DNA of 64,000 nucleotides from Pedobacter psychrotolerans (GTDB lineage: Bacteria > Bacteroidota > Bacteroidia > Sphingobacteriales > Sphingobacteriaceae). A program made the position numbers and the translations under genes. This document shows positions 1 through 64,000 of the stretch, in pieces. Within the stretch, counting starts at the first letter, position 1, and every line of letters starts with the position of its first letter. Under the pieces are notes generated by a model. It worked only from the letters and a program-made list of their open reading frames with translations. It had not been told where the DNA came from and ran no database searches. The stretch lies in assembly GCF_004340665.1 (NCBI RefSeq), contig NZ_SLWO01000004.1, positions 248,001 to 312,000 on the forward strand, read 5' to 3'.

Positions 1-1517
1 TTAATCAATACACTTGAAAAGTAAGAAACCATTGTTTTCTTTTTGGTTTCTTCTGAAATGCTGACCACCTGTTGAAGCGGCAGCTGCACGCCACCAAATC
101 TTTCCTTCATTTCTACAAGGCCATACTTACCCTGTAAAGCGTTATAATAACTTTCCAGCGATGGAGTAGCTGAGCCAAGGATAACTTTAGCCTGATGCAG
201 GTGAGCCAGGTAAATGGAAGCATCACGTGCCTGGTATCTCGGTGCAGGATCGTATTGTTTATATGAAGGCTCATGCTCTTCATCAACCACAATTAATTTT
301 AAATTTTGGAAAGGAAGAAAAACAGCAGAACGTGCACCAAGAATAACTTTATATGCGCCTGTTCTAACTTTATTCCAGATTTCTACTCTTTCGCTATTGT
401 TAAATTTCGAATGATATACGCCAATGGCATTGCCAAAATAACGCTTAATTCGTTCAACAATCTGTGTAGTAAGTGCAATTTCTGGTAATAGAAATAAAAC
501 CTGACCATTTGAATGTTGAATAATTTCTTCAATCAGTTTAATATAAACCTGCGTTTTGCCCGATGCCGTAACACCATGCAGCAATACCACATCTTTTTCT
601 TTGAAGTGCTCATTAATCTGCGTAAGTGCCAGTTCCTGGGATGCGCTGAGTTTAAAATTTACACTAAATTCCTCATCATGCGCAGCCAAACGACTCACAG
701 GTTTCTTGGTTATAATGAAAATATCCTTATCAGTCAAAGCTTTTAAAGCAGCAGCTCCGCAATTACTTTCTTCTAAAAGTTGTTCCTTAGAAATTGGTTG
801 AGTAGATTTTTGCAATTTTAGATAAGCCAGCAATGCGTCTAATTGTTTAGGTGCACGCTCTAAAACGCTAAAAAGTTGCTTTAAATTTTCCTGATCAGTA
901 TAAAAATCATTTAGCAGAACGAAGGATTTAAGTAGTGGTTTATATTTCTGCACCACCTCTTCGGCTACCAAAATCAATTCTTTTTCTAACAGATTATTAA
1001 TAATTGGATAAATTGTTTTCTGACCTAAAAGCTTGGATACATCATTAACCGTTAATTTTGTTTGCTTTTTAAGTGTAGTGATAATCAATTCTTCTTTTTC
1101 GCTCAGTACTACATCTTCCCTAAAATCTTCAGTGAGCATGAGGATGGTTTCACTGGCCAGTTTCAAGCTGGCTGGCAAAGCAGCGGTCATTACATCGCCC
1201 TCGTTACACATGTAATAGTTAGTCATCCAAGTCCAAAACTTGAGTTGAGTGGCGGTTACTACAGGTTCAGCATCAATTACATCAATGATATATTTAGCTT
1301 CGTAAGCTGTAGGCGGATTTTTTGATATTCCACTTATTAATGCAGAATAAATTTTATGTTTCCCAAACTGAACCACCACCCTTTTGCCGATTGCAACCTG
1401 ATCATTTAAATCAAAAGGAATTCTATAGGTATAGTTTATCGCCAAAGATAAAGGCAAAATCACTTCGACAAAAAGTGTTTCTCTCTCTGCGAAAATATCG
1501 TTCTCAAAAGTTTCCAT
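1..1517 (-). CDS. priA: Primosomal protein N' (PriA helicase), 5' part only; gene runs off the window
   Basis: Reading the minus strand from ATG at 1517 gives 505 codons without a stop to the window edge. PriA is a 3'-5' superfamily 2 DNA helicase that restarts stalled replication forks. The N-terminal ~110 residues match the 3'-end DNA-binding domain (V-I-L-P-L-S-L near the start). A winged-helix region follows, then the helicase core with Walker A L-L-H-G-V-T-A-S-G-K-T at about residue 315 and the Walker B-like box V-V-D-E-E-H-E-P-S-Y-K, typical of PriA. The lines G-A-R-S-A-V-F-L-P-F and L-G-S-A-T-P-S-L-E are also PriA signatures. The zinc-binding and C-terminal parts lie outside the window. 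Its start codon overlaps the stop of the upstream DUF423 gene by one base, so the two are probably translationally coupled. Confidence 0.95.
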   Translation of the reverse strand, partial: METFENDIFAERETLFVEVILPLSLAINYTYRIPFDLNDQVAIGKRVVVQFGKHKIYSALISGISKNPPTAYEAKYIIDVIDAEPVVTATQLKFWTWMTNYYMCNEGDVMTAALPASLKLASETILMLTEDFREDVVLSEKEELIITTLKKQTKLTVNDVSKLLGQKTIYPIINNLLEKELILVAEEVVQKYKPLLKSFVLLNDFYTDQENLKQLFSVLERAPKQLDALLAYLKLQKSTQPISKEQLLEESNCGAAALKALTDKDIFIITKKPVSRLAAHDEEFSVNFKLSASQELALTQINEHFKEKDVVLLHGVTASGKTQVYIKLIEEIIQHSNGQVLFLLPEIALTTQIVERIKRYFGNAIGVYHSKFNNSERVEIWNKVRTGAYKVILGARSAVFLPFQNLKLIVVDEEHEPSYKQYDPAPRYQARDASIYLAHLHQAKVILGSATPSLESYYNALQGKYGLVEMKERFGGVQLPLQQVVSISEETKKKTMVSYFSSVLI

Positions 1518-1903
1518 TATTTATCTTTAATCGCGGCAAAAAACAACATAATCCAACCCAAAACAAAAAGCAATCCTCCAATTGGCGTTAAAGGACCAAT
1601 TAAATTCACAAAATCTAATTGCAGAATATTTCGCGTAGCCAGTAGATAAAGCGAACCGGAAAACAGGATGATCCCGAAGGTAAAACAAAAGTAAGCAATA
1701 TTGATCAGCTTGTTTCTGTAACGGGCAAATGTTGATAAATATAGCATGGCAAAAGTATGATAGAATTGATAATTAACGCCTTTTTGCCAGATTTCCAATG
1801 ATGGACCATCCACCAATGCCTTTAATGCATGAGCACCAAATGCACCTAGTAAAACAGCAATAAATCCGAAAAAAGAAGCAGTAAGTATTATTCGTTTATT
1901 CAT
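1517..1903 (-). CDS. DUF423 family small membrane protein
   Basis: This is a 128-residue, very hydrophobic protein with about four transmembrane helices. The DUF423 (YgdD-like) hallmark L-G-A-F-G-A-H-A-L-K lies near residue 20, and a conserved Y-H-T-F motif follows. Its length is usual for the family, whose molecular role is unknown. The stop overlaps the priA start by one base on the same strand, so the pair is likely co-transcribed. The ATG at 1903 is followed directly by a typical first membrane helix, so the start is secure. Confidence 0.9.
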   Translation of the reverse strand: MNKRIILTASFFGFIAVLLGAFGAHALKALVDGPSLEIWQKGVNYQFYHTFAMLYLSTFARYRNKLINIAYFCFTFGIILFSGSLYLLATRNILQLDFVNLIGPLTPIGGLLFVLGWIMLFFAAIKDK

Positions 1904-1975
1904 AGGTATTTTGCCTGAAGCAATGGCTAAATTAATAAATTGATAAAGAACTTCTCACTAATCAATGTAATAAAT

Positions 1976-1983
1976 TAAATTTG
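1976..1983 (+). promoter_or_regulatory. Putative Bacteroidota -7 element TAAATTTG
   Basis: TAAATTTG is a full match to the Bacteroidota TAnnTTTG -7 consensus and lies 11 bases upstream of the ATG at 1995. No convincing -33 TTG sits at the right distance, so the site is only suggestive. Confidence 0.35.
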
Positions 1984-1994
1984 TTGCATAGCAG

Positions 1995-3566
1995 ATGAGA
2001 AAGATCATAATATTAGTGAGTGTATTATTGTTGGGTGTGGTGTCAATGTCCTATTTATATTTTTCTAAATTAGGTACAGAAAACGATGCCAAAGATCTGG
2101 CCCTACAATCTGCAACCAATAATGCTGCAATACTTTTTTCATTCCAAAATGATAAAGCCTTTTATGAAATAATTGAAGGGCAAGGCCTTTTGCAGCAATC
2201 CATTGGTAAAGAAAAGACAAACTTGCTTAAACAACTGAAAGAAAGTTTCGTTAATAAAAAGTTGATCAATAATTTTATACAAGATCAGGAGATTTATATC
2301 AGCTTACTGCCGGACACCAATCAAACGCTCAATTTTCTAATTACCGTTCAGATAAAGCCAGATCAGGACCTTGTTAATTTTCAAAACAAACTTCAGTCAA
2401 TCGTTAAGCCAGTATTAAAAGAAAAAAACATTTATATCCTGAAAGTAAATGATAGCCTGAATGTATTTATGGGAATTCAGCATCAGGTTTTAACGGTATC
2501 TACTTCTTTAAAGTTAATTAAAAATGCAACAATCAGACTTAATGAAAACCCTTTTACAGCTTATATTAAAGAATCAAGGCTCCTGAACAAAAACATATTG
2601 GCACAATTGCACATTAACTTTAATCAGGCACCGCTCCTCCTAAAGAATATTATTTCTGGAAATATTAATGGCGAAATGGCTTTATTTAAAACACAAAATA
2701 GCTTTGCCACTTTAAATTATAATTTCAGCAAAGAGAAAATTTTGTTTAATGGCAATACAGAAATTAAGTCAGCAGATAACTACTTAAAACTGTTTGAACA
2801 TATCCCTGTTCAAAGTACCAATATTCAGAATATTCTTCCAGACCGTACGGCCAATTACACCATATATGCCTATGATCATTATCAATCATGGCAACAAAAG
2901 TTAATCAGCTGGCAAACACTGAAAAAGTTAACTGATAAAAGAAATTCACTGATCAATAAAGTCAAAGCCGATTACCGCACAGATTTAAACGCTATATTTC
3001 CAACATATCTTAAAAATCAATTTGTTACCTTTCAGTTAAACACCGGAGAAAAATTAGCCGCCATATCATTGATTAACGGAGAAAAGGTGAAACAACTTTT
3101 GTTTGATGTGAGTGAAGATTACAGTGATGAGATTAAACATTTTAAACCAGCTGATATCCTTTTCACATATTTGGGTGAGCCGTTTAAAAACTTCACAAAG
3201 CCTTATTACCTTATTATAGATAATCAACTTATTATAGCCAATAATGCAAGTACGCTTCAATCTTTTTTAAATAGTTATAAAAATAACAAATTGCTGATTC
3301 AGGAGCCAGCTTATCTGGATGCGCTAAATCAGTTGCCAAACACTTCAAATATTAGTTTTTATATTAACCTGAAAAATTCAAAAGATATCTTTAGAAGTCA
3401 GCTCTTATTAACATACTACAAACATTTACAAGCAGATAGTGGATTGAAAGAATTTGATAGCTTTCATTATCAAATGAGTGCTGATCAAAACAAATTCATT
3501 ACGAACATGCTTTTAAATAAATATATCAAGCAAAATACATCAGACTCATCAAGTACCATTAATTAA
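1995..3566 (+). CDS. Hypothetical membrane-anchored exported protein (Bacteroidota)
   Basis: I do not recognise a function. The 523-residue protein starts with a positively charged N-terminus and one hydrophobic helix (residues 4-24) without a clear signal peptidase site. It is therefore probably a periplasmic protein tethered to the inner membrane by its N-terminus. The rest is Lys/Asn/Leu-rich with alternating strands and helices, and I see no catalytic motif. The layout resembles DUF3352-like proteins, but I cannot confirm that. It lies 25 bp upstream of a DUF5723 outer-membrane protein on the same strand, so the two may form an envelope-related operon. Base composition matches the surrounding core genes. 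Confidence 0.75.
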   Translation: MRKIIILVSVLLLGVVSMSYLYFSKLGTENDAKDLALQSATNNAAILFSFQNDKAFYEIIEGQGLLQQSIGKEKTNLLKQLKESFVNKKLINNFIQDQEIYISLLPDTNQTLNFLITVQIKPDQDLVNFQNKLQSIVKPVLKEKNIYILKVNDSLNVFMGIQHQVLTVSTSLKLIKNATIRLNENPFTAYIKESRLLNKNILAQLHINFNQAPLLLKNIISGNINGEMALFKTQNSFATLNYNFSKEKILFNGNTEIKSADNYLKLFEHIPVQSTNIQNILPDRTANYTIYAYDHYQSWQQKLISWQTLKKLTDKRNSLINKVKADYRTDLNAIFPTYLKNQFVTFQLNTGEKLAAISLINGEKVKQLLFDVSEDYSDEIKHFKPADILFTYLGEPFKNFTKPYYLIIDNQLIIANNASTLQSFLNSYKNNKLLIQEPAYLDALNQLPNTSNISFYINLKNSKDIFRSQLLLTYYKHLQADSGLKEFDSFHYQMSADQNKFITNMLLNKYIKQNTSDSSSTIN

Positions 3567-3591
3567 GCGATAGCCACAAAAATTAATTTAA

Positions 3592-5001
3592 ATGAATAAA
3601 TTATTACTTACCATCGCCTTAATGGCTAGTGGCTATTTTGCAAATGCGCAACAATATGCCCTTTTTGGAACGAGAACCATGTTCGATGCTTTTGAAAATG
3701 TTGCTCAAAAATCTTTCACGCTGGATTCCTCACGCAAATTTTCATCTAATTTCTTCCTGCCCTATTTTGGCGTTAATGCAGCAAATGTTGGAGATGCAGA
3801 ATATGTGGTGCGAAAATTAACGCAGCAAGGTGTTAACGATACCAGAACACTTCCAATTGGTACTGGAAACATCAATCACCTGTATGAAAACAGCAATATA
3901 TATGTAGCTACTTTTCGTTTGTTCAAATCATATAAATACCAGAAAGAGATTGGACTTTCCTGGCAGATTCGTTCGGATGTGAATTTAGACTACACGAATG
4001 AAACTCTGGCTATTTTTGATTCTTACAGTAGGTTTAAATCTGACACACAGCTTGATGGAATTTTTAATAACAAAGGCTATCAACAATCCTATCATCAGTT
4101 CAGCTTTACATACAGAGAAAATTACAACAAAAGATTGGCTTTTGGTGTAAAAGCAAGTTTATTGAGTGGAATTTTATATAACAAGCTGGACATCAAAAAC
4201 TCTAGTCTATATATTGATAATAATATAAATGCATTGGCAATTAGACTAGATGGAACATATGCCAGTAATTTCATAGATACAGATGAGATTAATAAGAATA
4301 CACTTCTACCGAACTTTAAAAACCCGGGCCTATCGCTAAGTTTTGGAACCAGTTATACCTCAAAGAAAGGCCTTTATTTGATGGCAAATATTAAGGATCT
4401 AGGTTTTATCTGGTGGAGAAGCGGAACGAAAAAAGCCACAGTAAATCAAACAAAATTCTTAACTCAGATTGACAGTGAATCTTCAAATAACAATCAGGAG
4501 ATCAGAGATATATTTCTACTATCTCAACAAAGTGAAAAATTTTTAGCGGCCACAAACGCAAAATTTGATGTGTATATTTCCAAACAATATGATTTTTACA
4601 AACCTGCACTTATCGTTTCTAAAAATCTATTTTATAAAGGCGGCGATATCGCTTTTGTTAATACCATTATTCATCAAAACATATCTGCTAGTGTAACGCC
4701 ACTTTACAACTTTAATCATATTTTCATGATTGGCATTCAAGGTAAATATCAAACGCCTAACTTCGAAATTTTTGGTGGTACAGACAATTTGTTTTCTACC
4801 TTCAACCAAGTAAGAGGGATTTACAACAGTAATGCAGATATTGGAAGTGGCCCAAATGGCGCCTCAGTTTATATGGGTGTAGGAATTAAGTTTGGTAATG
4901 TTGTTAACCATCCTCAATTTAGTGATGTCATGCCCGGAATCGACGATCAACAAGAAGGAAGTTTTTTTAAAAACCTGTTTTCCATCTTTAAAAGAAAATA
5001 A
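3592..5001 (+). CDS. DUF5723 family outer-membrane protein
   Basis: A 469-residue protein with a classic signal peptide (cleavage likely after A-N-A, residue 19) and many amphipathic beta strands with aromatic ends, as in an outer-membrane barrel. It resembles DUF5723 proteins, a Bacteroidota family of unknown function in the PorP/FadL-like barrel group. It follows the tethered hypothetical protein by 25 bp. It converges with tsaB, and the two stop codons abut with no spacer. A role in transport or surface assembly would be a guess. Confidence 0.75.
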   Translation: MNKLLLTIALMASGYFANAQQYALFGTRTMFDAFENVAQKSFTLDSSRKFSSNFFLPYFGVNAANVGDAEYVVRKLTQQGVNDTRTLPIGTGNINHLYENSNIYVATFRLFKSYKYQKEIGLSWQIRSDVNLDYTNETLAIFDSYSRFKSDTQLDGIFNNKGYQQSYHQFSFTYRENYNKRLAFGVKASLLSGILYNKLDIKNSSLYIDNNINALAIRLDGTYASNFIDTDEINKNTLLPNFKNPGLSLSFGTSYTSKKGLYLMANIKDLGFIWWRSGTKKATVNQTKFLTQIDSESSNNNQEIRDIFLLSQQSEKFLAATNAKFDVYISKQYDFYKPALIVSKNLFYKGGDIAFVNTIIHQNISASVTPLYNFNHIFMIGIQGKYQTPNFEIFGGTDNLFSTFNQVRGIYNSNADIGSGPNGASVYMGVGIKFGNVVNHPQFSDVMPGIDDQQEGSFFKNLFSIFKRK

Positions 5002-5688
5002 TTAAACTTTCTGTTTAGGTTGAGTAACCACAAAATCTTTTAAGTAAAAAGGCTCAAAGTAAGCTACATCCTCAAAGCAACCTTGGTTAAATGCATCAAA
5101 GGCTAAAGCTGACATATATTTTGCAGCGTTAAAGTTATTTGCATCGAAGAATGCATTTGGATGATTCAGCGCTTCAGCACATTTTGCAGCACCATCACCT
5201 AAAAAGCTAATCTTGTTTTGCAAAAATAAATCCGCAAAGCTGGTTTCGTCAATAATTTTGGCGGTAGTGGGCACCATTAATTTTAAAGATGAATGATATA
5301 CCGAAGTATAAACCTCCATTCTTCTGGCATCGATCATCGGGCAAATTAAACCCTCATATGCAGGATTTTCGATCATAAAACCTGCAGCCATCATCTCTAA
5401 GGTTTCAATGGCAATTAACGGTTTATCCAAAGCATAACATAATCCCTTAGCAGTAGAAACCCCAATTCTTAATCCAGTATATGATCCCGGGCCTTTACTC
5501 ACAGCAACTGCATCTAAATCCTGATAAGTTATACCTGCTTTTTTAATCACCTCTTCAATAAAAAGCGTCAGATTAGCAGCATGTAGATTTTGTCCACTTT
5601 CTTCTTTCCATGCAATTGTTTTTCCATCGAAGGATAAAGAAACGGAGCAAACTTGCGTAGCAGTTTCCAATTGAAGTATTTTAGCCAT
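5002..5688 (-). CDS. tsaB: tRNA threonylcarbamoyladenosine biosynthesis protein TsaB
   Basis: TsaB is the non-catalytic ASKHA-fold partner of TsaD and TsaE in the complex that makes t6A at position 37 of ANN-decoding tRNAs. The 228-residue length is normal. Motifs are I-L-Q-L-E-T-A-T at the N-terminus and the family hallmark S-K-G-P-G-S-Y-T-G-L-R-I-G at residues ~65-77. The metal-binding residues of TsaD are absent, as expected for TsaB. The CAU-anticodon tRNA further along the window has A37 and would be a plausible t6A substrate. Confidence 0.95.
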   Translation of the reverse strand: MAKILQLETATQVCSVSLSFDGKTIAWKEESGQNLHAANLTLFIEEVIKKAGITYQDLDAVAVSKGPGSYTGLRIGVSTAKGLCYALDKPLIAIETLEMMAAGFMIENPAYEGLICPMIDARRMEVYTSVYHSSLKLMVPTTAKIIDETSFADLFLQNKISFLGDGAAKCAEALNHPNAFFDANNFNAAKYMSALAFDAFNQGCFEDVAYFEPFYLKDFVVTQPKQKV

Positions 5689-5814
5689 GCCGCAAATGTA
5701 TCAAAAATAGTAAAGTGGACGAAGATATTATCGTTTTGAGTTTGAAGTTGGAGTTGATTAAACGATTATCCATGAACGATAGACTAATGATCAACGAACT
5801 AATGACTAATGAAC

Positions 5815-6045
5815 TTATGGAACCGGATCGTGTCCATGTTTACCCCAGGGATGACATCGACCTATTCTCTTTATAGCCATCCAACCGCCTTTAAAAGGGC
5901 CGTGTTTACGAATAGCCTCTATTCCATATTGCGAACAGGTTGGTGTAAACCTGCAGTTAGCGCCAAGCATAGGAGATATGGCATATTGATAAATCCTGAT
6001 CAGCAATAAAAAAAGCCAGGAAAAAGCCTTATTCAACAACTTCAT
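5815..6045 (-). CDS. yidD: Membrane protein insertion efficiency factor YidD
   Basis: A 76-residue protein with the diagnostic YidD core: [17 protein letters not shown] and C-H-P-W-G. It is a small amphipathic, membrane-associated protein thought to help YidC-dependent insertion. The gene starts inside the end of rnpA (17-bp overlap), the conserved rpmH-rnpA-yidD order of bacteria. The spacer downstream (5700-5814) is AT-rich and contains degenerate short repeats of the type AACTAATGA. Confidence 0.97.
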
Positions 6046-6427
6046 TTGGCTGAACTAAAGTTTTAAAACGCTTGAAAGTAGCGATTAATTTTTTTTGAAT
6101 GAAAATAAATTCATATTTCTTCTTCCCAACAAACTGAATAGAGAAAAGCAACAAACCTTTATCGGTTGGAAGTTGATTATAAAATTCTTCTTGTTTATTT
6201 AAGCGATAAGCTTCACGGATGCGACGCTTAAGCAGATTACGATCTACAGCCCGCTTATATCTTTTTTTAGGAACATTAATGACCACCTGAGCAGGGACGC
6301 TTGTAGGCTCATCAATAAAAAGATAAGAGATGCGAAATGGATATAATAAAAAAGAAGAACCGTTTTTAAACAGCAGATCTAAATGTTTTCTGCTGCATAA
6401 CCGTTCTTCTTTCCTGAATGTGTACAT
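6029..6427 (-). CDS. rnpA: Ribonuclease P protein component
   Basis: RnpA is the small basic protein subunit that binds the RNase P RNA and the 5' leader of pre-tRNAs. The 132-residue protein begins with [12 protein letters not shown] and contains the RNR signature region [14 protein letters not shown] at residues ~80-93. It lies between rpmH (65 bp upstream) and yidD (overlapping downstream), the standard arrangement. Confidence 0.97.
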
Positions 6428-6492
6428 ATATTTTTGATTGATAATTGCAGATTTTGCTCTGCCGATTCCGATTCCGGAAAAGCAATCAAAAA

Positions 6493-6651
6493 CTATGCTT
6501 TATGCTTGCGTTCGTCAGAAACTGTTAATCTTTTTCTTCCTTTAGCACGACGTGATGCTAATACTCGTCTGCCGTTAGCTGTTGCCATTCTTTCGCGGAA
6601 GCCGTGTTTGTTTCTTCTCTTTCTTTGCGAAGGTTGGTATGTTCTTTTCAT
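6493..6651 (-). CDS. rpmH: 50S ribosomal protein L34
   Basis: A 52-residue very basic protein translated from ATG at 6651 to TAG at 6493. It starts [19 protein letters not shown] and contains the L34 core [11 protein letters not shown]34 is the usual first gene of the rpmH-rnpA-yidD block, as here. The C-terminus carries a short S-D-E-R-K-H-K-A extension. Confidence 0.98.
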
Positions 6652-6751
6652 GACTGTATATTATCTTATTAATTTCAAAATTAAGAGGTGCAAATATAAA
6701 GTGATTTCTCTACAAATGCAAGAGTGTTTAGTTTTTATTTTTATTTACGTC

Positions 6752-6786
6752 TAAACCTTACAGGTTTTCAAAACCTGTAAGGTTTA
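6752..6786. repeat. Perfect 17-bp inverted repeat with 1-nt loop (REP-like palindrome)
   Basis: Two perfectly complementary 17-nt arms (6752-6768 and 6770-6786, core AAACCTTACAGGTTTT) are separated by a single C. It sits between the divergent spacing upstream of rpmH and the 3' end of the HD gene at 6869. A related AACCTTATA hairpin occurs at 20390-20423, which suggests a dispersed intergenic palindrome family rather than a site-specific operator. It could also act as a terminator for the minus-strand HD gene. Confidence 0.75.
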
Positions 6787-6868
6787 AAATAGATCATCAT
6801 TTTTAGATTTAGTACAATTAAGATTTCAAATCTAAAACGAGAAATATCACATAAATACTCTTCAAAGC

Positions 6869-7390
6869 TTATAACCCAACAATATTAAGTGCGGTGTTAT
6901 ATAAATCAATATTACCTTTATTCATTAAACTTAGAATATATTTTTTTTCAGCTAAGTAAGCTACAGCGAAACTAGGATCCCGTTCAACAATTGAGATTGT
7001 ATTATTTATTAAATCACAATATTTAACACTTTGGTAAGTTGGTAATATACCAGCTAATCTTTCAGCTTCTAAAACCTTTCTTTTTTCCCTATTTAAACTA
7101 GGGAAATTAGCAGGAATATAAATATCTGTTAATGCTACGACACCATTAATAATAAAATCTACCTCACTAGAAGAGTAATTTGAAGATAACAACAATTTCA
7201 GATCCGATTCTGAACATAGCGTATCCTCTAATAAATCATGAAACAGGCCAATTTCATACCCAAATGAAATATGGTTAGCTTCTGCTAATTCAGCAACTTC
7301 AATACAATGATTGATGTAAGGCTCAAAGGTATATTTTCGCTTTTGCCCCTCGTGCCATTTTGCTGCAAATCTTATAAGTTCTTCTTTCAA
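6869..7390 (-). CDS. HD-domain phosphohydrolase, SpoT/MESH1-like
   Basis: A 173-residue protein. The first ~110 residues resemble the HD hydrolase fold of RelA/SpoT homologues: A-A-K-W-H-E-G-Q-K-R-K at residues 9-19, Y-I-N-H-C-I-E-V-A at ~25-33, and the metal-binding H-D-L-L-E-D-T at ~51-57. These match the HD3 and HD4 boxes of (p)ppGpp hydrolases. No synthetase domain is present. Hydrolysis of a nucleotide such as ppGpp is inferred, not shown. It lies 20 bp downstream of the LytTR regulator on the same strand and may be co-transcribed with the sensor/regulator pair. Confidence 0.7.
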   Translation of the reverse strand: MKEELIRFAAKWHEGQKRKYTFEPYINHCIEVAELAEANHISFGYEIGLFHDLLEDTLCSESDLKLLLSSNYSSSEVDFIINGVVALTDIYIPANFPSLNREKRKVLEAERLAGILPTYQSVKYCDLINNTISIVERDPSFAVAYLAEKKYILSLMNKGNIDLYNTALNIVGL

Positions 7391-7410
7391 TATCTTAATA
7401 TTTTTAAATT

Positions 7411-8145
7411 TTACAATCCTAAAGCTGCCTTCAGTTTAACGTAACCTGTCTTACTTACCGGCAACCAGATATCTGATTTAAGTAATACCACGTAACTATC
7501 TTTTTCTTTCAATTCAATTTTAGTGACCTGGGCCAGATTAATAATATAAGAGCGGTGAATACGAATGAACTGATTAACATCTAAAGTTTGCTCAAAGTAG
7601 ACCATGGTTTTATTTTTATAGAAAACGCCATCTACCGTATTCATTTTCACATAATCATCATCAGCTTCAAGATAATTAATGTCTGCCGTTGGGATAATTT
7701 TAATTACACCATCTTTTTTAACCACCACCCTATTATTCTGCGCAGGACTTAAGGCCGCAGCATCTAAAACGGCTTCTGTATTTTCCTGATGATTCAACCG
7801 GCCGGGAAGTTTTTTCATAGCCGCTTCAAACCTGCCTTTATCAATTGGCTTAAGTAAATAATCAACAGCATTTACCTCAAATGCTTTAATGGCATATTCA
7901 TCAAAAGCGGTAGTAAAAATTACTGCAGGTTTATCATCTACCAATTCTAGCATTTCAAAGCCACTTATTTTAGGCATTTGAATATCCAGAAAAATAAGGT
8001 CTGGCTTATGCAAAGTAATGGCCTTTAACCCCTCAAAACCATCACAGCACTCGGCAACGATTTCTATTTCAGGATGATCGTTCAGATAAAATTTAATAAT
8101 ATCTCTAGCTAAAGGTTCATCATCAATGAGTATCGTTCTGATCAT
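7411..8145 (-). CDS. LytTR-family response regulator
   Basis: A 244-residue regulator. The receiver domain (1-~120) has the acidic pair D-D-E, the phospho-acceptor Asp in L-I-F-L-D-I-Q-M-P (~residue 55) and the switch Lys in L-L-K-P-I-D-K. The C-terminal LytTR DNA-binding domain (~140-244) includes Y-L-E-A-D-D-D-Y-V and I-R-I-H-R-S-Y-I-I-N. It overlaps the upstream sensor kinase gene by 23 bp, so the two are a translationally coupled two-component system of the LytS/LytT (YehU/YehT) type, common in Bacteroidota. Confidence 0.93.
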   Translation of the reverse strand: MIRTILIDDEPLARDIIKFYLNDHPEIEIVAECCDGFEGLKAITLHKPDLIFLDIQMPKISGFEMLELVDDKPAVIFTTAFDEYAIKAFEVNAVDYLLKPIDKGRFEAAMKKLPGRLNHQENTEAVLDAAALSPAQNNRVVVKKDGVIKIIPTADINYLEADDDYVKMNTVDGVFYKNKTMVYFEQTLDVNQFIRIHRSYIINLAQVTKIELKEKDSYVVLLKSDIWLPVSKTGYVKLKAALGL

Positions 8146-9184
8146 TTTTTTGCGGGATTTTTAGGGTGGTAATATATAAATTATTTGCCTCAATTTCTGT
8201 TTGTAGCAGGTGCGGATTGGCAAATAATAGATAAAGTCGCCGCTTGATGGCGCTTAAACCAAAGCCTGTTCCGCTAGCAGCCTTCATTTCTGGATCGAAT
8301 GGGTTTTGAACCCTTAATGACAAAACATGATTGGCTAAAGTAACATCAACCTTTATTGTAATTCCAGCTGATGTATTGTACAATCCAAATTTAATGGCAT
8401 TTTCTACAATGGGCTGCAACAATGTTCCCGGCAGGCTTAAATTTAACGTATCCTCGGCAACATTAACTTCAATATTCAATCTGTGGCTAAACCTCACTTT
8501 TTCTATATCCAGATACAGTTGAATGTATTCCATCTCCTCCTCTACCGTCACCCATAATTCGTCATCACGTTTAAGCGTACCCCTTAAAAATGAAGCCAGT
8601 TTAGTAATCATCACACCTGCTTCTTTAGGATTAATCATCGTTAAAGCGAAAACAGAATTCAGGCTGTTAAAAAGAAAATGCGGCTGCAGTTGATGTCTTA
8701 GCTTATTTAATTCAGCTTCCTTTGCCAAACTTTTAGCCGCGGTAAGGCGTTCATGCGTTTCAGTCTGTTCTTCAAGCCTGTACCAGAGAATGTTTGCCAG
8801 CGCACACCAACCGAGACACATAAACGATATGAGGCCACGAAATACAAAAGAAAAATTATAAAATTCTTTGTATTCTTTAAAATCAGCGAAAAGATAAAAC
8901 ATGAGATACTTTGCCGTGAAAATAATCACAAAGGTTAGCGCCAAACTTACAATGAGCACATATAGAATACGTTCATTTTTAGGCTGATAATAACCCAGCA
9001 TATTGCTGATTCCGATACAGGCGGCTGCCAAAAGCACGTTGCTTACGGTGCTATCAGTAAAGGCAATTATCCATGAAAAATTAATTACATAATGCAAACC
9101 TATGGCGCACAATATAATCCATGCTACAGCAAAGCTGAAAGAGATCTTTTGTATCTGCGGAATAGATAAAGGTCTGGTTGTCAA
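8123..9184 (-). CDS. LytS-type membrane sensor histidine kinase (His_kinase family)
   Basis: A 353-residue kinase. About four to five N-terminal transmembrane helices (20-140) are followed by a His_kinase domain with H-Q-L-Q-P-H-F-L-F-N-S-L-N (~165-177). Its PHFLFN box carries the phosphorylated His of this family. The ATPase has L-L-Q-P-I-V-E-N-A-I-K-F-G (N box) and G-T-G-F-G-L-S-A-I (G box). No extracellular sensor domain is visible, so the signal is likely sensed in or at the membrane. It partners the overlapping LytTR regulator. A LiaF-like envelope-stress protein lies 131 bp upstream on the same strand. Confidence 0.92.
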   Translation of the reverse strand: MTTRPLSIPQIQKISFSFAVAWIILCAIGLHYVINFSWIIAFTDSTVSNVLLAAACIGISNMLGYYQPKNERILYVLIVSLALTFVIIFTAKYLMFYLFADFKEYKEFYNFSFVFRGLISFMCLGWCALANILWYRLEEQTETHERLTAAKSLAKEAELNKLRHQLQPHFLFNSLNSVFALTMINPKEAGVMITKLASFLRGTLKRDDELWVTVEEEMEYIQLYLDIEKVRFSHRLNIEVNVAEDTLNLSLPGTLLQPIVENAIKFGLYNTSAGITIKVDVTLANHVLSLRVQNPFDPEMKAASGTGFGLSAIKRRLYLLFANPHLLQTEIEANNLYITTLKIPQKNDQNDTH

Positions 9185-9315
9185 AATGGTTCAGTTTAGT
9201 TTGGTTAATGATATGAGTAGGTTATTGCAATCGGCTGGTTAAGAAAAAATCTTTACCGAAAGTGATGCGGATATCAATTTATGATGATGGTGAGTCATCT
9301 GTCTACAATTGGCAA

Positions 9316-10089
9316 TTAAAAACTTTTGATTTCTATTCCACCAAACATCGCTGTCCCATCTAAAATCAAGGTTTTTTGAATATCCCCTGTAGGCGTTAAA
9401 TGCGATCTTTTATCTTCTACACTACCAAAAATTGCGGTAACATTTGATTTTATTGCCCAGTTCTGAGGAACGATTAATTTTATTCCGCCAAAAATTGCGG
9501 TAACATCCAAACTAGCCGTTTCGGCAAAATCTGCCTGAGTCATAATAATATCTGCTCCACCAAATACAGCTGAAATATCTCCTCCTTTAAAGTTTTTAGA
9601 ATAAACGGTTTGCGTATTGCCTCCAAAAACAGCTACAACATCAATAATGTCATTATCAGAAGCATGCTGATCAGCTGTTTTAAATGTCTCTTCATCTGCA
9701 CCAACAGCGTTAAATTGATCTTTGAACTTGGCTTTCATTTTTCGCTTAACTTTAATACGGTCATTGGGCCTCAAGATTAAAAATCCACCAATAATCACCA
9801 AACCAAACCCCAGTGCATATTTTGAAAGGTCAAGATCAAAACCCATTCGATCTATAGTATTATAACTTCCAATCAATACTAAAACCAGCCAGCCTATACC
9901 TTTAAAATTCCGACGAATGCCTATATATATCCCCAATACGATAAGCAAACTCCAAATGCTGAATACCCATTCTGGAATATCCAGGCCAAGGTTATTCAAT
10001 AAAAATATAATCCCAATAGCCGCAATGACGAGGCCACCCACTACCCTACCTGAAGTATTCTGACTATTATTATGATTGATGTTTTCCAT
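9316..10089 (-). CDS. LiaF-like membrane protein (DUF5668 plus LiaF C-terminal-like repeats)
   Basis: A 257-residue protein. Residues 12-110 hold about four transmembrane helices beginning G-G-L-V-I-A-A-I-G-I-I-F-L-L-N-N-L-G, the DUF5668/LiaI-LiaF-like membrane module. Residues ~148-257 form a beta-rich domain with five spaced repeats of the type A-I/V-F-G-G (V-F-G-G-N, V-F-G-G-A, I-F-G-G-I, I-F-G-S-V, M-F-G-G-I), as in the LiaF cell-wall-stress domain. In Firmicutes LiaF restrains a LiaRS-type system. Here the nearby LytS/LytTR pair downstream could be the partner, which is inference from position. Confidence 0.8.
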   Translation of the reverse strand: MENINHNNSQNTSGRVVGGLVIAAIGIIFLLNNLGLDIPEWVFSIWSLLIVLGIYIGIRRNFKGIGWLVLVLIGSYNTIDRMGFDLDLSKYALGFGLVIIGGFLILRPNDRIKVKRKMKAKFKDQFNAVGADEETFKTADQHASDNDIIDVVAVFGGNTQTVYSKNFKGGDISAVFGGADIIMTQADFAETASLDVTAIFGGIKLIVPQNWAIKSNVTAIFGSVEDKRSHLTPTGDIQKTLILDGTAMFGGIEIKSF

Positions 10090-10219
10090 TTCGATTACTA
10101 TTTAAAAAACAAAGATGTTTATAAATCAAGTTCTTCTATATACTTGCAATATAAAAACTGGTTAAACAGCGGTGAACCACATTATTTTATCGGTAAAAAA
10201 TATTTCTTAATTTGAGCCC

Positions 10220-11092
10220 ATGAAATATTTATTGATCTTGCTTTGCCTGACTGCCGCGATAGAATTAAAAGCGCAAGACCTTAAGCTGCCATATAAAGTA
10301 TACGATGTAAGGGAACAAAAGGAAATATCGGTTGATGAGATTATTGCCGACATGAAAAATGTGGATGTATTATTTTTCGGTGAAGAGCATAATGATTCAG
10401 TTGGTCATGATCTGGAAGCAAAGATATTGGAGAAACTTAACAAAACCTATCCTCAACAAGTAGCACTAAGCATGGAGATGTTTCATACCGATGTTCAACC
10501 GATCATAAATGAATACCTGGCCAATGTAATCTCCGAAAAGAATTTTATTAAAGAAGCCAGGGCATGGGATAATTACCCGGACTACAAGCCACTTATTGAA
10601 TACGCCAAAGTAAATAAATTACATGTTATTGCTGCAAATGCTGCAGCTCGCTATAGCAATGCTGTTACCAGAGGTGGTTTAATTGTACTTAAAGACTTTC
10701 CAAAAACATCATTAAACTTCTTACCTCCATTACCGGTAGATACCGCATCAGGAAGATACTATCAAAAATTTACAGCGCTATTAGGTGGTCATAATATGGG
10801 TACCATGAAAGTTTATCAAACACAGAATTTTTGGGATGCAACTATGGCCTGGTCTGTTTCCAGATTTATTGATGAGAATAAAGGCGTAAAAGTCTTTCAC
10901 ATAAATGGCCGTTTCCACAGTGATGAAAAGCTGGGCACTTTGGCTAAACTACGCCAATATTCACCAAAAATTAAAATTCTGAATATATCAGCCTTTTCAG
11001 ATCAGGACTTTGAAAAAACAGAATCGCCTAAATTTTCAAATTTAGGCGATTACATTATCATCACTGATCCAACAGTTAAAAGAAGCTATTAA
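10220..11092 (+). CDS. ChaN-family (iron-regulated) haem-binding-like lipoprotein/exported protein
   Basis: A 290-residue protein with an N-terminal signal peptide (L-L-C-L-T-A-A-I-E-L-K-A-Q, cleaved near residue 19). The ChaN fold begins V-L-F-F-G-E-E-H-N-D-S-V-G-H at ~50-63, followed by L-S-M-E-M-F-H-T-D-V-Q near 90 and G-G-H-N-M-G-T-M in the second half. ChaN-type proteins are cofacial haem binders found at the surface or periplasm, often with TonB uptake genes; no such genes are adjacent here. The end of the coding region contains a strong hairpin (11022-11051). Confidence 0.88.
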   Translation: MKYLLILLCLTAAIELKAQDLKLPYKVYDVREQKEISVDEIIADMKNVDVLFFGEEHNDSVGHDLEAKILEKLNKTYPQQVALSMEMFHTDVQPIINEYLANVISEKNFIKEARAWDNYPDYKPLIEYAKVNKLHVIAANAAARYSNAVTRGGLIVLKDFPKTSLNFLPPLPVDTASGRYYQKFTALLGGHNMGTMKVYQTQNFWDATMAWSVSRFIDENKGVKVFHINGRFHSDEKLGTLAKLRQYSPKIKILNISAFSDQDFEKTESPKFSNLGDYIIITDPTVKRSY

Positions 11093-11096
11093 AATA

Positions 11097-11127
11097 AAAA
11101 TCTGCAAATGTAATACTTGCAGATTTT
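11097..11127. terminator. Bidirectional terminator hairpin between chaN-like gene and mscL
   Basis: An 11-bp perfect stem (AAAATCTGCAA paired with TTGCAGATTTT) encloses a 9-nt loop. It is placed in the 39-bp gap between two converging genes, with A-tracts on one side and T-tracts on the other. This is the classic layout of a shared intrinsic terminator. Confidence 0.8.
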
Positions 11128-11131
11128 CATA

Positions 11132-11566
11132 TTAAGCCTTTGCCTTAAGCAAATCTCTGATTTCAGTTAACAGAATCTCTTCTTTTGGTGGAGCCACAGG
11201 TGCAGCAGCAACTGCCTCTTCCTTACGTTTCATTTTATTAATTGCCTTAATCATCATAAAGATTACTAAAGCCAATAAGATAAAGTTAATCGCTACTGTA
11301 ATAAAGTTTCCATAGGCAAAAATGGCCGCTCCTTCAATTTTTTTTGCGTCAGCTAGCGCTGTGCCTTCGGGTACGGCACCTCTCAATACCACATATAAAT
11401 TGCTGAAATCAGGTTTACCTATAATTGCGGCAACCAATGGCATAACTAAATCATTCACTACACTGTCTATAATTTTCCCAAAAGCGCCGCCAATAATTAC
11501 ACCGACTGCCAGATCCATTACATTACCTTTGATTGCAAATTCTTTAAATTCTTTTACAAAGCCCAT
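11132..11566 (-). CDS. mscL: Large-conductance mechanosensitive channel MscL
   Basis: A 144-residue protein with the MscL layout. It has the N-terminal amphipathic helix [19 protein letters not shown], pore helix TM1 [13 protein letters not shown], a periplasmic loop, and TM2 ([12 protein letters not shown]). A charged C-terminal helix ends in T-E-I-R-D-L-L. It forms a pentameric tension-gated pore that vents solutes on hypo-osmotic shock. Length and motifs are intact. Confidence 0.98.
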
Positions 11567-11696
11567 TTTTAGTCGTTTTAGTTTATTTGTTCACTAAAGT
11601 AACAAACTATTAAACTCAATACAAACGTTTAGCGAATAATTTAACAAGCAGGCAAAGTCATTTAGTGTAATTCCAAAAAATCTGAAATGATTTGTT

Positions 11697-11704
11697 TATT
11701 TTTG
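11697..11704 (+). promoter_or_regulatory. Putative -7 element TATTTTTG of the rpoN promoter
   Basis: TATTTTTG is a full match to TAnnTTTG and ends 20 bases before the ATG at 11725. It lies within the apparent extra N-terminal codons of a longer TTG-started reading frame, which supports ATG 11725 as the real start. No strong -33 element was found. Confidence 0.45.
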
Positions 11705-11724
11705 ACGCCATTCTACTATATAAT

Positions 11725-13197
11725 ATGCTAAAGCAACACTTACAACAAAAATTATTACAAAAGTTATCACCACAACAAATTCAATTTATCAAATTGTTGC
11801 AGGTGCCAACCGTTGCTTTAGATACCAGAATTAAAGAAGAACTTGAGGAAAATCCTGCTTTGGAAGACCCTAGTTTAATGACTCAGGAAGAACCAAAGGG
11901 AGAATATGATGACCTTAATGATGGGCCGGAAGAATTTGATGGACCTGCTGAAGATAATAGCATGGACGAGTTTAATGTAGATGACTATCTACAGGATGAC
12001 AACACCAATGATTACAGTACCAATTACAATAATAGCGATGACGATGAAGAGAAAAAGGAAACACCTATCGCTATTGAGAGTACTTTTTTCGAGAGCCTTC
12101 AGGAACAGTTGGATCTTGTTCCCCTTTCAGACCAGGACTTTATTATAGGCAAACAAATCATTGGAAGTTTAGATGATGATGGTTATTTACGCCGTCCGTT
12201 AGGTTCCATGATTGATGATCTTGCATTTTCGCAAAATGTAATGGTTGAAGAGGAAGATGTATTGGAAATGCTTAAGCTGATTCAAAGCTTTGATCCTCCG
12301 GGCATTGGTGCAAGAGATTTAAAAGAGTGCTTATTAATCCAGTTAAAGAGAAAAGACCCTTCCAATCCAATAATCGTTAAGGCAATGAATGTTGTAGAGA
12401 ATTATTTGGATGAATTTACGCGGAAGCATTATGACAAGCTGGAGAAAAGCCTGGGCCTAGATAGTGAGGAACTAAAAGAAGTAGTGAATGAAATTCTTCG
12501 CTTGAATCCAAAACCTGGAGATGCCAACCAGGTAACGACCAAGCAAATGCAAATTATTCCTGATTTTCACATCAGCAATAATGATGGCATCCTCATTTTA
12601 ACCTTGAACTCTAAAAACGCACCCGAACTTAAAGTAAGTCGCTCATACCAGGAAATGTTCGAGCATTATGATAAGGCATCTTCAAAAGATAAAAAGCTTA
12701 AAGAAGCTGTTCAGTTTGTAAAGCAAAAACTAGATTCTGCAAAATGGTTTATTGATGCAATTAAACAGAGACAACAGACTTTGCTTAAAACAATGAATGC
12801 AATTATGCATTATCAGTATGAATATTTTTTAACTTCCGATGAACGCAAAATGCGTCCGATGATTTTAAAGGATATTGCAGATAAAATCGATATGGATATC
12901 TCAACAGTATCCAGAGTAGCTAATTCTAAATATGTCCAAACAGAATTTGGTACATTTTTATTAAAATCATTTTTCTCTGAAGCCATCCAAACTGAAAATG
13001 GCGAAGAGGTTTCCAATAAAGAAGTTAAAAAGATTCTGGAAGATTGTATTGGAAATGAGGATAAACGCAAGCCATTAGCCGATGAAAAGCTAACGGAAAT
13101 TTTAAAAGAACGTGGCTATAACATCGCCAGAAGAACTGTTGCGAAGTATCGTGAACAAATGAATATCCCTGTTGCCAGATTAAGAAAAGAATTATAA
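11725..13197 (+). CDS. rpoN: RNA polymerase sigma-54 factor RpoN
   Basis: A 490-residue protein from ATG 11725; an upstream TTG at 11692 would add 11 unlikely residues overlapping a promoter element. Region I (1-50) is Gln/Leu-rich (L-S-P-Q-Q-I-Q-F-I-K-L-L-Q), the activator-interacting part. Region II (~55-115) is strongly acidic. The core-binding domain follows, with I-G-S-L-D-D-D-G-Y-L and F-D-P-P-G-I-G-A-R-D-L-K-E-C-L. A helix-turn-helix precedes the RpoN box A-R-R-T-V-A-K-Y-R-E near the C-terminus. Sigma-54 promoters need AAA+ activators; none is encoded in the window. Confidence 0.98.
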   Translation: MLKQHLQQKLLQKLSPQQIQFIKLLQVPTVALDTRIKEELEENPALEDPSLMTQEEPKGEYDDLNDGPEEFDGPAEDNSMDEFNVDDYLQDDNTNDYSTNYNNSDDDEEKKETPIAIESTFFESLQEQLDLVPLSDQDFIIGKQIIGSLDDDGYLRRPLGSMIDDLAFSQNVMVEEEDVLEMLKLIQSFDPPGIGARDLKECLLIQLKRKDPSNPIIVKAMNVVENYLDEFTRKHYDKLEKSLGLDSEELKEVVNEILRLNPKPGDANQVTTKQMQIIPDFHISNNDGILILTLNSKNAPELKVSRSYQEMFEHYDKASSKDKKLKEAVQFVKQKLDSAKWFIDAIKQRQQTLLKTMNAIMHYQYEYFLTSDERKMRPMILKDIADKIDMDISTVSRVANSKYVQTEFGTFLLKSFFSEAIQTENGEEVSNKEVKKILEDCIGNEDKRKPLADEKLTEILKERGYNIARRTVAKYREQMNIPVARLRKEL

Positions 13198-13409
13198 TTG
13201 GCTATTTGGTTTGTTGATTGTTCGTTTTTAATGAGATAACTATAGTTGAATAGAAGATTAATAGTAATTTACATTATACAGCTATGAGGGAAACTTACCT
13301 CCTAATATAGAAGGGGCAGTGGGTGGTTAACCATTCAATAGCAGTTTTCAATTGATAAATCATAATCTTCCAAATAACTTAAATGAAACATCAACTGATA
13401 GATGAATAT

Positions 13410-13616
13410 TTAGGCTTCGCTTTGATCAGACTGATCACCACTTCCTATTTTTTCAGAAAAATCTTTTGCATGATCATCTGCTGCTGTATCACCTTGCTTT
13501 TCTTGTTCTAAATTCTCATCTAAACGATCATTCCAATCATTTAAACCTTTAGAGGGATTTTCCTGAGCCTGCTTCGTAAATTTAGATTTTTCCTGATCTT
13601 TGTTTTGATTTTCCAT
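13410..13616 (-). CDS. Small acidic, disordered hypothetical protein
   Basis: A 68-residue protein from ATG 13616; an in-frame ATG eight codons upstream (13640) is less likely. It is rich in Gln, Asp, Glu, Lys and Ser and lacks hydrophobic stretches, so it is probably disordered or coiled. No domain is recognised. It lies just downstream of the tatA-like gene on the same strand (56 bp), which may be coincidental. The codon pattern is consistent with coding, but the call rests on frame length and composition alone. Confidence 0.55.
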   Translation of the reverse strand: MENQNKDQEKSKFTKQAQENPSKGLNDWNDRLDENLEQEKQGDTAADDHAKDFSEKIGSGDQSDQSEA

Positions 13617-13672
13617 TGTGGTTAATTTATAATCAAACACCCCAGAAGGAAATAAAGTTTCTGTAGGTCTGA

Positions 13673-13813
13673 TTATTTGTTAACAGGCTCATCTTTTGCG
13701 TTCTTAAATTCCTTTACACTTCTACCAATTCCACGCATTAATTCCGGCAACTTTTTACCGCCAAAAATTAACAAGATTACAACCCCAATTAATATGATTT
13801 CTATAGCTGACAT
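13673..13813 (-). CDS. tatA: Twin-arginine translocase subunit TatA/E
   Basis: A 46-residue protein read from ATG 13813 to TAA 13673. A single transmembrane helix ([13 protein letters not shown]) is followed by the TatA hinge F-G-G-K-K-L-P-E-L and the amphipathic helix [11 protein letters not shown]. TatA oligomers form the protein-conducting element for folded Tat substrates with TatBC. The protein is short because the polar tail is minimal, which is common in Bacteroidota. tatC is not in the window. Confidence 0.93.
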
Positions 13814-13878
13814 AAATTTATTTTTAAACAAGATACGCTAAATGAATGATATTGTTTTGAAAGGCGATTTATTCATGA

Positions 13879-14733
13879 TTAAACCAATAGCGCCTTTAAT
13901 GTTCTATCCTTAATTAATGGAACTTTACCATACCTGATGAATTCTGCAAAGCCACGTAATTGTTTGATAGATTTTATGGCTTCGTAACCCTCATACGTTG
14001 TTCTGATCTTATTCAGCAATAATGTATCCGTTTTGCACATATCGCTTTCAGTAAGCAATCCTTTTTTTAAGAAAAGTTTAATCAATTCTGTCATCTTTCC
14101 ATTTGCGTAGAGATGAAGCGGGAGTTTAAATACCTCATTGTTTAACTTTTCAAAAGTTTCATTGATCCATTGAACTTCTGTATCATCGTTTACTGCGATG
14201 ATTCCATCACTTAGCACAACAGCATTTAAAAACTGTCTCGCCCTTTGCCGGGTAATAATTTCCCCATGAATCCCATCTCGCAGGGTATAATCCAACCGAT
14301 CCGCACAAAGCGATGGCATGGGCTGCTCTAAAATATTAAAAACACCATAAATAATCTGATTGGCATTATAGCCATATCTCAGCAGAACATCTGGAATTTC
14401 AGATTTATATATCACCTCTGCGAAAATCTTTTCATGATAATCCTCTCCAACATGATCAAATACATAATCACCAACATGAGAAAAAGCCGTATGAGAAACA
14501 TCGTGTAGCAATCCGGCAATCTGTTCCAACTCCGAGCCGCCCATTTTTTTTATCAACATGGCTACCCCTATTGCATGCTCCAGCCGTGAATGGCAAATAG
14601 ATGGATTAACCAGAAAAATTGCACCACTCTGGTGTATCCCAGCTAAACGTTTTAAAGCATCTGTTTGCAAAAGTGCCTCAAATACCTGTGGAAATTCCAT
14701 ATTTCCGTATAAAAAATCATTTAGCTGAATCAT
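13879..14733 (-). CDS. HD-superfamily phosphohydrolase (dGTPase/SAMHD1-like)
   Basis: A 284-residue protein from ATG 14733, since M-I-Q-L-N-D fits the family start; an ATG nine codons upstream is less likely. The HD domain has C-H-S-R-L-E-H-A-I-G-V-A (first metal His) near residue 52 and L-L-H-D-V-S-H-T-A-F-S-H-V-G (HD pair) near residue 80. C-A-D-R-L-D-Y-T-L-R-D, the distal Asp, lies near residue 145. This pattern is shared with dNTP triphosphohydrolases and related enzymes; the substrate is unknown. Confidence 0.88.
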   Translation of the reverse strand: MIQLNDFLYGNMEFPQVFEALLQTDALKRLAGIHQSGAIFLVNPSICHSRLEHAIGVAMLIKKMGGSELEQIAGLLHDVSHTAFSHVGDYVFDHVGEDYHEKIFAEVIYKSEIPDVLLRYGYNANQIIYGVFNILEQPMPSLCADRLDYTLRDGIHGEIITRQRARQFLNAVVLSDGIIAVNDDTEVQWINETFEKLNNEVFKLPLHLYANGKMTELIKLFLKKGLLTESDMCKTDTLLLNKIRTTYEGYEAIKSIKQLRGFAEFIRYGKVPLIKDRTLKALLV

Positions 14734-14947
14734 ATCAATTAGAATAAATTTGAAACACAATTATACTAATTTATTTAGTAAAAAACATAAAATAATCATC
14801 AAAATAATGATTACAAAACTACATATATTAGTTAAAAAACAACTTTCAAATATTTTGAAAGCTATTATTACAAAATAATGATCTACATTTTAAAAGATAT
14901 AAAACAAGCAAATTAATAAAACGTTATTATTGTAAATAAACGACAAT

Positions 14948-15601
14948 ATGGCAACTGCTCAACAGATTAGAAAAGCATACATTGATTATGTTTTAACCAA
15001 TGATGAAAAACCAAAAACGGTTTATTCTTTTGCAAAGAAGATTAAAATTACCGAAGCAGAATTTTATCAGTTTTTTTCTTCTTTTGAAAGTATAGAGAAA
15101 ACCATTTGGTTTGAATTTACTTTTGAAACCATTAGCAAAATAAAAGAGCAGGAGGTTTGGTTACAATATACCTCACGTGAGAAAATGCTTTCTTTTTTCT
15201 ATAGCTATCTCGAAAATCTAAAAAGCGAACGTAGTTTTGTTATTTACAGTTTAAAAAATTATAGAGGTAAGTTTTCTACACCAGATATACTGGCTGGTGT
15301 AAAGCCTATTTTTGAGAATTTTGCCCAGGAAATTATTGATGATGGATTAGAAAGCGGTGAATTGGCTGAACGTAAATTTTTAACAAAACGTTATAAAGAT
15401 GCCCTTTGGATTCAGTTTTCATTTATCCTTAATTTCTGGATTAATGATGATAGCGATGGTTTTGAGAAAAGTGATGAGGCTATTGAAAAAGGAATCAACG
15501 TTACCTTCGATCTTTTTCAGCATTCACCGATTGATAACCTGATTGATTATGGGAAGTTTCTATCCAGAAATGGGAAGTTTAAAGAAAAAATGGGATTATA
15601 A
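14948..15601 (+). CDS. TetR-like transcriptional regulator
   Basis: A 217-residue protein. The N-terminal ~60 residues look like a TetR helix-turn-helix: R-K-A-Y-I-D-Y-V-L, then S-F-A-K-K-I-K-I-T-E-A-E-F-Y-Q-F-F, then E-K-T-I-W-F. An all-helical ligand/dimer domain follows. The HTH is more divergent than usual. It sits 6 bp upstream of an AarF/UbiB-type kinase gene on the same strand, so it probably controls or accompanies that gene. A 187-bp AT-rich region upstream separates it from the divergent HD gene and likely carries promoters for both. Confidence 0.75.
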   Translation: MATAQQIRKAYIDYVLTNDEKPKTVYSFAKKIKITEAEFYQFFSSFESIEKTIWFEFTFETISKIKEQEVWLQYTSREKMLSFFYSYLENLKSERSFVIYSLKNYRGKFSTPDILAGVKPIFENFAQEIIDDGLESGELAERKFLTKRYKDALWIQFSFILNFWINDDSDGFEKSDEAIEKGINVTFDLFQHSPIDNLIDYGKFLSRNGKFKEKMGL

Positions 15602-15607
15602 TCATTG

Positions 15608-16912
15608 ATGAAGACACAACAGAGTATTCCAACAACTAAAGTAGAGCGCTCAGCAAAATTTGTAAAAACAGGTTTTCAGATTGGCGGAAACTATATCAAG
15701 CATTATTCAAAGAAATTGTTTAATCCGGGTATGGATAGAGATCAGTTAAATGAAGATAATGCGACTGATATTTATAAATCGCTGAGTGAACTTAAGGGCA
15801 GTGCTTTAAAAATAGCGCAGATGCTGAGCATGGATAAAAATATATTGCCAAAGTCTTATGTTGATAAGTTCACCCAATCGCAATATAACGCACCTCCCCT
15901 TTCTGGTCCATTAATTGTGCGTACGTTTACCAAAAACTTCGGAAAAACGCCTGAACAGATTTATGATACATTTAATCTGAATTCCAGCAATGCGGCATCT
16001 ATCGGACAGGTACATCAGGCTACGCTAAATGGCAAAAAACTCGCTGTTAAAATTCAATATCCTGGCGTTGGCGACAGTATTTCATCAGATTTAAAGCTGG
16101 TAAAACCTTTTGCCTTTCGCCTATTGGGAATGTCGGAGCGGGAATTAAATATCTACATCAAAGAAGTTGAAGAACGCTTATTGGAAGAGACAGATTATGA
16201 GCTTGAAGTGAAAAGATCAATTCAATTCTCTGAAGATTGCAAAAACCTCGATCACGTAGTTTTTCCTAAGTACTATCCAGAGTTATCCGGTAAGCGAATC
16301 ATTACGATGGATTGGTTGGATGGGTTACATTTAAAAGAGTTTTTAAAAACCAATCCTTCTCAGGAGTTAAGGAATAAAATTGGTCAGGCACTTTGGGATT
16401 TTTATAATTTTCAGCAACATGAACTTCGTGCTGTTCATGCAGACCCTCATCCGGGAAATTTTATGATTACGCCAGAAGAAGATTTAGGTGTAATTGATTT
16501 TGGCTGTATAAAAGAACTGCCAAATGATTTTTATTACCCTTTCTTCTCGCTAATTTCTACAGATGTGATCAACGATAAAGCTAAAACGATTGATGCCTTT
16601 AGAAAACTGGACATGATTCATACGGATGATACAGCGGATCAGGTAGAATTTTATTATAAATCGTATAAAGAAATGATCAGCCTTTTTGCGAAACCTTATA
16701 TCAGTAAGGTGTTTGATTTTAGCAAAACAGAATTTTTTGAGCAACTGTATCTTTATGGTGAGAAGATTTCAAAAATGCCAGAATTTAAACAGGCCAGAGG
16801 TGTAAAACATTTTATTTATGTAAATCGTACAAACTTTGGCTTATATCAAATTTTGCACGAATTAAAAGCAATGGTGAATACCGATACTTATGAGCCGACT
16901 TTAAACAGATAA
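15608..16912 (+). CDS. AarF/ABC1/UbiB-family atypical kinase
   Basis: A 434-residue protein from ATG 15608, preferred to a TTG one codon upstream. The UbiB family signature is present: the K-x-G-Q/KIAQM-like motif A-L-K-I-A-Q-M-L-S-M near residue 75, A-S-I-G-Q-V-H-Q-A with the Ala-rich loop near 130, and A-V-K-I-Q-Y-P-G-V. Also present are E-E-T-D-Y-E-L-E, catalytic V-H-A-D-P-H-P-G-N-F and metal-binding V-I-D-F-G-C. UbiB-like proteins act as ATPases supporting quinone or lipid handling. The TetR-like gene directly upstream suggests a small two-gene operon. Confidence 0.93.
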   Translation: MKTQQSIPTTKVERSAKFVKTGFQIGGNYIKHYSKKLFNPGMDRDQLNEDNATDIYKSLSELKGSALKIAQMLSMDKNILPKSYVDKFTQSQYNAPPLSGPLIVRTFTKNFGKTPEQIYDTFNLNSSNAASIGQVHQATLNGKKLAVKIQYPGVGDSISSDLKLVKPFAFRLLGMSERELNIYIKEVEERLLEETDYELEVKRSIQFSEDCKNLDHVVFPKYYPELSGKRIITMDWLDGLHLKEFLKTNPSQELRNKIGQALWDFYNFQQHELRAVHADPHPGNFMITPEEDLGVIDFGCIKELPNDFYYPFFSLISTDVINDKAKTIDAFRKLDMIHTDDTADQVEFYYKSYKEMISLFAKPYISKVFDFSKTEFFEQLYLYGEKISKMPEFKQARGVKHFIYVNRTNFGLYQILHELKAMVNTDTYEPTLNR

Positions 16913-17269
16913 TTAGCTGTTTTTTTTCACCACATTGATCATATGATCAATATCAAATGGCTTTTCAATATAATCATCAGCTTTGCATTCTTTTGCCTGT
17001 TCTGGCAATTTATTAGATGTAGAGGTGAGTACAGCAGGTACATCCTCAGTTTCAGGATCAGATTTTAATTCCTTAATTACTTCTGATCCTTTCTTTTTCC
17101 CTTTAATGTGGTCATCAACAATTACAACATCCGGGTCAATTTCATCTATTCTTTCAACGGGATCAGTTGTTAACGATGCGGTAACATCAAACCCCTCCTC
17201 TTCCAACACTTGGTCCATTATTTCAAGAATTTCTTTATTGTCCTGAACAAGTACAACCTTTTTCTTCAT
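16913..17269 (-). CDS. Stand-alone response regulator receiver protein (CheY-like)
   Basis: A 118-residue single receiver domain with no output domain. The acidic site is imperfect: V-L-V-Q-D-N-K keeps one Asp where a D-D/E-D pair is usual. The phospho-acceptor Asp lies in V-V-I-V-D-D-H (~52), Thr/Ser in L-T-S-T-S, and the switch Lys in I-E-K-P-F-D. It converges with the AarF-like gene, whose stop codon is adjacent. Such single-domain regulators usually act through protein-protein contacts; the partner kinase is unknown. Confidence 0.88.
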   Translation of the reverse strand: MKKKVVLVQDNKEILEIMDQVLEEEGFDVTASLTTDPVERIDEIDPDVVIVDDHIKGKKKGSEVIKELKSDPETEDVPAVLTSTSNKLPEQAKECKADDYIEKPFDIDHMINVVKKNS

Positions 17270-17432
17270 AGAGTTTGTAAGAATATTTTTTTAAAGATAA
17301 TAAAAAGGAAGTATTCAAAATTCAATCCTGCGTTTTTTTACAATTGGTTTAAAAAAGTTTCATGATTTCGTCTTGAATTAAAGCCCGTTCGTCGAGAATT
17401 TTATATCAATGGTATAAAAGCCATAAATGGCT

Positions 17433-17461
17433 TGCAACGTTTTCCAAGTAGTTGCGTCTTA
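17433..17461 (+). promoter_or_regulatory. Putative ECF-type sigma promoter upstream of the GIN-domain gene
   Basis: TGCAACGTTTT (AAC at 17436-17438) is followed 16 bases later by CGTCTTA (17455-17461). AAC with a CGTC box at this spacing is the common layout of ECF sigma factor promoters. It is 78 bp upstream of the GIN-domain gene. No ECF sigma gene is in the window. Confidence 0.45.
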
Positions 17462-17538
17462 TCTACAAAACAACAATAAAAAAACTTAAGCAATTCAATA
17501 ACAATTAATTAACATTTAATTATTAAATAAAAGACATT

Positions 17539-18141
17539 ATGAAAACTTCAATCAAAACCCTAATCGCAACATCATTAACAGCAATCATTTTATCTACAGC
17601 TGTATTTTCTACAAGCGTTTCTGCTTCAGAAGTTCACCCTTTGACAATTTCGGCGTTAAGTAGTTTCAAAAAGGTTTCTGTGAAAGGAAATGTTGAAGTT
17701 ATTTTAATTCAGCGGGCTAACAATGGTGTTGCTTATGCAGAAGACAATGCAGGAACAGCTAAAATTATACAGGATGGTGATGTTCTTCGCATAACTTCTA
17801 CTGACAGAACAACTGCAAAAGTAATTGTCTACGTAACAGATATCTACAGAATTGAAGCAGCAGAGAATGCAGTTGTTAAAACTGAAGGCAAATTAAACTC
17901 AAAATATCTTCAAATCTTTTTAAAAGGAAATGCACATGCAGAAATTAATACAACCACAGAAGGCTTATATACCGTTATTCAAGATAATGCAGATTTAAAA
18001 TTAAGCGGCTCAACTGATAACCATACACTGGTAATGGGCAACACTCAAAAACTTACAATTGATAAGTTTGCTGCTTTAAAAACCAATATCAGCTCAATAG
18101 AGATTTCAGCAGTAGGTAAAGAAATTGCATCAATCAACTAA
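17539..18141 (+). CDS. Exported GIN-domain (DUF2807) protein
   Basis: A 200-residue protein with an N-terminal signal peptide (cleaved after S-V-S-A near residue 30). A GIN/DUF2807-type beta-helix domain follows: F-K-K-V-S-V-K-G-N-V-E-V-I-L, A-E-D-N-A-G, D-G-D-V-L-R-I-T-S, and repeated turns K-G-N-A-H-A-E and Q-D-N-A-D-L-K-L-S-G. GIN-domain proteins are abundant secreted or periplasmic proteins of Bacteroidota with no assigned activity. The upstream ECF-like promoter and the strong terminator downstream suggest a monocistronic, stress- or surface-regulated gene. Confidence 0.88.
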   Translation: MKTSIKTLIATSLTAIILSTAVFSTSVSASEVHPLTISALSSFKKVSVKGNVEVILIQRANNGVAYAEDNAGTAKIIQDGDVLRITSTDRTTAKVIVYVTDIYRIEAAENAVVKTEGKLNSKYLQIFLKGNAHAEINTTTEGLYTVIQDNADLKLSGSTDNHTLVMGNTQKLTIDKFAALKTNISSIEISAVGKEIASIN

Positions 18142-18162
18142 ATTAAAAACATACTCTTATCT

Positions 18163-18198
18163 ATGGCTTTCTGATTCTTCAGGAAGCCATTTTTTTTT
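18163..18198 (+). terminator. Rho-independent terminator after the GIN-domain gene
   Basis: A 12-bp stem (arms 18163-18174 and 18179-18190, one G-U pair) with loop TTCT is followed directly by eight T residues. It starts 21 bp after the stop codon, so the GIN gene is probably transcribed alone. Confidence 0.92.
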
Positions 18199-18262
18199 CA
18201 GCTCAGCCAAACTTCAGATTATCTTCAGAATTGATCTGTAACTTGAACAAATTTTCAATTAA

Positions 18263-20209
18263 ATGAGCAATATATTTAAAAGCCGATACTCCATCCTTAT
18301 TGGCTTTATTTTCTATTTTATTATCTTTTCTTTCGTTATCCGCACCATTTTATTTGTGCTGTCTTTTCCACATGCTGATTTTAGTTTTTTAGAAATTATT
18401 AGATGTTATCTCTTTGGATTCTTCTTTGATTTTGGAACAGCTTTAATCATCACTTCATTTTATGCCTTGTATTTATTGATTTTTCCAGATCGGCTCTACC
18501 ATACAAAATGGAATAAGGTGATTACTTTTTGCGCATTTTTTCTTTTCCTTTTACTAACGCTTTTTTCATTTTTCGCTGAAATCACTTTTTGGCAGGAATT
18601 TGAAAGCAGATTCAATTTTATTGCTGTTGATTACCTCATCTATACCTACGAAGTAATTCATAATATCAATGAGTCTTATCCATTGCCATATTTAATTTCA
18701 GGCATGGTAATCATCGCTTTGGCCATCTCATACACTTTTAACAGATTAAAAATTTTTAAATTAAGTTTCGAAAGTAGAACGCCTTTAAAGAACCGACTGA
18801 TTTACACTGTTCCACTGATTCTGACTGCCATTTTGTTCTCGCTAGTTATTAAAAATAGTGCTGCAGAACAAGGTAATAACCGTTATGCCAATGAACTGAG
18901 CAAAGCTGGTATTTATTCCTTCTTTGCGGCATTTAAGAATAATGAATTAAACTACCATGAGTTTTATAAGCTTATTAACAGTAAAAATGCTTTTAACATT
19001 GTTAGAAACCAACTGGCTCAAAAAGGAGTATCCTTTAAAAAAGGTTTAACAATATCACGTGAGATTAAAGGAACGGCATCAACTTACCGTCCAAATGTGA
19101 TTATGATTACAGTAGAAAGCTTAAGTGCCGAATTTTTAGCTCATTATGGAAATACTCAAAAACTTACTCCATATCTGGATACCATTGCCGATAAAAGCGT
19201 TTTCTTTAGCTATATGTATGCCACAGGTACACGAACCGTTAGGGGAATGGAAGCACTTACATTATCTATTCCACCAACACCTGGTAGCAGTATTGTAAGA
19301 CGAAATGACAATGAAAACTTATTTACGGTTGGCAATGTATTTAAAGAAAAGGGATATACAAATACCTTCTTTTATGGCGGTGATGGCTATTTTGATAACA
19401 TGAATCACTTTTTCGGCAACAATGGTTATAACATTGTAGACCGAGGAAGGAAGTTATTAGATGAAACCTATCAGGGCAGTAGAAAGTTAATTACAGACCA
19501 GGATGTGACTTTTGAAAACGCCTGGGGCATTTGCGATGAAGATATTTTTAATGTAGTAATTAAGGATGCAGACGAAAAATATAATCATCAACAGTTGTTT
19601 AATGATTTCGTGATGACCACGTCCAACCACAGACCTTTTACCTTTCCAACGAATAAAATTAACCTCCCTCCAGGTAGCAGAGAAGCTGCTGTGAGATATA
19701 CCGATTATGCAATTGGGAAATTTATCGAGAAGATTAAAACCAGGCCCTATTTTAAAAACACAGTTATTATAATTGTTGCAGATCATTGCGCCAGTAGTGC
19801 TGGCAAAAATGAAGTTGATATCTCCAAATATCAGATTCCCTGTATGATTTTTAATTTAAAGAATCAGCCCCATATGATTATTTCTAAAATGACCTCACAA
19901 ATAGACTTATTTCCAACGCTATGGCATTTACTGGGCTGGAATTATGCCAGTGAATTTTACGGTCAGAATGTTTTGGATGAACATTACCAACCACGTGTAT
20001 TTTTAGGTACTTACCAAAAACTGGCCTATCTTAAAGGCGACAGTTTAATGCTGTTAAGTCCGCATAGAAAGGTAGACACCTATTTATATGATAAATCTAA
20101 AAATATACAAATTCCTCACCAACTGTCAAAAAAGGTGATGGATGAAGGCATTGCAAATTATCAAACAGCCTTTGATTTATTTAAAGATGGTAAATTGAAA
20201 CTGAAGTAA
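18263..20209 (+). CDS. LTA synthase-like sulfatase-fold membrane phosphotransferase
   Basis: A 648-residue protein. Five N-terminal transmembrane helices (residues 8-205) precede an extracytoplasmic alkaline-phosphatase/sulfatase-fold domain. Visible metal/catalytic motifs are I-M-I-T-V-E-S-L-S-A-E (~282), the nucleophile Thr region A-T-G-T-R-T-V-R-G (~320), F-F-Y-G-G-D-G and I-V-A-D-H-C-A-S-S (~507). This is the LtaS/MdoB/EptA-like architecture. In Bacteroidota such enzymes are thought to transfer phospho-head-groups to envelope lipids or glycans; the substrate here is unknown. Confidence 0.9.
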   Translation: MSNIFKSRYSILIGFIFYFIIFSFVIRTILFVLSFPHADFSFLEIIRCYLFGFFFDFGTALIITSFYALYLLIFPDRLYHTKWNKVITFCAFFLFLLLTLFSFFAEITFWQEFESRFNFIAVDYLIYTYEVIHNINESYPLPYLISGMVIIALAISYTFNRLKIFKLSFESRTPLKNRLIYTVPLILTAILFSLVIKNSAAEQGNNRYANELSKAGIYSFFAAFKNNELNYHEFYKLINSKNAFNIVRNQLAQKGVSFKKGLTISREIKGTASTYRPNVIMITVESLSAEFLAHYGNTQKLTPYLDTIADKSVFFSYMYATGTRTVRGMEALTLSIPPTPGSSIVRRNDNENLFTVGNVFKEKGYTNTFFYGGDGYFDNMNHFFGNNGYNIVDRGRKLLDETYQGSRKLITDQDVTFENAWGICDEDIFNVVIKDADEKYNHQQLFNDFVMTTSNHRPFTFPTNKINLPPGSREAAVRYTDYAIGKFIEKIKTRPYFKNTVIIIVADHCASSAGKNEVDISKYQIPCMIFNLKNQPHMIISKMTSQIDLFPTLWHLLGWNYASEFYGQNVLDEHYQPRVFLGTYQKLAYLKGDSLMLLSPHRKVDTYLYDKSKNIQIPHQLSKKVMDEGIANYQTAFDLFKDGKLKLK

Positions 20210-20274
20210 CCTTATAACTTGAATTCGATTAATAATATGTCTACTATACTATTTGAATAGGATATTTATATTTT

Positions 20275-20350
20275 AACCACCCCGCCCTTTGGGCACCCAT
20301 ATAAAGAAGGGGAATGGCGATTGTAATTCCTCTCTTTCAGAAAGGTGGTT
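20275..20350. repeat. Intergenic REP/MITE-like imperfect palindrome (about 76 bp)
   Basis: The ends are exact inverted repeats (AACCACC at 20275-20281, GGTGGTT at 20344-20350), with an internal GCCC-TTT-GGGC hairpin at 20284-20294. It shows local GC enrichment in an AT-rich gap. A degenerate partial copy with AATATAGAAGGGGCAGTGGG and GGTGGTTAACC lies at about 13297-13332, also between genes. It has no coding potential and is probably a dispersed non-autonomous repeat. Confidence 0.6.
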
Positions 20351-20389
20351 ACAGACCGAAGTGTTAAAATCAATTAATAATTATCAAAT

Positions 20390-20423
20390 CCAACCTTATA
20401 GGCCTTAAAATCTATAAGGTTGG
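20390..20423. terminator. Hairpin between converging genes (AACCTTATA family)
   Basis: A perfect 12-bp stem, CCAACCTTATAG at 20390-20401 with its complement at 20412-20423, encloses a 10-nt loop. It is 13 bp beyond the stop of the minus-strand GAF gene and downstream of the LtaS-like gene, so it likely terminates at least the minus-strand transcript. It resembles the 6752-6786 palindrome. Confidence 0.6.
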
Positions 20424-20435
20424 TTTACAATGAAA

Positions 20436-22850
20436 TTAATTTTCCATCATAGAGGCAATCTCTTTTTCGATAGATTCTATTTCTTTTGCTTTAAGTTTCT
20501 TTACGGTTTCCTTTTTATTCTCCAGGTATTTAACCCCAACACGGAGTGCGCTTAAACCAGAAACACCTTGCAGCTCTTCCAGTTCCAGTTGTTCTAAATC
20601 ATCATTAAAATAACCCTCCACCTGCATATACTTAATATACTCCATATATTCTTTAGCTTCATCAGGATTGAAATAAACCATCGAAACTTTATGTGGTTGA
20701 GTTAAACGTTCATTTTTATCTTTAATCAATACCTTATCAATGCGTTTCTTCACTACCTCGTAACGAATGTTATAGGCACCTTCTACATCAAATCTTCTTT
20801 CATCATTTCTAAAACTAATGTCAATAGCATTCGAATGTATAAAAATCAGCTGAGTCGTTTCCAAAGGAAATGGCATTTCCCCTATTAACCCTTTAGATAA
20901 CCTTGCAATCTCCACCATTGATGTTAATTGCCATAATCGAATATTTTTGAGGTATAATAAATCAAAGGGTTTATTCGGCGCAATCTCCTGTCCGATATAA
21001 ATATCATATTCCACTCCATCTGTTCTGAACTTGGCAAAATAGCAAGGATATGAAGCCTGAAGATTCGCCTGTGATTTTTCCAGGTACTGACTAACCTCTG
21101 TATTAATCAATTGCATAGAAACTTCGAGCTGTCTTCGGTTGGCATAAGCTGCGCCAGTTTCCGGAACAATTACTTTAAAATAATCATCTACAGCATCAGC
21201 CGTTTGCGGATAATTGGCTTTAATAATGGAAAGAAATGGATAAACCTCTACGGTTAAAAATTCATTGAGCTGGCTTTCATCGTTTGAAGATGCCAAATTA
21301 CCAATTCTCTTAATCCAATCTTTGCAATTAAATAAAATCTTATCCGTAATCTCCAGCGTTACGAGTTTTTTTATGGCTTTAAGGGCAAGTGTCAAATGAC
21401 TCAAAAGTACATTTAAATCATCTTTAAGTGCTCTGTTACGCTCAATAGTAGAGTTGCGAATATCAATGGCTCCGAATAACGGATACATTTTTTTAAAGGT
21501 AACCGTTTCAATTTCATTGATCTTGGCTTTACCATTATTTTTCTGAATAAACCGCCAGATGGCTTCGTTAAATTTCCATTGTACCGATGGCTGCAGGGCT
21601 GTAAATTTATCCATCAGCACTTCATCCATCTTGGCATTAAAATCTTCAATGTTGTATTGAAAAAGCTGTCCAATTAAAGGCATTGCCGGACGCAATCTCG
21701 ATAATAATTTATCATCAATAATTACTTCATGATCAGAATAAACCTCCAACACACCAGCCAGTTGCGTATTATAATAAACAGGCAACACCGAATATGAACA
21801 CACACCAGCCTCTTTAAGTACTCTCAAAAATGGATCCTTAGTAATCTGATCATCATTAATTGAACTCACGAAAATGGCCTTAGGGTTTTCCTTGTACTTA
21901 TCTACCAGCGAATAAAATACTTCCTCTTCCAAGTTAGATGCCTTGGCAGAATTAATTAATTTACTTTGAGAAAATTCTTTATGATCAAAAACAAGTTTGT
22001 TGTTTACCGTTAAAAAAGGCATCAACCCAAACTCCAGGTTCCCATCACCACTTAAGCTTTTCAAGGCCTGGATTACATGGGTATAAGCTTCGGTTTGATA
22101 ATTATGATTCACCAATGCATCCCGGATTCCGTCAATAGAGTGTTGCAGCGTTACATCCGTTATGGAAATGATGCTAAATCCATCGAAAGTAAAATATTTA
22201 AGCGGTAAATGCTTTAGTAAGTATTCTAATTCATTATCATCCTGAAAATGTCTGCCAAGCTCTTCGAAATTAAGTTCAGGTAGTTCACCCTTATATTTAA
22301 TATCTACAAACTTGGTATCCGTTTGAATATTGTAATACTGGGTAAGCTTGGTTTCTTCATTAACATGTCCATATATAATCTCACTTTTAATTACCGTAGT
22401 GAAATTGTAGAAACGATTTAAGATAATGTTATAAATAAATTTGAGCTGCTTCTTCTCTACCGGTTCACTATCTTTAGTGACCTTATTTTTAGGATCGTGA
22501 TCTTTAAAGAAATTATAAAAAGCATTGGTACTGAAGAAAATTTCATCTGGTACGGGCGTACTCAATGCCCAGAACAAATCATCCTCATTATCCATTAAAG
22601 GCGTAAGAATGGTAAAAATTAATTCGAGCGTATCTTTATGTTGAACTAGATCTTTTGCTTTAATACTATTCAAAAGCACTTTCTCTTTCTCAATTTTTTC
22701 TAAAAGAAACCTGTAGAATTCAGATTTTACAGACTTTTCAGTCTTCAACCTGCCTTTTAAATATTCAACGAGCGGACGAAAAGATAAAGAAGATTCTATC
22801 TGAAAGTCAACACACTCGTTTTTATTTATCTGTATTACATTGGTATTCAT
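20436..22850 (-). CDS. Large GAF-domain protein of unknown function
   Basis: An 804-residue soluble protein without signal peptide or membrane helices. Residues ~300-420 resemble a GAF domain (L-K-E-A-G-V-C-S-Y-S-V-L-P-V-Y-Y-N-T, A-G-V-L-E-V-Y-S-D-H). The flanks are largely helical, with no kinase, cyclase or DNA-binding motif that I can see. The C-terminus is rich in Lys/Glu and probably coiled. Full-length homologues of this layout appear to be typical of Sphingobacteriaceae, but I cannot name a family. It is a single gene separated from both neighbours by over 100 bp. Confidence 0.7.
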   Translation of the reverse strand: MNTNVIQINKNECVDFQIESSLSFRPLVEYLKGRLKTEKSVKSEFYRFLLEKIEKEKVLLNSIKAKDLVQHKDTLELIFTILTPLMDNEDDLFWALSTPVPDEIFFSTNAFYNFFKDHDPKNKVTKDSEPVEKKQLKFIYNIILNRFYNFTTVIKSEIIYGHVNEETKLTQYYNIQTDTKFVDIKYKGELPELNFEELGRHFQDDNELEYLLKHLPLKYFTFDGFSIISITDVTLQHSIDGIRDALVNHNYQTEAYTHVIQALKSLSGDGNLEFGLMPFLTVNNKLVFDHKEFSQSKLINSAKASNLEEEVFYSLVDKYKENPKAIFVSSINDDQITKDPFLRVLKEAGVCSYSVLPVYYNTQLAGVLEVYSDHEVIIDDKLLSRLRPAMPLIGQLFQYNIEDFNAKMDEVLMDKFTALQPSVQWKFNEAIWRFIQKNNGKAKINEIETVTFKKMYPLFGAIDIRNSTIERNRALKDDLNVLLSHLTLALKAIKKLVTLEITDKILFNCKDWIKRIGNLASSNDESQLNEFLTVEVYPFLSIIKANYPQTADAVDDYFKVIVPETGAAYANRRQLEVSMQLINTEVSQYLEKSQANLQASYPCYFAKFRTDGVEYDIYIGQEIAPNKPFDLLYLKNIRLWQLTSMVEIARLSKGLIGEMPFPLETTQLIFIHSNAIDISFRNDERRFDVEGAYNIRYEVVKKRIDKVLIKDKNERLTQPHKVSMVYFNPDEAKEYMEYIKYMQVEGYFNDDLEQLELEELQGVSGLSALRVGVKYLENKKETVKKLKAKEIESIEKEIASMMEN

Positions 22851-22982
22851 GCCTGGGTTTCCTTTCTATGGAATAATTTATTTGCTATCTTGTTCAGTAC
22901 AAAGATATTAACAGTTTTTACTAATATAGGTCTGTAAAACGTAATACTTAAATTATTGCATCATATCGTTATAGTTACAAAT

Positions 22983-25900
22983 TTAGTACCTAAAGTTTAA
23001 AGAGACGTAAGGATACCAGCCTTCTGATGAGTGTCCCATTACAAATCGTACAACCGTGAGTGATGCCGGAGCGAAATAAAGCCCCCCACCTACTCCATGG
23101 TGCCATGTTTTGGAAACTTCATTACGTTGCCAAACTCTGCCAACATCATAAAATCCTAATAGGCCAATTTGTCCGGGTAAGACATAACTGACCAAATCGC
23201 CCAGTTTTGCCCTTAACTCTAAATTATTATAGAAAATATGTTCACCGGCAAACCTAAACTGACGATAGCCTTGAAGATTTCCCTGTCCACCGAGATATAA
23301 AGCTTGATAAAATGCTGGTTTGCCAACAGTCACCCCTCCACCAAAACGATCTGCCAGGATAAAGTTTTTCCTTCCATCTAAATTTTTATATAAGGCAATA
23401 CTTGCGGTAAGCTGCCCGAAAGAATTTGAATATTGATTAACACCTTTATAGCCAAGCAATTTAAAATCTACAAAACTGCCCAAAGTTGGTAGTAAATCAT
23501 TATCCCTGGTGTTATTGGTAAAGTTAACAATCGCACCAGCAAACATTTTTTCATTGCGAACCGTTAAACTATCCGCAGAATGCAATTGCTCCGGATTGAG
23601 GATAAAACGCCCATCATTATCCTCTTTGTTAAACTTATAATATTGATAAGACGGACCAACCGAAAAAGTAGATTTCGGCTTGCGCCACCTAATTGCTGCA
23701 TCTACCTGATACAAGTTAAACCTAGCCCTGTAATAGCGAATATCATCACCGTGCTCATCAAAATGGGTATCATTACCTAAACCGAAGAAATTCTGATTGT
23801 TATTTGGTGCATAAGCATTACCGTTGATGAGTAAATCACCCTTACCCAATGCCTTTAACCATTCACCCTTATAATTAAAACGAAAAGCCTTTGTGGAGAA
23901 TGAATGCAAAAACGAAACCGTTTGAGAATTTCCCCAAGGTTGTTTACGGAAACCCGGATTGGTTTGCTTGTAAATTAAACCTAATAAAATTCCATCATCT
24001 CTGTTGTAACCAGCGTTTAAATTGTATGATCTCCGCACATACATATCTTTAGGGATGTAACTAAAGTTTGCCGTATCATTAGAAATAATTTTGCTGATTT
24101 TATTTTGATCATCACCTGCGTAAGTTGCCTTATCGGTTCGGCCGTATAATTTAACGGTACCTTTACTATTGGCAAAATCGTAATACTTATCACCTTTGCC
24201 TCCAATAATCCGGATTTTTATAGCAGAATTTTTATTATCCAGGATTAAGCTATCATTTCCGTTATGCATATACACCCGAATTTCTTTAGTGACCTTCGGA
24301 TCGAATTTGCGGTCAAACAATTCATCTTTGATATTGCCTTCCTTAGATATTTTATTAATCTTCACCCGCAAACCATTGTCCTTAGTGTCGCTGATCTTGA
24401 TGAATTCGTTTTTATTGGTGACTTCAATATCTACAATACGGTTGAAGAAATGATAGTAATCATTCATCAGTTTAGGCAAATCGGCCACCCGCTCACGCAA
24501 TGTTTTTAAAAACTCATCATGATGTAGTGAATAGCTTGGTTCCGGAAGTTTACGCAAAGCCTTTTCAAAAACAGCATCGTTATAATTGGCACAGAAATCT
24601 TTAACAATCTTATTAAATTCATCTTCTTCTATGTTTGCAGTCCAGCGGCTACTAATTTCCCTTCCTTCCCATAAAAACCAATTGATGTTTTGTATTGGGC
24701 GTTCATAGCCCTGCATCATTGGTAGCAATGATGATGATTGCGTAAAGCGTTGTAAAAAACCGTCTGAACGGAAGAAAACCTGATCACGGTCTCTAGGCAC
24801 CGGGGTGTAATTTGATCCATCTTTGGTTTTAGTTTCCTTCCAGCGCCATTGATCTTCATGCCTGTCCCAATCGCCTAGCAATACATCAAGTGATCTTGCC
24901 TTAACCCAGGCTGCACCATCTAACTTATTATCATTGTCATCCGTTAATTTTTTGTCCATTTTAGGTGAACTGTCTGATTCACCTACAGGCTCACGCTCCT
25001 CAAACAAGCATAGCGTATTGGCAAAAGCAGATTCAAACTCACCTAAACCTTCATCAGGAGAAACCCAACCAATAATCGGATTGGAATGTGGAATTTTCGC
25101 AGCGTCGGCCAAATCAGGCACAACCAATGCAGAAAATGGGTGCTGGGCAGACATATTATCTTTAATTACATCTTTTGCAAAGGTGTTGCGCAAAGCTTCA
25201 GGAAGCAAAACCTCCGGATATTTTTCGATGCTTCGCAATACATATTCCTTCCCATCTTTATCCTCTAATCTTAAAGAGCGTGATTGGTTACCTCCACCCC
25301 GTTGAGTAGCCTTAAGTCCGCCCTTCATTTTTGATACATGCAATACCGGAACCTTGGTTCTTTCTGCATATTCCTTGCGGTAATTTTCACCAAAAACATA
25401 ACGATGGAAACGTCCAACACTATCATACTCGGGTTTAATCCGTACAAAAATACTATCCGCGGTAAGTGGCTTATCTCTGTTTCTAATTTTTGAAGGAATT
25501 TCCTCAAACTTCTTAATATAACTGTAAACCTTTTTAACACTGGTATCCGAATAAATATAATACTCGTAGCGCATGTCATTATTTTTCAACTGATCAGCAA
25601 TGACATAGCCCTGCTGCATTTCCTGAAATAAAGAATTTTTGCCTTTTTTATTGGGTGAAACCTTTGATCCTGATCCACTAATAATCTGCAACTGTTTCCC
25701 TTTAATCATTTGTAAACCATGCTCATGTCCTGCCATATAAGTTACATTCGGATAATCGCCGAAAACACCATTTACAGATTTAATCATGTCTTTATATGCC
25801 GGATGATTTAAATCTTCAGGGCTTAAAAGCGTAGACCGCAGAAAAGGATAAACCGAACCTAAAACTGGCATCGGGATATATAAATTCTTATTTAAAGAGG

Positions 25901-26591
25901 TAAGTGGAAAAAGGTGATTTCTTAAATTAAAATAGCCACCATGTGGACCATAACTTTGAAATGGATGGTGTGAAGCCAATAAGATCACCTTATTTTTATT
26001 TTGCTCCAGGAGTTCTTCCATCCGTACCAACACCTCGTCTTTGGTATTGCAGTCACAATCCCCAGCAGGATTTGATTTTTTATAAGGAAATAACCACCAT
26101 TCGCTGTCGTAAGCAATAATGGTGAGTTTATCGGTCAGGTTAATTGCAACCGGATCAGGACATCCATTCGCAGGAATTAATTTAAGCAATGGATCATTCT
26201 GTGCTTTTAAATAATCATCCTGTGCTTTAATTTTGGCTAAACCATTTGGTCCGGATTTATCCCAGTCGTGATTGCCTGGAATAAAATAAACCGTTGCGCC
26301 CATATTGCGCATGGGTTCAAACTGAGAACGTAATATTTTTTTTGTTTCCTCCTCTTCAATACTTCCAGGCAAGCCCATTCCGGTGGGGTAAATGTTATCG
26401 CCAAGATATACCACAGTGGTTTTCTTTGGAATAATTTGTTTGGCGGCATTTTTTAAGTCCTGCATTTGACCGGGATTCATTTCTCCGGCATCGCCGAAAA
26501 GAATTACCCGGTATTTAACATCATCCTGAGCGAAAGAATTAAAAACAAATAGAAAAAAGAAGGCAATAAATAGGGTAAACGTTTTGATCAT
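22983..26591 (-). CDS. Exported metallophosphoesterase - kinase-like middle region - BamA-like outer-membrane barrel fusion
   Basis: A 1202-residue protein with a signal peptide (1-21). Residues ~25-340 are a calcineurin-like phosphoesterase: L-F-G-D-A-G-E, Y-L-G-D-N-I-Y-P-T-G, P-G-N-H-D-W-D, L-A-S-H-H-P-F and A-G-H-E-H-G. Residues ~430-700 are less clear. They contain Y-V-L-R-S-I-E-K-Y (~450), G-D-W-D-R-H-E-D-Q-W (~574) and P-R-D-R-D-Q-V-F (~598), reminiscent of the catalytic and metal loops of CotH/Fam20/HipA-type kinases, though this is inference. Residues ~850-1202 form an Omp85/surface-antigen barrel with L-G-G-Q-G-N-L-Q-G-Y-R (~1097) and a terminal strand ending N-F-R-Y. It is a single-gene cell-surface enzyme, with the lipoprotein gene located upstream. 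Confidence 0.85.
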   Translation of the reverse strand: MIKTFTLFIAFFFLFVFNSFAQDDVKYRVILFGDAGEMNPGQMQDLKNAAKQIIPKKTTVVYLGDNIYPTGMGLPGSIEEEETKKILRSQFEPMRNMGATVYFIPGNHDWDKSGPNGLAKIKAQDDYLKAQNDPLLKLIPANGCPDPVAINLTDKLTIIAYDSEWWLFPYKKSNPAGDCDCNTKDEVLVRMEELLEQNKNKVILLASHHPFQSYGPHGGYFNLRNHLFPLTSLNKNLYIPMPVLGSVYPFLRSTLLSPEDLNHPAYKDMIKSVNGVFGDYPNVTYMAGHEHGLQMIKGKQLQIISGSGSKVSPNKKGKNSLFQEMQQGYVIADQLKNNDMRYEYYIYSDTSVKKVYSYIKKFEEIPSKIRNRDKPLTADSIFVRIKPEYDSVGRFHRYVFGENYRKEYAERTKVPVLHVSKMKGGLKATQRGGGNQSRSLRLEDKDGKEYVLRSIEKYPEVLLPEALRNTFAKDVIKDNMSAQHPFSALVVPDLADAAKIPHSNPIIGWVSPDEGLGEFESAFANTLCLFEEREPVGESDSSPKMDKKLTDDNDNKLDGAAWVKARSLDVLLGDWDRHEDQWRWKETKTKDGSNYTPVPRDRDQVFFRSDGFLQRFTQSSSLLPMMQGYERPIQNINWFLWEGREISSRWTANIEEDEFNKIVKDFCANYNDAVFEKALRKLPEPSYSLHHDEFLKTLRERVADLPKLMNDYYHFFNRIVDIEVTNKNEFIKISDTKDNGLRVKINKISKEGNIKDELFDRKFDPKVTKEIRVYMHNGNDSLILDNKNSAIKIRIIGGKGDKYYDFANSKGTVKLYGRTDKATYAGDDQNKISKIISNDTANFSYIPKDMYVRRSYNLNAGYNRDDGILLGLIYKQTNPGFRKQPWGNSQTVSFLHSFSTKAFRFNYKGEWLKALGKGDLLINGNAYAPNNNQNFFGLGNDTHFDEHGDDIRYYRARFNLYQVDAAIRWRKPKSTFSVGPSYQYYKFNKEDNDGRFILNPEQLHSADSLTVRNEKMFAGAIVNFTNNTRDNDLLPTLGSFVDFKLLGYKGVNQYSNSFGQLTASIALYKNLDGRKNFILADRFGGGVTVGKPAFYQALYLGGQGNLQGYRQFRFAGEHIFYNNLELRAKLGDLVSYVLPGQIGLLGFYDVGRVWQRNEVSKTWHHGVGGGLYFAPASLTVVRFVMGHSSEGWYPYVSLNFRY

Positions 26592-26636
26592 CGCTGAGGG
26601 GTTATTTCATATAAAGATAATTAATTTTGAGAAAGG

Positions 26637-27551
26637 CTATTTAACCTTAAACATTAAAATATTTCCTGCAGATAAAGATCCACCTTCATTGGAAATATAA
26701 AGGTTATTATCGCGATCAAATGCAATCCCCTCTGGCTGGTTAAATGCATCACCTTTTAGCGCTTGAGTTGATTTTATTTTAAAGTTTGCATCTGTAATGA
26801 CCAATAACTTATTCATGGATGAAAGCACATACCATTCTCCTGTTTTCGGGTTTTTAGTCAATGCCGATGGACGGAAATTCATTTTAGATGCACCAGCTGC
26901 ATCAGCAATTTCCTGATGAGACAGCGCAAAAATGCCTGAGGGTGTGAAAGTGCCCTGGTTAAATTTAAAAGCGAAAATTTCAGTATCGCCCTTTTTACCT
27001 TTTTTCACTTCTTTAGTTAAAACATATACCATTCCGGCTTTTTCATCCGCAGCCAAACCTTCATATTCTGCTTTTGGTACCAAATCTTTTGTTTTAATAA
27101 CATCAGCTACTTCAGGAGTATTAATTTTTGAAATCGGAAAAGTATGCAGCTCTCCATTGCTTTTTAAAACAATTACCTGATCTCTTATGATCGCCAAATC
27201 TTCATAATCGCCTTTGCCTCCAAATTTGGTGAATTTAGCCTCTTTATCATTTAAGCCTAAATGAAATAAATCTCCATCTTCATCCTGAATAGCAAATACT
27301 TGTTTCGGATCGCCGTTATGAAAAGTAATACCCGAAATTTCAAACAAATTTTGAGGCATATTATATTTAACCGGATTGGCCAGATCATAAGGGAAATCTG
27401 CTTTTTCAGTAGTAGAAACACTATTTTCAGTCACTGCATTATCCTTCTTTTTGTCCTCGTCATCATGTTTACCGTTAACGCATGAAACTCCAATAAATGC
27501 TATGGCAAAGAGTATAATAATAGATGTCAGTTTTGTTTTATTCTTGTTCAT
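26637..27551 (-). CDS. SdiA-regulated-family lipoprotein (beta-propeller)
   Basis: A 304-residue protein with a lipoprotein signal: a hydrophobic helix, then F-I-G-V-S-C with the lipid-modified Cys at residue 24. A charged linker (D-D-E-D-K-K-K) precedes a propeller-type domain containing E-I-S-G-I-T-F (~73), D-Y-E-D-L-A-I, Y-E-G-L-A-A-D and N-Q-P-E-G-I-A-F-D-R-D-N-N-L-Y-I-S-N-E. This pattern fits the SdiA-regulated family (PF06977), also called phytase-like or NHL-like propellers. A binding or hydrolytic role is unknown. ppk1 starts the next operon upstream. Confidence 0.82.
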   Translation of the reverse strand: MNKNKTKLTSIIILFAIAFIGVSCVNGKHDDEDKKKDNAVTENSVSTTEKADFPYDLANPVKYNMPQNLFEISGITFHNGDPKQVFAIQDEDGDLFHLGLNDKEAKFTKFGGKGDYEDLAIIRDQVIVLKSNGELHTFPISKINTPEVADVIKTKDLVPKAEYEGLAADEKAGMVYVLTKEVKKGKKGDTEIFAFKFNQGTFTPSGIFALSHQEIADAAGASKMNFRPSALTKNPKTGEWYVLSSMNKLLVITDANFKIKSTQALKGDAFNQPEGIAFDRDNNLYISNEGGSLSAGNILMFKVK

Positions 27552-27562
27552 AAAATGAAAAT

Positions 27563-29605
27563 TTAATACTTGTTTTTTAAAAATTGATAGATAGCCTGTT
27601 GTGAAGCAATGGCAGGTTCACCAGCCTGAACGGGAACATTTTCCATTTGATCATCAATCATAACAGCCTGCACATTATCCTGTTTTTGAATATCGATAAT
27701 TTCCAGGATTTCTTTTTTAATCTGCTCGTCATAAATAGGAAAACACACTTCTATCCTGCGGTAAATATTCCGGTTCATCCAGTCGGCAGAGCCTAGGTAA
27801 ACATCATTTTTACCCAGGTTATGATAGATAAAAATCCGCCCGTGTTCCAGGTAACGGTCTACAATTCTGGTAACTTTAATGTTTTCGCTCATTCCTTTCA
27901 CACCCGGAATTAACCTGCAAATGCTCCTCACGATCATCTCAATTTTCACTCCAGCCTGCGAGGCTTCGTAAAGTTTATTAATTAAAACCTTTTCTTCCAG
28001 GTTATTCATTTTGATGGTGATGGCTGCAGGTTTTCCTTGCCTGGCATGTTCAATTTCTCTATCAATAAGCTGTAAAAAAGCCTGCTGAAGATTAAACTGA
28101 GCCACCAGTAAATGCTGAAAAGGAATTAAATCTGCAGAAGTTGGCTTCACCCGTTTGGCCAGAAAAATAAATAATAATTCTACCTCACGAAGCATTTCTT
28201 TATGAGCCGTCATTAAAATATGATCGGTATAAAATGAAGCAGTGCTTTCGTTAAAATTCCCGGTAGCAAATAACCCCAGGTAATGCATCCGCCCTGCTAC
28301 CTCACGTTTCACCAGGGCCACCTTTGCATGAACTTTAAGTGCCGTAACGCTGTAAATAATATTAACACCAACGGACTTCATTTTTTTAGCCCATTTGATG
28401 TTGTTTGCTTCATCAAACCGGGCCTTCAACTCAACCAGAACAGTTACTTTTTTGCCATTTTTAGCAGCGCTGATTAAGGCATTCACAATTTTTGAATCGC
28501 TCGCTACCCGATAAAGTGTGACATAAATCTCCTTTACCGCATCATCTATAGCAGCCTCGTTGAAAAAACGCAGCACACTGTCATAACTCTGAAATGGCGT
28601 ATGAACGATAATATCTTTTTTAGTAATGGCTGCAGTAAGCGTATCTGCTACAAAATCGGTATTGCATATTTTTGCCCAAGGTGCATTTAACAGTTGATCA
28701 TTCTTCACTGGAAAACCCATCAGGTCTTTCAGGTTATGGTATTGACCGCCTTCTACCATATTTGCTTTTTTAAGGTTGAAGAGTTTTTTCATCACTTCAA
28801 AAACACCGGCAGGAATGCCAGGCTGATGCAAGAAGCGGGTGGCCAAACCCAAATCACGCTTCATCAGCTGCTTTTCCAGCTGCTCAGATAAACTTCCAGA
28901 ATATTCATCTTTTAAATCGATTTCTGCATCTCTGGTAATTTTAAAACTAAAACATCCCAATACTTCATCATGAGGAAAAACGCGATCTAAATGAAAGCGG
29001 ACAATATCATCCAGTAAAGCAACAAACGTTTCGTGCTTACCCTCCACCTTATAAAACCTGGGTAGTTCGTTAGATGGAATGTTTAAAATTACTGCCTTGG
29101 TTTCAACCCCATTTTTTAAATTAATCAGGAAGTATAGCTCATTATTTGCCGGAAAAAAATTAGTTCCCTGATCTAAATAAACTGGTTGTAAAAAGGCCAT
29201 CACCTGACTCAAAAAATAGCGTGTAATTGGCTTTTGAATTTCAGGTGGAAATGGTTGCCCGTAAAGCAGGTTAATGTGTTGTTCCTTTAACTGTGGAATA
29301 ATTTCCAACTGCAGGATTCTGCCATATTGCTGCTGCTGACGGGAAATCAAATGATTGGCACTTTTCAGCAGATCTTCTTCAATATGAATATCATTATTTT
29401 CCTTATTGCTCAATTTTTCCAGTGCGAGTAATACAGGCATCCGAACCCGATAAAACTCATCGAGATTTGACGAAAAAATAGAAAGAAATTTAATGCGCTC
29501 CAGCAATGGAACGGTACTTCGGCCAGCTTCTGTTAAAATTCGTTCATTAAATTTTAACCAGCTTAAATCTCTGTTGAAAAAAGCAGTTTCAGTAGTTTGT
29601 TCCAT
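27563..29605 (-). CDS. ppk1: Polyphosphate kinase 1
   Basis: PPK1 reversibly polymerises the gamma phosphate of ATP into inorganic polyphosphate. The 680-residue length is normal. The N-terminal domain opens F-N-R-D-L-S-W-L-K-F-N-E-R; the middle shows H-T-P-F-Q-S-Y-D-S-V. The autophosphorylated His is in A-L-K-V-H-A-K-V (~residue 428), and a second phospholipase-D-like half shows A-T-G-N-F-N-E-S-T-A and V-C-F-P-I-Y-D. The start codon overlaps the stop of the upstream HD/PycTM-like gene by one base, so the two are translationally coupled. This suggests linkage between polyphosphate and nucleotide metabolism. Confidence 0.97.
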   Translation of the reverse strand: MEQTTETAFFNRDLSWLKFNERILTEAGRSTVPLLERIKFLSIFSSNLDEFYRVRMPVLLALEKLSNKENNDIHIEEDLLKSANHLISRQQQQYGRILQLEIIPQLKEQHINLLYGQPFPPEIQKPITRYFLSQVMAFLQPVYLDQGTNFFPANNELYFLINLKNGVETKAVILNIPSNELPRFYKVEGKHETFVALLDDIVRFHLDRVFPHDEVLGCFSFKITRDAEIDLKDEYSGSLSEQLEKQLMKRDLGLATRFLHQPGIPAGVFEVMKKLFNLKKANMVEGGQYHNLKDLMGFPVKNDQLLNAPWAKICNTDFVADTLTAAITKKDIIVHTPFQSYDSVLRFFNEAAIDDAVKEIYVTLYRVASDSKIVNALISAAKNGKKVTVLVELKARFDEANNIKWAKKMKSVGVNIIYSVTALKVHAKVALVKREVAGRMHYLGLFATGNFNESTASFYTDHILMTAHKEMLREVELLFIFLAKRVKPTSADLIPFQHLLVAQFNLQQAFLQLIDREIEHARQGKPAAITIKMNNLEEKVLINKLYEASQAGVKIEMIVRSICRLIPGVKGMSENIKVTRIVDRYLEHGRIFIYHNLGKNDVYLGSADWMNRNIYRRIEVCFPIYDEQIKKEILEIIDIQKQDNVQAVMIDDQMENVPVQAGEPAIASQQAIYQFLKNKY

Positions 29606-30834
29606 TAAAGTTTACCGTAAGCTGCATAGGCAATAACAAAAGCCAATACCGCAGCAATTAACCCAAACATAAAAATATTGTAAGCCAGGCGAATGAGTTT
29701 ATATTTCCTGCCTAGAACCACACCTTGAGAATATACATCTGTGATCAGCGTGCCATACAAAAAGTCTTTGTCATTCATTACCTGAATCATCCCATCAGTA
29801 TAACTGGGTAAACTCATTTTATAAAAGTTACCGAAAAACAGCAGGTTTACTTTTTTATTATCCATATCCTCCTGCGTAAATTCCCCTTCAGGAATAGATG
29901 GACGGGTAGATAAAATGGAAACCACTACACAGCTTAAACTTACAATCAATAAAATAAACGTAGGGATAATGAGGTTGCCATGATCTTCCAATCTTCTTAA
30001 AAGTAAACTCACAATCAGCGAAAGCATAATAGAGTTTACAGTAATTAAAATATGAGCCTTATTATCAGCCATATCACTCAATCTTTGATTATTGGCAGAC
30101 GTAATCCTGAACATGGTTTCGATCCCTTTATCCGGTCGATCGCCTTTGCTTTTCTTTTTAAAGTCCTTATTGTCTGGCACCAATTGTGGCGCAAAATTTT
30201 TAGGTTCCTCCTGCTCAACCGCAATTTCTTCCTGAGTGGTAAGTTTGCTTTTAAGTTTACTGATATTGGCCTGTTTCTGATCGGTAAGCAGCAGGGCGGC
30301 ATAGTCGGTTTGGTAATGATGAGATTCCATAAACTGAATGTCTCTTTTTCGCCAATCCAGTTTGCTGATTTTTTTATCATAAATCAGTTCAACTTCTTTG
30401 TGCATCAGTTTTCCCTTCTTGCGGAAATCTGGCAAGCCTAAATGAAATAAATCTGCATCGCAGATGATTTTATCAATCTGATTTTTTGGATCCTGTGGAA
30501 TCCTGGTAGCTAAAATGGCACTTTTAACGCTTTCTTTAATTTCATTGCTGACCTGATGTTCTGTTAAAAATTTTTCAGCCAGTTCTGCACCTTTTTCCTC
30601 ATGTTTCAGCGCATCATCAAAATAACCTGTATCGTGAAAATAGGCCGCAACGGTTATGGTGAAAAAATCCTGTTCGTTTAACTGATAATGATTGGCAATT
30701 TGCTGAGCAGCATTTACCACTTCCTGCGTATGTTCCATGTTGTGATAAACCAATCTTGGATCATGATGGGTATGAAAGTAATTGCCAACGTATTTTTCTA
30801 CCTCGTGTTGCAATTGTTTATAGTCTAGGGGCAT
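29605..30834 (-). CDS. HD-domain phosphohydrolase fused to a Pycsar-effector-like (PycTM/DUF5706) membrane domain
   Basis: A 409-residue protein. Residues ~1-190 are an HD phosphohydrolase with Y-H-N-M-E-H-T-Q-E-V (~28), A-A-Y-F-H-D-T-G-Y (~62) and a late D-A-D-L-F-H-L. A charged linker (~195-240) follows. Residues ~240-409 match the DUF5706/PycTM layout: R-I-T-S-A-N-N-Q-R-L-S-D-M-A-D-N-K-A, then transmembrane helices around 265-285, 293-315 and 380-405. PycTM proteins are membrane effectors of the Pycsar (cCMP/cUMP) antiphage system, but no pyrimidine cyclase lies here. The gene is coupled to ppk1, so a housekeeping second-messenger role is as likely as defence. Confidence 0.85.
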   Translation of the reverse strand: MPLDYKQLQHEVEKYVGNYFHTHHDPRLVYHNMEHTQEVVNAAQQIANHYQLNEQDFFTITVAAYFHDTGYFDDALKHEEKGAELAEKFLTEHQVSNEIKESVKSAILATRIPQDPKNQIDKIICDADLFHLGLPDFRKKGKLMHKEVELIYDKKISKLDWRKRDIQFMESHHYQTDYAALLLTDQKQANISKLKSKLTTQEEIAVEQEEPKNFAPQLVPDNKDFKKKSKGDRPDKGIETMFRITSANNQRLSDMADNKAHILITVNSIMLSLIVSLLLRRLEDHGNLIIPTFILLIVSLSCVVVSILSTRPSIPEGEFTQEDMDNKKVNLLFFGNFYKMSLPSYTDGMIQVMNDKDFLYGTLITDVYSQGVVLGRKYKLIRLAYNIFMFGLIAAVLAFVIAYAAYGKL

Positions 30835-31185
30835 ATGGTTGTAATGTGATCTTTTTTTATGGTACGCCTGTACGGTTTTGTAAATCTTTTAAAACTAAAA
30901 ATTACTGGTGATAATGGATATAAAACTACGCTAAATTTAAATAAAATACAGCCTTTTAACATTTAACAAAATTTAGACTTCATTGTGATACAAATGAAAT
31001 CAACGTAATTTAATCAGGATGGTTTTTATTACTCCAGACCTTAACCAAACAATACTTTTTAAAAACGGTTACAATACCCTGAAAATAAAGGCAATGCCAG
31101 ATTTACGATATTTTTTGAAAAAAAGTTTTTCAAAAGCCGATGCAATTTTGTAACATTGCACTCGCAAAAAGCAAATGCTTTTTCG
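30835..31185. other. 351-bp intergenic region with stacked inverted repeats ahead of the tRNA
   Basis: No coding frame is supported. Near the tRNA lie three inverted repeats: 31113-31122 with 31126-31135 (10 bp, 3-nt loop), 31141-31146 with 31155-31160 (6 bp), and 31166-31173 with 31176-31183 (8 bp, 2-nt loop). The last ends two bases before the mature tRNA. A CAATTTTG stretch near 31143 is a 7/8 match to TAnnTTTG, a possible tRNA promoter. Confidence 0.5.
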
Positions 31186-31259
31186 GGGCCTATAGCTCAG
31201 CTGGTTAGAGTAGAAGACTCATAATCTTTTGGTCCCTGGTTCGAGCCCAGGTGGGCCCA
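31186..31259 (+). tRNA. tRNA with CAU anticodon (tRNA-Ile2 or elongator tRNA-Met)
   Basis: A full cloverleaf can be drawn: acceptor G-G-G-C-C-T-A with T-G-G-G-C-C-C (one G-U), D-arm GCTC/GAGT, a 5-bp anticodon stem GAAGA/TCTTT, anticodon loop CTCATAA, T-arm CCTGG/CCAGG, and A as discriminator. CCA is not encoded. CAU could read AUG, or AUA after lysidine modification by TilS. The GACTCATAATC and TTGGTC surroundings look more like tRNA-Ile2, but I cannot decide without TilS-determinant comparison. It is followed by an intrinsic terminator and by a recombinase fragment, so it is the probable attachment site of the element downstream. Confidence 0.95.
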
Positions 31260-31272
31260 CAAAAATTAAATT

Positions 31273-31302
31273 GCCCTTTGAGCATCCTCAAAGGGCTTTT
31301 TT
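31273..31302 (+). terminator. Rho-independent terminator of the tRNA
   Basis: A perfect 10-bp stem (GCCCTTTGAG with CTCAAAGGGC), loop CATC, is followed by seven T residues, 13 bp after the tRNA. Confidence 0.95.
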
Positions 31303-31395
31303 ATGGCTTCAAACGCTGTTTTCCTTAACATTTCCTACCTTTTGAATGCCAATCTATCGTTAGGATCAACATGACTTTTTGCTTAACTTAGTATA

Positions 31396-31449
31396 AAAAA
31401 CTTAAGGAAAACTTAAGGATTTTTCAAAAACTTAAGGAAAACTTAAGAA
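31396..31449 (+). repeat. Direct repeats of AAACTTAAGGA in two phased pairs (candidate integrase arm sites)
   Basis: CTTAAG occurs at 31401, 31412, 31431 and 31442, so spacing is 11, 19 and 11 bp. The 24-bp block 31396-31419 is repeated almost exactly at 31426-31449 with a period of 30 bp. The pairs are one helical turn apart. They lie between the tRNA and the start of a tyrosine recombinase fragment, where arm-type integrase binding sites are expected. Confidence 0.7.
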
Positions 31450-31524
31450 ATAAAAGAGCATTTATGACGAGAAGAGCATAGGTCTTCTTGTCCACAAACT
31501 ACCCGATTATTTAAAGTGTAAATT

Positions 31525-31716
31525 ATGGCTACGATTTCAGCAACAATTCTCAAGGCAGACAAACGAGGTAACGGAACATGGAACGTTAAGATTAGAGTAT
31601 GGCATAACAAAAAGCCTGCTTACATCGATACTGCCCATCATTTAGGGATAAAGCAAGTAACAAAAAAAAGCAAGGGAAGTGATACCCTTATTATAAAGGA
31701 TAATTTCATCCTTGAC
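31525..31716 (+). pseudogene. Tyrosine recombinase (integrase) N-terminal fragment
   Basis: From ATG 31525, about 64 residues match the arm-DNA-binding/SAM-like N-terminus of Bacteroidota tyrosine recombinases: M-A-T-I-S-A-T-I-L-K, D-G/G-T-W-N-V-K-I-R-V-W-H-N-K-K-P-A-Y-I, and the late I-I-K-D-N-F-I-L-D. The catalytic domain (R-H-R-Y) is gone: after about residue 64 the frame continues, without a stop, into ImuB sequence. It lies 265 bp after a tRNA, as expected for an element integrated at a tRNA 3' end. It is inactive as an integrase and may still be expressed as a hybrid protein to 32064. Confidence 0.75.
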
Positions 31717-32526
31717 AGTCCCCTGCAAATACCTGTACCATTTAGTGAAAGGCTGGCCTGTATGGAGCCAATCAAAACCAAAACTGGAATTGAGATCGCT
31801 ATCCAAAAGATGCTTGAAAACATGTGCAAGCGCATGCAGTCAGAAGGCAAAGGGCTCCGGACAGGCATATTAACAGGCTACCGAATCGATGGAAAAGTTG
31901 TACAAATTGCTATTGGAACCAGTGGTGCAACGCATAGCGTTAGTCACCTCTTCAAACTTTTTCAACTCAAGATCGATCAGATTCGTCCGGCACTCGGAAT
32001 AGAACTTTTTGTCCTTGATGCGCCAAAAGTTGATGATGTTGAGGTACCGCAGGAAGAAATGTAGTCTGCTAAGCCTGGTCTGGATGATCAAAATGTATTC
32101 AGGCTGCTTGACAGGGTTGCCGGAAAAGTTGGTTTGCAGGTGATCCACCGTTATTTACCAGCGACAAGGTATTGACCTGAACGTGCTGTTTTAAAGGCAG
32201 CTTCAATTATAGAGAAGCCGATGTCAGACTGGCGGGTAAATAAACCCAGACCTACTGAGCTGCTTAAAACGCCTGCTCCAATAGAGGTTATGGCGCTGAT
32301 TCCTGATCATCCACCAAAATTTTTCATCTACAAGGGGATCAGGCACCTGATCTCCAAAGCAGATGGGCCTGAACGGATTAAGCGGGAATGGTGGCTGGAT
32401 CAAGGTGAACATAGAGATTATTACCAGGTGGAAGATGAGGCGGGTGGCCGTTATTGGCTATTCCGCTCGTGGCACTATGGAGGGGAACAAAAGTACCAGT
32501 GGTTTATACATGGATTTTTTGCTTAA
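31717..32526 (+). pseudogene. imuB: ImuB (Y-family polymerase-like) C-terminal remnant with two in-frame stops
   Basis: ImuB is a catalytically dead Y-family polymerase that joins ImuA and DnaE2 in damage-induced mutagenesis. Here about the first 300 residues are missing. What remains starts P-V-P-F-S-E-R-L-A-C-M-E-P-I, then G-I-E-I-A-I-Q and E-G-K-G-L-R-T-G-I-L-T-G-Y-R-I-D-G-K. It continues through RLLDRVAGKVGL to the conserved ending E-W-W-L-D-Q-G-x-H-R-D-Y-Y and W-F-I-H-G-F-F-A at 32524. All of it is in one frame but interrupted by TAG at 32062-32064 and TGA downstream (within the R-Y-stop-P-E-R context near 32172). imuA is absent. The reading frame from 32221 to 32526 is the tail of this pseudogene, not an independent gene. 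Confidence 0.85.
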
Positions 32527-32538
32527 AGGAGATGAGAT

Positions 32539-35500
32539 ATGGTGTATAGTGAATTACAGGTGACTTCAAACTTTAGCTTTCTGCGTGGCGCTTCGCATGC
32601 ACAGGAGCTGGTTGAATAGGCGGAAATCTTTGGATATAAAAAAATTGCGATAACCGATAGGAATACCCTTGCTGGAATTGTCCGTGCACATGCGGCCTGC
32701 CAGGAAAAAAACATCCAGCAAGTTCAGCCTGCAGGCTGAACTTGCTGGATGGGCCAAGTCTACTTGCTTATCCAACCGACATAGAAGCTTACGGCAGGTT
32801 GTCCGCGCTATTAACCATAGGCAATATGCGGGCAGAGAAAGGGGAATACCATATCTCCCGGGCAGATGTCTACGCACATCGCAAAGGAATAATCTTTGCC
32901 GTAGTTATGCCCGGAATGCTTAACCGCCGTTTTGAATATGAGGCCAGCTTTATTACTGCTGTTGCAGACTGTAGTGAGGCTTTAAGGGGGCAACTCTACC
33001 TTGCTGCAACCAGGTCTTACATGGGGAATGATAATAAGCTGATTTTTAGAACCTCGCAGCTACCGGATTTTTATAGAATACCTGTTGTGGCTACAGGCGA
33101 TGTACATTACCACCATCCCGCACGCCGGGACTTACAGGATGTACTCACCTGTGTCCGCGAGAAATGTAAGATCCAGGAAGCTGGCTTCCGCCTGCACCAG
33201 AATGCGGAGCGTTATATGAAAGAGGTGGCCGAAATGAAGCGGCTGTTCAGGAAATATCCAAGCACCATTTACAATACAATGGTGATTTCAGAAGCCTGTA
33301 ATTTCTCTTTGGATGAACTGAAGTACGTTTACCCGGAATAAATCAATAAAAGTGGGAGAACACCACTGGAAGAACTTAAATACCTACCTGGAAAGGCGCA
33401 CATGAATTTTGTGGTGAAATGATTCCTGATAAGGTAATTCATATGATCCAACATGAAATGGATTTCGTAAAGCAAATGGATTATGCCAACTATTTTCTTT
33501 TTGTGGAGGATATTGTACGTGAAGCACGCCATCGTGGGATTCTTTGTCAGGGCCGTGGCTCTGCAGCCAATTCAGCCATTTGTTTTTGTTTGGGCATAAC
33601 CTCGGTTAACCCGATGAAATTTGATTTGTTGTTTGAAAGGTTTATCTCTCCTGCGAGAAATGAACCACCGGATATTGATGTAGATTTCGAACATGAACGC
33701 CGAGAAGAAATTATCCAGTACATCTACCGTAAATACGGAAGAGACCGCGCGGCAATTGTAGCCACAGTCACTCAGCAACATCAAAAAGGTGCCATCCGGG
33801 ATGTAGGCAAAGCCATGGGCCTGTCTGTAGACACCATCAACCGGCTATCGGGTTCTTTATGGGAACATACAGATGAATGGTTTGAACGGGAACGTTTAAC
33901 GGAGCAAGGATTAAATCCTGATGATCCGCATTTAAAAAAGACATTGGAGCTTACCGCACAAATGATGGGTTTCCCCAGGCAGCTTGGGCAGCATACAGGA
34001 GGTTTTGTAGTCACCAATGGCAAACTTACCGATCTCTGCCCCATCCTGAATGCCCGGATGCAAGACCGCACCAATATTGAATGGAACAAAGATGATATAG
34101 ATGCTTTAGGCTTTTTAAAAGTAGATGTACTGGCCATGGGCATGCTTACCTGCATCCGCAAAGCATTTGATCTCTGCAAAGTGCATTACGGACAAAGCCT
34201 AACCCTGGCAAACATTCCCAAGGATAATCCCGATGTATACCAGATGATCAGCGCTGCTGATACTTTAGGGGTGTTCCAGATTGAAAGCCGGGCACAAATG
34301 TCTATGCTGCCGCGGCTCCTGCCACAGTGCTTTTACGATCTGGTCATTGAAGTGGCAATTGTGCGTCCAGTACCGATACTGGGCGATATGGTCCACCCTT
34401 ACCTGCGGAGAAGAAATAAAGAAGAACCTGTGGTTTATCCTTCTGCTGAACTGGAAGAAATTTTAGGCAGAACCGTGGGCGTACCGCTGTTTCAGGAACA
34501 GGCCATGAAAATAGCCATTGTAGCCGCCGGGTTTACGCCAACAGAAGCGGATGGCTTACGCCGGAGCATGGCTACTTTTAAGTTCAAGCGAATGGTTAAC
34601 CAATATGAGCAGAAGCTGATAAAAGGTATGGTAGCCAAAGGCTATACCATTGACTTTGCAAAACGAGTTTTCAAGCAACTGGAAGGTTTTGGGAGCTATG
34701 GATTTCCGGAAAGCCATGCCGCAAGTTTCGCCTTACTGGTCTATGTATCCTGCTGGCTGAAGCATTATTACCCAGATGCTTTTGCCGCAACATTACTCAA
34801 CACTATGTCCATGAGTTTTTATCAACCAGAATATATTGTAATAGATGCGCAAAAACATACCGTATAAATAAGGGAGGTGGATGTTAATTATTCTGCATGG
34901 GGTAACCTGCTCGAAGAAAAATCAGGTCAATATTACGCCATCCGTTTAGGATTCAGGCAAATTAAAGGCATCAAGGAAGAAGAGATAAATACTCTACGGG
35001 CAGGGAAAGGGCAAGGTTACCAGAGTATTGCTGCCATAAGAGATGCAGGCGTATCAATTAGTGCATTAGAGAAATTAGCTGATGCCGATGCCTTTCGCTC
35101 CTTAGGCTTTGACCGCAGAAAAGCTTTATGGCAGGTAACGGCTTTACAAGATATGCCGGAAGAATTATTCAAAGGACAGCCTTCTGAAAGTACACTGGAA
35201 ACCCAGGTAGAACTGCCATTGATGAGTAAAGGCGAGCATGTGGTGCATGATTATGCTACAATCGGTTTATCATTAAAAGCGCATCCTGTAAGCTTTATAA
35301 GGAGTCAGCTGGAAATGTTGCGCATTCTATCCTGTAAAACCATTAATACAGCGGCCAATACCGGGCAGCTGGTTAAAGTAGCGGGATTAGTGCTGGTAAG
35401 GCAACGCCCGGGTACCGCAGGCGGGGTATGTTTCATCACCATTGAAGATGAAACAGGTTTTACTAATCTGGTGGTATTTGAAAAGCTATTTGAAAAATAC

Positions 35501-35767
35501 AGAAAAGAAATTCTTCATTCACGGCTGCTGATGGTAGAAGGACGTTTGCAGCGGGAAAAAGATGTGGTACATGTCATCGTAAGCAAGTGTATAGACCTCA
35601 CTAAAATGCTGGGTAAACTGGTGCAGCGGGAAATGGATGACTTACCGATAATGCATTTATCCTCCACTGATGGAAACGCTACCCCCTACCCATCCCAGCA
35701 TAAACCGACGCAGGTTCGCACAGCAGTAACCCAAGATGCTTTTCATGGTGGAAGAAATTTTAAGTAA
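32539..35767 (+). pseudogene. dnaE2: Error-prone DNA polymerase DnaE2 (ImuC), decayed but nearly full length
   Basis: Start ATG 32539 reads V-Y-S-E-L-Q-V-T-S-N-F-S-F-L-R-G-A-S-H, the DnaE2 PHP start. Breaks in order are: TAG at 32617; frame change with loss of sequence at a 40-bp palindrome (32712-32751); TAA at 33339; a one-base loss near 33381-33391 (Y-L-T-W-K-G expected, Y-L-P-G-K seen); and TAA at 34865. The intact stretches retain PHP-domain G-D-V-H-Y-H-H, polymerase C-Q-G-R-G-S-A-A-N-S-A, P-P-D-I-D-V-D-F-E-H-E-R-R and the C-terminal OB-fold (G-L-V-L-V-R-Q-R-P-G-T-A). At ~1076 codon-equivalents it is the usual DnaE2 length. It lies 12 bp after imuB, the standard cassette order. No functional polymerase can be made. 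Confidence 0.95.
32712..32751. repeat. Perfect 40-bp palindrome inside the dnaE2 pseudogene
   Basis: Twenty bases are followed by their exact reverse complement with no loop (centre 32731/32732). The right half is the authentic dnaE2 codon string for C-R-L-N-L-L-D-G; the left half is its reverse complement and replaces the coding sequence expected there. It marks one of the gene's two frame changes. Confidence 0.9.
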
Positions 35768-35800
35768 ACAGATGTTAATCAATGGTATTCGCCCATACAG

Positions 35801-37012
35801 CTAGAGCATTTCATTTTTCAGATAAACATCTTGAGGCATTTGTCCCACTAACTCAACATACTTTCGGGGATCTGTAGCACCCTCTGTATTGAAGATTAAA
35901 ACACTAGATTTTTCATCAATTCCAAGATCTCTCATTGTAGACTTATTTTCACAGATCTGAATTAGACCAGCAATTCCTGCACAACCACTCTCGCCCGATA
36001 CAATAAATGGATCGTTACCTTTTGGTGATGCCAACAGCCTCATTGTATCTACTGCTTCCTTTTCCGAGATTGTGATGAAACCATAGGCTATTTTTGACAA
36101 TATTCGCCATGCAATCATAGATGGTTCATAGCATTCCAGCATTGCCATCACAGTAGGTTTACTATTTCTAATTTTTATTGAATGTCCCATTTTTGCACTT
36201 TCATAAATGCAGGCTGCAAGTTCAGGCTCAACTATTAATATTTTGGGTATCTTGTTTCCAAACAATAGGAATAAATGCCCAGCTATTGCCGAGGCAAGAC
36301 CTCCTACCCCTGCCTGTATAAATACATGAGAGGGTAATTTGTTTAACTGTGACAAGGCTTCTGTAAGCATGATTGTGTATCCCTGCATAATGAGTCCAGG
36401 AATCCGTTCATATCCTGGCCACGAAGTATCAGAAACCATAATCCAACCTTCATCTTTAACCATACGAGATGCTTCAGCAACAGAATCATCATAGGTACCG
36501 TTTACTTCTTTAATATTTGCTCCATAAGCGGCAATTGCTTCTCTTCTATTGTAGCTAACTCCTTTATGCACGAATATAACAGATCTCGCACCTACTATTT
36601 GAGCGCCCGCCGCAACCGAGCGTCCATGATTTCCATCTGTTGCACAGGTAAATGTGATTTTCGATGCAATTTCCTTCACCCACGGACTCTCAATTTCATC
36701 AAACATTATCTTTCTACCCAGTTTGGCTTGTACCTCTTCTACTATAATACAAAATACAGCATATGCCCCACCAAGTGCTTTAAAACTATGTAAACCTAAG
36801 CGGTGGTCTTCATCCTTTACATAAATATCTGAAATACCACAATGTTTTGCTAAAGTAGCTAAAGAATGTAATGGTGTTATTTTATATTCCTTTCTCGAAG
36901 CCCAAAAATCCTGAGCTTTTTTCACTACCTCAGGAGCAAGTAATTTGGCATCGGCTAAATCCAAAGAAAGGCCTTTTTGTGTTGTATTATTTTTTAATAA
37001 CATAAAGTACAT
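35801..37012 (-). CDS. dpaL: Diaminopropionate ammonia-lyase (DpaL/YgeX-like)
   Basis: A 403-residue PLP enzyme of fold type II that converts 2,3-diaminopropionate (Dap) to pyruvate and two ammonia. The PLP Lys is in G-L-H-S-F-K-A-L-G-G-A-Y (~residue 77). Other family motifs are A-T-D-G-N-H-G-R-S-V-A, I-Q-A-G-V-G-G-L-A-S, V-E-P-E-L-A-A-C and S-G-E-S-G-C-A-G (phosphate-binding region). The length matches E. coli YgeX. It lies 164 bp downstream of the PPTase, as the last gene of the NRPS cluster on the same strand. With an SbnA-type Dap synthase in the same cluster it could limit free Dap or prevent its misincorporation; this role is inferred. Confidence 0.9.
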   Translation of the reverse strand: MYFMLLKNNTTQKGLSLDLADAKLLAPEVVKKAQDFWASRKEYKITPLHSLATLAKHCGISDIYVKDEDHRLGLHSFKALGGAYAVFCIIVEEVQAKLGRKIMFDEIESPWVKEIASKITFTCATDGNHGRSVAAGAQIVGARSVIFVHKGVSYNRREAIAAYGANIKEVNGTYDDSVAEASRMVKDEGWIMVSDTSWPGYERIPGLIMQGYTIMLTEALSQLNKLPSHVFIQAGVGGLASAIAGHLFLLFGNKIPKILIVEPELAACIYESAKMGHSIKIRNSKPTVMAMLECYEPSMIAWRILSKIAYGFITISEKEAVDTMRLLASPKGNDPFIVSGESGCAGIAGLIQICENKSTMRDLGIDEKSSVLIFNTEGATDPRKYVELVGQMPQDVYLKNEML

Positions 37013-37176
37013 TTATAATGCTGGCAGCGATTTAATAAAATATTTTCAAAATTTGAGTAAAAGTAATTTCACTTCATTTCCGAATATAACCTTTACCATA
37101 GTATTTCAAATCACACCCACCATCCTATGGGCAATAGCAAATCCTTATAGAATTCTCAAAAATTTGAATAAAGCAA

Positions 37177-37830
37177 TTATAAATTGTTGAGATTAAAGTT
37201 GCTTAATTTAAATTCTCGGATCATGATATCTTGTTCCAAATCCAAAAGGCATAAATAACAGCTATATTCGGGATGAATCTGTAATTCTTTTAAATACCAG
37301 GTGCGTTGCTGGTGGCTTAACGAATTATTTATACAGGTAAAATCATTTAAACCATTAACCACACCTATGCCTATGGCCTTAAGCAGCGCCTCTTTTTTTA
37401 CCCATAAATTATAAAAGCAATTTTTTGGATCTGATGAGGAATTAATATATTGTTTTTCTTCCGGATGAAAATTATTCAGAATATCCTGGTAGCTTACATC
37501 TGCTTTTTGTTCAATATCAATTCCAACCGCCTCACCAGTGGTGTAGGCAAAAACAACTACATCTGAGGAATGGCTGATATTAAATGCATGCCAGTTAACC
37601 ATAAACGGTTTATTATTTGCATTTCTTCTCCAATCTTTTAGGGATTGAGTGGATGAAGTTTCAGTTAAACTTTCCTGCAGCATCAATCTAGCCAGTAATC
37701 TTGATTTTCGATCGTTATCGTATTTATACCTCAAAACTTCTTTCAACATAAAAGAAGGCAGATAGTTCATATAATGTGAAATGTCCGCATCTTTAATAAC
37801 ATCAATATTACAATATTTAATAACTACCAT
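37177..37830 (-). CDS. 4'-phosphopantetheinyl transferase (Sfp type)
   Basis: A 217-residue PPTase that moves phosphopantetheine from CoA onto the Ser of carrier domains. Signature motifs are present: F-N-I-S-H-S (substrate loop), G-I-D-I-E (Mg-binding, ~residue 97) and W-V-K-K-E-A-L-L-K-A (~142). It lies 110 bp downstream of the third NRPS gene and presumably primes all six carrier domains of this cluster. The length is close to the Sfp class. Confidence 0.94.
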   Translation of the reverse strand: MVVIKYCNIDVIKDADISHYMNYLPSFMLKEVLRYKYDNDRKSRLLARLMLQESLTETSSTQSLKDWRRNANNKPFMVNWHAFNISHSSDVVVFAYTTGEAVGIDIEQKADVSYQDILNNFHPEEKQYINSSSDPKNCFYNLWVKKEALLKAIGIGVVNGLNDFTCINNSLSHQQRTWYLKELQIHPEYSCYLCLLDLEQDIMIREFKLSNFNLNNL

Positions 37831-37940
37831 AAACTGACTGATTTTCTAAAAAAAAATCAATAAAACAACTAAAAGAAAAATTATCAGACATAAATTAATG
37901 CAACATATTATGATTTAGAACTATCTGGATATTGATAGCT

Positions 37941-40900
37941 TTAAAATTCTAGGTCTATAGAAATATTTCTTGACATATTTTCCTCGGTTAGCCGGATATC
38001 ATACGCTGTTATACTCCTAGCCGGTTGGTTAAGTATATCTATCATAAGCTTTTTAAATTTACCAATAATTAAACGAATGGTAGCTGTTTCATATAAATCA
38101 GTATTGTATTCCAGTTGGCAATAAATTTGGCTGTCCTGTTCGTAAAAATTAAATGTTATAGGAAACCGGCTAACCTGGTGTAAAGTATCATAATGTTCTA
38201 TTTCTAAACCCGAAAATGCATGGTGTCCTAATATATTAAAATTGGGATTTTGATAGGCCACCATGATCTCAAATAAGGGCCGTATACTATCATCTTCAAT
38301 ATACTGATGAGATAACGCATCTCCTAAATTATGATGAACACGATATAAATGAAAATTAAAATCTTCATCTGCATGTACATAATTTCTTAAGACGATGGTA
38401 TTAACATACATTCCCATATGTTCTTCGAGCCCTTCTTTATCCCTGCCTGCAGCTACTGTTCCGAGGCAAATATCGGAATGTCCGGAATACCTGAAAATCA
38501 GAATATTGATGGCCGTAATGAGTATGGAAAAAACGCTGACATGCTCTTTTTTTGCCAGTTGTTTAAGCGCATTGGTTTCGGTTAAAGAAAAATTAAATAC
38601 TGCTAAATTACCGCTAAATGAGGTAGTATGAGCTAACCGGTCGTATGCAAAAACAGCTACATTGTTATAATCAGCATATTGCGTTTTAAACCACTCCGCG
38701 TTCATTACCTTATTGGTATGCTGCACCAGCCATGTTGCATAATCTTTAAACTGAAAGCTTAAAGGACTTACTGCAGGTTCTTTCTGATTTAAGATGCTGT
38801 TGTACCGCTGTGATAGTTCGTTAAATAATACCTCTACCGACCACCCGTCCATAATTAAATGATGAGTAGTATATACCAGCAATGTCTTTTTTTCTTCCAG
38901 TTTTATGAGGCTTAATTTAATCAGCAGTTCTGTTGCAAGATCAAATGTGTAGTACTTTAGTTTGCTGATAGATGAATGAATTTCATTATCATCAACTGCT
39001 TCAATCATATCAATCTTAAAATCAACCTGTTCTATTGATCTTACCGTTTGCCAGCACCGGCCATTAGCTTCTGTAAAATTGGTACGCAATATCTCATGCT
39101 GCGCAATACAGCCAATCATGGCCTGGTGCAGGGCATGGTAGTTCATTTTTCCATTAACCTGCAAGGCCACAGACATATTGTAAGCCCTTGATGCTTCTTT
39201 TCTCTGGCATAATAACCATAAATGATACTGGCCAGGAGTAACCGGATATTGATTATTTTCGTCATAAACGGGATAAACAGGTGTTCGATCAACAACCAGC
39301 TCTTTCAACTGCCCTGCCATTAATCGAACAGTGGGATAATCAAAAAAAGCTTTCAATGTAATGTTAAAGCCTAATTCCTCTTTAATCAAAGTAATCATCC
39401 TGACTGCATTTAAGGAGTGTCCGCCCTGGGCAAAAAAATCGTCATCAACCTGTAGATCCGGCTGGAGCAATATCTTTTTCCAGATGGCTAGCAATTTATT
39501 TTCCAATGCGGTTAAAGGGCGTATATCAATTCTCGTTACCAAAGGCTGGATAACATTTTCGGCCATTTTGAGCAGTGCTTTTTTATCTATTTTTTTATTA
39601 GGCGTAAGTGGAAATGAATCTACATAGATCATTACACGTGGTATCATGTACGCGGGCAGTACAGGGGCTAATTGTCCACCTATATATTTATCATTAAGGT
39701 TTTCATCTTTTGGAATTATAAAGGCTAAAAGGTAAGCCTCATGATCGTCATCTTTTTTTGCAATAACAACAGATTCTTCAATGCTGTTTAACGCATTAAG
39801 CTGCTTTTCTATTTCACCGGGTTCAATCCTGTAACCCCTTATTTTAATCTGATTATCAGACCTTCCACAAAATATTACTTGTCCATCAATTGCCCTTTTG
39901 GCAAAATCGCCCGTTTTATAAAGTCTTTCACCGGGTTTAAAAGGGTGCTTAATGAATACTTTATCTGTGAGTGCCTGAGCTTTATAATATCCCCTGGCTA
40001 AACCATCGCCCCCAATATATAAGTCGCCTACTGATCCGAAAGGTAAAAGGTTTAGCCATTGATCCAGTATCAGAATAGTGGTATTATGTATAGGCCAGCC
40101 TATGCTAAGCGCGTCGTCAGGAACTGTAACTTTTTTAACCATCGACCAGATGGTTGTTTCTGTTGGCCCATACATGTTCCACACCGCCGCACTTCCTTCA
40201 ATCAATTTTGCGGCCAGGGCACTGCTTAAATGATCACCACCACATAAGCATTTTAGGTTCCGGGCTCCTTTCCACCCTGCATTAAACAACATCTGGTAAA
40301 AACTTGGCGTGGCCTGTATTACAGTTGGTTTAACCCTACCAAGCAGTTCAATAATCTGCGAGGGTTCGGAAAGTACAGCATTACCTGCAATATAAACCGC
40401 AGCACCACAAATTACCGGCAGAAATAATTCCAGTATCGAAATATCAAATGAGCAGGAGGTAACCGCAAATAAGGTATCTGATTCTTGTAAACCAGGTGTT
40501 TGTTGCATACTGAGCAAGAAATTAACTACTGACTTTTGTAGTATTTCTACCCCCTTAGGATTACCTGTAGAGCCAGAGGTGTAAATGATATAAGCCGTTT
40601 TTGCTGACGAATAAGAAAAAGACCTGGCTGCCGGCGGATTGAGCTTAACCTGGTTAAATACTTCGTTTATCTGCACTACGGTTACCTCATTTGAACAATC
40701 AATGGTCTGTATATCCTCTGCCGTAATCAGCAAACCTGCACCGCTGTGTTCCAGTACATATTTAAGCCGCCCTACAGGAAAGGCGGGATCGAGCGGAATA
40801 AAAGCCCTGCCTGATTTCAGGATTCCTAATAAAATGATAAGCAAATCAGCAGACCTATTTATCATTACCCCGATTGGTGATGATAAGGGTGCTGAAATCG

Positions 40901-42398
40901 TATCCGTTAAATAACAGGCAACGCTATCCGTAATTTGATCCAATTGCTGGTAGGTATAGGTCTGATACCCATCTTTTAAGGCTATATTTTGTGGCGTTTT
41001 TTTAGTTTGCCAGCCAAAAAGCTCCTGGATGGTTAAATGAGAGGAGTAATTTTCTGCAGTTTGGTTGTATCCTTCTAAAAGTAAAGTTTGCTCGGCTGAA
41101 GGCAAATAATTAAGGCCGCTAATTTTACTTCCGGCATTATTGCTGACTTCGTTAAACAGCATTTCTATATGCCTGGCCAGGTTATTTATTTCATCTTCAT
41201 CAAAATAATTGAGGTTATAATCGAAATCTATTTTTACATCCTCGTCTTCATTATATTCTCTAACATACAAAGCAAGGGCACACCGCTCTGCCCTGTTGGT
41301 TAAAGGAATTACCTGGGTAGTAGTTCCTTCAAATGTATCTCCATAATGATGTTTCTCGTAAGAAAGGGTTATATCATAAAGCTTTTTATTTTCAGTAAAA
41401 ATCTGGAGCTCTCTGATCAGTTTTCCGATGGGGAAACGCTGATAACGATAATCTGTTCTAAGCTGATCTTTTATCTGGATTACAAGTTGTTTAAAGGAAT
41501 GATCCATTTCTACATTTATGCGCAACGGAGAAACGCCCATAAAAAGACCAACAGTATGTTTATAAGCGGCTTTGCCTCTGTTAAGTACCGGAATACCGAT
41601 GGCAAAATCGGTTTTATGGTAAAACCTTCCAAAATAAGTGTAAAATACAGCTAAAATAACATGAAATGAAGATGCACCACAACTTTTGCCCAATATACCC
41701 AGCTGATGATATAAAGACCTGGGCACAATAAGTTCTTTCCGCTTGCTCTGAACAACTTTTGGAAACGGGATTTTCTTGCTTATAAGTTCTTCGGGCAGTA
41801 CGCTGAACCTGTTTACCCAATAGGCATTTTCTTTTTCAAAAGATGCGCTTTTCCTGTAGTCCAGATCTTCTGCAACAAAATCTGCATAGCTGTAAGCATT
41901 TATTGCGGCTACTTTTCCCAGTTTCAGCAGTTCGTTGTAATTTTTTACCAGCTGCTGAAACATTAGCGAGGTGCCCCACCCATCGGTAATCAGGTGATGA
42001 TAAACGGATAGCAGGTAATGAAAATCGTTATTTACCTTAATTAACAAGCATTTATGAAGCAAACTGCCGTTCAGCAGGTCGAATGGTTTTTCAAATTCTT
42101 CCTGGATATACCTGGTTGCTTCGGTTTCAGCATCTGTAAAGGATGAAAAATCTATATGTTGCAAAAATGTGTAATTTATTTCGCACACCTTTAACATAGG
42201 AGGATTATCCCGGTCAATAACCAACACACTACGGATTGCATCATGCTGTTGTACCAGTTCCTGGTAAGCTAATGACAGTATCGTGGCATTGAGCTGGCCA
42301 CGAATGATAACTTTAGCTCCAATATTATATATCGGCAAATCAGGATGGAGAAGCTGATCATAGTAAATATTCTGTTGCGGTAAGGAGAGTGGCATCAT
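37941..42398 (-). CDS. NRPS, C-A-T-C, with a C-terminal orphan condensation domain
   Basis: A 1485-residue synthetase. C1 (HHxxxDG as H-H-L-I-T-D-G, ~135-141) has the starter/EntF-like look and may accept an acyl group or a free start. The A domain (~450-950) has Y-T-S-G-S-T-G (~604); its pocket residues read D-I-L-Q-L-G-M-I-W, which matches a glycine code. The carrier is G-G-H-S (~993). C2 (~1060-1485) has H-H-L-I-M-D-G (~1178), and the protein ends there with no further A, T or TE. It lies 4 bp after the FAD enzyme gene. The lone C-terminal C domain pairs logically with the lone N-terminal carrier of the 4168-residue NRPS. Confidence 0.93.
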   Translation of the reverse strand: MMPLSLPQQNIYYDQLLHPDLPIYNIGAKVIIRGQLNATILSLAYQELVQQHDAIRSVLVIDRDNPPMLKVCEINYTFLQHIDFSSFTDAETEATRYIQEEFEKPFDLLNGSLLHKCLLIKVNNDFHYLLSVYHHLITDGWGTSLMFQQLVKNYNELLKLGKVAAINAYSYADFVAEDLDYRKSASFEKENAYWVNRFSVLPEELISKKIPFPKVVQSKRKELIVPRSLYHQLGILGKSCGASSFHVILAVFYTYFGRFYHKTDFAIGIPVLNRGKAAYKHTVGLFMGVSPLRINVEMDHSFKQLVIQIKDQLRTDYRYQRFPIGKLIRELQIFTENKKLYDITLSYEKHHYGDTFEGTTTQVIPLTNRAERCALALYVREYNEDEDVKIDFDYNLNYFDEDEINNLARHIEMLFNEVSNNAGSKISGLNYLPSAEQTLLLEGYNQTAENYSSHLTIQELFGWQTKKTPQNIALKDGYQTYTYQQLDQITDSVACYLTDTISAPLSSPIGVMINRSADLLIILLGILKSGRAFIPLDPAFPVGRLKYVLEHSGAGLLITAEDIQTIDCSNEVTVVQINEVFNQVKLNPPAARSFSYSSAKTAYIIYTSGSTGNPKGVEILQKSVVNFLLSMQQTPGLQESDTLFAVTSCSFDISILELFLPVICGAAVYIAGNAVLSEPSQIIELLGRVKPTVIQATPSFYQMLFNAGWKGARNLKCLCGGDHLSSALAAKLIEGSAAVWNMYGPTETTIWSMVKKVTVPDDALSIGWPIHNTTILILDQWLNLLPFGSVGDLYIGGDGLARGYYKAQALTDKVFIKHPFKPGERLYKTGDFAKRAIDGQVIFCGRSDNQIKIRGYRIEPGEIEKQLNALNSIEESVVIAKKDDDHEAYLLAFIIPKDENLNDKYIGGQLAPVLPAYMIPRVMIYVDSFPLTPNKKIDKKALLKMAENVIQPLVTRIDIRPLTALENKLLAIWKKILLQPDLQVDDDFFAQGGHSLNAVRMITLIKEELGFNITLKAFFDYPTVRLMAGQLKELVVDRTPVYPVYDENNQYPVTPGQYHLWLLCQRKEASRAYNMSVALQVNGKMNYHALHQAMIGCIAQHEILRTNFTEANGRCWQTVRSIEQVDFKIDMIEAVDDNEIHSSISKLKYYTFDLATELLIKLSLIKLEEKKTLLVYTTHHLIMDGWSVEVLFNELSQRYNSILNQKEPAVSPLSFQFKDYATWLVQHTNKVMNAEWFKTQYADYNNVAVFAYDRLAHTTSFSGNLAVFNFSLTETNALKQLAKKEHVSVFSILITAINILIFRYSGHSDICLGTVAAGRDKEGLEEHMGMYVNTIVLRNYVHADEDFNFHLYRVHHNLGDALSHQYIEDDSIRPLFEIMVAYQNPNFNILGHHAFSGLEIEHYDTLHQVSRFPITFNFYEQDSQIYCQLEYNTDLYETATIRLIIGKFKKLMIDILNQPARSITAYDIRLTEENMSRNISIDLEF

Positions 42399-42402
42399 AG
42401 GA

Positions 42403-43791
42403 TCAACTATTAGAATATTGTAATAATGGCTTGTGCATACCGGTAACCCGATCTGCCAGTTGTTTTGCCTGTACCCTTATTTCAGGAACAGCAGTTGTTT
42501 CCCATAAAGTTCCCTTAGCGGGAGCACCAATGGTATAAAAACAATCCGAAACCCTACCATCCTGTTGTATCAGCGCTCCTTCTGCAGAACATTGTAAACC
42601 GAGGCCAAGCGGGTCAGCACAAATTACTCCTTTTTGCATCAGGTTTCTAATCAGGTCATGTACAATCAGATTGTAATCAGTTAAAGGCCCCATGCAGTTA
42701 ATAATTACATCTGCTTTTAATTGCTTTATTAATTGTGTTTTTTCCTGTATGTAGGTAATGCAGAATCCTGCTTCAGCGCTTTCGCTGATTTGCCTGATTC
42801 TGCCTGCGTACATTGTTATTTTACCTGTTGCCAACCACGAATGTACAATTAAAGCACATTCTTCAGGCATTCTGTGTCTGCAAACTTCCCACCGGTGGCG
42901 CAGATGTTCTATAAATGCTTTTCTTTCCACTTCAGCAAGCTGGTTCCACAATTGTGGAATATGGGGCCGCAATGCATCTGTTACCGCACGCCAGTCTGAA
43001 CCGATTATTGCGGCTTGTTTTAAATGTTTTTTCAGTATTCCAAACATTCCGAGTATGGTTACCTGTTTGCGCATATCTTCACCGAAACAAGGGTAAGGAA
43101 TACATTTTTTATGCACGGCAGGCATTAATCCATGTCTTGATATTGCGGTAACTTTACCCTTATGGCCTCTTTTGTGAAGACTGATAATGGTATCAGTCAT
43201 GGTGAGCCCTGTGCCGATGATAAAAATTTCCTCCAGGCCTTTTAGGCTGTCCATCAATCCGGGTTGCCAGGCCGAAGGAAAGTAATTTGCTGAATGGGTG
43301 TAATCATTATTTTTTAAGGCTAAATGCCCGGGCGGAAATGTGCCTGTGGCCATAATCAACTGATCGAATGACAGTTGCCCTGCCCCGTTAAGCAATACAT
43401 TTTTCCCCTCCATATCCACATCTACAGCCTCAGCCTGCAACATGGATACATTGATTAATTCAGATTTATATTTCATCAGGTGGTTAAAAATATCCAGGAT
43501 GTACTGTCTGTATATTTTCCGTGGCATAAATGAAAGTGGTGTAAAATCAATAGCATTTTTAAGCAGCCAATCTGCAAAATGATTTTTATCATCCGAAAAT
43601 GCACTCATATTGGATACGGGCACATTGAGTAAATGTGCTTCTTCAGTAGTTTCATAAGGTACCCCAAGACGATCCAGGCGCTCTTTTTCGAGCAGAACAA
43701 CATTTAACCGTTGCGCGCCGGGTGTGCGAAGCAGGTTCATCAGTATTAAATAACCACTTATCCCCCCTCCTATAATTACTATATTTTTCAT
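42403..43791 (-). CDS. FAD/NAD(P)-binding oxidoreductase (NAD_binding_9 type)
   Basis: A 462-residue flavoprotein with an N-terminal Rossmann motif I-I-G-G-G-I-S-G (~5-12) and V-L-L-E-K near 35. It shows the L-L-N-V-P-V-S-N-M-S-A region, M-A-T-G-T-F-P-P-G (~150) and a second nucleotide site I-I-G-T-G-L-T-M-T-D-T (~188). This fits the PF13454 family of proteins, distantly related to flavin monooxygenases. It sits between the carbamoyltransferase and NRPS genes (4 bp before the latter). Candidate roles are oxidation of a carrier-bound residue or the oxidative step of Dap synthesis that SbnB performs elsewhere. Neither is shown by sequence. Confidence 0.8.
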   Translation of the reverse strand: MKNIVIIGGGISGYLILMNLLRTPGAQRLNVVLLEKERLDRLGVPYETTEEAHLLNVPVSNMSAFSDDKNHFADWLLKNAIDFTPLSFMPRKIYRQYILDIFNHLMKYKSELINVSMLQAEAVDVDMEGKNVLLNGAGQLSFDQLIMATGTFPPGHLALKNNDYTHSANYFPSAWQPGLMDSLKGLEEIFIIGTGLTMTDTIISLHKRGHKGKVTAISRHGLMPAVHKKCIPYPCFGEDMRKQVTILGMFGILKKHLKQAAIIGSDWRAVTDALRPHIPQLWNQLAEVERKAFIEHLRHRWEVCRHRMPEECALIVHSWLATGKITMYAGRIRQISESAEAGFCITYIQEKTQLIKQLKADVIINCMGPLTDYNLIVHDLIRNLMQKGVICADPLGLGLQCSAEGALIQQDGRVSDCFYTIGAPAKGTLWETTAVPEIRVQAKQLADRVTGMHKPLLQYSNS

Positions 43792-43841
43792 CTGATTTGC
43801 AGTTAAAATTCAGGTAATTTAAATCGTAAAACCTGTTAAGG

Positions 43842-45548
43842 TTATAACATGATGAGGTAGTCATCAATCACCAATGCATCTATGCCGGTTGTACAGAACA
43901 TGGCTACCGCATCTTCTACTGAATGGATGATGGGTTTACCCATGATATTGAAACTGGTATTGAGCAAAATTGGGATACCCGTTAGTTCTTTAAAGGCCGA
44001 GATGAGATTATAATACCTTTCGTTGTATTCTTTTTTAACCGTTTGCAACCTGCCGGTACCATCGGTATGAACCACACCAGGTACTTTATTAAAACTTTCT
44101 TTTTTAAAAACTAGTGCTTTTTCCATATAGGGAGATTCGCTATAATTTTCAAAATATTCGTGGCCGTACTCGTGAAGAATTGAAGGCGCAAAAGGCCTGA
44201 ATTCTTCCCTGAATTTAACCTTGCTGTTGATGATATCTTTTATGTTCTCATTCCGGGGATCTGCCAGGATGGATCTGTTACCCAGAGAGCGTGGACCATA
44301 CTCTGCTTTTCCCTGCACCCAGCCTATAATTTTTCCTTCTGCCAACAGCTTTGCAGTATCCTGGTATATATTTTCTGATTTCCTGGCATAATTGAACTTA
44401 TTAAAGCGCATGATCCTTTCCACAGCATCTACAGACATTCCAGAACCCAGGTACGGCGATTTTATATTTACGATTTCCTTTTGTACAGGATGATCCTGGT
44501 AATAGGCCAGTAAAGCAGCACCTACGGCATTTCCATCATCTGCAGGGGCACAGGGTACATGCATATTTTTAAAGTTTGTTGTTTGCTGCACTTTACCATT
44601 ATAGGCAGAGTTTAAAGCGCACCCGCCTGTAAACACCAGATTTTCGGAAATCCCTTTTTTATACAGGTTTTGTAAGAGGGCAGAAAGGATATCAGAAAAG
44701 AATACCTGCGCGGTAAAGGCAAGATCTGCATATTTTAAGGACCCATTACCAGGCCAGTTTTTAACCACTTCTTTTAATGCACGCGTAGCATCTGAAGCCC
44801 TTCTTTTAGGAATCATTACAGTGCCTTTTACTTCCAGAAACTCGCATAAAAGCGCATATACCTCTTCATTGTATTTGCCATAAGGAGCAAGGCCCATCAC
44901 TTTCCACTCTTCTCCGTCTAAATGGTTAAAACCGCAGGCGTTGCATACAAAGCCATACAACATCCCTAAACTACCTGCAGATGAGGGAATTCCCGGAACG
45001 GGGGTAAGTGTTCCGTTTATGTAATGATAAAATGCTGTTGATCCTTTTTCTCCAAAACCATCTGCCACCACACAAACCGCTTCTTTAAATGGACTGCTAT
45101 AACAGGCGAAGGCTGCATGTGTAAGGTGATGGTTAAAAGATTTTTCGACAATGCCGGAGTTTCCGAATTGCTGCTGAAAATTAATGGCAATATTTTTTCC
45201 GGCTAGCCTGCCATTGGCAATCATTCCCTGGCGCATGGTTTTAATGGTACGTTCGTTAGTTTCAGTAACCCGCCTGTTCATCAGCCATTGCATTAACGGA
45301 TTGCTGATCCGCTGAATATAACTTTCGCCCCAGGAAGTTGCAATCACCAGATCGGCATCGGGCTCACAATATTCTCTTACCAGCTGCCTTGACCGGATGA
45401 GGTCGTCGGGAACGCAATTCCATGCACGTTTATTTTGCAAGTTCCGCTCCGTAGCCTCTGCAAAAACAAGTTCACCTTTTGAATTTATGATAGCGATTGC
45501 CGGGTCGTGACAAGTAGAGGCTATTCCTACATAATTTTTTTTCTTCAT
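43842..45548 (-). CDS. Carbamoyltransferase, NodU/CmcH/TobZ family
   Basis: A 568-residue protein of the O-carbamoyltransferase family that moves the carbamoyl group of carbamoyl phosphate through a carbamoyladenylate. Motifs are: N-terminal Y-V-G-I-A-S-T-C-H-D-P-A; metal/substrate H-H-L-T-H-A-A (~140); D-G-F-G-E-K-G; and F-T-G-G-C-A-L-N-S. Also present are G-K-A-E-Y-G-P-R-S-L-G-N-R-S-I-L-A-D-P-R and R-E-E-F-R-P-F-A-P-S. In antibiotic clusters such enzymes carbamoylate hydroxyl groups (cephamycin, tobramycin). Here the N-methylserine predicted from module 2 is the obvious acceptor, but a ureido on Dap is possible. It lies 23 bp after the APS kinase gene in the same operon. Confidence 0.93.
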   Translation of the reverse strand: MKKKNYVGIASTCHDPAIAIINSKGELVFAEATERNLQNKRAWNCVPDDLIRSRQLVREYCEPDADLVIATSWGESYIQRISNPLMQWLMNRRVTETNERTIKTMRQGMIANGRLAGKNIAINFQQQFGNSGIVEKSFNHHLTHAAFACYSSPFKEAVCVVADGFGEKGSTAFYHYINGTLTPVPGIPSSAGSLGMLYGFVCNACGFNHLDGEEWKVMGLAPYGKYNEEVYALLCEFLEVKGTVMIPKRRASDATRALKEVVKNWPGNGSLKYADLAFTAQVFFSDILSALLQNLYKKGISENLVFTGGCALNSAYNGKVQQTTNFKNMHVPCAPADDGNAVGAALLAYYQDHPVQKEIVNIKSPYLGSGMSVDAVERIMRFNKFNYARKSENIYQDTAKLLAEGKIIGWVQGKAEYGPRSLGNRSILADPRNENIKDIINSKVKFREEFRPFAPSILHEYGHEYFENYSESPYMEKALVFKKESFNKVPGVVHTDGTGRLQTVKKEYNERYYNLISAFKELTGIPILLNTSFNIMGKPIIHSVEDAVAMFCTTGIDALVIDDYLIML

Positions 45549-45571
45549 ATCATTTTTTGGTCAGCGCTTTT

Positions 45572-46150
45572 TTAGGCCTCGTTTATTGATTTATCCTGTA
45601 AAGTATCCATAAGAGATAAAGTTGGCAGGTAACCGGCTTCTTCCAGATAGCTGATTATTTTATTAACAGAAATTTCTACTGTTTCTGTATCTGTAAAACA
45701 GATTATTTCAGGATGCCGGGGTTCTTCATAAGGATCACTTATTCCCGTAAAACCTGTTAATGCTCCACTACGAACTTTTTTGTACAATCCCTTTACATCC
45801 CTTCGTTCGCACTCTTCAATGGGGCATTTAATGTATACTTCTATAAAGTTTTTAATTTTAGCCCTTACCTGTTGGCGGGCTTCCTGATAAGGCGATATGG
45901 CCGAGACAATTACGCCCACACCATTTCTGGAGAGTAAGGCTGCAACAAAACCAATACGAAGCACATTAATATCCCTGTCTTCACGCGAGAAAGTTAATCC
46001 CTTTGAAAGGTTTTCTCTGATCACATCTCCATCGAGTGTTTCACAAGGTACCTGCCTCTTGTTTAGCGCTAAACATAACTTTTCGGCTATGGTTGTTTTA
46101 CCCGCTCCGCTCAAACCGGTAAGCCAGATTGTAAATCCGTTAATTTTCAT
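45572..46150 (-). CDS. cysC: Adenylylsulfate kinase (APS kinase)
   Basis: A 192-residue P-loop kinase converting APS to PAPS, the donor for sulfo-transfer. Motifs are complete: G-L-S-G-A-G-K-T-T (~12-20), L-D-G-D-V-I-R-E-N-L (~39), F-S-R-E-D-R-D-I-N (~54), V-S-A-I-S-P-Y-Q-E-A-R and F-T-G-I-S-D-P-Y-E-E-P. It carries no sulfurylase domain, so APS must come from ATP sulfurylase elsewhere. Within the NRPS operon it implies that the product is sulfated or N-sulfonated, yet no sulfotransferase gene is recognisable in the window. The C-terminus has a short extension after the P-T-L. Confidence 0.95.
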   Translation of the reverse strand: MKINGFTIWLTGLSGAGKTTIAEKLCLALNKRQVPCETLDGDVIRENLSKGLTFSREDRDINVLRIGFVAALLSRNGVGVIVSAISPYQEARQQVRAKIKNFIEVYIKCPIEECERRDVKGLYKKVRSGALTGFTGISDPYEEPRHPEIICFTDTETVEISVNKIISYLEEAGYLPTLSLMDTLQDKSINEA

Positions 46151-46167
46151 AAAATTGAAGGAAAAAG

Positions 46168-47172
46168 TTAATTATTTATGGTAAAGTCCTGATATTGTGC
46201 CGCAGCAACCTTTGCTCCCCACTGTTGATCATAAATGGTATCTAGGTAAGCATCTCCACTATCCGGACAAATAAATAATACCTGTGGCTTGGTATCAAAA
46301 GCAGGATGATTTTGGAAATATCTTTTTATACAGCTGTAGGATGCACCGGATGAAGCTCCGCAAAACAGCATGTGCTGATCAACCAGGTTATGGCAGCCTT
46401 CAATAATGTCGACCTGTGATATATGGATAATTTCATCAATTATAGCTTCATTAATGAGTGGTGGAACAATGCTTGAACCAATACCGGAAATAAAGCGCTT
46501 TTGTGGAGGATGCGAAAATATTACTGATCCTTCTACATCAATGGCTATAATTTTAATATCAGGAAATTCTATTTTGAGTTTTTTTGACAGGCCGGCTATT
46601 GTTCCGCACGAACTTACACCAATAAAAACATAATCCAATTTTACAAAGCTATCGGCTATCTCTTTGGCCATATAATGATAATAGGTTTCTGCATTTACAG
46701 GATTTCCATATTGATTTGGCCAGAATGTGTGCTCGTTTGACTGGCGTATTGCTGATACCCGTGCAAGGCGCGTAAGCAGGTAGCCGCCGGTTTCATCAAT
46801 TTCTGTTACCTTGATTACTTCTGCACACAAGTAGCGTAAAAGTTTCTCATAACCCGGATTAATGTTGGGATCTATTACCGGGATAAACCTGATGCCAATA
46901 AGTTTACAAAGCATGGCCAGTGCAATGGCAAAATTACCCGAACTGGATTCTACTACTATGCTATTTTCATCTATCTGACCATCGCCGATAGCTTTATATA
47001 GGATATTAAACGCAGGCCTGCTTTTAATGCTACCTGCAAAATTAACGTATTCAAGTTTGGCAAAAATATTGGCATTCATATGTGGCACAGCAAGTTTTAT
47101 AACAGGCGTATTACCAATCAGAGGCTGGATTAAACTTAGTTTTTCCAGCATTTCTTTTGTTTGAAGGGACAT
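46168..47172 (-). CDS. sbnA: 2,3-diaminopropionate biosynthesis protein, SbnA-like (ACEGA synthase)
   Basis: A 334-residue PLP fold-type II enzyme. SbnA condenses O-phosphoserine and glutamate to N-(1-amino-1-carboxy-2-ethyl)glutamate, the precursor of Dap. It resembles SbnA more than cysteine synthase: F-A-K-L-E-Y-V-N-F-A-G-S-I-K-S-R-P (PLP Lys ~46), E-S-S-S-G-N-F-A-I-A-L-A-M, D-P-N-I-N-P-G, G-G-Y-L-L-T-R-L-A-R-V, F-W-P-N-Q-Y-G-N-P, S-S-C-G-T-I-A-G-L-S, and C-P-D-S-G-D-A-Y-L-D-T. No SbnB partner is in the window. Position directly after the terminal NRPS module (24 bp) supports supply of Dap to that module's A domain. Confidence 0.9.
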   Translation of the reverse strand: MSLQTKEMLEKLSLIQPLIGNTPVIKLAVPHMNANIFAKLEYVNFAGSIKSRPAFNILYKAIGDGQIDENSIVVESSSGNFAIALAMLCKLIGIRFIPVIDPNINPGYEKLLRYLCAEVIKVTEIDETGGYLLTRLARVSAIRQSNEHTFWPNQYGNPVNAETYYHYMAKEIADSFVKLDYVFIGVSSCGTIAGLSKKLKIEFPDIKIIAIDVEGSVIFSHPPQKRFISGIGSSIVPPLINEAIIDEIIHISQVDIIEGCHNLVDQHMLFCGASSGASYSCIKRYFQNHPAFDTKPQVLFICPDSGDAYLDTIYDQQWGAKVAAAQYQDFTINN

Positions 47173-47196
47173 AACTTATGATAGATGAAACTGATT

Positions 47197-50100
47197 TTAA
47201 TTAAATATTAGCCATTTGTTTTTAACAGGAGCAGCAACAAAACTGCCCTGTGCAATCTGATAAAGTATTGCTGCGAGTTCAACTGGTTGATCTCTCCACA
47301 TAAAGTGGCCTACATCGGGCATCTCTACCAGTGTAACATTTTCTGCATACAGCCGCCAGTCTTTATATTTTCGGTGATATCCTTTAGTTATCGGGTCGCG
47401 GTCGCCAACGATTACATAAAACGGGGCTTTTAACCGATTATAATTGTTTTCCTTCATCAGGTTAAGATGATAATTGAAGGCGGCTTTGGCCAGTACACCA
47501 TCATATTTCAGGTTACGGAAAAAAATCAGCTGATCTTCCAGTTCGGTTGGAAAGGTAGCATCAATGCTTTCTAAAAAAGAAACTAGTACTTTGTCAGTCC
47601 TGTCATCGTCCTCCGAAACCTGTTTGGTACGGGGCAATGCACCACCTGTACAGATGGCATGGCATATGATGCCTTCATCCTGTAGCATACGGCCAATTTC
47701 AATTGCAAGTCCGGCGCCGTTACACTGCCCGTAAATGATAATTGGTGTCTGGATTCTTTTTTTAACTTCTTCTACAATCGCTGATGAAAGCTGAAGCAGG
47801 AGTGATTGCATCGATTCTTCGGCACTTGGCTCAAACCTCGGAAGATTAATCCCATATACGGCAATCTCATCTGTAAGCTCCAAAAGTGCTTTAGTAGTTT
47901 CTTCATAAATGAGCGGATCACCTGCCGAATTTGGCACAGCAATAATGCTTATCTTTTTCTTGTGGCCTGCCGGGGTAAGCTCATAAAGGTTATACATGCT
48001 TTCCTGGCTGTTTTGTGCAATATATGCTGCCAATGATCTGATGGTAGGATATTTATAAAGATCAGACACCATAAATGCCCTGCCAAATTTTGATACCATC
48101 CGGATGGCTTTAAAAGAGTCGCCACCGATTTCAAAAAAATTATCGGTTACGCTTACCTTTTCCATTTTAAGCACCCCCTGCCAAATGGCGACCAGCTTTT
48201 CTTCCGTTTCGTTCAAAGGATGATGAAATTCGCTTTGTTTTAAAAGAGGGGCCGATTCGGCTATTTCACGGATGGTTTTCCGGTCTGTTTTTCCGTTTGT
48301 GGTTAGCGGAAAAGTCTCCAGCACAGTAAAATAAAGTGGAATCATATAATCGGGCAACCTGGAAGCCAGAAATGTACGAAGCGATTCGGTATCATAACCT
48401 TCTTTTACCACAAGATAAGCACTCAGATAGGTATCGCCATCTATTTCCTGTTTATCAAATACGATAGCATCCTCTACAAACGGGAATAAATCAATAGCCT
48501 TTTCTATTTCCTCTAATTCTATCCTGAAACCCCTGATTTTTACCTGGTAATCTTTTCTGCCAAAAAATTCTACCGCACCGTTTTCAAGAAAACGGCCTAC
48601 ATCTCCTGTTTGATAAAGCCTGATATTTTTTTCCTCCCGGAAAGGATCAAACCTAAACACACCTGCAGTTTTAACTTCATCATTTACATAACCTCTCCCT
48701 ACACCTGCACCCGACACCACAATTTCGCCTTTAATGCCTATTGGGCATTGCTGAAAGTTTTGATCTACAATGTAGATCTTTGTATTTTGAATGGGAAAAC
48801 CTACCGGTACAGTATCAACTTGTAAAGGTTTGTTAATAAGATAATGGGTAATGTCATCCGAAGCTTCTGTGGGGCCGTAAGCATTTATCATTGGAATACT
48901 CGGATATAATGTTAACCAGCGGTTAACCAATTTGGGTTTAAGTGCCTCACCTGTCATTACCAGGTATTTTAGTTCAGGAAATTCGGGAGGTTCGATGCCA
49001 TCATCGATAAGGCCCAGTAATATAGAAAGGTAGGAAGGAACCAGTTCGAGAATTGTTATTTTATCGAGCGTTAGCTGCTGCATAAATGAAACCGGATCCA
49101 GTACCAATTCGCGGCCGTACACCGCCGTCTTCCCTCCCGCCATTAAAGCGACAAAAAATTGCCATACTGATATGTCAAAGCATTGAGATGCATTTTGAAC
49201 AACAATACTGTCTGCAGTAATCTGCATATCGCTTACTTTAGCAAATAAGTGGTTCATCATTCCTCCATGTTCTACCATGGCACCTTTGGGTTTACCCGTA
49301 GAACCTGATGTGTAAATGATGTATGCAAGATCACCCGGATGATTTACTTGGCCAGGGTTTTGCATGTTACATGCTGCCAGTGCCTCTGCAGATTCATCAA
49401 GATCAATTACACTATAATCCTCCTGAAGCCTGGCCCTTAGTACTGTATTTTCAAAAGTACGGTCTATGAGCACCATTTTTGCTCCTGAGTCTGCAAGCAT
49501 CAGCAGCAATCGATCTTGAGGATAGTCAATATCCAGCGGAATATAGGTTGCGCTACATTTCCATACGGCAATGATGCTGATGATCATATGGTCTGAACGA
49601 TCCATGAGTATTCCTACTTTATCATCTGCCTTTAAAACGATTTTCTGCTGCATTAGTGCAGCCAGCTGATTAGCAGCTATATTAAGCTCATTGTACGAAA
49701 ATTGCCTTCCCCTATACAATAAAGCGATATGTTCTGGTTTTGATGCAGCAAAGCCTTCTATAATGACGGTAACCGATTGGGTGTTAGGCAAAGAAACATC
49801 AGTGCTGTTAAATTTCTCCATCATCTGCCGGTCATGATCCATAAAAACAGATAGGTCGGCAATTTTTGTGTGGGGATGTTTAACAACCTGATTAAGCAGG
49901 TTTGTAAACATTTTGGCAGCCCTGCTGATAAAAGCATCCTCAAATGCATTGGCATTGTAAGTAAATTCTACAGCCAGTTTTTTACCCGCAGTAATATCAA
50001 CGCAGAGATCATAATTTGTTTGTTCGAAATTATCTTCGAGGGTAATGTTAAATTCATTTCCGGCAGTTACAGCATCTGATTCAAGCTCAGGAAATTCAAT

Positions 50101-51168
50101 AAGCACGAGTAAATGATCAATTAAATGCTGTTTTAGCGGTGATAGAGATACGATTTCTCCAAAAGGAAAATAATCATGGTTGCGGCTTTCTGTCAATTGT
50201 TCGTTTACCTGCTTAAGCAGTATTTCAAATGTTACGCCCGGATCTGCATGAATTCGAGTTGGAACGGTATTGATAAAAAGACCAACCATTTGTTCCGCAT
50301 TTCTAAGTTCTGCAGGTCGGCCGGCAACAACTGAACCAAATATAACCTCCTGGTTAGCCGTTAATTTACTCAGCAATATTCCCCATACACTTTGTAGCAG
50401 TACATATAATGTGGTATGATATTGTGCTGCAAGTGAACGGAGGGCTGTGGTTATATCTTCTTCAAGCACCGCTTTTACCTGTGCTCTGCAATACCCAGAG
50501 GCCTGCTGTGTTAACGACCTGCGGCATGGAAGAACAGTAGCCTCATCATAACCTATAAGGTAACGCTGCCAGTATGCCAGTGCTTCTTCTTTATTTTGTT
50601 TTCCCAACCACTTAATGTATTCTTTAAATGGTGTTGCAGTTGGTAGTGAGATTATTTTATGCTCATTAATCAGGATATACAGCTGCATAAATTCGCTCAT
50701 CAGGATGCGCAGTGACCAACCATCCAGAATAATATGATGGTAGCTCCATACCAGGTTAAAAGTGGTATGATCAAGCTGAATTACTGCTACCCTCATCATC
50801 GTTTCCGTAGACAAATTAAAATGCCTTGCCCGCTCTGATGTTTTAAATGAGGTCATAAATGCCGTTTTCTCTTCAGCATTAATATCCCTTATGTCATGGT
50901 AAGTAAATACGGCTTCGCATTTTTTAAGTACAATTTGTATCGGAAGTTCTAATTTTTCAAATTTGAATACAGTTCTCAGCACGTCGTGCCGTTCTACCAA
51001 CTGCTGCAGCGCTTTTTCAAGGGCGGCGATATTTAAATTTCCCTTGATCAGGAAAGCAGATTGTTGAAAATATGCTGAAGATTGTTGTTCCAGAAGCGTA
51101 TGGAATAATATTCCTTCCTGCATAGATGACAATGCATAAATATCACTGATATTTTCTTTGTTAAGCAT
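47197..51168 (-). CDS. Terminal NRPS module C-A-T-TE with diamino-acid A domain and Cys thioesterase
   Basis: A 1323-residue protein. The C domain (M-Q-E-G-I-L-F-H-T-L near the start, H-H-I-I-L-D-G ~142) is of the DCL type that follows an epimerase, consistent with the E domain ending the upstream NRPS. The A domain (Y-T-S-G-S-T-G ~618) has pocket residues D-I-W-E-V-T-A-D-D, close to the diaminobutyrate code with Glu and two Asp. This fits a short diamino acid such as Dap. The carrier is G-G-D-S (~1017). The TE (~1070-1323) has nucleophile elbow G-Q-C-N-G: Cys1149 replaces the usual Ser. Candidate Asp and His partners are G-D-R-D and D-V-G-H-F. It lies 11 bp after the big NRPS gene. A Cys TE after D-Ala then Dap is the SulM monobactam arrangement. 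Confidence 0.95.
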   Translation of the reverse strand: MLNKENISDIYALSSMQEGILFHTLLEQQSSAYFQQSAFLIKGNLNIAALEKALQQLVERHDVLRTVFKFEKLELPIQIVLKKCEAVFTYHDIRDINAEEKTAFMTSFKTSERARHFNLSTETMMRVAVIQLDHTTFNLVWSYHHIILDGWSLRILMSEFMQLYILINEHKIISLPTATPFKEYIKWLGKQNKEEALAYWQRYLIGYDEATVLPCRRSLTQQASGYCRAQVKAVLEEDITTALRSLAAQYHTTLYVLLQSVWGILLSKLTANQEVIFGSVVAGRPAELRNAEQMVGLFINTVPTRIHADPGVTFEILLKQVNEQLTESRNHDYFPFGEIVSLSPLKQHLIDHLLVLIEFPELESDAVTAGNEFNITLEDNFEQTNYDLCVDITAGKKLAVEFTYNANAFEDAFISRAAKMFTNLLNQVVKHPHTKIADLSVFMDHDRQMMEKFNSTDVSLPNTQSVTVIIEGFAASKPEHIALLYRGRQFSYNELNIAANQLAALMQQKIVLKADDKVGILMDRSDHMIISIIAVWKCSATYIPLDIDYPQDRLLLMLADSGAKMVLIDRTFENTVLRARLQEDYSVIDLDESAEALAACNMQNPGQVNHPGDLAYIIYTSGSTGKPKGAMVEHGGMMNHLFAKVSDMQITADSIVVQNASQCFDISVWQFFVALMAGGKTAVYGRELVLDPVSFMQQLTLDKITILELVPSYLSILLGLIDDGIEPPEFPELKYLVMTGEALKPKLVNRWLTLYPSIPMINAYGPTEASDDITHYLINKPLQVDTVPVGFPIQNTKIYIVDQNFQQCPIGIKGEIVVSGAGVGRGYVNDEVKTAGVFRFDPFREEKNIRLYQTGDVGRFLENGAVEFFGRKDYQVKIRGFRIELEEIEKAIDLFPFVEDAIVFDKQEIDGDTYLSAYLVVKEGYDTESLRTFLASRLPDYMIPLYFTVLETFPLTTNGKTDRKTIREIAESAPLLKQSEFHHPLNETEEKLVAIWQGVLKMEKVSVTDNFFEIGGDSFKAIRMVSKFGRAFMVSDLYKYPTIRSLAAYIAQNSQESMYNLYELTPAGHKKKISIIAVPNSAGDPLIYEETTKALLELTDEIAVYGINLPRFEPSAEESMQSLLLQLSSAIVEEVKKRIQTPIIIYGQCNGAGLAIEIGRMLQDEGIICHAICTGGALPRTKQVSEDDDRTDKVLVSFLESIDATFPTELEDQLIFFRNLKYDGVLAKAAFNYHLNLMKENNYNRLKAPFYVIVGDRDPITKGYHRKYKDWRLYAENVTLVEMPDVGHFMWRDQPVELAAILYQIAQGSFVAAPVKNKWLIFN

Positions 51169-51179
51169 ATGTTTTGATG

Positions 51180-54100
51180 TTAATCGAATAAGTTATCAAT
51201 AGTGTCAATAGATAGTCCTTTTAAAGTAAAGTCGCTAGGTGTTAATTCAACTGTTGCTTTACCCATACACAGTAAGATGATGGCCAGCAAGGCTGTTTTA
51301 TACTGTTCAATAAAGCTGGTCATCAGCGCACGCTCGTATTGTTTATTGCTGAATGTGATGGAAATAGAAAGGCATCCCTCTTTAATGATCCCATTTACTT
51401 CCCACTCATGCTGCCGCAGGGCATCACCTGCATGTATGCTGCCTGGAGATTCATCAGAAATGGCAAAAAAGGTATGCTGCAAGTCAGAATCAAACTGGCC
51501 CAGGTAATTAAAACTAACCTGGGGTTTAAGATTATAAGATTCAGATTCAACATCAGTACTTAAATGTTTCAGCATGCCATGGCCTATTCCTTTGTTCGGT
51601 ACATTGTGCAACTGTTCTTTTACTTCTTTAATACACCTGGATACTTCTGACTCAGCATTCCATGATAATACAACTGGATAAAGCGCTGTAAACCAGCCAA
51701 TGGTGCGACTGATATCGATATGCTCGAATAAATCTTCACGACCATGCCCTTCCATCGCAATAGCAATTGAATCAGCACCGAAAACAGTATTGAAGGTTTG
51801 CATGAGGGCGCTTAACAGGATGTCGTTAATTTCTGTATTAAAGGCTGCATTAACGCGGGTTAACAGGAAAGCAGTATTTTCATTATCGAGTTTAAACGAT
51901 ACCTTTTCCTGATGTTTCACTAAATTATCGCCTAACTGCCCGTTGCCCGGCAGCCTATATACAGGTGTAGCATCAACTTTCTGCCAGTAATCCAGTTCAT
52001 TAGCTAAAAAATGTGGAGTATTGGCATGGCGTTTCAGTTCATCTGCCCATATTTTATACGCATCTGTTTTAAGGGGTAACTGTAAAGTTTGTTTCTCTGT
52101 AACCTGTTGGTAAAGCATATTAAAATCTTCGAAAAGCACCCGCCAAGAAACACCATCGATTACCATGTGGTGAGCTACAATAAGCAACCTGTCGCCATCT
52201 GGTAAGTGAAATAGAGCGAGTTTAATTAAAGGTCCCTTTTCAAGATGAAGACTGTGCTGCAGTTGTTCTGCTTTTTCGGCCATCTGCAACAATGGATTTT
52301 CTACCAATACATATTCTTCCAGGTAAACTGGCATTTCATCAGCATTGTATTGCACCCAACCAGGATCTGTATGAGCGAAAAAGATCCTCAATGCATCATG
52401 GTGTGCTAAAATTTTTGCAAATGCGGAACGAATATGTTCTGCACTAAGCTGCCCGGCAACATGTAACATTACGGCCTGGTTATAGTGGTGAAGCCCTGCC
52501 GGGGAAGCCGTATGCAAAAATTCTTTTTGTATTGGGGTAAGTGCAATCTGGCCCGAAATGGTTGCCTGGTTAGCCATCCGGTATTGTACCTTAGCCCTTT
52601 CGGCAAGCCGAGCAATGGTTAAGTGCTGAAAAATTTCGCCCATTTTAATAGAAAGCCCCGCGTTGTGAAGGCGTGCCACTACCTGTATGGCACGGATAGA
52701 ATCGCCGCCAAGATCAAAGTAATTGTCATGGATTCCTATCTGTTTTTTACCCAGTACATTCTCCCAGATTAAAGCAATGGTGGCTTCTGTTTGATTGCGT
52801 GGTGCTACATATAACGATTCTTCATCAATTGCATGAGTTTCAGGCATCGGGAATAACTGGCGATCGATTTTCCCGTTGTGATTTAGGGGGAACTGCTCCA
52901 ATACAAGAAAAAAATCTGGGATCATGTATGCTGTTAAACAGGCAGACAGGTACCCTTTCAATGCTTCAATTACCAAAGCATTGTGCGTTTCAGCCTGGAT
53001 ATAGGCAACCAGAATTTGCTTGTCGGTTTCATCCCTTTTAGCCATCACCACATTATTTTTTACTCCGGGGTATTTAGAAATGGCTGTTTCAATTTCTCCA
53101 AGCTCTATTCTGAAGCCTCTTATTTTTACCTGAAAATCCAGTCGGCCCAAGAATTCCATATTACCATCGGCAAGCCACCTGCCCAGATCTCCCGTGCGGT
53201 AAATGCGCTCGCCTGTAATAAAGGGGTTTGAAACAAACTGCCGTTCGTTAAGTAAGGGTTGATTGATATATCCGGGACTAAGCCCAGCCCCTGATATACA
53301 GATTTCGCCGGCAATTCCTTTAGGCAACAACTGTAATTGTTTATCAACGATGTAAAACCGGGTATTGGAAATGGGTTTTCCGATAGGAATGTTGCTGTGT
53401 TTCCCATCAAAACGGTAGCAGCTGCTGTAGGTTGTATCTTCAGACGGGCCATAGAGGTTGCGTACCGAAATGCGGTTATAATCAAGTTCCTGCATAAAAT
53501 ATGATGGTACCGGCTCACCCGCAACATTAATTACATTTACGTGGCTCAAATCTGTATTACCGGCCAGCAGGCCTGCTATTACCGAAGGCACGGTATTAAG
53601 CAAAATATCTTTCTCTTTATCGAGGTATTGAATAATATCGGCACCCGATTGCAGTAACCTGATGTATTTACCGGCACAGAGCGTGTAAAAGATCTCAAAT
53701 ATCGAAAGGTCAAAACAGAAGGAAGTGGTAGCAAATACAGTTACAAACCTATCATCTTCAAATTCTGTAAGTGCCCAGTAAATAAAGGCTACAATGTTAT
53801 CATTTGCAATCTGTATGCCCTTTGGTTGCCCGGTAGAACCAGATGTATAAATACAATAAGCCAATTGCCCGGTACTGCCTGGTATTGTCGGGTTAAATAC
53901 AGCATAATTGCTGATTTTATGTTGCAATGCTGCATTAAAAATTAAAATTTCAGTCCCTTCCTGCACAGGCAGATCTGCAGCCAGCCGATCATCGCTAACC
54001 ATCAAAACCTTTACCCCTGCATCCTGCAACATATAGGTGATCCTGTTTTGAGGATAGGCAGGATCTACAGGTAAATAAGCCCCGCCCGCTTTAAGAACGG

Positions 54101-57100
54101 CAAGCATACAAATAATCATATGGGCGTTTCGCTCGGCCAGTATTCCGATAAGCGCTCCCGGAGTAATGTGATATTGTTTGCGCAGGTAATGAGCTAGCTG
54201 ATTGGCCCTGGCATTCAGCGCTTCATAAGTCAATTCTTCTTCATCTGTAACCAGCGCCAGCGCTAAAGGTGTGCGCAACACCTGTTCTTCTACCAGTTGT
54301 CGAACGGTTTTAGAAGGAAAATCCTGTTTGTAGTGCGCATTAAATAGCAATTCATTTTTCTCGGCAGGCGAAAGATAATCCAGCAACTGCAATGAAACCA
54401 GGCTGTCACTGGTAACCGCGCGGCAGAGCCCCTCAAAGTGGCTGAACATGGATTGTATACGCTCATGCAGAAAAAGATCGGTATTAAATTCTATATTAAC
54501 TGATAAACCATCAGGGGTTTCGGTAAAATAAAAGGTAAGATCCACTTTACTCACCCCCGTACTTCCGGTATGATAGGGAAGAATGTTTAAATCTTCAATC
54601 AATGGCAGTTTACGGTACGAGTCATCTCCGGTATTCTGCAACAGCACCATTACATCAAACAGCGGGGAACGGCTGGTATCCCGAATTAAATGCAATTCTT
54701 CTACCAGACTATCGAACGGATAAATCTGGTGTTCATAAGCATCGAGCATATCCGCTTTTAACGTTTTTAAAAGCTGATCGAATGATGCCGCCCCATTAAA
54801 ACGTGTACGGATTGCAAGTGTATTTACATAAAACCCGATCTGATCTTCCAGTTCGCTATCATAACGACCTGCTATAGGCGAGCCGATAATAATATCTTCC
54901 TGAGCGGTATAACGGTATAACAGGGTATTAACAACGGCCATTATTGTCATATAAAAACTTGCTCCTGCGGCTTTTCCCAGTTGATTAAGGTCAGCCGTAA
55001 GCGCTTTGTTTAACATAAAATGGAGGTTATCTCCATGATAGGTTTTTACCGGAGGCCTTGTAAAATCAGCCGGTAATTCGAGTACAGGCAGTTCACCACT
55101 AAAACGTTCCAGCCAGTAGGCCCGGTGGCCCGAACTCATTTCTGCAGATAACTGCTGGTGCTGCCAAACTGTATAATCTTTATAATGGATACGTAAGGGT
55201 GGCATTAATAGCGCCTGGTTACGGCGGTAAGCGGCATATATGTAAATTAATTCTTTTATTAACACATGCATAGACCATCCATCACTGATGATATGGGCCA
55301 TTGTAAAAACAAGGATGTGGCGCGCAGGTGCAATTTCAAATAGGGCAGCCCTTATCAGCGGGAAATTTTCGAGGTTAAACGGTTGTTGTACCTGTTCCTG
55401 TATAGTTGCCCGTATATCTTTTTCTGATCCTGCTGCAGCAATCGTGAGGAGATAAAGATGGGCTGCAACTTCTTCTGCAGGAATTATCAGTTGCCTCGGC
55501 TGCCCTGCTATGGTAATAAAACGGGTACGTAAACTTTCATGGCGCTGCACCAACGAAATAAATGCCCGTTGCAATGCATCTTTGTCTAATTCGCCGTTTA
55601 ACTCATGCGAACTGATTATATTATAAGCCCCCACCGCTTCTTCCCATTGGCTCAATACCCATAAGCGCCGTTGCGCATGCGATAATGGATACGAATACTG
55701 TATTGGTGCAAGGGGAATGCAATCTGCAATTTCCAGTTCTTTACCCTCCAGTGCACTAGCTAGTTCTGCTATGGTGGGTAAGGCAAAAAATGTTTTCAGA
55801 TCGAGTTTGAGTCCGTGTTGCTGGTGCATTCTTGATACCACCTGGGTGGCCTTAAGGGAATGCCCGCCAAGATCAAAAAAATTATCATGAATACCGATCT
55901 GATCAATTTGCAGTACCTGCTGCCAGATCAGGGTTAATTGTTCTTCCATTGAGGTGCGCGGAGCCCTGTAAGTTGTTCCGGATACCGAACGGATGGCTAC
56001 CGGCATTGGCAAGGCTTTCCTATCTAGCTTACCATTTATGGTAAGTGGAAATTTATCCAGCACAACAAAATAGGCAGGCACCATATAATCTGGCAGTATG
56101 GCATTTAAAAAGGTGCGTAGCTCAGGGATTACTTTATTTCTTAACTGCTGCAGCATCGGATTGCTTATTTTCTCGCGATGTGGATCAGGTAATGGCTGCG
56201 TTAACAAAAAGCGGTTATAATAAGTAGCAGCCAGGTTAGCCGGTGTAGTTGCGGCATTTGTCAGCACCATGTCATAACGTCCTCCATTAAGTTGCCTTGC
56301 CCATCCTGTATATGCCTGGTAGTTATATTGGGCAGCCAGCTGTAATATCAGGGTCTCATCCAAATCATTGCTCAACGCTCCTATCTCCTCATGGAGTGTG
56401 GCTACAGTTTCGGTTAAAGCGCGCTCATTGATCAGGGATACCAGTCTGTTTTCCTTTATTAAACGACTGTTGCTTACACCTGCAATACCTACAGGCGCGT
56501 TGTTGTTTGCGGCAAAGTAATTGCTGATTGCCAATGGTGTAAAATCTCCGCTAGCGGCATCCAGCCATGCAATTGCAGGAAGATCTTTAGTAACCTGCTC
56601 TTTAAGTGTAATTACAGCCTGGTAACGAAACCTGAATAGTTCATTTTCGCATTCACCATTTTTAGGGAGAATTTCTACCAATCCTATCTCATCAAACTGT
56701 CTTTGCAGATCAATAAAATACGCCGGATCAATCAGCAATTCTTTTTCATTATCCAGCGCAGCCTTAATCCGTTGCTGCAATACAGAAATCGGCGTATCAA
56801 TAGTTGCTTTATCATACTGAACGGATGTGTGAAATACATTTTGAAGGGATAGGCTCCTGATGTCGCCGATAATCAGCCGGCCACCAGGTTGTAATAAACG
56901 GATAGCTTCGCCTAGTAATGCATTAAAATAGGCTGCATCAGGAAAGTATTGTACTACTGAATTAATCACCAGGGTATCAAAGCTGCCAGAAGGAAGGCTT
57001 GTAAGCTGATGCGCAGCCAGCTGAAGTAATTTTACCTGTTCCCACAAACCAGGCAATGCAGTAATACTTTCTGTTAAATATTCTATCGCAGTAGCCGATA

Positions 57101-60100
57101 TTTCTGTACCCGTATAACTATTGGTATGTGGTGCAATCCGGAAAAGTAATAGTCCGGTACCGCAGCCTACTTCGAGCACGTTTTTGGGTTTACCGGAAAG
57201 TACCAGGCTCACAATATCATCTACCCATTCTTTCATTTCTTCTGGCGGGATAGGCTCATCTGTATATGTGCTTTTCCACCCTTTTATATTAAACATGGGA
57301 TCAGATACCGTATCGTTGTCTATGCTGTAAGTGTGTTCAAATACAGATTGCCATTCTGAAACACGTTCTGATTGGAGCTGATCGGTATCCTGCAATAAAT
57401 CAAGACTGCCGGGCTTACACACAATGTAGGCTGCGAGGCTTTTTTCACCATCATGGTGATCAAAAGCCATGGTATTAACTTGGCTAACCGCCTGGTGCTT
57501 TAATATTGCAGCAGATACTTCACCCAACTCGATGCGGTAGCCCCTGATTTTTACCTGATCATCATTTCTTCCAGCATATTCTATTTTCCCATCAGGAAGG
57601 AAACGCCCCGTATCGCCTGTTTTATACAATCGCTCTCCTCCGAGCAGGGAGTGAGTTATAAATCTTTCTGTGGTCAGTGCCAGCTTGTTATGGTATCCGC
57701 GTGCCAAGCATACACCACTCAGATAAATTTCTCCATAAACCCCCGGTGGTACTAATCTCAGCTGTTTATCGAATATATACACCCTGGTATTCCATATTGG
57801 CTGTCCGATAAGTACCTTCTCTGTAAACGGCGTGGTTTCGAAAAAAGTTACGTCTACCGATGCTTCTGTTGGACCATATAAATTATGTAATGCTGTAGCA
57901 GGAAACATCTGGTGATGTTTTTTAACACTCGCCAGGTGCAGTTCTTCTCCACTGGTTATAATGCGCAACAGGGAGGTGAGTTTATTTGCAGTTGCCTCAG
58001 AAAGTGCTGAGAGAAAGGCATCAAACATACTGGGTACGAAATGCATCGTGGTGATGCCTTCTTTTTGAATAATTTCTACAAGTGCGGCAGGTGAATAGAT
58101 TTCATCACGCCTGCACAGTACCAACCTGGCGCCAAAGCAAAGGGTCATAAAAATTTCCCATACAGACACATCGAAAACGTAAGCGGTTTTTTGGAGGATA
58201 TGATCTGCGGTAGTGAAACCATAATGCGCCCACATCCATTGGATGCGGTTAACAACACCTTTATGTTCGAGCTCACATCCTTTAGGTTCGCCTGTAGAGC
58301 CCGAGGTGTAAATAACATAACACAAATCAGCCGGGGTATTTACTTTTACCGGGTTATCGGAAGGATAATTGTTCAGCCAGGTACTATCTGCTCCCAGATA
58401 GATTTTATTGCAATCCATTACTTCGGCCAGCCCGCGCTGTTCAGCTTCAGTGATGAGCACCTGCAAACCACTGTCTGATACCACATACCTGATTCTGTTT
58501 TCCGGGAAATCCGGATCAATGGGAACATAAGCTGCACCGGCTTTTAAAATCCCCAATATTCCAATCATCATGTAAGGTGATCTATCTAGCAGTAAGCCAA
58601 CCAGCTGATCGGGCACTATTGCGTACTCATCGCGCAGGTAATGTGCCACCTGGTTAGCTGCCTGATTCAATTCGCGATAGGTATAGCTTTGGGTTTCAAA
58701 TACAAGTGCCGTTTCTTCAGGACAACTATCGACAGCTTTTTCAAATAATGAAACCAGTGTCTCTGTTTCCATAAAAGGATGCAGGGTGTTATTAAAATCA
58801 TTCAGTAATTTTGATTCTTCGGCAACGGTAAGATAGTTGTAGCGGTTTACCGGCTGATCAGGCTGCGCTACCGCTGCCGATAACAAACCAGAAAAATGTG
58901 CAGTTAATTGCATGATCCGATCGTGGGTAAAGAGCGACGAATCGTACTCAACCGTTACAGACATGCCTTGTTCGTTGATCGCGAAACTAAACCACCAGTC
59001 GAATTTACTTACCTGATTATCAATCATACAGGCGCTCACTTCCAGGTACTGCAATTCGGGCAGCGGGTGGTTTCCCATTGCCGTATTCTGCAGCACCAGC
59101 ATCACATCAAACAATGGGTTCCGGTTAATTTCCCGGGCAAGGTTCATGTTATCGATTAACTGATCGAACGGATAGATCTGGTGATCATATGCCTCAAGTG
59201 CTGTGTTTCTGGTTTTAGCAATAATTTCGTTAAAAGTATCGCTGCCGTTAAACCGGGTACGCAATGCCAATGTGTTCACATAAAAACCAATCTGGTTTTC
59301 GAGTGCCGAATGTTCACGACCCGCTACAGGCGAACCTATGATAATATCTTCCTGTCCGGTGTAACGGAACAGCAGGGTATTCATCATGGCCAGCAGGCCC
59401 ATAAATAGGGTAGCATCCTGCTGCAATACAATACTTTCTAATTTTTTTACAGTTGCTTTATCAATATTAAATTTTACAATGCCACCTTTATAACTTTTTA
59501 CAGCCGGGCGCGGATAATCAAGCGGCAGGTTGAGAATAGGAATTTCATCCTCAAAACGCGTTAGCCAGTAGTCTCTGTGAGGCAGGATGTTTTCTTCATT
59601 TAACAGGTTGCGTTGCCATACGGTATAATCTTTATAATGAATGAAAAGCGGTAGAAACGGATCTCCCAGGCCTTTACGAAATGCTTCATAATAGGTTAAA
59701 ACTTCTCTAATCAGGATTTGCATAGACCAGCCATCACTGATGATGTGGTGCATGGTAAGCAGTAAAGTATAATGCGTATCGGTGGTTTGCCACAGCGATG
59801 CCCTGATCAGCAAATCATGTTCAAGATCAAACAGCTCATTCGCGTATTCTGCCGCAAGTAATTTAATTTCTTCTTCGTTTGTGCCGGTACCCCGAAGGTC
59901 TTGATACTTTAATTTAAAGGCCGACGATGCCAATGCCATAATTACTTGCCCTGGTTCTCCGTTTATGGTTACAAAACGTGTTCGGAGACTTTCGTGCCGC
60001 GCCAATAGTGCATTAAACGCCTGGTTAAGTGCTTCAAGATCAAGAGAACCTTTGAGGTGAAATGCATTCGACATGTGGTAAGCACCAGCTGTTTCTTTCC

Positions 60101-63100
60101 ATTGCTGAACAATCCACAAGCGGTACTGTGCATTCGAAAGCGGATAAAATTCTTGCAGCGGTGCGGGCGAAATGGCCCACACATTACTCAGGTCGGCTGT
60201 ACGCATGATATTACATAGCCCTGCAATGGTAGGATGTGTAAACAACTCCGGTAAACGCAAGCTTACCCCCATTTGTTCCTGAACCCGCGAAATTACCCTT
60301 ATCGCCTTAAGCGAATGGCCGCCAAGCTGGAAAAAATTATCGTGTACCCCTATCGGATGTACATCCAGCACTTCTTCCCATATAGCAGCCATGCTTTTTT
60401 CCTGTAAGCTATCTGGTGCGGTAAAGAAAGCCTTCATCACCCCGATCATGTCTTTTACAACAGGTAATTTTTTTCTGTCTATCTTTCCATTAGGTGTAAG
60501 GGGCAGTTCGGGCAATATTATGATGTAGGCCGGAAGCATGTATTCGGGCAAAATCTGCCGGAGCTTATCCCGTATTTCGTCTGTGCCCGATACCATATCA
60601 CCAACTACATAAGCAATCAGTACAGGTTCTCCGGTAGTTACATCAACCATTACCAGCGCCTGTTTTGCAAATGTATATTTTAATAAAGCCGATTCTATTT
60701 CTCCGGGTTCTATACGAAATCCGCGTACTTTAACCTGTTCATCTACCCGGCCAAGCACATTAAGCTCTCCGCCAGGCAGCCAAAAGGCAATATCGCCAGT
60801 GCGGTACATCTTTTTACCGGGTACGAAAGGATTAGCTATAAACTGTTTTTCGGATAATTCAGGTTGAAAAAGATATCCTTTAGCTAACCCTTCTCCTGCG
60901 ATATACAGCTCACCGGTTACAAGTACAGGAACGGGGGCCTGGTAATTATTAAGTACATAAAACTGGGTATTGGCTATTGGTTTTCCTACGGTAATGCTGT
61001 TGCTACCGATTTCCGAAATCTTTTTCACCGCAGACCATACTGTAGTTTCGGTGGGCCCGTACACATTAAATAACTCCATACAGCGTGTAGTTAAGGCTAA
61101 TGCCAGTTCGCTGGTTAAGCGCTCACCGCCACATAATATTTTTAAGCCCTGTTTTCCCTTCCAACCGTTTGCAATTAGCATGTGCCACGTGCTCGGGGTG
61201 GCCTGCATCATGGTGCAATTGCTATTTTCGAGCAGTGATTCGAGCAATTCGGGATTTTTACCTTCCTCTGCTGAAGCCAGTAAAACAGTGGCACCCACAA
61301 TTAGTGGAAGAAAAAGTTCGAGTACCGATATATCGAATGCATAAGTAGTGATGGCCAGTAGTACATCCTTATCGTTTATGCCGGGATAATTTTTCATGCT
61401 CCACAGAAAATTAACAACCGCACGATGTGGAATTTCTACTCCTTTTGGTACCCCTGTTGAACCAGAAGTATACAGCACATACATACTGCCGGATGGGTGG
61501 CACGGTACAGAAAAATTATCTTCCGCAGCATTTTCAAGCGCTTCAGCCAGATCATCCAAACAAATGGCAGTTACAGCCAATCCGCCATAAACAGTTTGCA
61601 GGTGCTGTTCGGTTAGCAAAATACCGATCTTACTATCTTCAATCATGTAAGCAATACGATCGATTGGATAATTTGCATCAAGCGGCACATAGGTACCCCC
61701 GGCTTTCATCACCGCCAGCATCGAGATAACCATCCACTGGGAGCGCCCGGTCATGATCCCAACCCGCTGTCCGGGTTGCAGGTTGTATTTTAACCGCAGG
61801 TAATGTGCCAGCTGTGCCGCTTTTGTATTGATCTCTTTATAAGTATATATTTTGTTATTGATGATGAGTGCATGTGCAGATGGCGTTTTTTGCGCCTGTG
61901 CTTCCAGCAGTTCATGTACAGTACCCTCCGGATAATCCATTCCGGTAGCATTATAACCGTAGAGTAGCTGGTAATTTTCATGCTCATCGAGGCATTTCAG
62001 GGCATGTAAGGGTTGTTGTATCCCGAGAGATAAAGATTGTATGATATTTTGCAAGTGGCCTGCCATGCGCTCCACATACTCAAGCGTAAAAAGTGCGGTA
62101 TCGTATTCTACTGATAAGAGGAGTGCTCCGTTAACCTCACGGAAATTAAATGTAAGGTCAAATTTACTGAAACCTCCGGGCAAAGGATAACTTTCGAAAG
62201 CGGTACCGTTAAATGAAAGGTTTTCAGTAGCAAATGTGTGGTTGTTATGCAAAATCACCATTACATCAAATAATGGAGAACGGCCTAGGTTGCGCTCGGG
62301 TTGCAATTCATTCACTAAATAATCAAAAGGATAAATCTGATGGTCAAAAGCTTGTAAAGCAACTTCCTTAACATTTTTCAGCAGATCCTCAAAAGTATTG
62401 TTCCCCGAAAAGGTGGTTCGTAAAGCAAGCGTATTGATGTAAAGGCCAACCTGTTCTTCCAGGTCGCTATGGCTCCTCCCTGCTGAAACGGTTCCTAAAA
62501 CAATATCTTCCTGGCCTGTATAATGGTAAAAGAGCGTATTTAAAGTAGCCTGAAGCACTACAAAAAAACTTACACCTGTACGCTCTGCTATTGAATGTAA
62601 TAAAGTATTAATTTCTGCAGGAATCCTGCTCAGGTACGAAGCACCATGGTAAGATTTAACGGCAGGCCTGGCAAAATCTGTTGGTAGTGCTAAAACAGGT
62701 AACGCTCCGCTAAACTGATTAAGCCAGTATTTGCGGTGGTTATTGCTGTATCCATCAGTAAGCTGCTCCTGCTGCCATGCGGCAAAATCGCGGTATTGGA
62801 GGGCAAGCTGAGGCAATGGATCGGGGAGTTTATTGCAAAAAGCGTTATATGCCAGCACCAGTTCTTTCATCAGAATTTCCATCGATGTTCCATCACTTAC
62901 CAAATGATGGACGACACAAATGAACAAGGTCTCGTTTGCTGATGTGCTGATGAGTGCTACCCTAACCGGAAGACCATTAACAAGATCGAAAGGAGTATTA
63001 ACAATGCGATTAACCAATTCTTCAGGTGTTGCTCCGTTAACGCTGCCATTTATGGCATCATACTCTTTAAGAAACATATCATAAGTAACCGCAGGAAGTA

Positions 63101-63686
63101 TTTTCTGCCTGGGTTCTCCATTTATTTCGGTAAAAACAGTGCGTAAACTTTCATGACGGGCAAGCAGCAATTCAAAAACCTTGTAAAATACAGGTCTGTT
63201 AACCGGACCGTTAAATTTACCTGCCACAGGAATATGATAAGTTGCATTTCCTTCAGAAAACCGATCAATAAACCATAACCTTTTCTGGGCATGCGAAACT
63301 GCATAATCCTCCTGCCATGGCAACTTCGGAATTTCCTGCAATTGTGTTTTTTCCAGCTGGCTTAGAAAAATGGCCTGTTTTTCTATCGTGGTGTGTTTAA
63401 ATAGATCTGTAAGTTTCAGGTGTACACCAAAATGCTTTTCCATTCGTGATACCAACTGCGTTGCTTTAAGGCTATTCCCCCCCGAACTAAAAAATTCGCT
63501 TTGAACACCCAAACCTTCCCGGTTGAGTATAAGCACCCACATATTAAGTAACTCTTGTTCTGTTTCATTGCGTGGGGCGATATAATTATCAGAATTAGGA
63601 TGCTCACTCCCGGAGATCCTCGATAGATTCATAATATCCTTTGCTTTCCTTCCAGCGATGGTTTTACGGAATAGATCCTTTTTCAT
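51180..63686 (-). CDS. Giant NRPS: T-C-A-T-C-A(MT)-T-C-A-T-E
   Basis: A 4168-residue synthetase. An N-terminal lone carrier (G-G-N-S, Ser72) has no A domain. Module 1: C (H-H-L-V-S-D-G ~260), A (~740) with code D-I-L-Q-L-G-V-V-W (Gly-like), T (~1124). Module 2: C (~1312), A (~1792) with D-V-W-H-I-S-L-V-D (Ser-like), and an N-methyltransferase inserted in the A domain (V-L-E-V-G-C-G-T-G ~2170), then T (~2608). Module 3: C (A-H-I-I-S-D-G ~2796, first His changed to Ala), A (~3276) with D-L-F-N-N-A-L-T-Y (Ala), T (G-G-D-S ~3662), E (H-H-M-V-I-D-G ~3839). Codes were read by eye. Predicted order: X - Gly - N-Me-Ser - D-Ala, handed to the Dap module 11 bp downstream. Confidence 0.95.
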   Translation of the reverse strand: MKKDLFRKTIAGRKAKDIMNLSRISGSEHPNSDNYIAPRNETEQELLNMWVLILNREGLGVQSEFFSSGGNSLKATQLVSRMEKHFGVHLKLTDLFKHTTIEKQAIFLSQLEKTQLQEIPKLPWQEDYAVSHAQKRLWFIDRFSEGNATYHIPVAGKFNGPVNRPVFYKVFELLLARHESLRTVFTEINGEPRQKILPAVTYDMFLKEYDAINGSVNGATPEELVNRIVNTPFDLVNGLPVRVALISTSANETLFICVVHHLVSDGTSMEILMKELVLAYNAFCNKLPDPLPQLALQYRDFAAWQQEQLTDGYSNNHRKYWLNQFSGALPVLALPTDFARPAVKSYHGASYLSRIPAEINTLLHSIAERTGVSFFVVLQATLNTLFYHYTGQEDIVLGTVSAGRSHSDLEEQVGLYINTLALRTTFSGNNTFEDLLKNVKEVALQAFDHQIYPFDYLVNELQPERNLGRSPLFDVMVILHNNHTFATENLSFNGTAFESYPLPGGFSKFDLTFNFREVNGALLLSVEYDTALFTLEYVERMAGHLQNIIQSLSLGIQQPLHALKCLDEHENYQLLYGYNATGMDYPEGTVHELLEAQAQKTPSAHALIINNKIYTYKEINTKAAQLAHYLRLKYNLQPGQRVGIMTGRSQWMVISMLAVMKAGGTYVPLDANYPIDRIAYMIEDSKIGILLTEQHLQTVYGGLAVTAICLDDLAEALENAAEDNFSVPCHPSGSMYVLYTSGSTGVPKGVEIPHRAVVNFLWSMKNYPGINDKDVLLAITTYAFDISVLELFLPLIVGATVLLASAEEGKNPELLESLLENSNCTMMQATPSTWHMLIANGWKGKQGLKILCGGERLTSELALALTTRCMELFNVYGPTETTVWSAVKKISEIGSNSITVGKPIANTQFYVLNNYQAPVPVLVTGELYIAGEGLAKGYLFQPELSEKQFIANPFVPGKKMYRTGDIAFWLPGGELNVLGRVDEQVKVRGFRIEPGEIESALLKYTFAKQALVMVDVTTGEPVLIAYVVGDMVSGTDEIRDKLRQILPEYMLPAYIIILPELPLTPNGKIDRKKLPVVKDMIGVMKAFFTAPDSLQEKSMAAIWEEVLDVHPIGVHDNFFQLGGHSLKAIRVISRVQEQMGVSLRLPELFTHPTIAGLCNIMRTADLSNVWAISPAPLQEFYPLSNAQYRLWIVQQWKETAGAYHMSNAFHLKGSLDLEALNQAFNALLARHESLRTRFVTINGEPGQVIMALASSAFKLKYQDLRGTGTNEEEIKLLAAEYANELFDLEHDLLIRASLWQTTDTHYTLLLTMHHIISDGWSMQILIREVLTYYEAFRKGLGDPFLPLFIHYKDYTVWQRNLLNEENILPHRDYWLTRFEDEIPILNLPLDYPRPAVKSYKGGIVKFNIDKATVKKLESIVLQQDATLFMGLLAMMNTLLFRYTGQEDIIIGSPVAGREHSALENQIGFYVNTLALRTRFNGSDTFNEIIAKTRNTALEAYDHQIYPFDQLIDNMNLAREINRNPLFDVMLVLQNTAMGNHPLPELQYLEVSACMIDNQVSKFDWWFSFAINEQGMSVTVEYDSSLFTHDRIMQLTAHFSGLLSAAVAQPDQPVNRYNYLTVAEESKLLNDFNNTLHPFMETETLVSLFEKAVDSCPEETALVFETQSYTYRELNQAANQVAHYLRDEYAIVPDQLVGLLLDRSPYMMIGILGILKAGAAYVPIDPDFPENRIRYVVSDSGLQVLITEAEQRGLAEVMDCNKIYLGADSTWLNNYPSDNPVKVNTPADLCYVIYTSGSTGEPKGCELEHKGVVNRIQWMWAHYGFTTADHILQKTAYVFDVSVWEIFMTLCFGARLVLCRRDEIYSPAALVEIIQKEGITTMHFVPSMFDAFLSALSEATANKLTSLLRIITSGEELHLASVKKHHQMFPATALHNLYGPTEASVDVTFFETTPFTEKVLIGQPIWNTRVYIFDKQLRLVPPGVYGEIYLSGVCLARGYHNKLALTTERFITHSLLGGERLYKTGDTGRFLPDGKIEYAGRNDDQVKIRGYRIELGEVSAAILKHQAVSQVNTMAFDHHDGEKSLAAYIVCKPGSLDLLQDTDQLQSERVSEWQSVFEHTYSIDNDTVSDPMFNIKGWKSTYTDEPIPPEEMKEWVDDIVSLVLSGKPKNVLEVGCGTGLLLFRIAPHTNSYTGTEISATAIEYLTESITALPGLWEQVKLLQLAAHQLTSLPSGSFDTLVINSVVQYFPDAAYFNALLGEAIRLLQPGGRLIIGDIRSLSLQNVFHTSVQYDKATIDTPISVLQQRIKAALDNEKELLIDPAYFIDLQRQFDEIGLVEILPKNGECENELFRFRYQAVITLKEQVTKDLPAIAWLDAASGDFTPLAISNYFAANNNAPVGIAGVSNSRLIKENRLVSLINERALTETVATLHEEIGALSNDLDETLILQLAAQYNYQAYTGWARQLNGGRYDMVLTNAATTPANLAATYYNRFLLTQPLPDPHREKISNPMLQQLRNKVIPELRTFLNAILPDYMVPAYFVVLDKFPLTINGKLDRKALPMPVAIRSVSGTTYRAPRTSMEEQLTLIWQQVLQIDQIGIHDNFFDLGGHSLKATQVVSRMHQQHGLKLDLKTFFALPTIAELASALEGKELEIADCIPLAPIQYSYPLSHAQRRLWVLSQWEEAVGAYNIISSHELNGELDKDALQRAFISLVQRHESLRTRFITIAGQPRQLIIPAEEVAAHLYLLTIAAAGSEKDIRATIQEQVQQPFNLENFPLIRAALFEIAPARHILVFTMAHIISDGWSMHVLIKELIYIYAAYRRNQALLMPPLRIHYKDYTVWQHQQLSAEMSSGHRAYWLERFSGELPVLELPADFTRPPVKTYHGDNLHFMLNKALTADLNQLGKAAGASFYMTIMAVVNTLLYRYTAQEDIIIGSPIAGRYDSELEDQIGFYVNTLAIRTRFNGAASFDQLLKTLKADMLDAYEHQIYPFDSLVEELHLIRDTSRSPLFDVMVLLQNTGDDSYRKLPLIEDLNILPYHTGSTGVSKVDLTFYFTETPDGLSVNIEFNTDLFLHERIQSMFSHFEGLCRAVTSDSLVSLQLLDYLSPAEKNELLFNAHYKQDFPSKTVRQLVEEQVLRTPLALALVTDEEELTYEALNARANQLAHYLRKQYHITPGALIGILAERNAHMIICMLAVLKAGGAYLPVDPAYPQNRITYMLQDAGVKVLMVSDDRLAADLPVQEGTEILIFNAALQHKISNYAVFNPTIPGSTGQLAYCIYTSGSTGQPKGIQIANDNIVAFIYWALTEFEDDRFVTVFATTSFCFDLSIFEIFYTLCAGKYIRLLQSGADIIQYLDKEKDILLNTVPSVIAGLLAGNTDLSHVNVINVAGEPVPSYFMQELDYNRISVRNLYGPSEDTTYSSCYRFDGKHSNIPIGKPISNTRFYIVDKQLQLLPKGIAGEICISGAGLSPGYINQPLLNERQFVSNPFITGERIYRTGDLGRWLADGNMEFLGRLDFQVKIRGFRIELGEIETAISKYPGVKNNVVMAKRDETDKQILVAYIQAETHNALVIEALKGYLSACLTAYMIPDFFLVLEQFPLNHNGKIDRQLFPMPETHAIDEESLYVAPRNQTEATIALIWENVLGKKQIGIHDNYFDLGGDSIRAIQVVARLHNAGLSIKMGEIFQHLTIARLAERAKVQYRMANQATISGQIALTPIQKEFLHTASPAGLHHYNQAVMLHVAGQLSAEHIRSAFAKILAHHDALRIFFAHTDPGWVQYNADEMPVYLEEYVLVENPLLQMAEKAEQLQHSLHLEKGPLIKLALFHLPDGDRLLIVAHHMVIDGVSWRVLFEDFNMLYQQVTEKQTLQLPLKTDAYKIWADELKRHANTPHFLANELDYWQKVDATPVYRLPGNGQLGDNLVKHQEKVSFKLDNENTAFLLTRVNAAFNTEINDILLSALMQTFNTVFGADSIAIAMEGHGREDLFEHIDISRTIGWFTALYPVVLSWNAESEVSRCIKEVKEQLHNVPNKGIGHGMLKHLSTDVESESYNLKPQVSFNYLGQFDSDLQHTFFAISDESPGSIHAGDALRQHEWEVNGIIKEGCLSISITFSNKQYERALMTSFIEQYKTALLAIILLCMGKATVELTPSDFTLKGLSIDTIDNLFD

Positions 63687-63815
63687 TTATTTTTATTTAT
63701 AAATATGATGGATATGTTTTTATAGCATTAAAGGGCAGTTTTATCCCATCAAACCGTTTTAGATTTTAAAAAAAATCTTTAAACAGTTAGCGATTAATTA
63801 TGGTATACTGATGGC

Positions 63816-64000
63816 TTATTGTATTTTTAAACGCTCGTTTCCGTTGTCTTTTTCGCTGGATTTCCGGTTATTTAATGATTTTCCACCAAAATTATAGGTA
63901 AATGATAAACGCAGCTGGCGGTAATCCAAACTCCGTCTTTCTGTAGAATGGACGTTAAAATAATCATACTGATAATTGTATTTCATGGAATTTAAAAGAT
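63816..64000 (-). CDS. Outer-membrane beta-barrel protein, C-terminal end only (gene enters from beyond the window)
   Basis: The minus-strand frame is open from the window edge to TAA at 63816. The last ~60 residues contain Y-D-Y-F-N-V-H-S-T-E-R-R-S-L-D-Y-R-Q-L-R-L-S-F-T as two closing strands, then Y-N-F-G-G-K-S and a Lys/Asn-rich tail. This is the typical end of Bacteroidota outer-membrane barrel (OMP_b-brl_3/TonB-receptor-like) proteins. It is transcribed toward the NRPS operon, with a 129-bp gap containing an AT-rich hairpin (63761-63778). Whether it belongs to the cluster cannot be judged from this fragment. Confidence 0.65.
   Translation of the reverse strand, partial: LLNSMKYNYQYDYFNVHSTERRSLDYRQLRLSFTYNFGGKSLNNRKSSEKDNGNERLKIQ

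What the first reader, a model, noticed from the sequence alone, without database searches (positions are those of the whole stretch)
31525..32064. In-frame fusion of a tyrosine-recombinase N-terminus to ImuB
A deletion joined ~64 residues of integrase arm-binding domain to the C-terminal finger region of ImuB without breaking the frame. It has created a 179-residue chimeric ORF driven by the former integrase start, right after the tRNA. It records element excision or internal deletion and may be a new protein that binds the arm repeats.
Basis: partly seen in the sequence, partly recalled or inferred. Interest (0 to 1): 0.6.

Follow-up and report, generated by a model that had tools for sequence, protein, structure and literature searches.

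The report
Dead integrase-ImuB fusion in decayed island
A chance deletion in a large, now stranded genomic island of a soil bacterium joined the start of its integration enzyme to part of a mutation-promoting DNA-repair protein, and later mutations broke the product, so it is best read as a molecular fossil and not as a new working protein.

Summary
The fusion is real. ORF 31525-32064 (179 aa) is residues 1-64 of a tyrosine recombinase joined in frame, at about 31718/31719, to the little-finger domain of ImuB (from about residue 234 of 502). No other hit listed from 145 genus genomes or 101 family genomes spans the junction. Named relatives put the genus as Pedobacter.

It is a relic. Three relatives carry intact 421-426 aa integrases beside the same tRNA-Met. 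Here the rest of the integrase, imuA and imuB 1-233 are gone from the 144 kb examined; whole-genome searches found no second copy of the integrase or ImuA. The 179-aa end is an acquired stop: the tryptophan there is kept in 25 of 25 readable relatives and completes a putative clamp-binding motif. A second stop follows in imuB, and dnaE2 has three stops and two frameshifts. The arm-binding domain stops 5 residues into its closing helix.

The tRNA 3' half recurs (50/52 bp) 101.3 kb downstream, with matching arm-type repeats on the element side of both ends. The element was never excised: it is a ~101-kb island with a non-ribosomal peptide cluster, stranded by loss of its integrase. A new binding protein is not excluded but unlikely.

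The parts
31186..31260 (+). tRNA-Met (anticodon CAT), the integration site
   Evidence: ARAGORN; same tRNA beside the HD-domain gene in relatives
31212..31263 (+). att core (attL): tRNA 3' half; second copy, 50 of 52 identical, at G000:C4:380562-380613, i.e. position 132562-132613 counted from the window start (outside the window)
31265..31304 (+). terminator-like hairpin after the tRNA (18-nt arms)
   Evidence: inverted repeat I6
31400..31447 (+). two paired arm-type repeats ACTTAAG-N4-ACTTAAG (31400, 31430); a third lies on the element side of the far att copy at 132487
   Evidence: 3 in 144 kb, mean 0.02 in 50 shuffles
31525..31718 (+). stump of the tyrosine recombinase gene (residues 1-64 plus two bases of codon 65)
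31719..32061 (+). imuB fragment, about residues 234-348 of 502, little-finger domain
32062..32064 (+). acquired stop TAG; the intact relatives read Trp here, last residue of a Q-x-x-[MLI]-W motif (25 of 25 readable relatives)
32065..32526 (+). rest of imuB in the same frame, with a second Trp-to-stop change at 32173-32175
32539..35767 (+). dnaE2 pseudogene: nonsense at 32617, 33339 and 34865, 1-bp deletions at about 32719 and 33385
32712..32751 (.). perfect 20+20 bp palindrome inside dnaE2; five relatives are only 8-10 of 20 complementary there; coincides with the first frameshift

Best explanation
The ORF is a relic gene fusion inside a ~101-kb genomic island integrated at tRNA-Met in a Pedobacter. 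An illegitimate rearrangement removed the catalytic and core-binding parts of the island's own tyrosine recombinase, together with imuA and the N-terminal half of imuB, and joined what was left in frame. This stranded the island: attL, attR and arm sites remain, but the genome search found no second integrase of this family. The imuB-dnaE2 remnant also collected nonsense and frameshift mutations, one of which set the present 179-aa end. Shown: both parentages, the breakpoint, the lesions, the att pair, the arm repeats, and intact counterparts in relatives. Inferred: the order of events, loss of mobility, and absence of function.
For: Homology of both halves. Breakpoint inside codon 65. No other listed hit spans the junction (145 genus genomes; 101 family genomes). 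tblastn of full Int, ImuA, ImuB and DnaE2 against 144 kb finds only Int 1-64, the ImuB C-terminal part and DnaE2 pieces, apart from chance-level matches (E 0.3-0.9); ImuA is absent. Whole own genome: no ImuA hit, no second integrase of this family, one P0001 match. Lesions. att copy 101.3 kb away with a matching arm site. Counterpart islands: P. suwonensis att copies 190 kb apart, G107 177 kb apart, both with intact Int. Other integrases at this site are truncated too: 34 aa in Pedobacter sp. Leaf216, 101 aa at the second att copy of P. suwonensis. GC: 0.45 for 31525-35800 against 0.353 for the left 31 kb, and 0.48-0.52 in four relatives' cassettes.
Against: The 540-bp ORF itself carries no lesion. 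Amino-acid identity of the ImuB part (up to 88%) is as high as between intact relatives, and synonymous sites are near saturation in nearly all pairs, so relaxed selection on the fragment cannot be shown; decay could be recent. The exact parents are not held, so the deletion cannot be sized. In P. suwonensis the cassette faces the other way, so more than one event may be needed. No reads were available to check the junction. Searches have no positive control in this genome.
Confidence: 0.9

Rival explanations
1. The chimera is a working new protein: the arm-binding part docks on the repeats at 31400-31447 just upstream of its own start and the little finger adds DNA binding, giving a repressor or att-site occupier.
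For: Open frame from the old integrase start, arm repeats intact on both ends, little-finger fold predicted with block pLDDT of about 79-93 for residues 71-170.
Against: Cut 5 residues into the closing helix of the arm domain (residues 60-79), losing invariant Tyr73-Arg74. The end is an acquired stop, the downstream partner gene is broken, and the fusion was seen in one genome only. N-terminal 68 residues modelled at low confidence, though without homologues for that half in the alignment.
Confidence: 0.03
2. Assembly error: two distant loci were joined by the assembler.
For: Draft genome of 23 contigs; fusion seen in one genome.
Against: Lies inside a 678-kb contig. The own genome has no second ImuB, no ImuA, no DnaE2 over the cut-off elsewhere and no other integrase of this family from which a false join could arise. 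The two parent families share no long repeat at the junction, and the join sits inside a coherent att-bounded island.
Confidence: 0.04
3. The first-reader view that the join records excision of the element, leaving a scar.
For: Junction is close to the tRNA.
Against: Site-specific excision would leave one att copy and no cargo; here both copies and ~101 kb of cargo remain, and the junction is not at an att sequence.
Confidence: 0.02

Closest known systems
tRNA-Met island with intact integrase and imuA-imuB-dnaE2 in Pedobacter suwonensis DSM 18130 (G233:C26 = NZ_FOJM01000002.1)
   Same: Same tRNA, an integrase whose N-terminus is 69% identical to the stump, tRNA 3' duplicate at the far end with a similar arm site, imuA-imuB-dnaE2 as cargo
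   Different: Integrase and cassette intact; island ~190 kb; cassette about 20 kb from int and in the opposite orientation
ICEPni2 of Pseudomonas nitroreducens HBP-1 (PMC7466150, passages read)
   Same: An imuA-imuB-imuC cassette near one end of an integrated mobile element
   Different: Different phylum; no decay or fusion reported in the passages seen
Plasmid and vestigial imuBC cassettes of rhizobia (PMC4151985, passages read)
   Same: Mutagenesis cassette on a mobile element and decayed in some hosts; the authors suggest counter-selection of hypermutagenesis
   Different: Plasmid-borne; no join to an integrase in the passages seen

Membership tests
tRNA-integrated genomic island of the tyrosine-recombinase kind | Direct repeat of the tRNA 3' end at both boundaries | tested here: met
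   50 of 52 bp, 31212-31263 and 132562-132613
tRNA-integrated genomic island of the tyrosine-recombinase kind | Integrase gene beside the tRNA, reading away from it | tested here: met
   Stump starts 264 bp after the tRNA; intact in G107, G170, G233
tRNA-integrated genomic island of the tyrosine-recombinase kind | Arm-type repeats on the element side of both ends | tested here: met
   31400, 31430 and 132487
tRNA-integrated genomic island of the tyrosine-recombinase kind | Uninterrupted site in relatives | tested here: inconclusive
   G120: 79 bp at 92% runs from the tRNA into the sequence right of the far att copy, and synteny resumes within about 300 bp; but in the window genome 6.8 kb lies between att and that synteny
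Functional tyrosine recombinase | Core-binding and catalytic domains | tested here: not met
   Only residues 1-64 of about 421 remain; rest absent from the 144 kb and no second copy of this family in the genome
Arm-binding domain | Complete sheet plus closing helix | tested here: not met
   Strands up to residue 57 and helix 60-79 in the intact-integrase model; stump ends at 64. Pfam Arm-DNA-bind_5 not hit by the stump, hit only weakly by one parent
ImuB | IMS palm/fingers region | tested here: not met
   IMS covers residues 8-155 of intact ImuB; fragment starts at about 234
ImuB | Little-finger domain | tested here: met
   Foldseek hits to Y-family polymerases, E about 1e-5 to 1e-6
ImuB | Clamp-binding motif and C-terminal region | tested here: not met
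   ORF ends one residue before the Trp of Q-x-x-[MLI]-W; compared with mycobacterial QLPLWG (PMC10421592, passage). That the Pedobacter motif binds the clamp is my inference

The most novel reading that the evidence does not exclude
The chimera is translated from the old integrase signals and works as a small DNA-binding protein on the island's arm repeats (autorepressor or att-site blocker), helping to keep the 101-kb peptide-synthesis island from being lost.
Probability: 0.03. Interest if true: 0.6.

Novelty: new member of a known kind. Interest (0 to 1): 0.22.

Why it matters
It shows how a mobile island becomes a fixed part of a chromosome: its own integrase is cut away while cargo (here a large peptide-synthesis cluster) stays between intact att sites. 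It also gives a Bacteroidota example of an error-prone polymerase cassette that rides on an integrative island in one species (P. suwonensis) and decays in another, parallel to what was described for plasmid cassettes in rhizobia. As a new protein it probably does not matter.

Tried and rejected
Pfam on the two halves gave nothing at E<=1, so family libraries could not name them; homologues did. A chimeric protein alignment (A1) placed the integrase rows wrongly against the ImuB part and was dropped; the chimera was modelled with ImuB rows only (A3), so its low N-terminal confidence is not evidence on its own. dN/dS was useless because synonymous sites are near saturation; that script also stopped on a division by zero after most pairs. 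In one search two of four dnaE2 references (G194, G182) were cut to a few bases by my parsing, so the lesion calls rest on G094 and G101. In one search two of seven (G194, G103) failed to parse, so the palindrome comparison is on five. Microhomology at the junction: GACAG is shared with the integrases, but the ImuB relatives do not have it, so no microhomology is claimed. Integrase relatives G188 and G196 were not counted among the site-linked integrases because no tRNA-Met was found in the stretch fetched. P. terrae (G104) has the cassette between two tRNA-Met copies 92.6 kb apart with an integrase beside one; kept as suggestive only. Papers: no paper found on this fusion in searches (imuB, integrase, Bacteroidetes; imuA, imuB, dnaE2, genomic island; 15 of 67 listed; Pedobacter, imuB; imuB, tyrosine recombinase); listings read, plus passages of PMC6511836, PMC7466150, PMC4151985, PMC8565304 and PMC10421592.

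Full report
Observation. The ORF at 31525-32064 is present, 179 aa. With the whole ORF as query, 111 of 145 genus genomes and 56 of 101 family genomes match. Listed matches cover either about residues 1-64 (recombinase ORFs, many of them 420-450 aa) or about residues 65-179 (ImuB ORFs of about 500 aa). Only the window's own genome gives a match over 1-179 among the rows listed, which are ordered by score. The best full-length recombinases are in G233, G107 and G170 (69, 64 and 62% over the stump). The window therefore comes from a Pedobacter.

Junction. DNA alignments of the window with the three integrases end at 31718, inside codon 65. ImuB codons are equivalent from the base after. The parents contribute AG (integrase Arg codon) and T (ImuB codon), giving serine at position 65. 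The integrase gene is missing from residue 65 on, imuA is missing, and imuB is missing to about residue 233 (tblastn over 144 kb). The own genome shows no ImuA, one match to the integrase profile, the stump itself, and no second P0001 match. Searches have no positive control in this genome; ImuA counterparts are found in relative loci by a sister ImuA query.

What the ORF would encode. In a model of the intact P. suwonensis integrase (mean pLDDT 82) the arm-binding part is strands up to residue 57 closed by helix 60-79. The stump stops at 64 and loses Tyr73 and Arg74, invariant in all 12 aligned integrases. The second part folds as a Y-family little finger (Foldseek top hits are Y-family polymerases, and 1unn_C is the Pol IV little finger with the clamp).

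Why it ends at 179. In intact ImuB the next codon is Trp. It closes a Q-x-x-[MLI]-W motif in 25 of 25 relatives that could be read (of 26 examined; the other is cut off by its contig end). Mycobacterial ImuB has its clamp motif QLPLWG at 352-357, and mutating it or deleting the C-terminal 168 residues behaves like loss of imuB (passages of PMC10421592). The motif equivalence is my inference. The frame continues to 32526 with a second Trp-to-stop change at 32173. dnaE2 has nonsense changes at 32617, 33339 and 34865 and two 1-bp deletions (two intact references). The first deletion coincides with a perfect 20+20 bp palindrome whose left arm is unlike the five relatives compared (8-10 of 20 complementary), which suggests a template-switch mutation.

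The island. ARAGORN finds one tRNA in the 144 kb. A 50/52 copy of its 3' half lies at 132562-132613 in window-based coordinates, followed by another hairpin (seen in the sequence). Paired ACTTAAG repeats lie on the element side at both ends: three paired sites in 144 kb against 0.02 expected in 50 mononucleotide shuffles. P. suwonensis carries a similar arm site beside its far att copy. Comparable islands at the same tRNA span 190 kb in P. suwonensis and 177 kb in G107. Relative G120 resembles an empty site, with the caveat that 6.8 kb lies between the window genome's far att copy and the point where synteny resumes. Excision is therefore not the event recorded here. An internal rearrangement is.

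Comparison with intact islands. P. suwonensis has imuA-imuB-dnaE2 at C26:421.4-426.9 kb, inside its tRNA-Met island and about 20 kb from int. It faces the opposite way to int, so the window's junction is not a simple deletion of that layout. G107's island shows no imuB: its one listed ImuB match lies elsewhere. Integrase truncation at this tRNA is recurrent. Of seven integrase genes examined next to a tRNA-Met or att copy, four are full length (G107, G170, G233, G104) and three are stumps (window 64, Leaf216 34, P. suwonensis second copy 101 residues).

Literature. imuABC on mobile elements and its decay are known: an ICE of Pseudomonas nitroreducens carries it (PMC7466150, passage), and vestigial imuBC in rhizobia was attributed to possible counter-selection of hypermutagenesis (PMC4151985, passage). 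In Bacteroidetes the cassette shows evidence of SOS regulation in several species (PMC8565304, passage). Searches listed nothing on a fusion of this kind.

Verdict. The product is most probably a pseudogene. Limits: no reads, no expression data, saturated synonymous sites, and parents not held.

Noticed in passing
window 35801-63686, continuing to about 88 kb from the window start (L076, L077): Large non-ribosomal peptide synthetase cluster inside the island with diaminopropionate genes (SbnA-family 46168-47172, SbnB-like in L076), diaminopropionate ammonia-lyase (35801-37012), NodU-like carbamoyltransferase (43842-45548) and adenylyl-sulfate kinase (45572-46150) (the NRPS reading of the large ORFs is from the sequence, not a search).
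   Followed up: partly
window 32712-32751: Perfect 20+20 bp palindrome without spacer in dnaE2, absent in five relatives, with a 1-bp deletion: looks like a template-switch mutation.
   Followed up: partly
L077:4185-4685 (about 88.2-88.7 kb from window start): UpxY-family antiterminator over its NCBIfam cut-off next to the peptide cluster; may control the long operon.
   Followed up: no
G233:C26:257130-257587 (L097, L131, L137): Second att copy in P. suwonensis with another truncated integrase (101 residues) right beside it: islands seem to stack at this tRNA.
   Followed up: partly
L104 (G155:C1:2660000-2675000): Independent decay of an imuA-imuB-dnaE2 cassette in another Pedobacter: imuB and dnaE2 are each split into two ORFs.
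   Followed up: no
132614-139451 from window start (L079): 6.8 kb between the far att copy and the point where synteny with G120 resumes; a stretch of it (137.1-138.5 kb) is 77% identical to DNA lying between the tRNA and a tRNA fragment in G129: perhaps a remnant of another island.
   Followed up: no

Follow-up and report, generated by a model that had tools for sequence, protein, structure and literature searches.

The window, by which we mean the whole 64,000-nucleotide stretch of Pedobacter psychrotolerans DNA that was analysed, encodes a terminal non-ribosomal peptide synthetase (NRPS) of 1323 amino acids (47197-51168, minus strand), in which matches to the Pfam families Condensation, AMP-binding, PP-binding and Thioesterase give the domain order C-A-T-TE. 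Its thioesterase (TE) domain (residues 1051-1323, 47200-48018) is predicted to be a beta-lactam-forming enzyme of the SulM type. The gene is preceded on the same strand by that of a large NRPS (51180-63686) with the arrangement T-C-A(Gly)-T-C-A(Ser)+MT-T-C-A(Ala-like)-T-E, 58% identical in [Flexibacter] sp. ATCC 35208; the methyltransferase within its Ser module (56868-57176, residues 2171-2273, Pfam Methyltransf_12/11) probably serves N-methylation. On the other side of the TE there are, all on the minus strand, genes for an SbnA-family 2,3-diaminopropionate (Dap) synthase (46168-47172; NCBIfam TIGR03945, 385 bits against a cut-off of 350), an APS kinase (45572-46150; Pfam APS_kinase, 3.7e-59), which would supply PAPS for N-sulfonation, an O-carbamoyltransferase (43842-45548; Pfam Carbam_trans_N/C; 79% identical in ATCC 35208), an FAD/NAD(P)-binding oxidoreductase (42403-43791; 53% identical in ATCC 35208), an extra NRPS (NRPS-E, 37941-42398) read as C-A(Gly-like)-T-C in the domain search, a phosphopantetheinyl transferase (37177-37830; NCBIfam 4PPT matches) and a diaminopropionate ammonia-lyase (35801-37012; NF006058, 498 bits against a cut-off of 276). 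Just past the window edge lie SbnB (L001:5324-6295, domain search) and a SulN-like sulfotransferase (L001:6321-7184, minus strand; Sulfotransfer_2, E=1.1e-13). The substrate calls for the non-terminal A domains, made by eye against known specificity codes, are weak, those for the Ala-like and the upstream domains being the weakest.

Several other genes deserve mention. An outer-membrane beta-barrel protein with a plug domain (OMP_b-brl_3; L001:2816-5323, minus strand, its low end at window position 63816) is encoded inside the cluster; its counterpart in ATCC 35208 is 61% identical, those in the second clusters of Leaf82 and ATCC 35103 about 28%, and a role in transport or protection is possible. 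A protein that joins a TauD-type oxygenase to a class II aldolase domain (L001:13281-15134, minus strand) is 52% identical in ATCC 35208. Adjoining the ABC transporter, the cluster also encodes a tandem Adenyl_transf protein (streptomycin adenylyltransferase family; L004:13663-15438, minus strand), and a NusG paralogue (L003:8185-8685, minus strand), perhaps an operon-specific antiterminator, heads the run of same-strand genes of about 53 kb. The ammonia-lyase, a Dap-degrading enzyme encoded next to a Dap-making cluster, possibly drains surplus free Dap.

Among solved structures the best match of the TE was the SulM TE (8w2c, E=5e-41 over 231 residues), well ahead of ObiF1 (6n8e, E=6e-20), and type II thioesterases followed from 2e-8 down (RifR 1.6e-3). 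A profile of seven TE relatives, which counts SulM itself among its rows, left this order unchanged (SulM 1.9e-105, ObiF1 6e-35, next 6e-13). The AlphaFold2 model of the domain (pLDDT 84.9) superimposed on 8w2c with a Z score of 34.9 and 1.8 A rmsd over 252 residues; the Z score was 28.8 for ObiF1 and at most 22.9 for the remaining structures. The initial annotation of this DNA had named alignment with SulM and ObiF and structure prediction as checks of its proposal, and both came out on the side of SulM. In a tree of 13 TEs, in which the branches of SulM and ObiF1 are long, the window TE was sister to the TE of ATCC 35208 (support 99/99; 71-72% identity over the domain), and the group containing the window TE and SulM excluded ObiF1 (97/96).

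The same annotation had placed a Cys in the position of the usual elbow Ser, in a GQCNG motif, and had taken the acid and His regions to be kept; it was right on each point. Cys1149 (residues 1147-1151 for the motif) aligns with SulM Cys2818, and its codon at 47722-47724 reads ACA on the plus strand, i.e. TGT on the minus strand (context IIIYGQCNGAGLAIEIGR). Asn1150 (47719-47721) aligns with SulM Asn2819, the peptide-positioning residue, and both the Cys and the Asn are invariant in all seven aligned sequences. The Pfam Thioesterase domain, the match to the SulM TE over 231 residues and this invariance argue that GQCNG is no chance motif; among known TEs Gln-Cys-Asn has been described for SulTE only (PMC11298585). 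The catalytic Asp1258 (47395-47397) and His1288 (47305-47307) occupy the columns of SulM Asp2926 and His2956. In the model Asp1258 comes after strand 200-205 (strand beta7), which follows the lid, and this puts it in position II. The lid itself contains a 30-residue helix (160-189), in agreement with the long lid helix of the SulM TE (PMC11298585). Two basic pocket residues are also kept, Arg1180 (47629-47631), aligned with SulM Arg2849, which contacts the sulfamate, and Arg1190 (47599-47601), aligned with Arg2858; basic residues are thus present at two of the three pocket arginine positions, the columns having been picked from the main text of PMC11298585, whose list of the three positions stands in its supplement. 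The third basic position is not conserved, SulM Lys2854/Arg2855 being Glu/Asp in the window TE, which counts against the monobactam reading developed below.

The terminal A domain (48688-49752) has the code DIWEVTADDK, to be compared with DVWEMNADDK in SulM module 3, which loads L-Dap (PMC11298585), and with DIWEITADDK in ATCC 35208; the remaining relatives have DIWEITADDK or DIWEINTDDK, which makes the code Dap-type throughout. The domain is therefore predicted to select L-2,3-diaminopropionate, A-domain codes having been read against a single reference rather than with a trained predictor, and the diamino-acid pocket named in the initial annotation agrees with this. Of the eight related loci that were read, seven had APS kinase homologues. 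The sulfotransferase, of family PF03567 and sited just outside the window, is 36% identical to the one adjoining SulM (L011), and no sulfotransferase of families PF00685 or PF13469 was found in the window's genome. Four criteria have been proposed for recognising new monobactam clusters (PMC11298585), and, as judged from sequence, the locus agrees with all four; the features of that paper seen here are the Gln-Cys-Asn motif with its Cys, the Asp at position II, the basic residues at two of the three pocket arginine positions, the predicted Dap specificity of the terminal A domain and, within the cluster, the sulfotransferase gene.

A scan of 84,980 genomes with two short peptide patterns identified six related loci: one in ATCC 35208 (72% identity), one in Paraburkholderia acidicola ATCC 31363, and two apiece in Flavobacterium sp. 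Leaf82 and ATCC 35103. The scan was non-exhaustive: a third TE escaped it in both ATCC 35103 and Leaf82, and the Chryseobacterium and Agrobacterium clusters that PMC11298585 names were not among its matches. In whole-genome searches the number of such TEs equalled that of the sulfotransferases in each of the five genomes (one of each in the window's genome, in ATCC 35208 and in ATCC 31363, three in ATCC 35103 and in Leaf82), and every paired sulfotransferase adjoined the TE or was in the same cluster. We take ATCC 31363 to be the sulfazecin producer, and this identity is supported by its TE, in which the Cys, Asp and His match the published SulM numbering exactly. Leaf82 was previously proposed to carry a monobactam cluster (PMC11298585). 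The stretches compared were L006, L012 and L013 for ATCC 35208, L011, L016 and L017 for the sulfazecin locus, and L007-L010, L014 and L015 for Leaf82 and ATCC 35103.

The closest relative is the cluster of ATCC 35208, with which SQ 28,332 is associated through the title of a GenBank record: KY502195, titled as the monobactam cluster of that strain, is cited together with MIBiG BGC0001672 in PMC9248904, whose own text assigns the MIBiG entry to ATCC 35103 instead and describes it as exclusive to its producer. Thirteen cluster genes are shared, in largely the same order and with 39.5-79% identity: NRPS-A, the TauD-aldolase, NRPS-B with an FkbH domain, the sulfotransferase, SbnB, the outer-membrane barrel, the large NRPS, the C-A-T-TE protein (63% identical), SbnA, APS kinase, carbamoyltransferase, FAD oxidoreductase and the ABC transporter. 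NRPS-A is only 39.5% identical, whereas the other shared proteins are 52-79% identical. From FkbH on the two assembly lines agree (free T, Gly, Ser with methyltransferase, Ala-like with E, Dap, TE); the last four A-domain codes are near-identical, and the Ala-like code DLFTIVLTYK is identical. Upstream they differ: the window cluster has DASTIAAVCK (Tyr-like), DLTKIGHIGK (Asp-like) and DTWKIGHIGK, whereas ATCC 35208 has DAFWIGGTFK, ECFKLFHIGK and DLTKRVHITK. In ATCC 35208 the TauD-aldolase gene is followed by that of the ABC transporter, and the cluster is broken up by three genes on the opposite strand, whereas the window cluster adds NRPS-E, the phosphopantetheinyl transferase and the Dap ammonia-lyase downstream; for NRPS-E, the part of ATCC 35208 that was read contained no orthologue.

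The resemblance to the sulfazecin system (SulM, 8w2c/8w2d) extends over the TE fold, the catalytic triad, Q-C-N, the pattern of the Dap code, an epimerised residue ahead of Dap, SbnA, APS kinase, the sulfotransferase and a homologue of the FAD oxidoreductase (L011:280-1641, 29%, 1e-64); because of this homologue the oxidoreductase may be part of the monobactam core. The two TEs are 31-32% identical. Sulfazecin is a tripeptide, whereas the window cluster has many more modules, FkbH, an N-methyltransferase and a carbamoyltransferase. In the sulfazecin cluster the APS kinase belongs to SulI, but here it is free-standing, and SulN adjoins SulM whereas in the window cluster about 16 kb lie between the TE gene and the sulfotransferase gene upstream of it. 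Leaf82 and ATCC 35103 share the SulM-type TE, the Dap code and the paired sulfotransferase, and in each genome two of the three TEs have FkbH domains nearby, but their TEs are 35-41% identical to that of the window and their module sets are different.

Taken together, these observations point to a monobactam cluster in which the Cys TE would be the ring-closing and releasing enzyme, a reading to which we assign a probability of about 0.93. It is based on the nearness of the TE to SulM by sequence, profile, tree and predicted fold, on the conservation of Q-C-N, the position-II Asp, the His and the two Arg columns along with the Dap-type terminal code, on the presence of SbnA, SbnB, APS kinase and sulfotransferase together with the pairing of TE and sulfotransferase in five genomes, and on synteny with a monobactam producer's cluster and the four published criteria. 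The initial annotation had argued for beta-lactam formation rather than simple hydrolysis from the Cys nucleophile and the diamino-acid pocket; the tree, the Q-C-N motif, the position-II Asp, the pocket arginines and the genes for Dap, PAPS and sulfotransfer all speak in its favour, and the argument is strengthened by the closest relative, whose host is a known monobactam producer.

By analogy with SulM, on which the sulfonated peptide is moved onto the Cys before it cyclises (PMC11298585), the following course may be envisaged. SbnA and SbnB would make L-Dap, which the terminal A domain would load onto the last carrier, and the C domain would join to it the upstream peptide, ending in a residue epimerised by the terminal E domain of the preceding NRPS. 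With PAPS from the APS kinase, the SulN-like sulfotransferase would N-sulfonate the beta-amine of Dap on the carrier. Cys1149, assisted by His1288 and Asp1258, would then accept the peptide as a thioester. The pocket would be tight, Arg1180 and Arg1190 lying close to the sulfamate and Asn1150 close to the backbone, and attack of the sulfamate nitrogen on the acyl-enzyme (4-exo-trig) would release an N-sulfo beta-lactam. The carbamoyltransferase, possibly also the oxygenase, would decorate the peptide. The order of these reactions and the product are inferred in the same way.

It is unlikely that the cluster is a decayed or silent monobactam relic, which would be compatible with a SulM-type TE. 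In favour of a relic, only one of the 145 genomes searched in the genus had the TE; the core is higher in G+C than the left flank (0.38-0.43 in the NRPS and tailoring part against 0.35 on the left, and 0.40 on the right); and an adjoining dnaE-like gene is split over several frames. Against decay, however, the large NRPS frames are all open from end to end, the proteins shared with ATCC 35208 are, NRPS-A aside, 52-79% identical, and every active-site residue inspected is intact. Among 395 genomes sampled from the phylum the TE was likewise found in one, and in both samples this was the window's own genome. Acquisition of the cluster by transfer is plausible. The split DnaE-like polymerase gene (32742-35767, plus strand; G+C 0.45 against about 0.35 around it) and a tRNA-Met at 31186-31260 are a possible edge of an inserted region.

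That the TE only hydrolyses, or forms a larger ring, the product being a linear or macrocyclic Dap peptide that is perhaps sulfated elsewhere, we regard as very improbable. The C2818S variant of SulM, which quickly hydrolyses the monobactam formed in situ (PMC11298585), demonstrates that a small change can turn ring formation into product hydrolysis, and by the same analogy it bears out the weight that the initial annotation had given to the Cys. The window TE, however, retains the Cys, Asn, Asp and His as well as two basic pocket residues, it shares 71% identity with its counterpart in a monobactam producer, and the sulfotransferase belongs to the SulN-like group accompanying such TEs. Closure of a beta-lactone as by ObiF1 of obafluorin, with the beta-hydroxyl of the last residue attacking the acyl-enzyme, hardly merits consideration: ObiF1 does have the Cys and the position-II Asp, but its motif is H-C-A, it lies outside the SulM group, its substrate is not Dap and its reaction needs neither the Dap nor the N-sulfonation enzymes that the cluster encodes, and the beta-hydroxy amino acid expected on the terminal A domain before an ObiF1-type TE is not what the Dap-like code and the Dap synthesis genes indicate.

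As to the product of the proposed monobactam pathway, the terminal modules shared with ATCC 35208 are predicted to contribute glyceryl, Gly, N-methyl-Ser, D-Ala-like and Dap units; the glyceryl unit made by FkbH, the N-methylation, the carbamoylation and the epimerisation before Dap are suggested by the domains. Since the upstream modules and the three extra genes differ from those of ATCC 35208, the compound is probably an unreported congener. We somewhat favour an undescribed monobactam with an SQ 28,332-like end (glyceryl, Gly, carbamoylated N-methyl-Ser, D-Ala, N-sulfo beta-lactam) attached to another N-terminal peptide, one that has Tyr- and Asp-type units, in which the FkbH-derived glyceryl would make an ester link in the chain.

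Monobactams are the beta-lactam class of the drug aztreonam. Natural monobactam clusters are few, and the chemistry of this ring closure has been worked out in detail for a single enzyme; our literature search found no account of such a cluster in Pedobacter. What is gained is an additional monobactam-type cluster whose peptide part is probably unreported, and the strain may make a new monobactam. As a second close relative of the SQ 28,332 cluster it completes a natural pair that agrees in the last modules and differs upstream, so the variety of peptides accepted by a monobactam-forming TE becomes testable. The equal numbers of TE and sulfotransferase in five of five genomes offer a simple search key for further clusters.

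One of the three TE-sulfotransferase pairs in each of ATCC 35103 and Leaf82 contains a SulM-like TE with G-H-C-K-G in place of G-Q-C-N-G (L014:4115-4945 and L015:8350-9180, both minus strand). These TEs are nevertheless preceded by an A domain with the Dap code DIWEINTDDK. Perhaps Q-C-N is too strict a rule, or perhaps the G-H-C-K-G enzymes have another role. In the cluster of this third TE in ATCC 35103 there is also a 925-amino acid protein (L014:473-3250, minus strand) with a pyruvate kinase-like start and an APS kinase-like region close to its C terminus.
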